Below are positions 1 to 34,952 of a stretch of 34,952 nucleotides of DNA, piece after piece (positions within the stretch are counted from its first letter, which is position 1; the number at the start of each line of letters is the position of its first letter). The position numbers were made by a program, and so were the translations under genes. This DNA comes from Blastomonas sp. (GTDB lineage: Bacteria; Pseudomonadota; Alphaproteobacteria; Sphingomonadales; Sphingomonadaceae). The notes below the pieces were generated by a model. That model saw only the letters and a list, made by a program, of their open reading frames with translations, ran no database searches and had not been told where the DNA came from. The DNA is taken from NCBI RefSeq assembly GCF_030373265.1, contig NZ_JAUCZC010000024.1, positions 1 to 34,952 of the forward strand. The letters are read 5' to 3'.

Positions 1-6
1 AAGGCA

Positions 7-3000
7 TTGAATCAGGCCAGAGCCTCAAATGCTAACAGTTTTTCGAGGCGTCCAACTCGGTTGGTCATCGGTGTTGCTGGAATAGCTATCTCAACGGGAT
101 TATCTTCAACGGCTCAAGCTGCCTGCACTACAACCGATGGGGTTGTGACTTGCACGGCCGACAATACGACCGACCAGGTAAACCTGGGCGTTGCATCTGC
201 GGGTGCAGATAACGCCACCCTTTCCATTCTGGCCAATGCCACCGTAACGCGCGGCGCGGCCCCCAATATCCAGATCGGTCAGCAGGGCGTGGTGAGCGTT
301 ACCAACGCCGGTGCATTGGGTGTCACCGCGCTGCCCGTCGGCCTGACCTATGTCGGTACGTTCGATGAGCCATTGAACGCGTTCAGCCTGAACAACTCGG
401 GCGAAATCACAGGGGGCGTGTCGCTCAATGGCGTGGGCGGTGCCACCACGATCGAAAACACCGGCGCAATCGGCGGGGGGATCGGCATCTTCGGAGCGGG
501 CACCGGGGCGCTTACCCTGAACATCGGGGGCACGGTCAATTCGCTAAGTGCCACAGCTTTGTCGGCCAGCACCCGCGGTGCGATCGACGCACAGATCAGC
601 GGGACGATCGGGGCGCCAGGCGAAGCCGGAAACCCGGCCATCTTGCGCGATGTCGCGCTGACGTCTCGGCAGCAGGATTTCGAGTCTGAAACCTCTTCGA
701 CGACCGTGGAAGGTGTGACAACGACTCTCAGCGAAACAACCACGCAGTGGCAGGGGTCCACGGTCGATCTCGATCTTGCCAGCGGTGCATCTGCAGGCGC
801 GACCACGATCAATGGCGTGGGCTCCGTGAGCGCCAATATCGATGGATCGATCGGCAATGAAAATGATTTCGCCTCGCTGAGCGCGACCAGCTCGCATCAG
901 AACAGGGACACCCAGAACCGGACCGTGGCGGATGGCACATCGACTGTTACCACATCCCAGGACAACCGGCAGACTGCAGGCGGCACGTCCACCATCACGA
1001 TCGGATCGAGCGGCTCGGTAGCCGGCAACGTGACCGCAACCGGCTTCGCCGGCGCATCGGTGACAGTCGATGGCTCCGTCGGAGGCGAGGATACGGTCGC
1101 GTTTGTGTTCGCCAGCTCGGGCGGAACCGCATCGACCGACGATCGCGAAACCACCACGCGCAGCGGTGGAACCCAGTCTTCGGTTAGTCTCGCAGCTTCA
1201 CGCACTGGCGGAGAAGCATCGATCGCGATCGGCGAGTCGGGTTCTGTGTCTGGCCAGGCATTTGCCCAAGGCGACGCTGGGGCGCTGGTTGAAAACGCAG
1301 GTGCCATTCGTGGCGCTGTAACTGCAACCTCAGGTGGAGTCATCCAGAGCGTTAACCAGAGCACCTCGTCAAGTTCGTTTGAAGTGGCCGCCGGTGAGCC
1401 GACGCGCAGCAGTTCAGCGTCCTCCAGCCTGATCGAGCAGGCGAGCTACGGCGGCGAGGCGTTGGTCGAGAATTCCACGACGGGCGTCATGGCCGCATCC
1501 GCCAGTGCCACCGGCCGTGCGGGCGCGACCGTAAACAATGCAGGTGAAATCGGAGGCGCAGTAAACGTCAGTTCGACCGGGACCACCGTGCGTTCAAGCT
1601 CCAGCCAGGCCAACTCTTCGGTTGTTCTCAGCGATGGCACTGGACTGTTGGTGGAGAGCAACTCCTCCAACGAACAAGCGAACTCGACCACGCAGACCGG
1701 TGGGGCCGCGCGTCTCGCCAACGCCGAAGGTGGCGTGATCGGAGCCAATCCCCTTGGGTCTGTATCGGTCAACATTACGGGAACGACGGGCGCAGCCCTC
1801 GACAATGCCGGGCGGATCAATGGCAACGTCACGCTCAACAGCCGACTGTCCAATACATCCTTCTCGTCGGAGAGCAGCTCCTCGTTCACGCAAGATCCTG
1901 ACACGCTGGTGCTGACATCCGAGAACATCTATTCCGAACAATTCACTTCGACAGGCGTCGGGGGCGCGGCCGATTTCGTGAATGGCCCCACGGGTCTGAT
2001 CGTCGGCAACGTCAGCATCAATGCGGATGGCGGCGCGACGGTCACCAACCAGGGCGTGGTCGTCGGCACCACAACCGTCACGTCCCAGTTCGTGAATTCA
2101 ACCAGTGAGTTCGCCTCCAGCGACTCGTCGGTCGTAACCCCGGGCGATGATGGCGGTTCGGTTGCCCGTTCCACTCAAGCCAGCAGCTTCAGCAATGTTG
2201 ATGGCGGTGGAGACATCACCGGCACCTATGCAGGCGCAAACGGTACCGTCCAATTTGCGCCAGGAAGCGGCGCCCGGGATGGATCGGTCAGCCAGACAAC
2301 GGCAGGATCGAGTGCAGCGACAGTAACCGGAGCCATCTTCGGTAACTTCACGGGCACGGCCCAGGGTTCGACGCGCACCGGCAGCAATACTTTCTCGCAG
2401 GACTCGGTGAACGATGCTGACGGCGATCTGATCTCACTGGTCATCGAACAAAGCGGTGGCAACGAGACCATTGCCAACTCCGGTTCCAGCACCCTGACAG
2501 TCGACGGCGGCGTCATCACGGGGTCTGCATTCCTGTCCGCTCAGGGGAATGCTGCAGCGAACCTCGTGGGTGGCGCGGACATTGCCGGCAATCTTTCGGT
2601 CTCGACAATAGGCAACTCGGTGTCGACATCGACCTTCGAGTTCAGCGAAATCCTCAACAATGACGAGGATGGTGCGCTGGTCGATCGGACAGTAGTTAGC
2701 GGAGACACCTCGAGCTCGACGAACGGCACAGGTGCAGCCAGCGTGACGATTGCTGATGGCATTGTGGGTGGGTCGGTTTCCGTGAACTCGCGGTCTGGTG
2801 GTTCCACCCTGCTGGTCGGTGTTGATGGCGCAGTCGGAAGCTTTGCGCAGGTTACCAGCTCGGGCAGTGACGTTAGCCGTGAGTTTGCGGCAACCAGTGT
2901 CACGACCCCTGATGGAGCCGGCACAACCACTCAGACGGACCAAACCTTAATCAACACCAGCGTTGCAACGGGCGGTAACGTCTCCGCGCGAATCGATGGC

Positions 3001-6000
3001 GTCGTCGGAAACTCGCGGAATGGTGCGATTGCCATCGATGACGCGCCGATCGCGGGGCTGGGTGGTCTCAGCCTGTTCACGTCGGCAGGCGATGCGACCG
3101 CCACGCTCACCGGGCAGGTGTCCGGATCGATCGACGTCTTTGCCAGCGGCACCGCATCGACGTCGCAGTCCACATCGCTGTTCGTCAACAATGTGCTGCA
3201 AACGTCCAGCTCCACTTCAGCGAGCACCGCTGTGGGGGGCACTGCAAGCCTGACCGTGAACAGCAGTGCTGAGAATGTCGCAGCGCGCAATCCCGCCAAT
3301 TTTGGTGGCATCTTCGTGGCGGGCGTCGAAGGCTCGACGGTCACGATCGCTGCAAATTCAACCGTCATGGCCGCCAGAGGCGGTGCGTCCATGCAGGTCG
3401 GAGCGTTGTTCAACAATTCGACCAGCAGCGGATCGACCGACAACACGGCCAGAACCCAGACGAACAGCTTCGCGAATGTTCTGGTCGGAGGCCCCGCAAC
3501 GCTGACAGTCAATGGAACGGTGGGGAACAACGGCGGGAATGATTTCGATGGTGCCTCGTCAAGCGTCCTCGTCACCAGCATCACGCGGGCCGACGCTGTC
3601 AACAACGGTTCGATTTTCGGATCGTTGACGGCCCGCTCGATCGGAACGAATTTCGGACAGGTGACAAATTCGACCAACGTCGGCGATGTCACGCAGGTCA
3701 ATGTCGTCGACCGCACCTACACCGCCGTAGGCGGCACGGCATCGATCGATAACAACCGGTTGATCACGGGATCGGTTGCGGTCGCCGCAGCTTCGGGCGC
3801 ACTGAGCAACGATGGCGTCATCCGCGGAGGGGCGAACTTTGGCCAGTCCGTGGCCAACTACACCACCCTTGCAACCGATACGGCGACGGCACTTGGCGAG
3901 GAGGAAGTCACCGGAACGGTGACGCCCTTCGCGCAAAGCTATACTGTTGCGCAGAACGGCTTGCTGGGCGGCGGAATATCGGTAGGCGGGGCCTTCTCGC
4001 CCATCGATGACGAGCTGGTCTCCAGCAACATCGCAGCCGCAATCAACCTGAACACCGGATCGGTGACCGTCGGCAACATCGTCGGCGAATTTGACCAGGC
4101 AACGGGTGAGCGCTTTACCAGGACCACGGTGGCCCTGAACGGCGCGGGCTATCTCGGGCTGACCCAGGCTGATGCCGAGCTGCTCGAGGGACGCTTCGCA
4201 ACGTTCGACCCGCGGATTGCTCAGGCAGGCGATCTGCGGGAGTATGTCGGCACGACGCGGGTTCTCGGCGCCGACAGCCTGACCAAAACCGGAGCAGGAA
4301 CGTTCAAGATCTTCGGTGCTGCCTTTGCACCGGTCGGTCCGGAGAACGCGATCGCCGATTATACGGTCGATGTCGGCGAGTTCAGGGTCTCGGCAGGAGA
4401 GGTTCAGCTGGCAGTTGCACCCGTCCTGGGCGAGCGCGGCGTCTTCGGCATCCGCGGAAACGTGACCAACAGCGGTTCGCTCGTTCTGGGCCAGCGCGTT
4501 ACCCTCGAACCGCAGCTGTTCGCCAACAACCTGGTTTCGGTGGGCGGACAGGCGATCGATGGCGTGGCCGTCTATCAGAACGGAAACTTTGCGCAGACCG
4601 GAACGGGCACGCTCGTTGTGGGAATGGCCCCGGCTCTGGTCCGCCTGACCCCGCAATCGGTCGGCACCGGCACGAGCGCACCTGACATCCTGGGCTTCGG
4701 CCAGGTTGGTGTCTCGCGTGGGTTCTTCACCACACTGGAAAACGTGAGCGGCGGTCTGGGCAGCAGCTTCGTGACGATCGATGGCAACCTCTCGCTGCAG
4801 GGCACGGTGAACGTCGTAGCGCCACGCGGTGGGATTTTCACCGGTGGCCAAACCCTCGACCTCTTCAGCGTTTCGGGCACGGTCACGGAAAATGCTACCG
4901 TCAATACGGGCCTGAACTCCGCCTTTGTGACGTTCGATCTGACAAGCCGCGTCGTGGCCGGTCGGACCGTCGTCTCGCTGGCTGCTGCTCGTAGGGGCTA
5001 CGACACGGCAGGTCTGACAGACAACGGCCGTGCCGCTGGTGCTGCCTTGTCGGCCTCGATCCCCTCCGTCGTCACTGCCCTCACCGCCGATGCGACTGGA
5101 ACTGCAGGGTTCACGTCGGTGGGTGAATTCGGGCTGACCCAGGACCTGGCGACCGTCATCTCCGGCTTTGACAGCCTGCTGAACGCTGCGCAGGCTGGCG
5201 CGGCGCTCGAAGAGCTGGCGTCAGGCGAGTTCTACGGATCTCTCATGGCCCTGGAGACGACCGCTCCGTTTGCTGACGCGATCACCAATCGTCTGCTTCC
5301 GGTGGGTGCGGAAGGCTTCAACCTGTGGATCCAGCCATCTGGCGACTTCACGCGCTTTGATGGGGATGCCACAACCGGATCACGCAAGATCAAGGCGGAT
5401 AACTTCGGAGGCTCGGCAGGCTTCGGCGTGGCAACAGGCAATGGAGAGTTCGGACTTGGATTTGGCTACGGACGGATCAACGTCAATGCGCCGGGCGAGC
5501 CGATCTCGGCCAAAGCCAACACCTATATGGTCGGTGCCTTTGCGCGGTTCGGTTTCGACGCCTTCACCGTGGCCGCGGATGCGGTCTATGGCTGGAGCGA
5601 TTGGGAGACGACCCGTGAACTGCCGACCTTCGCGCGGACGGCAGAGGCTGAATTCGACAGCAAGGAATTCAATGCCAACCTGCGTGCCGAATACCGGTTC
5701 GACTTTGACAGTGTGTTCGTCGCCCCGTTTGCGCAGGCCAACCTGCGCAAGTACGACTTCGACGGCTTTGCTGAAGAAGGCGCAGGCGCCATTGGGTTGC
5801 TGGTCGAAGACGCCGGCAAGACAGTGTTCACCCCGGAAGTCGGCCTCCAGGCTGGGACGTCCTTCGAGACCGGCCTTGCGGTCATTCGGCCCGAGCTGAC
5901 GCTTTCCTATGCGTTTCAGGGCAATCCGGATGCGTTCAGGAACGTGTCGTACCTTGGCGCGCCGGGGCAAACCTTCCGGCTTCAGGGCGTCGATCCGGAC

Positions 6001-6135
6001 GGTTACTTCCTGATTTCGGGTGGTCTGTTTGCAGACATTGGAAGAGGCAGCAGTGCTTTTGTCGGCGGGTCGTACGGTACCGGCGGAGGCAATGACCGAG
6101 CTTCTATCAGTGCCGGTGTTAGGATTGGTTTCTAA
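7..6135 (+). CDS. giant autotransporter adhesin (type Va), possibly 5'-truncated by the window
   Basis: A type V secreted surface protein of about 2042 residues. Residues 15-38 form a signal peptide (RR, hydrophobic stretch, AQA cleavage near 38). The passenger (about 40-1700) is Ser/Thr/Gly/Asn-rich and built from degenerate modules with patterns such as GATVxNxGxIxGxV and GGxASIxI, typical of a right-handed beta-helix, interrupted by polar Ser/Gln-rich stretches. The last 280 or so residues form a 12-strand autotransporter barrel starting after the linker near MALETTAPFADAI, with alternating aromatic strands and the terminal Phe (GVRIGF) recognised by the BAM complex. Mature Cys residues occur only near the N-terminus. 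The start is TTG at 7, but the frame is open to base 1 and only six upstream bases are visible, so the true start may lie outside. No protease triad was recognised; adhesion or biofilm roles are inference. Confidence 0.9.
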   Translation: MNQARASNANSFSRRPTRLVIGVAGIAISTGLSSTAQAACTTTDGVVTCTADNTTDQVNLGVASAGADNATLSILANATVTRGAAPNIQIGQQGVVSVTNAGALGVTALPVGLTYVGTFDEPLNAFSLNNSGEITGGVSLNGVGGATTIENTGAIGGGIGIFGAGTGALTLNIGGTVNSLSATALSASTRGAIDAQISGTIGAPGEAGNPAILRDVALTSRQQDFESETSSTTVEGVTTTLSETTTQWQGSTVDLDLASGASAGATTINGVGSVSANIDGSIGNENDFASLSATSSHQNRDTQNRTVADGTSTVTTSQDNRQTAGGTSTITIGSSGSVAGNVTATGFAGASVTVDGSVGGEDTVAFVFASSGGTASTDDRETTTRSGGTQSSVSLAASRTGGEASIAIGESGSVSGQAFAQGDAGALVENAGAIRGAVTATSGGVIQSVNQSTSSSSFEVAAGEPTRSSSASSSLIEQASYGGEALVENSTTGVMAASASATGRAGATVNNAGEIGGAVNVSSTGTTVRSSSSQANSSVVLSDGTGLLVESNSSNEQANSTTQTGGAARLANAEGGVIGANPLGSVSVNITGTTGAALDNAGRINGNVTLNSRLSNTSFSSESSSSFTQDPDTLVLTSENIYSEQFTSTGVGGAADFVNGPTGLIVGNVSINADGGATVTNQGVVVGTTTVTSQFVNSTSEFASSDSSVVTPGDDGGSVARSTQASSFSNVDGGGDITGTYAGANGTVQFAPGSGARDGSVSQTTAGSSAATVTGAIFGNFTGTAQGSTRTGSNTFSQDSVNDADGDLISLVIEQSGGNETIANSGSSTLTVDGGVITGSAFLSAQGNAAANLVGGADIAGNLSVSTIGNSVSTSTFEFSEILNNDEDGALVDRTVVSGDTSSSTNGTGAASVTIADGIVGGSVSVNSRSGGSTLLVGVDGAVGSFAQVTSSGSDVSREFAATSVTTPDGAGTTTQTDQTLINTSVATGGNVSARIDGVVGNSRNGAIAIDDAPIAGLGGLSLFTSAGDATATLTGQVSGSIDVFASGTASTSQSTSLFVNNVLQTSSSTSASTAVGGTASLTVNSSAENVAARNPANFGGIFVAGVEGSTVTIAANSTVMAARGGASMQVGALFNNSTSSGSTDNTARTQTNSFANVLVGGPATLTVNGTVGNNGGNDFDGASSSVLVTSITRADAVNNGSIFGSLTARSIGTNFGQVTNSTNVGDVTQVNVVDRTYTAVGGTASIDNNRLITGSVAVAAASGALSNDGVIRGGANFGQSVANYTTLATDTATALGEEEVTGTVTPFAQSYTVAQNGLLGGGISVGGAFSPIDDELVSSNIAAAINLNTGSVTVGNIVGEFDQATGERFTRTTVALNGAGYLGLTQADAELLEGRFATFDPRIAQAGDLREYVGTTRVLGADSLTKTGAGTFKIFGAAFAPVGPENAIADYTVDVGEFRVSAGEVQLAVAPVLGERGVFGIRGNVTNSGSLVLGQRVTLEPQLFANNLVSVGGQAIDGVAVYQNGNFAQTGTGTLVVGMAPALVRLTPQSVGTGTSAPDILGFGQVGVSRGFFTTLENVSGGLGSSFVTIDGNLSLQGTVNVVAPRGGIFTGGQTLDLFSVSGTVTENATVNTGLNSAFVTFDLTSRVVAGRTVVSLAAARRGYDTAGLTDNGRAAGAALSASIPSVVTALTADATGTAGFTSVGEFGLTQDLATVISGFDSLLNAAQAGAALEELASGEFYGSLMALETTAPFADAITNRLLPVGAEGFNLWIQPSGDFTRFDGDATTGSRKIKADNFGGSAGFGVATGNGEFGLGFGYGRINVNAPGEPISAKANTYMVGAFARFGFDAFTVAADAVYGWSDWETTRELPTFARTAEAEFDSKEFNANLRAEYRFDFDSVFVAPFAQANLRKYDFDGFAEEGAGAIGLLVEDAGKTVFTPEVGLQAGTSFETGLAVIRPELTLSYAFQGNPDAFRNVSYLGAPGQTFRLQGVDPDGYFLISGGLFADIGRGSSAFVGGSYGTGGGNDRASISAGVRIGF

Positions 6136-6144
6136 CACTCCGAC

Positions 6145-6175
6145 TGGGGTGCGGCCATGATCTGGCCGCACCCCA
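6145..6175 (+). terminator. terminator hairpin after the autotransporter
   Basis: A perfect 13-bp inverted repeat (6145-6157 with 6163-6175, TGGGGTGCGGCCA arm) with a 5-base loop TGATC, ten bases after the autotransporter stop and followed by a short T run (TTT). The stem is strong and GC-rich, but the T tract is short, so termination may be partial and leave read-through into the gene at 6197. Confidence 0.75.
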
Positions 6176-6196
6176 TTTGACTGCCGGAGATCAGAA

Positions 6197-6733
6197 ATGA
6201 ACGCACTGGTGGCGCATCAGGGGGCAGGCCAGAGGGTTCTGCAAGCTTTGGATAGCAGGGTTGCCCAGAGACGTTTGGGGGCCGCGGCCGAACCACGGCA
6301 TCCTGAAATATCCCATCCCGAAATATCAGACGTCAGGAACAACATCTTTGCGCTGACCATCAGGCTTCAGGAGTGTCTGGACCAGCTTGAATCCGAGCGC
6401 GCCGTGCTGAGGTCGTTGGAAGACGTCGTCAGGTCTGACTCACCTTTCGAGTATGAAGCCGATCCGGTTTCGAAAAGAACCTACGCGGTGGCCAATCTCA
6501 AGTCGCCAAGGCCGCTTTGGAAAAAGATATTTCAAATCCTGTATTACGCCAAAGCAAACGCCTTCAACTACGAAGACATCAACAGCATAGCGGGTTCGAT
6601 GGGCCATCATGTCAAGCTGTCCAGCTTGCGTCCCAAATGTCTGTTCTATGTTGAAAATGGTGTCCTGTTGCGTACGCGTCCGGGATCATACAGCGTCTCC
6701 GAAATCGGAGTGCAATATTTCGATATTGTATAG
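6197..6733 (+). CDS. hypothetical protein with short coiled coil and possible C-terminal winged helix
   Basis: 178 residues, not recognised as a named family. ATG at 6197 is preceded by GGAG at 6186-6189 with a 7-base spacer, which supports the start. Residues 1-45 look disordered and include a tandem HPEISHPEIS. Residues 46-80 (RNNIFALTIRLQECLDQLES...) are heptad-like and probably helical. Residues 100-178 alternate helices and a final beta pair (NGVLLRTRPGSYSVSEIGVQYF), resembling a winged-helix fold in which the wing ends in a 'lt..G' segment, so nucleic-acid binding or a regulatory role is possible. No export signal. The gene is visibly more AT-rich than the metabolic genes downstream. 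It sits between the autotransporter terminator and two more hairpins, so it may be expressed by read-through or from its own promoter. Confidence 0.7.
   Translation: MNALVAHQGAGQRVLQALDSRVAQRRLGAAAEPRHPEISHPEISDVRNNIFALTIRLQECLDQLESERAVLRSLEDVVRSDSPFEYEADPVSKRTYAVANLKSPRPLWKKIFQILYYAKANAFNYEDINSIAGSMGHHVKLSSLRPKCLFYVENGVLLRTRPGSYSVSEIGVQYFDIV
6299..6328 (+). repeat. 15-bp tandem duplication encoding HPEIS twice
   Basis: CATCCTGAAATATCC is followed directly by CATCCCGAAATATCA; the two 15-base units differ at two positions and encode HPEIS-HPEIS, residues 35-44 of the small protein. It is an in-frame duplication in a region that looks disordered. Confidence 0.8.
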
Positions 6734-6757
6734 CGTCCCGCGGTTTAGAACAAAAAG

Positions 6758-6785
6758 ACCCCCGGAGCCCTGAGGTTCCGGGGGT
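6758..6785. terminator. bidirectional rho-independent terminator
   Basis: ACCCCCGGA (6758-6766) pairs perfectly with TCCGGGGGT (6777-6785); three further pairs, one of them G-T, can shrink the loop to CTGA. It is flanked by AAAAA at 6752-6756 and TTTAATTT at 6783-6792, so it has a T tract in both directions. It lies between the convergent small gene (ends 6733) and the receptor gene (ends 6835). Confidence 0.88.
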
Positions 6786-6793
6786 TTAATTTG

Positions 6794-6817
6794 GCCCTCC
6801 CGGTTGAACGGGAGGGC
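6794..6817 (-). terminator. second hairpin in tandem, 3' of the receptor gene
   Basis: GCCCTCCCG (6794-6802) and CGGGAGGGC (6809-6817) form a perfect 9-bp stem with loop GTTGAA, 17 bases past the receptor stop codon. It lacks a strong T run on the minus strand, but the neighbouring hairpin at 6758-6785 supplies one (CTTTTTG), so the two may act together. Confidence 0.65.
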
Positions 6818-6834
6818 ACAGGCGTCGGGAAAGA

Positions 6835-9303
6835 TCAGAAGCTGGCGGTCAGGATGATGCCGATGCGCCGGGGTGGACGCAGGCCTGCGATGAAGTTGCG
6901 GCGAAGGTCTGCATTGGCGTCGGCATAGCGGATGATCTGCGCGACCGAGTCCTCGTCGAACAGGTTGCGCGCATAGGCCATCACGCGGAAGCGGTCGCTC
7001 TGGAAGCCCAGCCGCGCGTCGACCACCACCGACCCGCCGGTTTCCGCAAAGTTGAGCACCTGGTCGAAGCTGGTCGAGATCATGTTGACGTTGCTGCCGA
7101 CGAAGAAGTCCCAGTCGCTGCTGATCGGCGTGCGGTAATCGACATCGAAGAACATGGTGTGTTCGGGCGCGCGCGGCACCCGCTTGCCGCGGATCGAGCC
7201 GAACAGCGACTGGCAGCCTGCAATGGCCGGGAACTGGTCGCCGGTCGAGCAGTTGACCAGCCGGTCGTCGATGAGGTCGTTGATCAGCCCCAGATTCTCG
7301 TCGGTGCCGGCGGTGAACTTGGCGTCGACATAGCTGTAGTTCGCGGTGACGGTCAAATTGCGCACCGGACGGATCAGCAGTTCAAGCTCGGCCCCGTTGA
7401 CCCGCGCATCGCCGCCATTGCGGGTGAGCGAAACCTGATTGGGCGGCACCGACACGTTCTGGGTGATCTGATAGCCCGTCACCTCGGTGTGATAGAGCGC
7501 CAGATTGGCGGTCAGCTTGCCGTCGAAAAAGGTGTTCTTGGTGCCGATTTCATAGGTCTTGTTGTCTTCCGGCGCGAAGGTCGGGAAGCCGGCCAGGATC
7601 GCCTGGTTGCTGTTGAAGCCGCCGGGCTTCTGGCCTTCGGCATAGACCGCATAGAACAGGTTGTCGCGGGTCGCCTGCCAGCTCAGCGTGAAGCGCGGGG
7701 TGAATTCCTTGAAGGTCGCCTCCACCACGCGGGGCAAGGGGATCGCCTGACCGTTGTTGAAGGTCAGCGTCGACTGGCGGATCTTTTCCTCGGCATAGCG
7801 GCCCTCGGCAGAGATCGACAGGGTGTCGGTGATGTCGAACGTGGCCGATCCGAAAATCGCCTTGTTCTCGATGTCGAACGCATTGACGTTGCGCGATTCG
7901 GGAAGGTTCGCCGCGGTTACCGCGATCGGCGTGAAGATGCCGCAGGTCGGCAATTGCGCGCACAGGGAAGCGGTCGCCGCCGCCGAATTGGCCTGCGCGC
8001 GCGCCAGCGATCCGGGCGGCACCACGCGGGTATCGCGCGACACATCGTTCTGGTCGAAATAATAGCCGCCCAGCATCAGCTGGACCCGCTCGCCCTCATA
8101 GGCCAGCCGCAGTTCCTGCGACCAGTCGTCGGTGACCTGGCGGTTGGAGAAGGTGAAATCCTGCACCGAGGTCGCAAACGCGGTAAAGCGCGTGGTGCGC
8201 GGCGGGGTGATCGGTGCCGGCGCCGGACCCGTCGCGCCATAGGCGAAAATCACCATGTTGAAGCTGTTGCCCGAATAGTCGCCATCGGTCTTGGTGTTGG
8301 CGGTGCGCTTGTTATAGCCGGTCAGGCTGGTCAGCGTCAGCGCGTCGGTGAAGTCGAAATCCATTCGCAGCGCGGCGTTCAGCGTCTTCGATTCGAGGCC
8401 GACATTTTCCGGATCGACGAACTGGCGGCGATAGTCGGTGTTGACCTGTTGCGGCTGGATGGTGCCGCAGAAATAGCGGCTCTGGCCGCGGTACAGCGCG
8501 CCGTTGTCGGGGAAGCAGTTGTTGGCGTTGGCGGGCTGCGCGAAGATCGCCGGCTGGCCGTCGTCAATGACGTTGTAGTTGGCGCGCAACGATGCGCGGA
8601 ACGCCCCGCCATTGTTGAACTGCAGCAGCCCGAAGCCCGAATAGCTCTGCTGCTTGCCGATCCTGGTGCCGTCGAACGCGTTGCGGAAGGCCCCGGCATT
8701 GTCGAGCAGGCGGCCGCCGACCGCGATGCCCAGGCCATCGGCGAGCGGCCCGCGCACATTGGCGGTCACCTCATAGCGGTCATCCTCGGCGATATCGGCC
8801 TGCACCCGCCCGGTCCAGGTGTCGCCTGGCGTCTTCGAGATGAGGTTGATCGCGCCCGAATAGGTGTTGCGACCGTACAGCGCGGATTGCGGGCCTTTGA
8901 CCACCTCGAAACGTTCGACGGTGTCGACGTCATAGTCGGCAAGCGAACCCGAATAATAGATGCCGTCGATGAAGAAGGCGACGCCCGACTGGCCCAGGAT
9001 GTTGGCCTGGCCGCGGATGACCGGACGGTTGGCATCGCGGCCGAAGGTGTCGTCGAACACCAGGCCCGGCACGGTCTTGGCGACATCGGTGAGATTGTCG
9101 AGCCCCAGTCGGTCGATCGCCGCGGCGGTGACCACCGAGACGGTGGTGGGCGCCTCCTGCAGCGTTTCCTCGGTCTTGCGCGCGGTGACGATGATGACAT
9201 CGTCGCTGATGCCGCGGGAAGCGCTCTGGTTTTCCTGCGCCATCGCCGGAACTGCGGTGAGCGCGGACACCGCGAGCAAGGATGCCTTGAACGTACTGGT
9301 CAT
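6835..9303 (-). CDS. TonB-dependent outer-membrane receptor (first)
   Basis: 822 residues. Signal peptide 1-22 (cleavage AMA/Q), then a TonB box (DVIIVTARK, 35-43), a plug domain (about 55-165, with VIRGQ, FFIDGIYY and VEVVKGPQSALYGRNT-like motifs) and a 22-strand barrel ending in the terminal Phe of the C-terminal strand (GIILTASF). It would bind a substrate at the cell surface and import it with energy from TonB-ExbBD. The substrate is unknown: the sphingomonad-type plug and the neighbouring catabolic-looking genes argue for an organic molecule rather than a siderophore. The start is supported by GGGGGA at 9311-9316. The promoter region carries a palindrome shared with the divergent promoter near 10190, which links it to the second receptor operon. 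Confidence 0.92.
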   Translation of the reverse strand: MTSTFKASLLAVSALTAVPAMAQENQSASRGISDDVIIVTARKTEETLQEAPTTVSVVTAAAIDRLGLDNLTDVAKTVPGLVFDDTFGRDANRPVIRGQANILGQSGVAFFIDGIYYSGSLADYDVDTVERFEVVKGPQSALYGRNTYSGAINLISKTPGDTWTGRVQADIAEDDRYEVTANVRGPLADGLGIAVGGRLLDNAGAFRNAFDGTRIGKQQSYSGFGLLQFNNGGAFRASLRANYNVIDDGQPAIFAQPANANNCFPDNGALYRGQSRYFCGTIQPQQVNTDYRRQFVDPENVGLESKTLNAALRMDFDFTDALTLTSLTGYNKRTANTKTDGDYSGNSFNMVIFAYGATGPAPAPITPPRTTRFTAFATSVQDFTFSNRQVTDDWSQELRLAYEGERVQLMLGGYYFDQNDVSRDTRVVPPGSLARAQANSAAATASLCAQLPTCGIFTPIAVTAANLPESRNVNAFDIENKAIFGSATFDITDTLSISAEGRYAEEKIRQSTLTFNNGQAIPLPRVVEATFKEFTPRFTLSWQATRDNLFYAVYAEGQKPGGFNSNQAILAGFPTFAPEDNKTYEIGTKNTFFDGKLTANLALYHTEVTGYQITQNVSVPPNQVSLTRNGGDARVNGAELELLIRPVRNLTVTANYSYVDAKFTAGTDENLGLINDLIDDRLVNCSTGDQFPAIAGCQSLFGSIRGKRVPRAPEHTMFFDVDYRTPISSDWDFFVGSNVNMISTSFDQVLNFAETGGSVVVDARLGFQSDRFRVMAYARNLFDEDSVAQIIRYADANADLRRNFIAGLRPPRRIGIILTASF

Positions 9304-9366
9304 CTGAAATCCCCCTAAAGTGGCTTTTTGTCTCCCTTAGGGTCAGCAGAACACCGCAAGATCGAT

Positions 9367-9384
9367 AATTTGTCCAGACAAATT
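9367..9384. promoter_or_regulatory. palindromic operator candidate upstream of first receptor
   Basis: AATTTGTC (9367-9374), two-base spacer CA, GACAAATT (9377-9384): a perfect 8-bp inverted repeat, 64 bases upstream of the receptor ATG. It matches the palindrome at 10188-10199 (TTGTCCGGACAA) almost base for base. Short TTGT...ACAA palindromes are known for GntR-family repressors (FadR subfamily), so such a regulator is a plausible but unproven binder; no regulator gene is present in the window. Confidence 0.6.
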
Positions 9385-9454
9385 TTATCCGCAGTTCGAA
9401 TTGTCGGGTGTGTGTTGCTTGAATACGACAGCTCGGCCTGCGGTCTGCTGCGGA

Positions 9455-10138
9455 TCAGACGGCGGGCTTCACCACGCCCAGCCATGACGTTACGACGAGC
9501 AGGATATAGATCGCCATCACCCAGATCCGGGTGCGGTCCATCGTGCGGCGCAAGGGCACTTCGGTGGCGTCGCTCGAGCCTTCGGACAGCAGCCGCATCA
9601 GCTGGGGCCCCACCGGCTTGAACGCCAGATCGATGCCGATCGCGGCCACGAAGATCGCACCGAACAGCAGCGCCTTCCACGCCAGCCATCCCGGCGCCAG
9701 CGGCGCGCCGACGAGCAGCGACTGGGCGCCGAGCCACAGGTAGAACGCGGTGAGAGCGTATTTCAGCAGGTTCTCGTAGAACCGGTCGCGCGCGGCGCGC
9801 GGCGTCTGGTCATGACTGTGGGCATCCCACACCAGCCAGAGCCACACCCCGCCGATTGCCCAGCCCGCAACCAGCAGCGCCACCGGCAGGTCCCACCAGC
9901 CGCCCATCTTGAGCACCGAGAGCGACACCGGCACCATCAGCGCCCAGGCGCTGCGCGGGGTCATGTCGACCAGCACCAGCAGCTTGAGCAGCGCCAGCCG
10001 CTGGTCGAGCGAATAATCGTGCCGCTTGCGGAAATGCTGGCCCAGCAGGAACACGCCGACATCCGCCCCCAGCCACAGCACAAACAGCAACAGATGGACG
10101 TAGACCAACGAGGGATACGCAATTTCCGACCAGCCCAA
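9455..10138 (-). CDS. six-helix inner-membrane protein of unknown function
   Basis: 227 residues from a TTG start at 10138, chosen because GGGAG lies seven bases upstream (10146-10150). The upstream in-frame ATG at 10180 has no Shine-Dalgarno site, would add a Cys-rich leader, and would place the palindrome at 10188 directly against the start. Six hydrophobic segments are visible: LVYVHLLLFVLWLGADVGVF, the RSAWALMVPVSLSVL stretch, LPVALLVAGWAIGGVWLWLV, LLKYALTAFYLWLG, WKALLFGAIFVAAIGIDLAF and IWVMAIYILLVVTSWLGVV. The first helix has a conserved-looking His (VYVHLLL) and the layout resembles CopD-like or DUF2269-like membrane proteins, but I do not assign a family. It lies just upstream of the first receptor and is divergent from the second, sharing the palindromic promoter region, so a role in the same uptake or metabolism is likely. 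Confidence 0.78.
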   Translation of the reverse strand: MGWSEIAYPSLVYVHLLLFVLWLGADVGVFLLGQHFRKRHDYSLDQRLALLKLLVLVDMTPRSAWALMVPVSLSVLKMGGWWDLPVALLVAGWAIGGVWLWLVWDAHSHDQTPRAARDRFYENLLKYALTAFYLWLGAQSLLVGAPLAPGWLAWKALLFGAIFVAAIGIDLAFKPVGPQLMRLLSEGSSDATEVPLRRTMDRTRIWVMAIYILLVVTSWLGVVKPAV

Positions 10139-10187
10139 AGTGCATCTCCCGCAGCATCGTTCCACAAAGCCAATTGACATTGCAGAT

Positions 10188-10199
10188 TTGTCCGGACAA
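10188..10199. promoter_or_regulatory. palindromic operator candidate in the divergent promoter
   Basis: TTGTCCGGACAA is a perfect 12-bp palindrome in the 123-base gap between the divergent membrane-protein gene (start 10138) and second receptor gene (start 10262). It is about 50 and 62 bases from the two start codons. It repeats the core of the element at 9367-9384, so one regulator probably controls all three transcripts. Confidence 0.62.
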
Positions 10200-10261
10200 T
10201 TTGCAAGAAAAAAATGAATGTCAGGCGGATCGATACCAACCGGCTTTCAGGGAGTTTCACG

Positions 10262-12784
10262 ATGATAAACTTACGTTTGGCGACGGCCGCCTCGGCGCTT
10301 GCAGTCGCACTTGCTACCCCGGCTTTCGCCCAGAATGCCGATCAGGCAGGGGCCGCCGACTCAGAAAATCAGGGCCTCAGCGAGATCATCGTCACCGCCC
10401 AGCGGCGCCAGGAAAGCGTTCAGGACGTGCCGATCGCGATCAGCGCGTTCACCGCCGACCAGTTGCGCGACCAGGGCGTGTCGAACACGCTGCAACTGGG
10501 CCAGTACGTTCCCAACCTCGTCGCGCAGAACAACACCGGCATCGGCTCGGCCAACGCGTACTTCCTGCGCGGGCTGGGGTCGACCGAGACGATCGCGACC
10601 TTCGACCCGCCGGTCGGCACCTATGTCGATGACATCTATCTGTCGCGCCAGAATGCCAACAACCTTTCGCTGTTCGACGTTGCGCGCGTCGAGGTGCTGC
10701 GCGGACCGCAGGGCACGCTGTTCGGCCGCAACACCACCGGCGGCGCGATCAACGTCATCATGGCCGAGCCCGGCGACACGATCGGCGGCTATGCCGAGGT
10801 CGGCTATGGCCGGTTCGACAAGAAGCTGGTGCGCGGCTCGATCGACCTGCCGCTCGCCGACAGCTTTGCGATCAAGGTCTCGGGCTACTGGCAGGATGAC
10901 GACGGCTATGTGAAGAACGTCACCACCGGCGAGCGGCTGAACGACGATGACGGCTGGGGCGTTCGGCTCGGCCTGCGCGGTGAGCTTGCGCCCTGGGCGC
11001 GCTGGCGGGCAAGCTATGCGCATGTCGTCTCCGAAGGCGAGAACATCCTCAACTTCACCTGCAATCCAGCCAATCCCACCGATTGCAGCGGCCGCTTTTC
11101 GACCACGGGGCTGAGCGCCAATCCGGCCTCGGCCACGCCCTATGCACCGCTGGCAATTTCGGGGCGCAAGGCGGGTTATGGCCTGGGGCAGGAGGCGGTG
11201 ACCGATATCATCACCTCGAACCTCGCGTTCGACATCGCCGACAACACCACGCTCAGCCTGATCACCGGCTATGTCAGCCTGACCCAGCAGTTCGCGCTCG
11301 ACTTCTTCGACGGCCGCGGCGGGCCTTCGGCAAGCGTGCCGTTCCCGGCGGTGCAGGGCTATGCGCGCGGCGGCTTTACCATCCTCAACGATGGCCAGCA
11401 CGAGCAGTTCACCCAGGAAATCAAGCTCGACGGCAGCTTCGGCAATGGCCTGGTCGATTATGTCGCGGGCTTCTTCTACATCGACGAGCGCAACCGCACC
11501 GATCTGGCGGACGTGTTCTCGATCTCGCCGGCGGTCTCGCTGCTGCTCGCGGACCGCATCATCCGCAACACCACCAAGGCCTATGCGGGCTATGTCCAGG
11601 CCGATCTCAACATCACCGACCAGATCAAGCTGACCGCGGGCGTGCGCTATACCGACGAGACCAAGAACTTCTCGATCACCGACAACCGCGCCTCGTGCAA
11701 CGATGGCACGGTCGAGGCCAACTGCATGGCCAATGTCAATCTGCGCGCTGCCAATGGCGTGCCGATCCCGCGCAGCCAGAACGTCAAGATCTGGACCCCG
11801 CGCTTTGCGCTCAACTTCAAGCCCAATGACGACATCCTGCTGTTTGCCTCGGCCACCAGGGGCTTCAAGTCCGGCGGCTGGAACGCGCGCGCCACCGCGC
11901 CCAGCCAGTTCCTGCCGTTCGACGAGGAGCGGGTGTGGAGCTATGAGGCCGGCTTCAAGTCGGAATTCTTCGACAACAAGGTGCGGGCCAACGTCACCGC
12001 GTTCTGGATGGATGTGAGCGATCTCCAGATCCTCGCCGGGCTGCTCAACCCGGCCACCGGTGCGATCACCTTCCTCACCCGCAACTTTGCCGATTATCGC
12101 AACAAGGGCATCGAGGCGGAACTGACGATCGCCCCGGTCACCGGTCTCAACCTCTATGCCAATGTCGGCTATCAGGACGACAAGTATCGCGTCCCCGATG
12201 CGCCCGCGGGCAACGATATCTACGGCATCCAGAACGTGCGGGCGCAGCTTGCCGCCTGCCAGGCGCAACTGGCGGCAGGGCAGATCCCGGCCAGCTCCAA
12301 CTCTGCACCGGCGGGGACCCCGGTCAACAACGCGCCGGCCTGCGCGGCGGGGATCGTGACCGCCGATGGTTCGATCGCAAGCCCGGTGCGCACGCCGGAC
12401 TGGTCGCTGGCGCTGGGTGGCAGCTATCGCGCGCCGCTGGGGGACAGCGGGCTGTCGCTCGTCCCGTCGATCAACGCCAGCTACCGTTCGCGGCAGGAGG
12501 TCGCGATCGCCAACCTGTCGATCTACAATGCGCCGGTGACGCGCGGCGGTCGGACCACGCCGGCCAATCCGTTCGGCGATGGCGCATTCATCACCGGATC
12601 GGAAAGCCCGGCGGCCTGGCTGGTCAATGCAGGGCTGGCGCTCAACGGCCCCGACAATGCCTGGCAGCTCGCGGTGGAGTGCACCAACTGCTTCAACGAG
12701 GAGTTCATCCAGTCGTCGCTGTCCAACTACAGCTATCTCAACCAGCCGATGATGTGGACGGTGCGTGCGCGCTACAATTTCTGA
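10262..12784 (+). CDS. TonB-dependent outer-membrane receptor (second), operon head
   Basis: 840 residues from ATG at 10262, chosen over an in-frame ATG at 10214 because AGGGAG lies at 10249-10254 and because the signal peptide then begins properly (hydrophobic LATAASALAVALA, cleavage AFA/Q at 23/24). TonB box SEIIVTAQRR, plug with YLRGLG, DDIYLSR and VEVLRGPQGTLFGRNTTGG-type motifs, then a large barrel ending WTVRARYNF. This is the sphingomonad class of receptor usually tied to import of organic substrates rather than iron; the substrate is unknown. One long extracellular-type segment (about residues 655-700) holds paired Cys. It is followed after 119 bases by the transporter and enzyme genes in the same direction. 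Confidence 0.92.
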   Translation: MINLRLATAASALAVALATPAFAQNADQAGAADSENQGLSEIIVTAQRRQESVQDVPIAISAFTADQLRDQGVSNTLQLGQYVPNLVAQNNTGIGSANAYFLRGLGSTETIATFDPPVGTYVDDIYLSRQNANNLSLFDVARVEVLRGPQGTLFGRNTTGGAINVIMAEPGDTIGGYAEVGYGRFDKKLVRGSIDLPLADSFAIKVSGYWQDDDGYVKNVTTGERLNDDDGWGVRLGLRGELAPWARWRASYAHVVSEGENILNFTCNPANPTDCSGRFSTTGLSANPASATPYAPLAISGRKAGYGLGQEAVTDIITSNLAFDIADNTTLSLITGYVSLTQQFALDFFDGRGGPSASVPFPAVQGYARGGFTILNDGQHEQFTQEIKLDGSFGNGLVDYVAGFFYIDERNRTDLADVFSISPAVSLLLADRIIRNTTKAYAGYVQADLNITDQIKLTAGVRYTDETKNFSITDNRASCNDGTVEANCMANVNLRAANGVPIPRSQNVKIWTPRFALNFKPNDDILLFASATRGFKSGGWNARATAPSQFLPFDEERVWSYEAGFKSEFFDNKVRANVTAFWMDVSDLQILAGLLNPATGAITFLTRNFADYRNKGIEAELTIAPVTGLNLYANVGYQDDKYRVPDAPAGNDIYGIQNVRAQLAACQAQLAAGQIPASSNSAPAGTPVNNAPACAAGIVTADGSIASPVRTPDWSLALGGSYRAPLGDSGLSLVPSINASYRSRQEVAIANLSIYNAPVTRGGRTTPANPFGDGAFITGSESPAAWLVNAGLALNGPDNAWQLAVECTNCFNEEFIQSSLSNYSYLNQPMMWTVRARYNF

Positions 12785-12816
12785 TCGCGCAAAAATGCCG
12801 TCTGGCGGATGGAGCG

Positions 12817-12834
12817 TCGCACAACTCTGTGCGA
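12817..12834. promoter_or_regulatory. inverted repeat between second receptor and MFS gene
   Basis: TCGCACA (12817-12823), loop ACTC, TGTGCGA (12828-12834): a perfect 7-bp inverted repeat 33 bases after the receptor stop and 70 bases before the MFS start. No T tract follows, so it is more likely an operator, an mRNA-processing or stability hairpin, or part of an internal promoter than a terminator. Confidence 0.4.
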
Positions 12835-12903
12835 TGCTTCTCCCCGTTCTAGGCTGCCCAATCATGACAGCCATACCGGCACACGACAATCGGGAGCGAG
12901 GCG

Positions 12904-14211
12904 TTGGCGACTAAGGCAGACGAGCTTTTGCAGACGGCGCCGCCTGCCCAGCGCGGAGAATTTTCGCTGGGCTGGAAGGTGCTCATTGCCGGCGTCATCG
13001 GGGTCGCCTGCGGGGCATCACCGATCCCGTTCAACGTCATCGGCTTTACCATCGCCCCGCTGACCCAGGAGTTCGGCTGGACCACCACCCAGATCCTCAC
13101 GCCGATCACCATTTTCGGCGTGGTGGCAGCCTTGCTGGCGCCGGTGTTCGGCTGGATGGCCGATACTTACGGCGTCCGGCGGATCGCCTTGTGGTCGCTG
13201 TTCGGCTTTGGCGTCACCTTTGCCGCGCTGGCGCTGACGCCGCCGGTCTTGTGGGCCTATTATCTGCTGTGGCTGATGGTCGGGCTGGTCGGGATCGGAT
13301 CGACACCGGTAACCTGGAGCCGCGCGATCAACATGTGGTTCTACAAGAGCCGCGGGCTGGCGCTGGGGCTGCTGCTGCTGGGCACCAGCCTGGCGGCGCT
13401 CACCGTCCCCAAGCTCGCGGTCTGGGCGATCGAGGCGTACGGCTGGCGGGCGATGTATGCGATCGTCGGCATGCTGCCGCTGCTGATCGCCCTGCCGATA
13501 TGCATCTGGCTGTTTCGCGAGCCCCGTCCCGAAGAACAGCCGCAGGGAATCAAGACCGCCAGCGGCGGGCTGACCGGCGTGACGCTGAACGAGGCGCTGC
13601 GCGATTACCGTTTCTGGCTGATCTGGGCATCGATCCTGTTCATCGCGCTGACCTTCGGCGGCGCGTTCATCAACATGCCCGCGATGCTCGCCGACCGGGG
13701 CATCCCGGCGCAGGGCGCCGCTTCGGTGATGGGGATATTGGGCCTGGGCATCCTGACCGGTCGGATCATCACCGGGCTGCTGCTCGACCGCTTCTGGGCG
13801 GGCTTCGTCGCCTTTCCGCTGCTGTGCCTGCCCGCTTTGTCGAGCTGGATCCTGCTCGATCCGTCACCCGGTTTTGCGCTGGCGGCGCTGGCGGGGTTTC
13901 TGCTGGGCTTTGCGGCGGGCGCCGAGAGCGACCTGATCGCGTACCTTACCGGCCGCTATTTCGGCATGGCGCATTACGGCAAGATCTACGGCATGCTGTA
14001 TATGCCCTTCGGCGTGTTCTCGGCGATCTCGCCGATCATCTATTCCTCGGTCCGTGATTCGACCGGCAGCTACGACCAGATCCTGTTCATCGCGATCTTC
14101 GGATACATCATCGGTGGCGCCTTGCTGCTGCTGCTGGGACGTTATCCGGTGCTGACCGAGGCCCCGGCGGGCGGTGCCAAGCCCGCCGCCCCGGCGATGG
14201 AGACGGCGTGA
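12904..14211 (+). CDS. MFS transporter
   Basis: 435 residues, twelve predicted membrane helices, inner membrane. The loop between helices 2 and 3 carries the major-facilitator signature (GWMADTYGVRRIAL, about 83-96, i.e. GxxxDxxGxRR). The overall pattern resembles organic-acid/monocarboxylate-type MFS members. The start is TTG at 12904, supported by GGGAG at 12892-12896 with a 7-base spacer and no better in-frame ATG. Its stop overlaps the next gene by one base (TGATG), so they are co-translated. By context it moves the receptor's ligand, or a product of it, across the inner membrane; the substrate and direction cannot be read from the sequence. Confidence 0.88.
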   Translation: MATKADELLQTAPPAQRGEFSLGWKVLIAGVIGVACGASPIPFNVIGFTIAPLTQEFGWTTTQILTPITIFGVVAALLAPVFGWMADTYGVRRIALWSLFGFGVTFAALALTPPVLWAYYLLWLMVGLVGIGSTPVTWSRAINMWFYKSRGLALGLLLLGTSLAALTVPKLAVWAIEAYGWRAMYAIVGMLPLLIALPICIWLFREPRPEEQPQGIKTASGGLTGVTLNEALRDYRFWLIWASILFIALTFGGAFINMPAMLADRGIPAQGAASVMGILGLGILTGRIITGLLLDRFWAGFVAFPLLCLPALSSWILLDPSPGFALAALAGFLLGFAAGAESDLIAYLTGRYFGMAHYGKIYGMLYMPFGVFSAISPIIYSSVRDSTGSYDQILFIAIFGYIIGGALLLLLGRYPVLTEAPAGGAKPAAPAMETA

Positions 14212-15773
14212 TGGCGACCCTGGTGAAAGATGATGCTGGCGCGCTCGATGCGCTGATCGCGGCGGCAGGCGCAGACGCGGTGCTGACCGACGCAGCGACG
14301 CGCGATTTCTTCGCGCACGACGTCTATGCCACTGGCACCCCGCCGCTCGCAGTGCTGCGCCCTTCGAGCGTCGATCAGCTGGCGCGCGGTGTCGCGGCGG
14401 CGACCGGCCAGGGTCTTGCCATCGTCCCGCGCGGCGGCGGCATGAGCTATACCGGCGGGTATCTCTATTCGAATGGCGGCTTCGTGCTGGTCGATACGGG
14501 CGCGCTCGATGCCATACTCGACATCGATGCCACCGACATGACCGTGACGGTCGAGGCGGGGTGCACCTGGGCCAAGCTGCACGAGGCGCTGAAACCGCTG
14601 GGCCTGCGCTGCCCGAGCTGGGGCACCTTGTCGGGGCTGCGCGCATCGGTCGGCGGCGGGATGAGCCAGAACGGCACCTTCTGGGGCGCCAGGGCCGGGT
14701 CGGTGGTCGACAGCGCGCTCTCGTTCGACGTCGTGCTTGCCGATGGCCGCATCGTCAGCACCGGCAGCGATTTCTTCCGCCCGTTCGGCCCGGACCTGAC
14801 CGGTATGTTCGCCGCCGATACCGGCGCGTTCGGGGTCAAGGCGCGGGTGACGCTGCGGCTGGTGAGGGAGGCAAGCGCGTTCGCCTATGGCTCGTTCTCG
14901 CTGCCCGATCACATAGGATTGCTTGGCGCGATGAGCGCGATCGCGCGCGAGGGGCTGGCCTCGGAGAATTTCGCGTTCGATCCGTTCCTGCAATCGCAGA
15001 GAATGAAGCGCGACAGCCTCGCCAAGGATGCCAAGTCGCTGCTGAACATGATGAAGTCGCAGGGCTCGGCGTGGAAGGCGCTCAAGGAAGGCGCCAAGGT
15101 GGTCACCGCCGGACGCTCGTTCCTGAAAGACGTGCCGTTCTCGCTGCACACCATCGCCGAAGGGCGCCACCAGGGTGCGGTCGATGCCGAGATGGCCGAG
15201 ATCGGACGCATCGTCGCCGCGCATGGCGGCAGCGCCATCGAGAATTCGATCCCCAAGATCCTGCGCTCCAACCCGTTCCCGCCGCCCAATTCGATGCTCG
15301 GCCCCGATGGCGAACGCTGGGTGCCGGTGCACGGCTTCCTGCCGCACTCCCGGCTGGTCGAGGCCTGGGAGCGGATCGAGGCACTGTATGCCGACAATGC
15401 CGATGCGATGACGCGGCTCGAGGTCAATGCGGGCGCGATGCTGGCCGCGGTCAGCCGCTCGGCCTGCCTGATCGAGCCGGTGTTTTTCTGGCCCGACGTG
15501 ATGAACCCGCTGCACCGCGCTGCGGTCGAGCCCGATCACCTCCGGAAGCTCAAGGGCTTCCCCGAAGGCCTTGAGGCGCGCGCCTTGGTCGGCGAATTGC
15601 GCGCCGGCGTCATCGCGATCTTCCGCTCGCTCGAGGCGGCGCACCTGCAGATCGCGCGCACCTATCCGCTCAAGGCATCGCATGATCCTGCCGCATGGGA
15701 TATCCTGACCGCGCTCAAGCGGGCGGTCGACCCGAAGGGTGTCATGAATCCAGGGAGCCTGGGACTGGAATGA
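14211..15773 (+). CDS. FAD-linked oxidase (VAO/PCMH family)
   Basis: 520 residues. The N-terminal PCMH-type FAD-binding domain covers about 40-220, with the flavin pyrophosphate loop PRGGGMSYTGG (73-83), a SVGGGMSQNG segment (146-155) and TGAFGV (204-209). The C-terminal domain ends in the typical LKRAVDPKGVMNPGSLGL motif of the GlcD/D-lactate dehydrogenase-like oxidases. The position where covalent flavoproteins carry His in GGGH is Met here (GGGM), so FAD is probably bound non-covalently. Likely an alpha-hydroxy acid or alcohol dehydrogenase or oxidase; the substrate is unknown. ATG at 14211 overlaps the MFS stop by one base; GTG at 14208 is the alternative. No signal peptide is seen, so it is probably cytosolic. 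Confidence 0.88.
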   Translation: MATLVKDDAGALDALIAAAGADAVLTDAATRDFFAHDVYATGTPPLAVLRPSSVDQLARGVAAATGQGLAIVPRGGGMSYTGGYLYSNGGFVLVDTGALDAILDIDATDMTVTVEAGCTWAKLHEALKPLGLRCPSWGTLSGLRASVGGGMSQNGTFWGARAGSVVDSALSFDVVLADGRIVSTGSDFFRPFGPDLTGMFAADTGAFGVKARVTLRLVREASAFAYGSFSLPDHIGLLGAMSAIAREGLASENFAFDPFLQSQRMKRDSLAKDAKSLLNMMKSQGSAWKALKEGAKVVTAGRSFLKDVPFSLHTIAEGRHQGAVDAEMAEIGRIVAAHGGSAIENSIPKILRSNPFPPPNSMLGPDGERWVPVHGFLPHSRLVEAWERIEALYADNADAMTRLEVNAGAMLAAVSRSACLIEPVFFWPDVMNPLHRAAVEPDHLRKLKGFPEGLEARALVGELRAGVIAIFRSLEAAHLQIARTYPLKASHDPAAWDILTALKRAVDPKGVMNPGSLGLE

Positions 15774-15779
15774 AAGCCG

Positions 15780-16919
15780 ATGGAACTCGAACGCCGCATG
15801 GTTCTGGCCGCGATGATCGCAGGCGCTTTGCCGATCGATCACGCGCTGGCGCAAGGAGCACCCGGCATGGCTCCTGACGCACCCTATGCCGCCGTCGCGA
15901 TGCAGCTGGCGGCGCGTTCGGTCGAGCGCGCGCCCGATCGCGCCGCCGCCCGCGCGCAGGTGCTCGCCATGATCGGCGAGGTCGAAACCAAGATCCGCTC
16001 GGCGCGCATCTTCATCGAGCAATATGGCGGGCATCCGGTCAGGCTCGCGGTGCTGCCCGAATATCTGTTCACCAGCTACCCCGGGCGCATCTCGATCCCC
16101 GATTTCGCGTCGCTCGCTGCGTTCGAGATGCAAGGGCCAGAGTATGACGCGCTGGGCAAGGTCGCGCAGACTCTGAAGCTGTTCCTCGCGGGCAATGCCT
16201 ATGAGGTCGACCCCAATTTTCCCGGCCTGTATTTCCAGGCGAGCTTCCTGATCGCGCCTTCGGGCGATGTCGTGCTGCGCTATCGGCGGTTGAACTCGAT
16301 GTTCGCGCCGACCCCGCACGATGTGTGGAGCAAGTACCTTGATGTCTATGGCCTGGACGGCGTGTTTCCGGTGGCGCGCACCGAGATCGGCAATCTGGCC
16401 GCGATCGCCTCGGAGGAAATCCTCTATCCCGAGATCGCGCGCGCGCATGCGCTGCGCGGGGCGGAGATCTTCCTGCATTCGTCCAGCGAGATCGGATCGC
16501 CGATCGATACCAACAAGGCGATCGCCAAGCGCGCGCGCGCGTTCGAGAACATGGCCTATGTCGTCTCGGCCAACACTGCGGGGATCGAGGGCACCGGCCT
16601 GCCGCTCGCCAGCGCCGACGGCAACAGCCAGATCGTCGACTGGAAGGGCCGGGTGGTCGCCGAATCGAACAGCGGCGAGACCTTCACCGCCTTTGCGGAC
16701 ATCGACCTGCATGCCCTGCGCACCGCGCGGCGCACGCCCGGAATGACCAACTATCTCGCGCGTCAGCGGCTGGAGCTGTTCGCAGCGGCTTATGGGACTG
16801 TCCGGCATCCGGCGGACGGCATGCTCGAGGATGGCGCGGTCAAGGTGCCCGACCGCGACTATTTCAAGCGCGTGCAGGAGCAGGTGATCGAGCGCATGGC
16901 GAAGGACGGACTGATATGA
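15780..16919 (+). CDS. exported nitrilase-fold protein with altered catalytic triad
   Basis: 379 residues of the carbon-nitrogen hydrolase superfamily. The N-terminus has a signal peptide with a twin-arginine-like start (ERRMVLAAM, cleavage ALAQ near 25), so it is likely periplasmic, which is unusual for this family. Family landmarks: catalytic Glu in LPEYLF (E94), the YRK-equivalent segment RYRRLN (R169-R170) where the catalytic Lys is normally found, and the nucleophile elbow GNLAAIASEEILYPEIAR (204-221). In aliphatic amidases the matching segment has Cys at the position held here by Ser (S211). Thus Glu is kept while Lys appears replaced by Arg and Cys by Ser. It may be a pseudoenzyme, a binding protein, or use altered chemistry. 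It starts 6 bases after the oxidase gene and overlaps the methyltransferase gene by 4 bases. Confidence 0.82.
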   Translation: MELERRMVLAAMIAGALPIDHALAQGAPGMAPDAPYAAVAMQLAARSVERAPDRAAARAQVLAMIGEVETKIRSARIFIEQYGGHPVRLAVLPEYLFTSYPGRISIPDFASLAAFEMQGPEYDALGKVAQTLKLFLAGNAYEVDPNFPGLYFQASFLIAPSGDVVLRYRRLNSMFAPTPHDVWSKYLDVYGLDGVFPVARTEIGNLAAIASEEILYPEIARAHALRGAEIFLHSSSEIGSPIDTNKAIAKRARAFENMAYVVSANTAGIEGTGLPLASADGNSQIVDWKGRVVAESNSGETFTAFADIDLHALRTARRTPGMTNYLARQRLELFAAAYGTVRHPADGMLEDGAVKVPDRDYFKRVQEQVIERMAKDGLI

Positions 16920-18127
16920 CCCACCAATTCGATGTCGCACCGCCGTACACCGCCGTGGCGCTGCACGGCGTGTCGCCGCAACCCAGCCATGACGAAGCGG
17001 CGCGGTTCGATTTCCTCGCCAACCTCAACAAGTATCTGTCCGGCACCTTGGGTCCGGGCAACAAGCAGGCCTATGACACCCGCGTGCTCCCTGGCTTTGT
17101 CGCCGAGCATGGCTGCGAGCCCAGGGACCGGTTCGAGATCCGCCACGCGATGAACCGCGATCCGCACCACCGCTTCTGGTCGGCGCTCAAGCGCAACAGC
17201 ATGGAGATGCGCCAGCAGAACGGCCGCGCGATGGTGCTGCGCCAGATCGATGAGTTGAACGCCAAGGCCCGGCAATACAATGAAGGGCGCGACACGCTCG
17301 AGCTCGACCCGTCGGTCGCCGTGCCCCGCTACCAGAGCGCGATCGACATCCATTGCATGCCCGGCAGCTATCATGGCGAGGAAGCCCCCGGCGACGTCTC
17401 CGCCGGCGCTAATTACGACTGCGGCATCTTCGCGACCACCGCAGGCGGCCTGGGTGCGCTGTCGGATGGCGGTGGCCAGGCTCTGGTCAAATGGGCGCGC
17501 ACCGAACGCCCCGGCTGGCAGCCGCAGCGCATTCTCGATATCGGCTGCACCGTGGGGCATAACATCGTGCCGCTGGCGCTCGCCTTTCCCGATTGCGAGG
17601 TGATCGCGATCGATACCGCAGCGCCGTCGCTGCGCTACGCGCATGCCCGCGCGCAGTCGCTGGGCGCGACCAACATCCGCTTCGTCCAGGCCAATGCCGA
17701 GGATCTGTCGCGCTGGTCGGACGCAAGCTTCGACTGGGTGCAGACCACGATGTTCCTGCACGAGACCAGCGGCACCGCGCTGCCACGCATCATCCGCGAG
17801 GGCTATCGCGTGCTCAAACCCGGCGGGCTGATGCTGCATCTGGAACAGCCGCAATATTCCGACGCGATGCCGCTCTACGAGCAGTTCATCCGCGACTGGG
17901 ACGCATTCAACAACAACGAGCCGTTCTGGTCGGCGATGCATGCGCTCGATCTCAAGACGATCCTGAAGGCATCGGGCTTTGCCGAAAGCGACCTGTTCGT
18001 CACCGGGGTGCGCGCGGTGGTCGATACCGAGATCTTCCCCTCGGCCGGCGACGAGAAGGAAGAGGATCACGGCCGCGCCGCGGTCTGGCACGCTTATGGC
18101 GCCTGGAAGGGCGGACGGCCGGAATAG
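16916..18127 (+). CDS. class I SAM-dependent methyltransferase with long N-terminal extension
   Basis: 403 residues. The Rossmann methyltransferase core occupies about 200-345: motif I ILDIGCTVGHN (206-216), the acidic ribose-binding residue in VIAIDTA (D233), FVQANAEDL (257-264), FDWVQTTMFLHE (272-283) and VLKPGGLMLHLEQP (299-312). The first 190 or so residues are not part of that fold and are not recognised; they are rich in Asn/Arg/His and could form the substrate pocket or a second domain. ATG at 16916 overlaps the preceding stop by four bases (ATGA), a sign of translational coupling. The methylated substrate is unknown; a small molecule is likely given the oxidase and transporter upstream. 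Confidence 0.85.
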   Translation: MTHQFDVAPPYTAVALHGVSPQPSHDEAARFDFLANLNKYLSGTLGPGNKQAYDTRVLPGFVAEHGCEPRDRFEIRHAMNRDPHHRFWSALKRNSMEMRQQNGRAMVLRQIDELNAKARQYNEGRDTLELDPSVAVPRYQSAIDIHCMPGSYHGEEAPGDVSAGANYDCGIFATTAGGLGALSDGGGQALVKWARTERPGWQPQRILDIGCTVGHNIVPLALAFPDCEVIAIDTAAPSLRYAHARAQSLGATNIRFVQANAEDLSRWSDASFDWVQTTMFLHETSGTALPRIIREGYRVLKPGGLMLHLEQPQYSDAMPLYEQFIRDWDAFNNNEPFWSAMHALDLKTILKASGFAESDLFVTGVRAVVDTEIFPSAGDEKEEDHGRAAVWHAYGAWKGGRPE

Positions 18128-18134
18128 AGCAAGT

Positions 18135-18238
18135 CGGTCCCCCGCAAAGGCGGGGCCCATCTCCTGCCGGTGCCACGGATGCACCGGTGCATCGATACGC
18201 AAGCTCAGGAGATGGGCCCCTGCCTGCGCACGGGACCG
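18135..18238. repeat. large palindromic REP-like element inside the operon
   Basis: A 104-base imperfect inverted repeat fills nearly the whole gap between two operon genes. Outer arms CGGTCCC/GGGACCG (18135-18141, 18232-18238), then an imperfect part, then a perfect 15-bp arm GGGGCCCATCTCCTG (18152-18166) with CAGGAGATGGGCCCC (18206-18220). The loop region holds a perfect 14-bp palindrome ATGCACCGGTGCAT (18179-18192) and a second possible hairpin CCGGTGC/GCACCGG. It resembles intergenic palindromes dispersed in sphingomonad genomes; copy number cannot be judged here. Confidence 0.75.
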
Positions 18239-18257
18239 GAACCAACGGAGAAGAAAT

Positions 18258-18617
18258 TTGACCGAACCCGTCGACTGGATGATCCGCGCCAATGCGCGCG
18301 CCAAGGGCAAGCGCCCCGATTTCCTCGGCGATCCCGACAAGGAACGCCTGCTTTCGATGCTGATGGCGGTGATCGGCGAGGTGTCGGTGATGCGCGAGCG
18401 GATGGACACGATCGAGCGGCTGCTCGAGACCAGGGGCACGATCAGCCGGGCGGATATCGAGGGTTACAGGCCCGACCGCGAGGCGGGTTACGAGCGCGCC
18501 GCGATGATCCGCGAGTACATCGCCCGCATCATGCGCGGGCCGCAGCAGATGATGGAGGCGATGCAGTCCGACGACAAGCCTGTCGAAGAGCTGAGCCAAG
18601 ACCTGAAGGACCTGTGA
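18258..18617 (+). CDS. small helical protein of unknown function
   Basis: 119 residues from TTG at 18258, supported by GGAG at 18247-18250 with a 7-base spacer. The open frame runs much further upstream, but that part lies inside the methyltransferase gene and the palindromic element, so it is rejected. Residues 27-60 (DPDKERLLSMLMAVIGEVSVMRERMDTIERLLE pattern) form an amphipathic helix with heptad-like spacing, probably an oligomerisation coil; residues 70-104 form further helices. No signal peptide or membrane segment. It overlaps the next gene by one base (TGATG). Possibly a subunit or scaffold for one of the operon's enzymes; no family is recognised. Confidence 0.75.
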   Translation: MTEPVDWMIRANARAKGKRPDFLGDPDKERLLSMLMAVIGEVSVMRERMDTIERLLETRGTISRADIEGYRPDREAGYERAAMIREYIARIMRGPQQMMEAMQSDDKPVEELSQDLKDL

Positions 18618-19342
18618 TGCAGCACCGTACCGTCAGCGGCAAGATCCGCTATACCTCCAAGAAGCCGCACATCCTGGACCAGGAGCGCGGGCGCGAATGG
18701 TTCAGCTTCACGCACCATGGCGATGGCCGCACGATCATGCGCGCGCGCTGCGAGATCGAGGAGCCCGAGCCCAAGGTGCTGCGCGACATCGTCTACGGCA
18801 TCGGGCCAAACATGGTGCCCGAGCATCTGCACGTGCACCTGACCGTGGGCGATGCCTTCATGGGCTCGGGCTGGATGCGGCACGATGCGGCGGCCGGGGT
18901 GATCGAGTGCGAGAGCTTCGGGCCCTCGATCGGCCGGGTGTCGCAGCGGGTTGCGACAGGCGGCGCGTTCGACGGCTTCGGCACGCACCCGATCGCGGGC
19001 GACGGCTTCATGACGCGGGTGATCGACGTGAGCAAGGGCCCGCACCGCCGCAATGTCCGCTGCTTCCTGCCGTCAGCCGACCATCGCGGCGCCACCCCGC
19101 CGCTGATCGCAGAGGTGCTCATCGGGCTCGAATATGTCGGCGAGGAGGAAAAGACCGTCGAAGCGGGCACCTTCGCCTGCCGGCATTACCGCTACATCGA
19201 CGATACCGGGCCGGGGATGGGCGGCAATACCCATCCGACCTATGACATGTGGGTCACCGCCGATGATGATTCCGTCTTTGTGTATGGCAGCATCGATGGC
19301 GGCATGATGGCGCGGTACGAGCTGGTCGAACTGGAGCGCTGA
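18617..19342 (+). CDS. 241-residue beta-rich protein of unknown function, possible barrel
   Basis: ATG at 18617 overlaps the preceding stop by one base. The protein has no signal peptide or membrane helix and is rich in beta-type patterns. A His cluster EHLHVHLTVGDAF (69-81), plus H33-H34 and H89, could bind a metal or line a pocket. The C-terminal half (about 163-240), with a VEAGTFACRHYRY segment followed by YDMWVTADD and a final strand MARYELVELE, recalls DUF3108-like proteins, in which such segments form a beta-barrel half. This resemblance is from memory and not decisive. By position it is the last gene of the operon; an isomerase, cyclase or binding role on the operon's metabolite is possible but not shown. 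Confidence 0.75.
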   Translation: MQHRTVSGKIRYTSKKPHILDQERGREWFSFTHHGDGRTIMRARCEIEEPEPKVLRDIVYGIGPNMVPEHLHVHLTVGDAFMGSGWMRHDAAAGVIECESFGPSIGRVSQRVATGGAFDGFGTHPIAGDGFMTRVIDVSKGPHRRNVRCFLPSADHRGATPPLIAEVLIGLEYVGEEEKTVEAGTFACRHYRYIDDTGPGMGGNTHPTYDMWVTADDDSVFVYGSIDGGMMARYELVELER

Positions 19343-19384
19343 CACGCCCGGTCGTGCCGCACCGGCGCGGGATATCTGGCCGGG

Positions 19385-21379
19385 TCAGGGTATCCTGCGG
19401 CTCTGGCGGAAATGCGCATAGCGTTTCAGCAGATCGTCGATGAGCTGGTCTTGCGTAAATCCGGTCACGTCCCGCGGCTGGTTGCCGTCCGAACTGTGCG
19501 CCATTGCGCGAAAATGGCGCTGCCTGGGGTCCGTTTTCGATGATTGCGGGCGTTCCAGCCAGACAAAGCTTGGCGTAAGGAAACTGCGCGAGCGCACCGT
19601 GTAGCGGAAGGCACCGCTGTCGCCGTGCGGGATTGTCAGTTCGAGCCGGTCGGTCTCCTGCACGACGTCCGGCGCGAAGCCGCTGTTTCGCATCTGGCAC
19701 GCCACCGCTTCGAGAGCTGGCTTGGCAGTCGCGTTGATGAAGCCAGCAATCTCGTCGGCGCTGAAATGCTGGGTCAGCGAGGCCAGCCGCTGCTGCCAGT
19801 TCAGCTCGGGATCGGGGCCGGCGGCTATTGTGCCAGAAAGATCAATGGCCGACCCGGTGGTTTCTGTCTGCAGCGCGCGCAACAGGCCGAAGCAAATGAA
19901 GATCATGATCACCGCAAACGGCAGCGCGCTGGCAATGGCTGCGGTCTGCAGCGCCTGCAGTCCGCCTGCAAGCAGCAGCACGCCAGCGATCGTGCCAGCG
20001 CTCACCGCCCAGAATATCCGCTGCCACACCGGCGGATTCTCGGCGCCGCCTGTGGTGATCATGTCCATGACCAGCGCTCCGGAATCCGCCGATGTCACAA
20101 AAAAGGTGATCACCAGCAGGGTCGCGATGAAGGACGTGATCGTGCCGAACGGAAGCGCCGCCAGAGTCTCGAACAGCGCTACGGGAAGATTGGCAAGCGC
20201 GGTCTCGGCAATCGGCGCGACACCGGCCATGTCCAGCGCGATCGCGGTGTTGCCGAACACCGTCATCCACAGGAAGCTGAACAGCACCGGCACCAGCAAC
20301 ACCCCGCTGATGAACTCGCGGATGGTCCGCCCCCGCGAAATCCTGGCGATGAACATGCCCACGAAAGGCGACCAGGCGATCCACCATCCCCAATAGAACA
20401 GCGTCCAGTCGCCAAGCCAGGGGTTGGGCTCATAGGCATAGAGGCGGAAGGTTCGCTGGACGAGCGAGTCGAGATAGGCACCGATGTTCTGCAGATAGGC
20501 ATCGAGCAGGAGTACCGTGGGCCCCGCGACCAGAACGAAGCCGAGCAGCCCGACAGCCAGCACGATGTTCAGTTCCGACAGGCGCTTGACCCCCTTGTCG
20601 AGACCCAGAAACACCGAAAGCGTCGCGCACGCAGTGATGGCAGCGATCAGCAGCAACTGGTTGTTGGCCGAGACGGGAACGTCGAACAGATAGTCGAGGC
20701 CCGCGTTGACCTGAAGAACGCCCAGACCGAGCGATGTCGCCACGCCGAACATTGTGCCGATGACCGCGAAGATATCGACGGCATGACCGATCGGTCCGTA
20801 GATGCGCTTCCCGATCAGCGGATAGAGCGGCGAGCGCAGAGCCAGCGGCAACCCCCTGCGGAACGAGAAATACGCCAGCGCCAGGCCGACAACGATGTAG
20901 ATCGCCCAGGCGTGGACGCCCCAGTGCAGGAATGTCAGAACCATGGCCTGTCGCGCCGCGTCCACCGTCCCGCCTTCGCCGGTGGGGGGAGCGGCGTAAT
21001 GCTGGATGGGTTCGGCCACGCCGAAAAACACCAGACCGATGCCCATCCCGGCGCTGAACAGCATCGCGAACCAGGAGACATAGCTGTATTCCGGTTCGCT
21101 CTCGTCCGGCCCGAGCCGGACATCGCCATGCCGGCTGAACAGGAGATAAATGACGAAGAACAGGAAGCCCGCGACCGCAGCAACGTAGAACCATCCGAAA
21201 TCCGCCACGATCACGGCCTGCACGCGCGCAAACAGGCGCGCCGCAGGGTCGGCAAATGCCGCGCCCAGGATGGCGAACAGCAAGATGAGCCCGGCGGAGG
21301 TGAAAAATACCGGCGGATTGACCTGAATTCGCGCGCTCTTGGCCCTTGGCAAGGCTTCCTTCACGACGGGATCGGGCAA
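19385..21379 (-). CDS. BCCT-family transporter (betaine/choline/carnitine type)
   Basis: 664 residues, twelve membrane helices, inner membrane. Family landmarks: the glycine-rich GMGIG stretch (111-115) identical to that of the Na+-coupled betaine carrier BetP, followed by LVFFGVAEPIQH, and the Trp-rich signature DWTLFYWGWWIAWSPFVG (about 324-341) that lines the quaternary-amine site, then ISRGRTIREF. The C-terminal 150 residues (about 515-664) are soluble and extended, as in long BetT-type carriers where the tail senses osmotic state. Start is TTG at 21379 with AGGAAG at 21385-21390; the nearby ATG is out of frame. Predicted role: uptake of glycine betaine, choline or a related compatible solute. 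It faces the plus-strand operon tail to tail, 42 bases apart, without an obvious terminator. Confidence 0.92.
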   Translation of the reverse strand: MPDPVVKEALPRAKSARIQVNPPVFFTSAGLILLFAILGAAFADPAARLFARVQAVIVADFGWFYVAAVAGFLFFVIYLLFSRHGDVRLGPDESEPEYSYVSWFAMLFSAGMGIGLVFFGVAEPIQHYAAPPTGEGGTVDAARQAMVLTFLHWGVHAWAIYIVVGLALAYFSFRRGLPLALRSPLYPLIGKRIYGPIGHAVDIFAVIGTMFGVATSLGLGVLQVNAGLDYLFDVPVSANNQLLLIAAITACATLSVFLGLDKGVKRLSELNIVLAVGLLGFVLVAGPTVLLLDAYLQNIGAYLDSLVQRTFRLYAYEPNPWLGDWTLFYWGWWIAWSPFVGMFIARISRGRTIREFISGVLLVPVLFSFLWMTVFGNTAIALDMAGVAPIAETALANLPVALFETLAALPFGTITSFIATLLVITFFVTSADSGALVMDMITTGGAENPPVWQRIFWAVSAGTIAGVLLLAGGLQALQTAAIASALPFAVIMIFICFGLLRALQTETTGSAIDLSGTIAAGPDPELNWQQRLASLTQHFSADEIAGFINATAKPALEAVACQMRNSGFAPDVVQETDRLELTIPHGDSGAFRYTVRSRSFLTPSFVWLERPQSSKTDPRQRHFRAMAHSSDGNQPRDVTGFTQDQLIDDLLKRYAHFRQSRRIP

Positions 21380-21400
21380 AACATCTTCCTGCTGGTACTT

Positions 21401-21467
21401 GATCTATGTTGTGAACGAAGCTGGCGTCGGTCGGTTGCGAACAGCGCGCGGTCCGCAGACATAGATC
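21401..21467. promoter_or_regulatory. spaced 9-bp inverted repeat upstream of the BCCT gene
   Basis: GATCTATGT (21401-21409) and its exact reverse complement ACATAGATC (21459-21467) are separated by 49 bases in the 108-base gap upstream of the BCCT gene. It could be a pair of operator half-sites, two sites for a looping regulator, or the base of an RNA stem. Confidence 0.4.
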
Positions 21468-21487
21468 CTGTCTCCTGCCCTGTCGGC

Positions 21488-23776
21488 TCAGCGGCGCAGC
21501 CGGTGCGACTTACGGCGGGTCAGATTGAACAGCCATGCGTCCGGCCATTTCTTTTTTGCCCATTTTCCTATCGCTGATCCCAGAATATAAAAGAAGAACG
21601 GGACGAAGATGAGGACGGCATAGATCATCACCGCCTCGGTCCACGCCATGATGACCGAGCCTTCCAGGCTGATGGGAAACACACCCAGCAGATCCATCTC
21701 GACGGGTTCAGCAGGTTTGGGTGGGTCGCCAGCCGGGTCGCCCGCAGCGCTCTCCCCGATCCAGTAGATCATCTGGCCAGCACCGAAAATGCCCGTGCCG
21801 CCAAGCAGGATGTTGAGCTGTGTATCGCGGCGCGCTGCGTCGGCATCGGCTTTCAGCTGATGCCGACGGCCAAGATCGCTGGCATGGTCTTCAAGGCTGG
21901 CGATCGCCATCGCCAGGGCATTCTTCTTTCGTGTCGTGCCGCGCAGTTCCTCGAGCTTGGCAAAGACATCCCGCTCGGTGTCATAGCGGAACGGGTTGGC
22001 ATAGCGGAAGCGCTCGAAATCGCGGTACTCTGCCAGCTTCACCTGATTGATGGCATATTCGGCTTTTTCGAAGTTGCTGTCGCCCGGAAACGTCTCCTGG
22101 TTTTCCAGAGCATTTCGAGCGCCTCTGGATGCGGTCTGGTCGTCGGCATGCGAGACGAGCTGTTCGATCCGCTCGATCCGCGCCATGCTCCGCTGTTCGT
22201 GTTCGCGTGCGAGAAATTCGTTGTGCAGCGTCAGCGCGTGGATCAAAAACGCATAGGGGCAGGTCCCGATATAGTCGTTGCCGGTTTCCAGGCTGCGGCT
22301 CTTGGGCACATAGGTCACCATCGCGCGGTGGTTGGCGTAGCGGACAAAGAACCGCTCGTCGGACTGTTCGTCGCTGTCAGGATAGATGGGATCGATGCTG
22401 TCGAGGATTTCCGAAGTGTCCTGATTCATGAAATCGATGATGTTCTGGTTAAACCCGGACAGGAACAGATAGTCGAGACAATCGGTGCGGCCGAGTTCGA
22501 ACGCCGGGATATGCAATGGCTCGGGTGCGCCGAGCGGTACACCATGCGCGTCGACGGTGCGCATGGCAGTTCCCGCGCGAATGGCGTGGGCCATAGCTTG
22601 AACGTCGGGAAACAGATCGTCCGGCGAGGGACGGATATAGCCCAACTCGGGCCCGATCAGTGCCTCATAGTCCAGCGGATTAGCGACCCATTGCCAGTAG
22701 CTGGCATCGAGCTGAACCGCAGTGTTCGCCGTCTCGGCCTGCTTGACACGCTTGGCGAGCTCTTGCTGATACGGCGCGTAGCATTCCTCCCTGACCATCA
22801 CTTTTCGCGCCATGCTGGCCTGTGTCAGAGGATCGACCGGCATCAGCCGTTTGAAAAAGCGCTCGTCGTCGAACAGGAACATGAACCGTGATTTGGGAAC
22901 GGTAAGTTCTGGCACTTCGATGAACGGTACCTCCCGGATCAGAATTTTCTCGAAGTTTCCGGCAGGCCGGGGGCCGGTCTCCACCGCCAGCCGATCGAAC
23001 AGGCGCTCGGCATCGTCCAGCATGCGCTGTTTGACGAAGGGCCAGAAGCGTTTCGGTGTGCCAGTCCCGTCGGTGACCGTCATGCCGTCGAGCGGACTGA
23101 TGCCCGTCTGGCTGGCGAAGACCGATGTCGGGGTGCCGGGCGCGGCATGGCCCTGAGTGATCTCGAACTCTTTCGGCGCGGCTAGCTTTTGCAGGAGCGA
23201 CAGGAAATAATAGGTCGACGGATCATAGCCGCGCCCATCGCCATCGGTTTCCAGCGAAGCGTAGTGATGGCTGAAGGCCAGATGGTAGCTGAGCGCGCCG
23301 TTGTTGTGCGCAAGCCAGAACCGGCGGAAGCGCACCGCGCGCTCTTCATCGAGACCGGGCGGGCTGGCGCAATAGGTGACGCCTTCAGTCGACCATTCGA
23401 TCACGTCGGGCATCTTGAATATCAGCTTTTCGCTGTCCCGGATCTTCCTTTCCGCTGCGTTGCGGCGGGTCTTGGCATCTGCTTCCGGAAGGTCTGGCGC
23501 ATCATCTGCAGCAAGCAGGTGCTCCTGCACCTCCCCCAGCACTTCGCGGTCCGCGATATCGTTGAACAGCGGATCGATGGCGTTCCGAAGCAATATCGAC
23601 GGAGGGTGGGCGCTTTGCACCCGTGCAAATTGCTTGTGCGTCACCCTTGTTTCAGGGTGACCGGTTACAGTGGCGACATCATCCGGTGAGATGTACATCG
23701 ACAGGGTCCAGTACAGGGTGCCGGGACGGGCACTTTCGAAATCCTCGTCGGTATTCCAATCCCCGCGTAACGTCAT
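21488..23776 (-). CDS. large protein of unknown function with CorA-like C-terminal membrane pair
   Basis: 762 residues, not recognised as a named family. Residues 1-560 are soluble with no signal peptide. Residues 545-650 are strongly helical and charged (ARIERIEQLVSHAD..., KNALAMAIASLEDHASDLGRRH), followed by two hydrophobic segments: LNILLGGTGIFGAGQMIYWIG (654-674) and TEAVMIYAVLIFVPFFFYILG (713-733), then a basic tail ending RRKSHRLRR. A large cytosolic domain, long stalk helix and two terminal helices is the layout of CorA-type ion channels, but the GMN motif of CorA is absent from the loop, which is long and Pro/Asp-rich instead. The start has GGGGGCGAGC just upstream. It lies 15 bases after a GNAT-like gene, so the two form an operon. 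Confidence 0.85.
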   Translation of the reverse strand: MTLRGDWNTDEDFESARPGTLYWTLSMYISPDDVATVTGHPETRVTHKQFARVQSAHPPSILLRNAIDPLFNDIADREVLGEVQEHLLAADDAPDLPEADAKTRRNAAERKIRDSEKLIFKMPDVIEWSTEGVTYCASPPGLDEERAVRFRRFWLAHNNGALSYHLAFSHHYASLETDGDGRGYDPSTYYFLSLLQKLAAPKEFEITQGHAAPGTPTSVFASQTGISPLDGMTVTDGTGTPKRFWPFVKQRMLDDAERLFDRLAVETGPRPAGNFEKILIREVPFIEVPELTVPKSRFMFLFDDERFFKRLMPVDPLTQASMARKVMVREECYAPYQQELAKRVKQAETANTAVQLDASYWQWVANPLDYEALIGPELGYIRPSPDDLFPDVQAMAHAIRAGTAMRTVDAHGVPLGAPEPLHIPAFELGRTDCLDYLFLSGFNQNIIDFMNQDTSEILDSIDPIYPDSDEQSDERFFVRYANHRAMVTYVPKSRSLETGNDYIGTCPYAFLIHALTLHNEFLAREHEQRSMARIERIEQLVSHADDQTASRGARNALENQETFPGDSNFEKAEYAINQVKLAEYRDFERFRYANPFRYDTERDVFAKLEELRGTTRKKNALAMAIASLEDHASDLGRRHQLKADADAARRDTQLNILLGGTGIFGAGQMIYWIGESAAGDPAGDPPKPAEPVEMDLLGVFPISLEGSVIMAWTEAVMIYAVLIFVPFFFYILGSAIGKWAKKKWPDAWLFNLTRRKSHRLRR

Positions 23777-23791
23777 GCTCGCCCCCGTTCC

Positions 23792-24688
23792 CTAGCGCGC
23801 CGCCCTTGCCAATGCGCGAAAACTGTTGAACTCGCCTGCTGGCCTGTCCGCCCGCATCCAGGCCAGCGCCGGCTCCATCGGCAACAGCGCCACGTCGTCA
23901 CGGCGGCTGGCCAGCGCGGACAGTTGCTCGGTCGCCACCCCGCCGGGCGAGTCCTTGGCGCCTTTCAATACGGAAATCGCGAAAAAGCTTTGCAGATGGT
24001 CGTGCAGCAGCGCTGCGTCGACGCCGTCTCCGGGATACTCGATCGCGGCATAGATCAGCCCATCGTCCGCCTGCTGCGTGGACGACAGCGCGGGCTGGAT
24101 GTAGGGGAAATCGACGACCCGCGCGCCGACGCGGGACCAGATCGCCAGCCGGTCGATCTGGTCCAGCCCGGAATGGGCCGTATCGGCGGCATATTCCTCC
24201 GCCGTCAGGCGCAATGGGTCGTTCTGTTCGATGAACACGGCCGGCATCGCGCCGTCTCGATCCAGTTCGAGCGCCATGAGGGCAAGGTGGCGGACGGCGT
24301 GCAATATTTTTCGCAGCATTCCCCGGCCGCGGGCTCGGGTTTCCACGTACACATAATTGAGCGCCATTGATGCCGGTGGCAGGGCTGCGCCATGGTGGAT
24401 CGATGTCGCCAGAAAGTTTGCGCCGCCCAGCAGAGCACCCGCCTCATCCTCGAACACCGTCACAAGTTCGGAATGCGTGCGACCGAAGGCATGCCGGTAC
24501 GCGGCGTTAAGCGCGAGACAGGCCTCAAACCCGGCTAGCTCCTCGCGCTCGTCGGGAAGCACAAAGGCACGGTCATAGCCTGCAAAGAACCTCTCGAGCA
24601 CCGGAGATGCGGGGTCATCCGACGCCAACGCACGTACGCCATCGGAAAGCTCGAGTGTGATCAGCCGATTTATACCGTTGCCAGTCAT
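23792..24688 (-). CDS. GNAT-fold acyltransferase-like protein
   Basis: 298 residues, cytosolic. The segment ALNYVYVETRARGRGMLRKILHAVRHLAL (about 109-137) matches GNAT motif A: a beta strand, then the acyl-CoA pyrophosphate loop (R/Q)xxGxG/A, here RARGRGM. The preceding strand with FEDEAGALLGGANFLAT and the following VFIEQNDPLRL fit the rest of the fold. The C-terminal 100 residues after position 200 are not part of a single GNAT domain and are unassigned. No strong Shine-Dalgarno site precedes the ATG at 24688. It is the first gene of a pair with the 762-residue membrane protein, so it may modify that protein or act in the same process; the acceptor is unknown. Confidence 0.72.
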   Translation of the reverse strand: MTGNGINRLITLELSDGVRALASDDPASPVLERFFAGYDRAFVLPDEREELAGFEACLALNAAYRHAFGRTHSELVTVFEDEAGALLGGANFLATSIHHGAALPPASMALNYVYVETRARGRGMLRKILHAVRHLALMALELDRDGAMPAVFIEQNDPLRLTAEEYAADTAHSGLDQIDRLAIWSRVGARVVDFPYIQPALSSTQQADDGLIYAAIEYPGDGVDAALLHDHLQSFFAISVLKGAKDSPGGVATEQLSALASRRDDVALLPMEPALAWMRADRPAGEFNSFRALARAAR

Positions 24689-24809
24689 GCGCCAACAGTG
24701 TCACGGCGCTAGGGTCGCCGCAAGATGCCCCGTGCTGTCGCGCCGATCGGGACAGGCTTCGGCAATGATCGGGTCGGTCGGGTCGTCGGAGCGAAAAGCC
24801 CGCTCGATG

Positions 24810-26306
24810 TCACTCCGCAGGCTGCAGGCTGTCTGGCCCCGGGCCCTGCCGGACCTGCGCAGCGGCGATCCGCCCCCTGACCGCCCAGACCAGCATCGCG
24901 ATCGCCAGACCTGCTGCGATCACCGTCACGGCGATGCCGGAGCTCGACACCGCATAGGCTCCGTAGCGCAGCAGATACACCGCAATCGCGCAGCCCAAGG
25001 CAAGGCCGAGCATGAGCTTGCCAGTCAGCACGGTCCGCGCTTTGCCCAGGCGGCTCGCCCCGGCGAGCAAGGCAGCAAGACCGAGCCAGAACACCGCCAC
25101 CAGAGCGATGCCCTCCATGCCGAGCAGTGCCGCGACCAGCGCGACCGCGAGCATCCCCGGCGTGCCCCAGACGAGGCCGGTCCATACCGCCGCCAGCCTG
25201 GGCGCGGGCCTGCCGTTGGTCTCGCGCTTGGCGAAATAGATGCTGAGGCCGCTGGCGACGATAGTGCACAAGGCGGTGCCAAACACGAGATACGCCAGCT
25301 TGACGATTAGCCCGCCCCAATTGCCGAAATGGACATTGTAGACCGCGCCGGTGACCTGCTGGCCGACCGTGCCATCGGAGATCCCGACATTGCCCTTGAA
25401 CTCGCCTGAGGCGGTGAAATTGTAGTAATCGCCGAAGATCAGCCGATCGGGGTGCTCGGCGATGACATTGATGTGCTGCCCGGCAGTGCCGGGATCGTGC
25501 AGGATGACATAGGTGACATTGAGATCCGGATATTCGCGCGCCATGTAGGCCAAAGGTCCGGCGATATCGGCGGGCTCGGCCTTGCCTGCCGCCATCTCGG
25601 GTTCGCCGCCGAACACCGGCGCGAACAGGGCTTCGGTATCGTTGTCGAACCCGGCGGCGGCGATCGCGAACGCCAGAACCGTTGCCAGGCCAAGGATCGA
25701 ACCGGTCAGCGCATTCGAAAAGTGGAACGGCAGCGTCCAGACGCCGAGCCGGTTGTGCAAATCGACGGTGGTTAGGCGCCCCGCCTTGCGGCGGAACGTA
25801 AACGCGTCGCGGAAGATGCGCGGGTGCGCGAGCAGACCCGAGAACGACAGCGCGATCAGCATGGCGCCGAGCGCCCCGACCACGGTGAGTCCGAGGATCT
25901 GCGGCATGTGCAGATAATAATGCAGATCGAGCAGAAACTGCGTCCACGGAAATGTCTCGCGTGATGCGATCGATCCGTCGGAATTGGCGAAGAACGCCTG
26001 GGTGTCGGTGGTGATGACGGTGCGTGGCAGGTCATCCTGCGGAAAGTTGATGTACAGGTGCGTGGTCGGCTTGGCTTCGCTCCTGAACACCGCCAGCGCG
26101 GCGCGCTCGGCGGCCTCGGGCGCGATCGAGGTCATCTCCGGCGCATCGGGTCGCTCCCAGCGCTGGAACTCGTGATTGAACACCGAAAGCGTGCCCGTCA
26201 CCGCGAGGATATAGATCAGCCCGCCGAAGATCACCGCGATCAGGCTATGCGCTTCGAGCGCCTTGGCGACCCTGACCGCCGACTTCTTTACGTTCGTCTC
26301 GGCCAT
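24810..26306 (-). CDS. PepSY-associated TM protein (PiuB/FoxB-like), siderophore iron release
   Basis: 498 residues, inner membrane. Four to seven helices with PepSY-TM features: N-terminal helix (about 22-43), a periplasmic PepSY-like segment (60-120), LLDLHYYLHMPQILG (126-139) and VDLHNRLGVWTLPFHFSNALTG (181-202), whose His residues (H129, H133, H184, H195) fit the paired-His pattern of this family, thought to bind heme or metal. The C-terminal 150 residues add three or four more helices. Family members such as FoxB and PiuB sit with siderophore receptors and are implicated in reducing or processing ferric siderophores in the periplasm. It starts one base after the stop of the small membrane protein, in an operon with the receptor upstream. 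Confidence 0.88.
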   Translation of the reverse strand: MAETNVKKSAVRVAKALEAHSLIAVIFGGLIYILAVTGTLSVFNHEFQRWERPDAPEMTSIAPEAAERAALAVFRSEAKPTTHLYINFPQDDLPRTVITTDTQAFFANSDGSIASRETFPWTQFLLDLHYYLHMPQILGLTVVGALGAMLIALSFSGLLAHPRIFRDAFTFRRKAGRLTTVDLHNRLGVWTLPFHFSNALTGSILGLATVLAFAIAAAGFDNDTEALFAPVFGGEPEMAAGKAEPADIAGPLAYMAREYPDLNVTYVILHDPGTAGQHINVIAEHPDRLIFGDYYNFTASGEFKGNVGISDGTVGQQVTGAVYNVHFGNWGGLIVKLAYLVFGTALCTIVASGLSIYFAKRETNGRPAPRLAAVWTGLVWGTPGMLAVALVAALLGMEGIALVAVFWLGLAALLAGASRLGKARTVLTGKLMLGLALGCAIAVYLLRYGAYAVSSSGIAVTVIAAGLAIAMLVWAVRGRIAAAQVRQGPGPDSLQPAE

Positions 26307-26307
26307 A

Positions 26308-26889
26308 TCAGGTCACCTGCATGCTGCTGAAAATGATCACGCTCGACAGCGCGAGCACCCCTGTCAGGACCGTGGCTCTGGTGCGGATGCTGCTGGAATA
26401 GCCGATATACGTGGCGAGCCCGGCCCAGGCCAACGGAAATGCAAACATCGTCAGCGACAGGTTGGCGGTGTGCTCCATGCCCAGCGCGCGGTTGCCCATG
26501 AACAAGGCGGTGCATGCGGCCACCGACGCGGCCAGCCCGAAAATCACGATCGCCAGAATGCTGGCAACGTTCGCCGCTGCCGAATGCCGGACACGGGTTT
26601 GCGTATCGGCCATGCCATTGCGCACCCGCGCTTGGCGACGCTGCTTGACCGGCGTCCGCATCGCAGCCACGAAAATGGCGAGCATGGCCATGATGGTGAT
26701 GGAAATCAGGCCAAGCGCCGGCCCCTTGTCGACGCCACTGGTGCGGCCCCACACGAGAACCGACCCGAGCAGCAACGCCCAGCCCAGGCCGATCAGGCCC
26801 CAATGGCGCTGCTTGGCCTGCCACGCGCGGTGAAGCGCGAATAGGCCCGCAGCGGAAAGAACCAGCCCTGACAGCTGCCAAAGCACCAT
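26308..26889 (-). CDS. small membrane protein, looks like a DUF3325-DUF3649 fusion
   Basis: 193 residues with about six hydrophobic segments. Residues 1-78 (three helices, with HRAWQAKQRHWG between the first two, then LGWALLLGSVLVW) read like DUF3325. Residues 105-193 (SAAANVASILAIVIFGLAASVAACTALF... FAFPLAWAGLATYIGYSSSIRTR) read like DUF3649. In pseudomonads these two small membrane proteins are usually separate genes flanking a PepSY-TM gene next to a siderophore receptor; here a basic linker (QRRQARVRNG) joins them. The family matches are from memory of conserved patterns. Start ATG 26889 is preceded by GGAAGG; the gap to the receptor gene is 12 bases. Probably part of the inner-membrane iron-release complex. 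Confidence 0.8.
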   Translation of the reverse strand: MVLWQLSGLVLSAAGLFALHRAWQAKQRHWGLIGLGWALLLGSVLVWGRTSGVDKGPALGLISITIMAMLAIFVAAMRTPVKQRRQARVRNGMADTQTRVRHSAAANVASILAIVIFGLAASVAACTALFMGNRALGMEHTANLSLTMFAFPLAWAGLATYIGYSSSIRTRATVLTGVLALSSVIIFSSMQVT

Positions 26890-26901
26890 TGCCTACCTTC
26901 C

Positions 26902-29076
26902 CTAGAACCGGAACGCCACGGTGCCCAGGATTGTGCGCTGTTCGCCCGGGAAACAGTCGCCGCGCGAAAGGCAGGTGGCAAAGTATTGCTTGTCCGCGAG
27001 GTTGCGCACGTTGAGCGATGCCTCGATGCCGCTGGTGAAGCGATAGGCGAGCAGCGCGTCGAACACCGTGTAGCCATCGGTCACGATGCGGTTTGGCGTC
27101 GCGGCAAAGCCGTTGGAAGCGGGAAAGGCGGTGCCGTTGCTTTCGTTCTGGCTGGCATAGCGCACACCCGCGCCAATCCTCAGGCCATCAAGCGGGCCGG
27201 CGGACGGAACCCACATGGTCCACAGCGAAGCGGTCGTGTCGGGCAGGCTGGGGCGGGGCAGGCTGACACCGTCGGCGTTGACCTCCTTGGCATCCTGGTG
27301 CCGGAAGTCGAAGTCGAACGAGATATCGCCCAGCCGAACCAATGCTTCGACCTCGACACCTTCGGCCTCGATCGTCAGCCCAGGCTGGGTCTGCCCGGTG
27401 GTGACGAACTCGACGAGATTGTTCTCCTCGAGCTTGTAATAGGCGACCGAAAAATAGCTCGATCCGCCCGGCGGCTGATACTTGAAGCCGACCTCGAGCT
27501 GTTCGCCGCGGCGGGGCAGCAGCGGTGTCGCGGTAAGCGCATCGGTTCCCACGGTGGCGCGGAAGGATTCAGCGTAGCTGATATAGGGGTTGAGGCCGAT
27601 CGAGGTCTTGTACAGCGCGCCCGCCGTGATCGGGTACTCCTCGTCCTTCTGGTCGTTGGCCGCATCGCGCGAATTGACCGACGAATAGCGGACACCAAGA
27701 TCAAGGATCAGATTGCCGATGCTCATACGGTCGATCAGGTACAGGTCGGTCGATTCGGTCTGGTTCTCGGTCAGGAAGCGCGCAGCATCGAACTGGGCTG
27801 CGGTCGGGAAGCCGGACATGTCGTAGACCGGCCTGAAGACGTTGAACGTCGTCGGCAGATTGAAGAATGCCTGGTTCTCGAAGGTGTCGACATCCTGATA
27901 GCTGACCCCGGCGAGCACCTCGTGCCGGACCGGGCCGGTTTCGAAATTCGCGCGCAAACGGGTGTCGAAGGCAAACTGTGTCGAACCGGCAGGCCCGCCA
28001 AAAACGCTGCGCCCGATGATCGTTCCGTCGGGCTGGACGCGCGGCACGCCGTCACCCAGAAACGCGGGCCAGGCCTGCAGATAGATCGCCTCGTTGTCGC
28101 GGTAGCGCGCGGTCCCCTCGAAACTCAGGGCGTCGCTGAAACGGTGGGTGAGGAACAGCGTTCCGGTCAGCGATTGGGTATCATAGCGGTTGAAGCCCGG
28201 ATCCCCCAGATAGGTGGAATTGTCGATGCCCTTGGCCGGCGCACCGGCGCAGAAACCGGGATCGGAAAAGGTGACCTGGCTCGACTGGCACGCGGTCACG
28301 TACAGCGGCAGAAACTGCGAATCAGTATCACCTTTACGGTCTGTATAGTTGAACAACGCCGTCACCGCGGTGCGGCCGTTGTCGTAGGTCAGCGATGGCG
28401 CGATGACGATCGCGTCGTCGTTGACGAAATCGATCTCGGAGCCGCTGTCGCGCACGATGGCCACCAAGCGGCCGGTCAGGGTGCCGTCGCCGCTCAGGTC
28501 GAAACCGTAATCGAGCGAGGCCTGATAGCGGTCGAAATTGCCCGCGGTGAAGACCATCTCCTTGCCCAATTTGTCGCGCCCGGCGATCTTCGAGACGGTG
28601 CTGACGATGCCGCCCGGTGCCGCCTGACCATAGAGCACCGATGCCGGCCCCTTGAGCACTTCGACCTGTTCAAGCGTGTAGATATCGACCCGGGCGTTGT
28701 TGTAGAAACCGAACTGGACCTGCAGGTTGTCCTGATATTCGGGCGCATCGAGGCCGCGGATCGTCGCGAAATCGCCCCGCGTGGAAAGCCCGAAGGCATT
28801 GCTGGTCACGCCGGCGGTATAATTGAGCGTGTTGCTCAGCGTGAGTGCGCCCCGGTCCTGAAACTCGCCCGACGTGACAACCGAAATGGAACGCGGCGTT
28901 TCTGCGATGGGAGCATCGGACTTGGTCGCCCCGAAGGTCGAGACCTGGCCGGTCACCACGATCTGTTCGTCGGACTCGTTGCCTTCAGCGTCGGAATCCT
29001 GCGCGTGTGCTGCCGTCGCGAGTGAGGACGATACGATAAGCGCTAATTTGAACGCGCGTTTTCCGAAACTGGACAC
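26902..29076 (-). CDS. TonB-dependent ferric-siderophore receptor
   Basis: 724 residues, GTG start at 29076 with GGGGG at 29084-29088. Signal peptide 1-25 (KRAFKLALIVSSSLATAAHA/Q), TonB box EQIVVTGQ, then a plug of the siderophore class: ETPRSISVVTSGEFQDRGA, TIRGLD, VEVLKGPASVLYGQAAPGGIV (the GPASVLYG pattern of FhuA/FpvA-type receptors). The barrel ends in TVAFRF. Two Cys near the C-terminus (CLSRGDC) and two in an extracellular loop probably form disulfides. It heads an operon with the DUF3325/DUF3649-like and PepSY-TM genes, a layout for import of a hydroxamate-type or similar siderophore followed by iron release in the periplasm. The exact siderophore is unknown and no biosynthesis genes are present, so it may use foreign siderophores. 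Confidence 0.92.
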   Translation of the reverse strand: MSSFGKRAFKLALIVSSSLATAAHAQDSDAEGNESDEQIVVTGQVSTFGATKSDAPIAETPRSISVVTSGEFQDRGALTLSNTLNYTAGVTSNAFGLSTRGDFATIRGLDAPEYQDNLQVQFGFYNNARVDIYTLEQVEVLKGPASVLYGQAAPGGIVSTVSKIAGRDKLGKEMVFTAGNFDRYQASLDYGFDLSGDGTLTGRLVAIVRDSGSEIDFVNDDAIVIAPSLTYDNGRTAVTALFNYTDRKGDTDSQFLPLYVTACQSSQVTFSDPGFCAGAPAKGIDNSTYLGDPGFNRYDTQSLTGTLFLTHRFSDALSFEGTARYRDNEAIYLQAWPAFLGDGVPRVQPDGTIIGRSVFGGPAGSTQFAFDTRLRANFETGPVRHEVLAGVSYQDVDTFENQAFFNLPTTFNVFRPVYDMSGFPTAAQFDAARFLTENQTESTDLYLIDRMSIGNLILDLGVRYSSVNSRDAANDQKDEEYPITAGALYKTSIGLNPYISYAESFRATVGTDALTATPLLPRRGEQLEVGFKYQPPGGSSYFSVAYYKLEENNLVEFVTTGQTQPGLTIEAEGVEVEALVRLGDISFDFDFRHQDAKEVNADGVSLPRPSLPDTTASLWTMWVPSAGPLDGLRIGAGVRYASQNESNGTAFPASNGFAATPNRIVTDGYTVFDALLAYRFTSGIEASLNVRNLADKQYFATCLSRGDCFPGEQRTILGTVAFRF

Positions 29077-29120
29077 TGGCTAACCCCCTGATGCTTCTAT
29101 GGGTCCGCGTCTGCCGATAA

Positions 29121-29145
29121 CGCTTATGAAAGTCAATCGCAATTA
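29121..29145 (-). promoter_or_regulatory. possible Fur box upstream of the siderophore receptor
   Basis: On the minus strand, TAATTGCGATTGACTTTCATAAGCG: an AT-rich island in GC-rich DNA, 45-69 bases upstream of the GTG start. It has Fur-like features (GATTGA...TTTCATAA, imperfect dyad) and is in the place where Fur sites usually lie for such receptors. The match to the classical 19-bp consensus is partial. Confidence 0.35.
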
Positions 29146-29293
29146 GACCGCCAGCGCGCCCGAAATGTTATCCGCGCGGTGTGAAGCCTCAGGGGTTTCG
29201 ACAAGCTCGGGATTGACCACCGCACAGTGTCGGCAACCCGGCGGATATCTGGGCGTTGCGAGCATCAGTATTCCCTGCCGTGTCGGAGCTTAC

Positions 29294-30166
29294 ATGCGCG
29301 CGCTTCTTGTCCACAATGCCAATGCCGGAACCGATCCCATTCCCCGCAGCAAGATCGAAGCGGCCTTGCACGATGCAGGGATCGAGACGATCTATTGCGC
29401 GCATGGCGACGATGATCTTGGCGAGGCGATGCAGGCGCGGGTCGATCTGATCGTTGCGGCGGGCGGCGACGGCACTGTGGCCGACGTCATCTCGGGCCTT
29501 CAAGACATCACCCGGCCAGTGGCCATCCTGCCGTTGGGGGGATCAAACAACATCGCGCACGCGCTGGGGGTTGACGGACCGTGGCATGACCTTCCCGGAC
29601 GCTGGTCGCTTGACGCCTGGACGCGCCTGGATCGCTGCGAGGCAGATGGCCCCTGGGGCTGCAAGCCGTTTCTCGAAGCCCTGGGGGCCGGGGTGCTCAC
29701 CGACTCGTTCGAGGACGCCGACGAGGAACCCGCCAGTCCCGCCGAAAAGCGCGCCAATGGCCGCGCCGCCTTCGAGGCGGCGGTGGCGCGGGCCGAGCCG
29801 TTCCACTGCGTTGTCGCTGCCGAGGACTGGCAGTGGGAGGGCGAATGCCTGATGGTCGAGGCGATGAACATCGGCCTGGTCGGCTCGCGCCTCGCGTTGG
29901 CGCACAGTGCGGTCCCCGATGACGGTCTGCTCGATGTCGTCATCATCACGCCCGAGCAACGCGACGACCTGTTGCGCTGGATGAAGCGACCCGACGACTT
30001 TCCGTGCCCGATCCCGCCGCGCAAGGCGGCCTCGGTCCGCATCACGGTGCACGAACGACCCTTCCGGATCGATGACCGTTCACCCAATGGGGAAACGACC
30101 GGCATTGCCGATGTCCGCATGTGCCCGACCTGGGTGAAGGTCCTCACCGCCAAGGAACAGCCATGA
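29294..30166 (+). CDS. diacylglycerol/lipid kinase family protein
   Basis: 290 residues from ATG at 29294 (GGAG at 29285-29288); longer open frames upstream lack a ribosome site. DAGK catalytic domain: VHNANAGT (6-13), the nucleotide-binding AAGGDGTVADVISGL (55-69) and LPLGGSNNIAHALG (79-92), where the common GTGN(D) is changed to GGSNN; the C-terminal strand pair has PDDGLLDVVII (208-218). The usual late DGE motif reads IDDR here (259-262). Cytosolic, probably membrane-peripheral, transferring phosphate from ATP to a lipid such as diacylglycerol; the substrate could also be a sphingoid or other lipid, which sphingomonads have in quantity. Its stop overlaps the next ATG by four bases (ATGA), so both enzymes are co-translated. 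Confidence 0.85.
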   Translation: MRALLVHNANAGTDPIPRSKIEAALHDAGIETIYCAHGDDDLGEAMQARVDLIVAAGGDGTVADVISGLQDITRPVAILPLGGSNNIAHALGVDGPWHDLPGRWSLDAWTRLDRCEADGPWGCKPFLEALGAGVLTDSFEDADEEPASPAEKRANGRAAFEAAVARAEPFHCVVAAEDWQWEGECLMVEAMNIGLVGSRLALAHSAVPDDGLLDVVIITPEQRDDLLRWMKRPDDFPCPIPPRKAASVRITVHERPFRIDDRSPNGETTGIADVRMCPTWVKVLTAKEQP

Positions 30167-31005
30167 CCCCTGACCGCCTCCCATTGCCCGATGCGGCGTT
30201 GATCTCGGAAATCGAGAGCCTCGCGGTGGAACTCGCCCAGCTTGGCGGCAGCGAAATCCGTGCCGCACTGGGGGGCATGCTGCGCATCAAGTACAAGGGC
30301 GCCGAGGACGATGCGACGCAGGTCAAGGATCCGGTCTCGGACATCGACGACCGCGTCGAAACGATGATCCGGGCGCGATTGGGCGAGTGCTTTCCCGCGC
30401 ATGACATCATCGGCGAAGAGATCGATCACCGCCCCAGCCTGGGGCATGAATTCCTCTGGGCTGTCGACCCGATCGACGGCACCGCCAATTTCATCAACGG
30501 CTTTCCCCTGTTCGCGTCATCCGTCGGCGTGCTCTATCGCGGACAGCCGTTGGCAGGAGCGGTCTGGTGCAGCACGAGCCATACGCTGGAATCGGGCGTG
30601 TATCACGCCGCGTCCGGTGGTCCGCTGCGCTTCAATGGCGTCCCCGTGGCCACCGCGCCCAATCCCGGGATCCGGCGGCGGCTGGGCGGCGAACCCTTTG
30701 CAAGCCGGGGCGCCCCGCACGGCTGGGACGGACGCAAGACCGGCTCTGCTGCGATCGAATGCGCGTTCGTGGCTGCGGGGATATTGGAAATTGCGTGGTT
30801 CGAGCGGCCCAATATCTGGGACGTGGCAGGAGGCCTGGCGCTGGTGCACGCAGCGCAAGGCGACGTTCTTGAGCATAATGCAGACGGCTGGCAGCCATTT
30901 CCCGGTTTCAGCGACGGCAGCGCCGACCCCGGGCGATGGACGGCGCCTATCGCAATAGGGGAAGCGTCCACCTTGGCGCGGTTTGCCGAGCGCTCGCCGA
31001 TCTGA
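30163..31005 (+). CDS. inositol monophosphatase family phosphatase
   Basis: 280 residues. Metal-dependent phosphatase of the IMPase/FIG superfamily: DPVSDIDDRVE (56-66), IIGEEID (82-88, metal ligand E85), the signature WAVDPIDGTANFINGFP (99-115, metal ligands D102 and D105) and NIWDVAGGLALVHAAQG (217-233, D220). All metal ligands of the family are present, so it should be active on a sugar or inositol phosphate, 3'-phosphoadenosine phosphate or a similar substrate. The ATG at 30163 overlaps the lipid-kinase stop by four bases. The pairing with a lipid kinase suggests work in lipid head-group metabolism, but this is inference. Confidence 0.9.
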   Translation: MTPDRLPLPDAALISEIESLAVELAQLGGSEIRAALGGMLRIKYKGAEDDATQVKDPVSDIDDRVETMIRARLGECFPAHDIIGEEIDHRPSLGHEFLWAVDPIDGTANFINGFPLFASSVGVLYRGQPLAGAVWCSTSHTLESGVYHAASGGPLRFNGVPVATAPNPGIRRRLGGEPFASRGAPHGWDGRKTGSAAIECAFVAAGILEIAWFERPNIWDVAGGLALVHAAQGDVLEHNADGWQPFPGFSDGSADPGRWTAPIAIGEASTLARFAERSPI

Positions 31006-31060
31006 CCGGACCCGCCCGAAACCGGCCACGCACCAGGATCATCGCCGCCCGCTCAGCGCG

Positions 31061-32377
31061 CTAGATGTCTTCGCGCAAATCGAGACCGCGGGTCCCGTGA
31101 TGGGGCGTGTCCGCAGGTGCGTGCGGCAGATCCATCTCGGGCGGCTCGGGGGCTTCGAGCATGCCCTCCCATTTGGTGATGACGCTGGTCGCGACCGCGT
31201 TGCCCACCACGTTGGTCGCGGTGCGGCCCATGTCGAGAAACTGGTCGATCGCCAGGATGATCGCAACGCCCTCGACCGGAAGCCCGAACTGGGCCAGCGT
31301 GCCGGTGATCACCACCAGGCTGGCCCTGGGAACAGCGGCGATCCCCTTCGAGCTGATCATCAGCGTCAGCAGGATCAAAATCTGGGTGCTGATCGACAGA
31401 TCGATCCCATAAGCCTGCGCGATGAAGATCGTCGCAAAGCTCATGTACATCATCGATCCGTCGAGGTTGAAGCTATAGCCCAGCGGCAGCATGAAACCCG
31501 ATATCCGGCGCGGCACGCCGAAGCGGTCAAGCTGCTCGAACATCTTGGGCAATGCCGCTTCGGACGAGGCGGTCGAGAACGCGATCAACAGCGGCTCGCG
31601 AATGTAGCGGATGAGCTTCCAGATTTCCTGTCTGAGAAAGACCCAGCCGAAGGTCAGCAGGACGATCCACAGCAGCAGCAACGACACATAGAACTCGACC
31701 AGCAATTCAAAATAGGTCGCAAGGATCGCAAGGCCGCTCGAGGCCACCACATTGGCGATGGCTCCGAACACGGCAAACGGTGCAAAGCGCATCACATAGC
31801 CCGTGATCTGCAGCATCATCTCGGCCAGAGCCTCAGCACCGCGCACCAGCGGAGCGCCTTTTTCCCCGATCGCCGACAAGGCGACGCCCGCAAAGATGGA
31901 AAACACCAGGATCTGCAAGATGTTGTTGGTGGCCAGCGCTTCGAGCGCATTCTTCGGGAAAATGGAGAGGGTGAATTGCCAGGGATCGAGCTTCTTCACG
32001 TCGCCGACCATCCGCGCCGCGTCAGCGGCATCGGGAATGGGAGCGCCGACACCGGGCTGGAACAGATTGACCATCAAAAGGCCAAGGCCGATCGAGATGA
32101 AGCTGGCCGTGATGAACCAGGTGAGTGCCCGCACCCCGATGCGCCCAAGCGCGCTGCTGTCACCCATATGGGCGATGCCGACCACGATCGTCGAAAGCAC
32201 CAGCGGAGCGACCAGCAGCTTGATCAAGTTCAGGAAGATATCGGACAGCAGCCTGAAGCTGTTGGTGGTGGATACGAACCACGGGTCATCGGCCGGCAAA
32301 GCCAGATGGACACCGTATCCCACCAGCACTCCGAGCATCATGCCCGCGAAAATATACCACGTAAGCTTGCGGTCCAC
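31061..32377 (-). CDS. dicarboxylate/amino acid:cation symporter (DAACS, GltP-like)
   Basis: 438 residues, inner membrane, eight helices and two hairpins. Landmarks: first hairpin AFSTASSEAALPKMF (about 265-280), NLDGSMMYMSFATIFIAQA in helix 7 (the NMDGT-like cation site), the second hairpin SSKGIAAVPRASLVV, and helix 8 AIDQFLDMGRTATNVVGN. In helix 8 the DMGRT..N arrangement is that of glutamate/aspartate carriers such as GltPh, with Asp and Arg at the sites that bind the substrate amino and side-chain carboxyl groups. DctA-type carriers differ here, so an acidic amino acid is the better guess. GTG start at 32377 with AGGGGG at 32384-32389. The 136-base upstream gap holds a small symmetric element (TGCGCA-AG-TGCGCA, 32426-32439 region) of unknown meaning. 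Confidence 0.92.
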   Translation of the reverse strand: MDRKLTWYIFAGMMLGVLVGYGVHLALPADDPWFVSTTNSFRLLSDIFLNLIKLLVAPLVLSTIVVGIAHMGDSSALGRIGVRALTWFITASFISIGLGLLMVNLFQPGVGAPIPDAADAARMVGDVKKLDPWQFTLSIFPKNALEALATNNILQILVFSIFAGVALSAIGEKGAPLVRGAEALAEMMLQITGYVMRFAPFAVFGAIANVVASSGLAILATYFELLVEFYVSLLLLWIVLLTFGWVFLRQEIWKLIRYIREPLLIAFSTASSEAALPKMFEQLDRFGVPRRISGFMLPLGYSFNLDGSMMYMSFATIFIAQAYGIDLSISTQILILLTLMISSKGIAAVPRASLVVITGTLAQFGLPVEGVAIILAIDQFLDMGRTATNVVGNAVATSVITKWEGMLEAPEPPEMDLPHAPADTPHHGTRGLDLREDI

Positions 32378-32513
32378 GCCGGTGCCCCCTCATGTTTGGA
32401 CGGTGTCCTACCGGGCGCGTTGAATTGCGCAAGTGCGCATCGTGCAGAGCAGGCGACGATTCGATGTTGACCTGCGCCCGTTGGGGCTGCCGCCGTGGCG
32501 CTGACCGGGCCGT

Positions 32514-34802
32514 CTAGGCCGCGAGCGGCGAGCCGGTGCGGCAAAGGGCGATGAAGTCGCGCTGGGGCGCGGGCTTTCCGACCAGCCATCCCTGAACATA
32601 ATCGCAACCGGCCTCGCGCAGGAAATCGAGGCATCCCTGATCTTCGACCCCTTCTGCCACCACGCGGATGCCCAGCCGATGCGCAAGCTCGATCGTCGAT
32701 CGCACGAGGACGGCGTCATCGGCGTTGACGTGCACGTTCTGGACGAACATCCGGTCGATCTTGAGCTCGGCGATCGGCAGTTCCCTCAAGTAGCTCAGCG
32801 TCGACTGGCCGGTGCCATAGTCATCCATCGAGATCGTGATGCCGCGCGCCCGGTACGCCTCCAGCGCGGTGCGGGCGATCCCGATATCCGACATCGCAGC
32901 GGATTCGGTCACCTCGAAGATCAGCGACCCGACCGATCGGGCATGGCTTTCCAGCATGATGTCGAGCGCGCGATTGAAGCGCGCATCGCTCAGCAGCTTG
33001 GCGGACAGGTTCACGGCCACCGAAACGCCGTCAAGGCGGGCGATGGTGTCGAGCGCGGCGCGCGTGACCATCAGCGTCAGCCGGTCGATGCGGTCGTGGC
33101 GCTCGGCGAGCGGGATGAACACATCGGGGCCGATTCGGCCGTGCACGGGGTGTACCCAGCGGACCAGCGCCTCGGCGCTTTCGACCCGGTTGCTGGCCAG
33201 TGCCAACTTTGGCTGGTAGTGCACTTCGATCTCGTTGCGATCGATCGCGTCGTCGAGTTCGCCCATCAGCGACAGCGTGTCATAGGCCGAAACGTCCGCG
33301 GAATGGCTGGCGCTGTTCCAGAACACGCCCTGCTCGAGCGCCTTGCTTGCAGCGGCCGCCGCAGCGTCGATCGTGTCGGACACTGCGCCCACCGCATCGC
33401 TGCCGGATACGCCAAGGGCAACGCGAACGTCGATCCTGCGGCCATCGATTTCGACAGGATGCAGCAGCAGTGCGCGCAGCCGGTCGGCCATGTCCTGCTG
33501 CATTTCGTCGTGCGCGATCCAGGCGATGACTCGCTCGTCGATCCTGTAGATCACGGCATCCACCGCGGGCGCCACGCGCTCGGCGATGCGCGCGACGAAC
33601 GCGCCCATCCGCGCCGATCCCAATGTCGCGGCAATTTCATCATAGCGATCGATCACGCCGGCAACCGTCACGCGGCCCGGTGCGCGGTCGCACAGCGCGC
33701 GGCGATTGGGCAAGCCGCTGTCCGCGTCGATGCGTGCCGCTGCGCGGCGGTCGTCCAGCGTGATCAGGATCGCCCGGGGAATCGCAGCAGCGCCGATGGC
33801 GACCATGGCTGGCACCAATGCACCGGTGATGCTCCAAAGGTCCTCGAGCAGCGTCATCGCGGCCAGCCCGCTGACCGTCGCGACGGCCGCGCGCAGGGCG
33901 ATCTGGCGCAGCCGTGTCGCGCCTGTAACCCACCACGCCGCGAGCAGGCCGAACGCCAATGGGATGATGCCGGGCAGCCGCACGGGTAGCCCTTGGCGAA
34001 GCGTCTCGGTCGCGAGCGCCTGGATCACCACGCCGGGGATTACGCCATAACGCGGCACCGCATAGCGATCGCCCAGTTCGACAGAGGTGGCGCCAACGAT
34101 CACGTCCTTGCCGGCCAGCGCGGCTGCGGCACCACCCCGGCTCACGTCGATGAAGCTGTGGCGGGGTATCGAGGCGGGGTCGATCGAGAAATCGATCGGG
34201 AAATCGGCAAAGGCACTGCCGGCATGCCCGGCGAGCATCGCGGACAGCGAAGGGCGCGGGGTGTCGCGCGTGATGATGCCCAACGGCGCGCTGCGCACAT
34301 AGCCGTCACTGTCGGGCAGAATGCTGACCGCACCCAGAAAGCTGTGCTCGCGCAACGGCGCGATGGGAAGCGTTTCGATGACCTCGCGGTTTGCCGTGTT
34401 GCCGACTTGGCGGAAGGTCGGCAGAATCACCCCGCCGCCGGCGCTGGCCAGCGCCTGCTCGAGCATCCCGTCCTGCACGGGCGTCGATCTGCTGGAAAAA
34501 TCGACGTCGAACGCGACCGTTCTCGCGCCGGCCTTGGTCAGGGCATCGACAAGCCGGGCGTGCTCGCCGCGCGGCCAGGGCCAGCTGTCGATCATCCGCA
34601 GGCTTTTCGCATCGATCTCGACGATGTGCAGCTCGCCGCTGGCTGGTTGATGACGCAGGCTGTCCCGGAACGATCGGAGGCCATGCTCCAGCAGGCCCAT
34701 GCTCGAGAACAAGGCAAACATGCCGACCGCGACGGCGATCGCCAGGATCGTCCACCGTTCGCCGCGCGTCAGCGAGCCTGCACGGATGGCGCCGACCGAC
34801 AT
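32514..34802 (-). CDS. CHASE2 - degenerate GGDEF - EAL cyclic-di-GMP phosphodiesterase
   Basis: 762 residues. An N-terminal helix (17-36) anchors a periplasmic CHASE2 sensor (about 38-270, with WPWPRGEHARLVDAL and VAFDVDFSSRS motifs), followed by three membrane helices (278-347). Residues 355-490 keep a GGDEF-like start (DADSGLPNRRAL) but the active site reads RIDER (420-424), so cyclase activity is very unlikely. The EAL domain (512-755) has all residues needed for c-di-GMP hydrolysis: E544 in EALVRW, N598, E630 and E633 (IFEVTES), D660-D661 (SMDDYGTG), K681, E717 (AEGVE) and Q737. It should therefore be an active phosphodiesterase tuned by an external signal. It starts 28 bases after the stop of the poly-Asp gene, likely one operon; no clear ribosome site precedes the ATG. 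Confidence 0.92.
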   Translation of the reverse strand: MSVGAIRAGSLTRGERWTILAIAVAVGMFALFSSMGLLEHGLRSFRDSLRHQPASGELHIVEIDAKSLRMIDSWPWPRGEHARLVDALTKAGARTVAFDVDFSSRSTPVQDGMLEQALASAGGGVILPTFRQVGNTANREVIETLPIAPLREHSFLGAVSILPDSDGYVRSAPLGIITRDTPRPSLSAMLAGHAGSAFADFPIDFSIDPASIPRHSFIDVSRGGAAAALAGKDVIVGATSVELGDRYAVPRYGVIPGVVIQALATETLRQGLPVRLPGIIPLAFGLLAAWWVTGATRLRQIALRAAVATVSGLAAMTLLEDLWSITGALVPAMVAIGAAAIPRAILITLDDRRAAARIDADSGLPNRRALCDRAPGRVTVAGVIDRYDEIAATLGSARMGAFVARIAERVAPAVDAVIYRIDERVIAWIAHDEMQQDMADRLRALLLHPVEIDGRRIDVRVALGVSGSDAVGAVSDTIDAAAAAASKALEQGVFWNSASHSADVSAYDTLSLMGELDDAIDRNEIEVHYQPKLALASNRVESAEALVRWVHPVHGRIGPDVFIPLAERHDRIDRLTLMVTRAALDTIARLDGVSVAVNLSAKLLSDARFNRALDIMLESHARSVGSLIFEVTESAAMSDIGIARTALEAYRARGITISMDDYGTGQSTLSYLRELPIAELKIDRMFVQNVHVNADDAVLVRSTIELAHRLGIRVVAEGVEDQGCLDFLREAGCDYVQGWLVGKPAPQRDFIALCRTGSPLAA

Positions 34803-34830
34803 GTGTCAGGTTGCCAGCAACGGCGACGCG

Positions 34831-34950
34831 TCAGTCATCATCCCGACCACGTCCGCCACCGCCTCTGCCGCCACCCCTGTCATCATCGTCATCATCGTCG
34901 TCATCATCGTCGTCATCATCGTCGTCATCATCGTCGTCATCATCGTCGTC
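34831..34950 (-). CDS. 3' end of a gene with poly-Asp and Arg/Gly tail (partial)
   Basis: Only the C-terminus is visible; the rest lies beyond the window. In the frame opened by the repeat, 24 consecutive Asp codons are followed by RGGGRGGGGRGRDDD and a TGA stop at 34831-34833. The frame is certain within the window because the other frames give only low-complexity His/Met or Ser runs and the stop is directly upstream of the CHASE2-EAL gene. Genes upstream of CHASE2 proteins in this group often encode FecR-like periplasmic proteins, and the acidic tail could bind calcium or be surface-exposed, but the identity of this gene cannot be read from what is present. Confidence 0.6.
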   Translation of the reverse strand, partial: DDDDDDDDDDDDDDDDDDDDDDDDRGGGRGGGGRGRDDD

Positions 34951-34952
34951 AT
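34879..34952. repeat. 12-bp tandem repeat (CATCATCGTCGT)n coding for poly-Asp
   Basis: Five perfect copies of CATCATCGTCGT (34890-34949) preceded by a 9-base shortened unit (34881-34889); the array continues past the window end. On the minus strand it reads GAC GAC GAT GAT, so length changes by whole units would keep the frame and change only the Asp count. Confidence 0.9.

Follow-up and report, generated by a model that had tools for sequence, protein, structure and literature searches.

A conserved putative uptake operon of Blastomonas sp. shares an operator with putative catabolic genes and has a likely GntR-type regulator

The window, the whole stretch of 34,952 nucleotides analysed here (contig NZ_JAUCZC010000024.1 of Blastomonas sp.), has a run of seven plus-strand genes (10262-19342) accompanied by a minus-strand membrane protein gene and a second receptor gene, all of them present as an earlier note on this DNA had listed them. 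The genes and features are as follows.

6835-9303, minus strand: second TonB-dependent receptor (PF00593/PF07715), divergent, with an operator upstream; its orthologue in the relative G203 adjoins two operator copies
9370-9381: operator copy TTGTCCAGACAA, one base off a palindrome, 66 bases before the start of the second receptor
9455-10180, minus strand: membrane protein without a Pfam family; the gene may in fact start later, in frame at 10138
10188-10199: operator TTGTCCGGACAA, a perfect palindrome lying between the membrane protein and receptor genes
10262-12784, plus strand: TonB-dependent receptor; longest open reading frame from 10214
12904-14211, plus strand: MFS transporter (MFS_1, by Pfam)
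14211-15773, plus strand: FAD-linked oxidase/dehydrogenase (FAD_binding_4), GlcD/D-lactate-dehydrogenase-like; a GTG start at 14208 is also possible
15780-16919, plus strand: nitrilase-fold protein (CN_hydrolase, by Pfam), with Glu94, Arg170 and Ser211 at the catalytic positions
16916-18127, plus strand: protein with the class I SAM methyltransferase fold and an additional helical part at the N-terminus (Pfam and fold matches)
18128-18257: dispersed palindromic repeat between the methyltransferase and small-protein genes, from genome matches
18258-18617, plus strand: small helical protein with a TTG start, partner of the methyltransferase by pairing across loci
18617-19342, plus strand: beta-barrel protein, predicted fold like DUF1849 (6ntr)

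The start of the first receptor was placed near 10262 rather than at 10214, because the sequence there appears to encode a signal-like segment. Pfam searches agreed with the families named earlier (TonB receptor, MFS_1, FAD_binding_4, CN_hydrolase and class I methyltransferase), and the small, beta-rich and membrane proteins had no match above cut-off, in line with the claim that at least three of the proteins lack a known family. The short overlaps on which the operon had been postulated are there: the MFS and FAD oxidase genes are joined via TGATG at 14209-14213, the nitrilase-fold and methyltransferase genes share 4 bases (16916-16919), and the small and beta protein genes share 1 base (18617). 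The description of the run as tightly packed holds for these junctions, but not for the gaps of 119 bases between receptor and MFS genes and of 130 bases between methyltransferase and small-protein genes. The repeat in the latter gap has 78 partly overlapping matches on both strands of the genome, and in the close relative G203 about 21 bases lie where the window has the repeat. A crude hydropathy scan found about six hydrophobic stretches, some overlapping, in the membrane protein, as expected of the six-helix protein proposed earlier. Scans for promoters and terminators stayed at chance level. Directly after the operon, on the opposite strand, lies a gene for a BCCT-family transporter (19385-21379).

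Instead of the Glu-Lys-Cys triad of nitrilases, the nitrilase-fold protein keeps only Glu94 and has Arg170 at the Lys position and Ser211 at the Cys position. This residue register is backed by profile alignment to solved CN hydrolases, and the Arg and Ser were found in 42 of the 42 distinct orthologue sequences that cover all the positions (among 45 distinct matches, one partial sequence has the Ser and two cover none of the positions). A plain nitrilase or amidase role of the window protein was rejected, since two of the three usual catalytic residues are replaced. Judged from these residues the protein looks catalytically altered, and the swap of both the catalytic Cys and the catalytic Lys is a conserved trait of this nitrilase-fold family. 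The periplasmic location assigned earlier is compatible with a possible signal sequence in the window protein, but it is doubtful for the family, because in 37 of 46 genomes the best match starts at query residue 15 or beyond (in the other 9 it starts at residue 10 or before), although such a start does not prove a signal absent.

The methyltransferase belongs by fold to the class I SAM methyltransferases, judged from PF13649, a DIGCTVG motif and fold matches to many SAM methyltransferases; its N-terminal helical region is added to a normal SAM-fold domain, and an IHCMPG motif is conserved in most of 15 aligned members. The methyltransferase is also found paired with the small protein in other settings. 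Among 80 named loci, the best 80 of 581 confirmed stretches with the methyltransferase family, 75 have the methyltransferase gene followed by the small-protein gene on the same strand within about 400 bases. A family related to the window's membrane protein sits after this pair in other loci, and one member of it scored 25.1 bits against DUF2269, under the cut-off of 28; a profile search by sequence found no solved relatives of the membrane protein. The model of the beta protein (pLDDT 85.7) has a DUF1849-like barrel (6ntr, E 9.4e-7), and the fold search returned DUF1849-like and LolA/YmcC-like barrels, with no function from it.

The operator gives the operon its context. The pattern TTGTCCRGACAA was found at only four places in the genome of the window, at 10188 and 9370 of the window, at 8265 of contig C25 and at 2224 of contig C26, and the backwards control pattern had 0 places genome-wide. 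When one mismatch was allowed in the palindrome, 11 places were found genome-wide compared with 7 for the control, and therefore only exact operator copies are informative. All four places sit upstream of genes of the regulon set; these genes of contigs C25 and C26 belong to one shared-operator set with the window operon. In the 80 named loci, 110 of 110 operator sites lie outside the genes matched by the query set. A GntR orthologue is present in 23 of 296 Sphingomonadales genomes, and at least three exact operators occur in 21 of these 23 compared with 4 of the 273 others. This co-occurrence makes it likely that the GntR/HutC protein, which scores under the cut-offs of named GntR equivalogs, is the regulator that recognizes the operator. 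As a separate observation, genome G105 has 36 exact copies of TTGTCCGGACAA compared with 0-9 in each of the other 295 genomes, a number for which the regulon model gives no explanation.

Contig C25 has two divergent gene runs around its operator. One run encodes an isochorismatase-fold amidase, two PuuE-like proteins, an aldehyde dehydrogenase, a protein without Pfam match and a DUF1330 protein. The other encodes an alpha/beta hydrolase, a DUF3598-like protein (no solved relatives were found for it by sequence), LeuC, LeuD, and HMG-CoA-lyase-like, CoA-transferase-like and glyoxalase-superfamily proteins. On contig C26 a DUF1838 protein gene is divergent from genes for RipC-like, RipB-like and acyl-CoA-dehydrogenase-like proteins and two family III CoA-transferases, followed further on by the GntR regulator, two MmgE/PrpD proteins, an amidase, an SDR protein, and PuuE-like and racemase-like proteins. 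In the relative G203, whose genome is a single contig, 37 counterparts lie within about 49 kb (2,837-2,887 kb), with four genes that look unrelated in between. This cluster has six operators, five exact and one variant, of which five sit between or before matched genes and the sixth (2,886,895) between two proteins without an assigned name. The gene content, the conserved order, the shared operator and the statistical linkage of operator and regulator come directly from these comparisons, and the system is a real, conserved catabolic one whose genes are probably co-regulated.

The same operator bears on whether this is an iron or siderophore uptake locus. Two TonB receptors are present, and the best curated model for both is of siderophore type, with scores under its cut-off. 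However, none of the neighbours scanned was recognisable as a siderophore gene, and iron or siderophore uptake was set aside as very improbable, since the receptors have their operator in common with catabolic genes.

The gene order was sought in other genomes, and it is kept in several sphingomonad genera and in one gammaproteobacterium. Gene names in the relatives' loci are best matches to the query set rather than curated annotation, and the names PaaK (no Pfam match), ECH, EthD-like and cytochrome b561-c were given by eye. The order MFS, FAD oxidase, nitrilase-fold protein, methyltransferase, small protein is intact in 19 of the 80 named loci (best 80 of 581), and another 9 of these 80 have it without a recognised FAD gene between the MFS and nitrilase-fold genes. 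Within the stretch examined, the operator is also present in 18 of the 19 intact loci, and three or more genes of the imide/LeuCD block in 16. Among these 19 are loci of three Blastomonas, a Sphingorhabdus MAG, Glacieibacterium frigidum and a gammaproteobacterium, Peristeroidobacter agariperforans; in the last of these (L152) the operon is accompanied by both flanking blocks, with the order unchanged. Transfer from lineage to lineage is the likely explanation of the operon outside Sphingomonadales. In three other Blastomonas records (L086-L088) the imide block sits directly after the operon, in place of the window's BCCT transporter gene.

The arrangement varies elsewhere. Hosts of the methyltransferase family include, among the matches listed, Blastomonas, Parasphingorhabdus, Sphingorhabdus, Glacieibacterium, Sandarakinorhabdus, Erythrobacter and Novosphingobium; the orthologues have 55-95% identity, and there are more distant paralogues too. 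In the Erythrobacter-type clusters examined, the MFS, FAD oxidase, nitrilase-fold and beta protein genes form one run and the methyltransferase/small-protein pair is in another, with operators at each, and in some relatives the pair lies in clusters without the imide block within the stretch examined. At E < 1e-60, the nitrilase-fold gene is present in 46 and the amidase marker in 48 of 296 Sphingomonadales genomes. The two occur together in 38 genomes (Fisher p ~1e-30, with phylogeny ignored); at this threshold the amidase is missing from 8 of the 46 and the nitrilase-fold gene from 10 of the 48.

We propose that the seven-gene run serves uptake and the first steps in a catabolic regulon under GntR control, a reading that, together with the scheme set out below, we give about an even chance (roughly 0.5). 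An uptake-and-conversion locus without a match to a described pathway had been suggested, and this agrees with the conserved neighbourhood and with our finding no described operon in the literature searched. The idea that the run is a full import-and-modify set did not hold up: the genes that would explain the chemistry sit on other contigs (next door in relatives) behind the same operator. The enzyme families suggest that the regulon digests nitrogen-containing ring compounds, possibly chlorophyll or bile-type pigment fragments. The receptor and the MFS transporter would import a nitrogen-containing compound, the FAD enzyme would oxidise it, possibly handing electrons to the membrane protein, and the methyltransferase/small-protein pair would work on the same substrate. 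Ring opening of a cyclic imide or lactam may then fall to the PuuE-like enzymes, and removal of the second nitrogen to the isochorismatase-fold amidase. The resulting substituted maleate would be hydrated by the LeuCD-type enzyme, activated by the CoA-transferase-like protein and split at a C-C bond by the HMG-CoA-lyase-like enzyme. A parallel branch for the saturated, succinate-type analogue could use the CoA-transferases, the acyl-CoA-dehydrogenase-like protein and the RipB/RipC relatives.

The LeuC/LeuD-type proteins scored above the hydro-lyase cut-offs (645.8 compared with 531 for NF009116, and 235.1 compared with 167 for the small-subunit model NF002458), and under that of the leuC equivalog TIGR00170 (517.7 compared with 560.25). 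The LeuC of C25 is an additional copy, and a role of this LeuCD as a leucine-biosynthesis copy is unlikely, since two other LeuC-like genes, at 49% identity, are present in the genome. The HMG-CoA-lyase-like protein, which has a second gene copy elsewhere in the genome, falls by score in the HMG-CoA lyase subfamily (281.4 compared with a cut-off of 246 for NF004283). The C25 CoA-transferase and the acyl-CoA dehydrogenase are under the curated cut-offs of their best models.

The hydrolases could also be read as hydantoin or ureide degradation, with a hydantoinase or allantoinase role for the PuuE-like proteins, the isochorismatase-fold protein serving as carbamoylase and the racemase-like one as hydantoin racemase. 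The PuuE-like proteins (two on C25, one on C26 and one in a paralogous cluster on contig C7) are kin to the PuuE family, but all four are under the 424.6-bit cut-off of the PuuE allantoinase model TIGR03212, with 106.1 and 108.0 bits for the C25 pair, 138.1 bits, and 248 bits (C26). This explanation is unlikely; in its favour, the closest solved relative of the amidase (104 bits) acts on N-carbamoylsarcosine, being N-carbamoylsarcosine amidohydrolase; the C26 set also has a weak match to a racemase model (20.1 of 190 bits). It leaves the LeuCD, HMG-CoA-lyase-like and CoA-transferase proteins and the RipB/RipC relatives behind the same operator unexplained.

If the PuuE-like and isochorismatase-fold proteins did other hydrolyses, the substrate could be a nitrogen-free branched acid or an aromatic compound derived from lignin or terpenoids. 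The host group is known to degrade aromatics, hydratases, lyases and CoA-transferases are present, and the best curated models of the MFS transporter are carboxylate types (L-lactate and oxalate/formate), with scores far under their cut-offs. We consider such a substrate quite unlikely: three amide-hydrolase families (PuuE-like, isochorismatase and amidase) occur in one supercluster, and the proteins scanned, which include two glyoxalase-superfamily members, showed no recognisable dedicated ring-cleavage dioxygenase.

For the proposed catabolism of nitrogen-containing rings, several known systems offer partial likenesses. The lower nicotinate pathway uses the deformylase NicD, the maleamate amidohydrolase NicF and the maleate isomerase NicE. 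Like it, the regulon has an isochorismatase-fold amidase that matches 3ot4/3uao (81 bits), which we take to be NicF, an alpha/beta hydrolase beside the amidase, and a PF17645 protein in the C7 cluster. Unlike it, the regulon adds a LeuCD-type hydratase and PuuE-like enzymes, and no pyridine-ring enzyme was recognised among the regulon proteins scanned. Anaerobic nicotinate fermentation has a dimethylmaleate hydratase and a dimethylmalate lyase; the LeuCD-type hydratase is alike, as is a PrpB-like lyase on C7 (243.9 of 354.4 bits), whereas the main cluster has CoA-transferase-like and HMG-CoA-lyase-like proteins instead of such a lyase. The RipABC itaconate degradation (mesaconyl-CoA) pathway is matched by adjacent RipB-like and RipC-like proteins with family III CoA-transferases, but these proteins are under the curated cut-offs (241.9 compared with 340 for NF038241, and 210.8 compared with 375 for NF038242), and the regulon includes an acyl-CoA-dehydrogenase-like protein. 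The same genome has two further methyltransferase/small-protein clusters (L055, L056, L075 and L076, on contigs C5 and C7). The one on C7 encodes an FAD oxidase, a PuuE-like protein, a methyltransferase/small-protein pair, LeuCD, the PrpB-like lyase, the PF17645 protein, a flavin monooxygenase and, named by eye, a cytochrome b561-c-like fusion, and we infer that it may repeat the imide/maleate logic of the main set.

Natural substituted maleimides have tetrapyrroles as their chief source, which makes chlorophyll, haem and bilin fragments candidate substrates. The regulon could be a pathway by which bacteria aerobically mineralise the products of tetrapyrrole breakdown, a bold, tentative and, on its own, unlikely proposal from enzyme families. 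Two imidases would open substituted maleimides or succinimides such as hematinic acid or methyl-ethyl and methyl-vinyl maleimide, the amidase would free the second nitrogen, and LeuCD would hydrate the substituted maleate (in the case of hematinic acid, a homoaconitate analogue with a methyl group). Transfer of CoA and a retro-Claisen cleavage might then yield ordinary metabolites, for example propionyl-CoA and 2-oxoglutarate, or glutaryl-CoA and pyruvate, and rings in reduced form would go through the succinate branch. The genes examined included none recognisable as coding for a macrocycle-opening enzyme. Photosynthetic reaction-centre genes (PF00124) are present in the window's genome and in 18 of 48 genomes with the amidase marker compared with 34 of 248 without it (p ~2e-4), a link given little weight because the statistic ignores phylogeny. 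In its passages on leaf chlorophyll degradation products, PMC7318184 lists hematinic acid, reports that maleimides were not detected there, and cites older reports of maleimides and hematinic acid from senescent leaves and from lake sediments.

Among the matches listed, the open-licence PubMed Central literature on imide and tetrapyrrole catabolism, DUF1838, the operator and the gene combination gave no description of this system. As far as our searches go, the system is new within that literature and made of known enzyme families. The amidase marker is in 48 of the 296 sampled Sphingomonadales genomes, yet no description was found in the literature searched, and the defined 37-gene set with its likely regulator is a basis on which substrates can be screened concretely. 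Should the tetrapyrrole reading be true, the last steps of bacterial breakdown of chlorophyll would become open to genetics; a passage of PMC7318184 describes this pigment as made and degraded at the 10^12 kg scale per year. Elsewhere in the window, an open reading frame of about 2000 amino acids (145-6135, plus strand) has coding-like codon use and no Pfam match, and a minus-strand group at 24810-29076, with a PepSY_TM protein, an unannotated 193-aa open reading frame and a TonB receptor, looks like an iron-uptake group separate from the operon.
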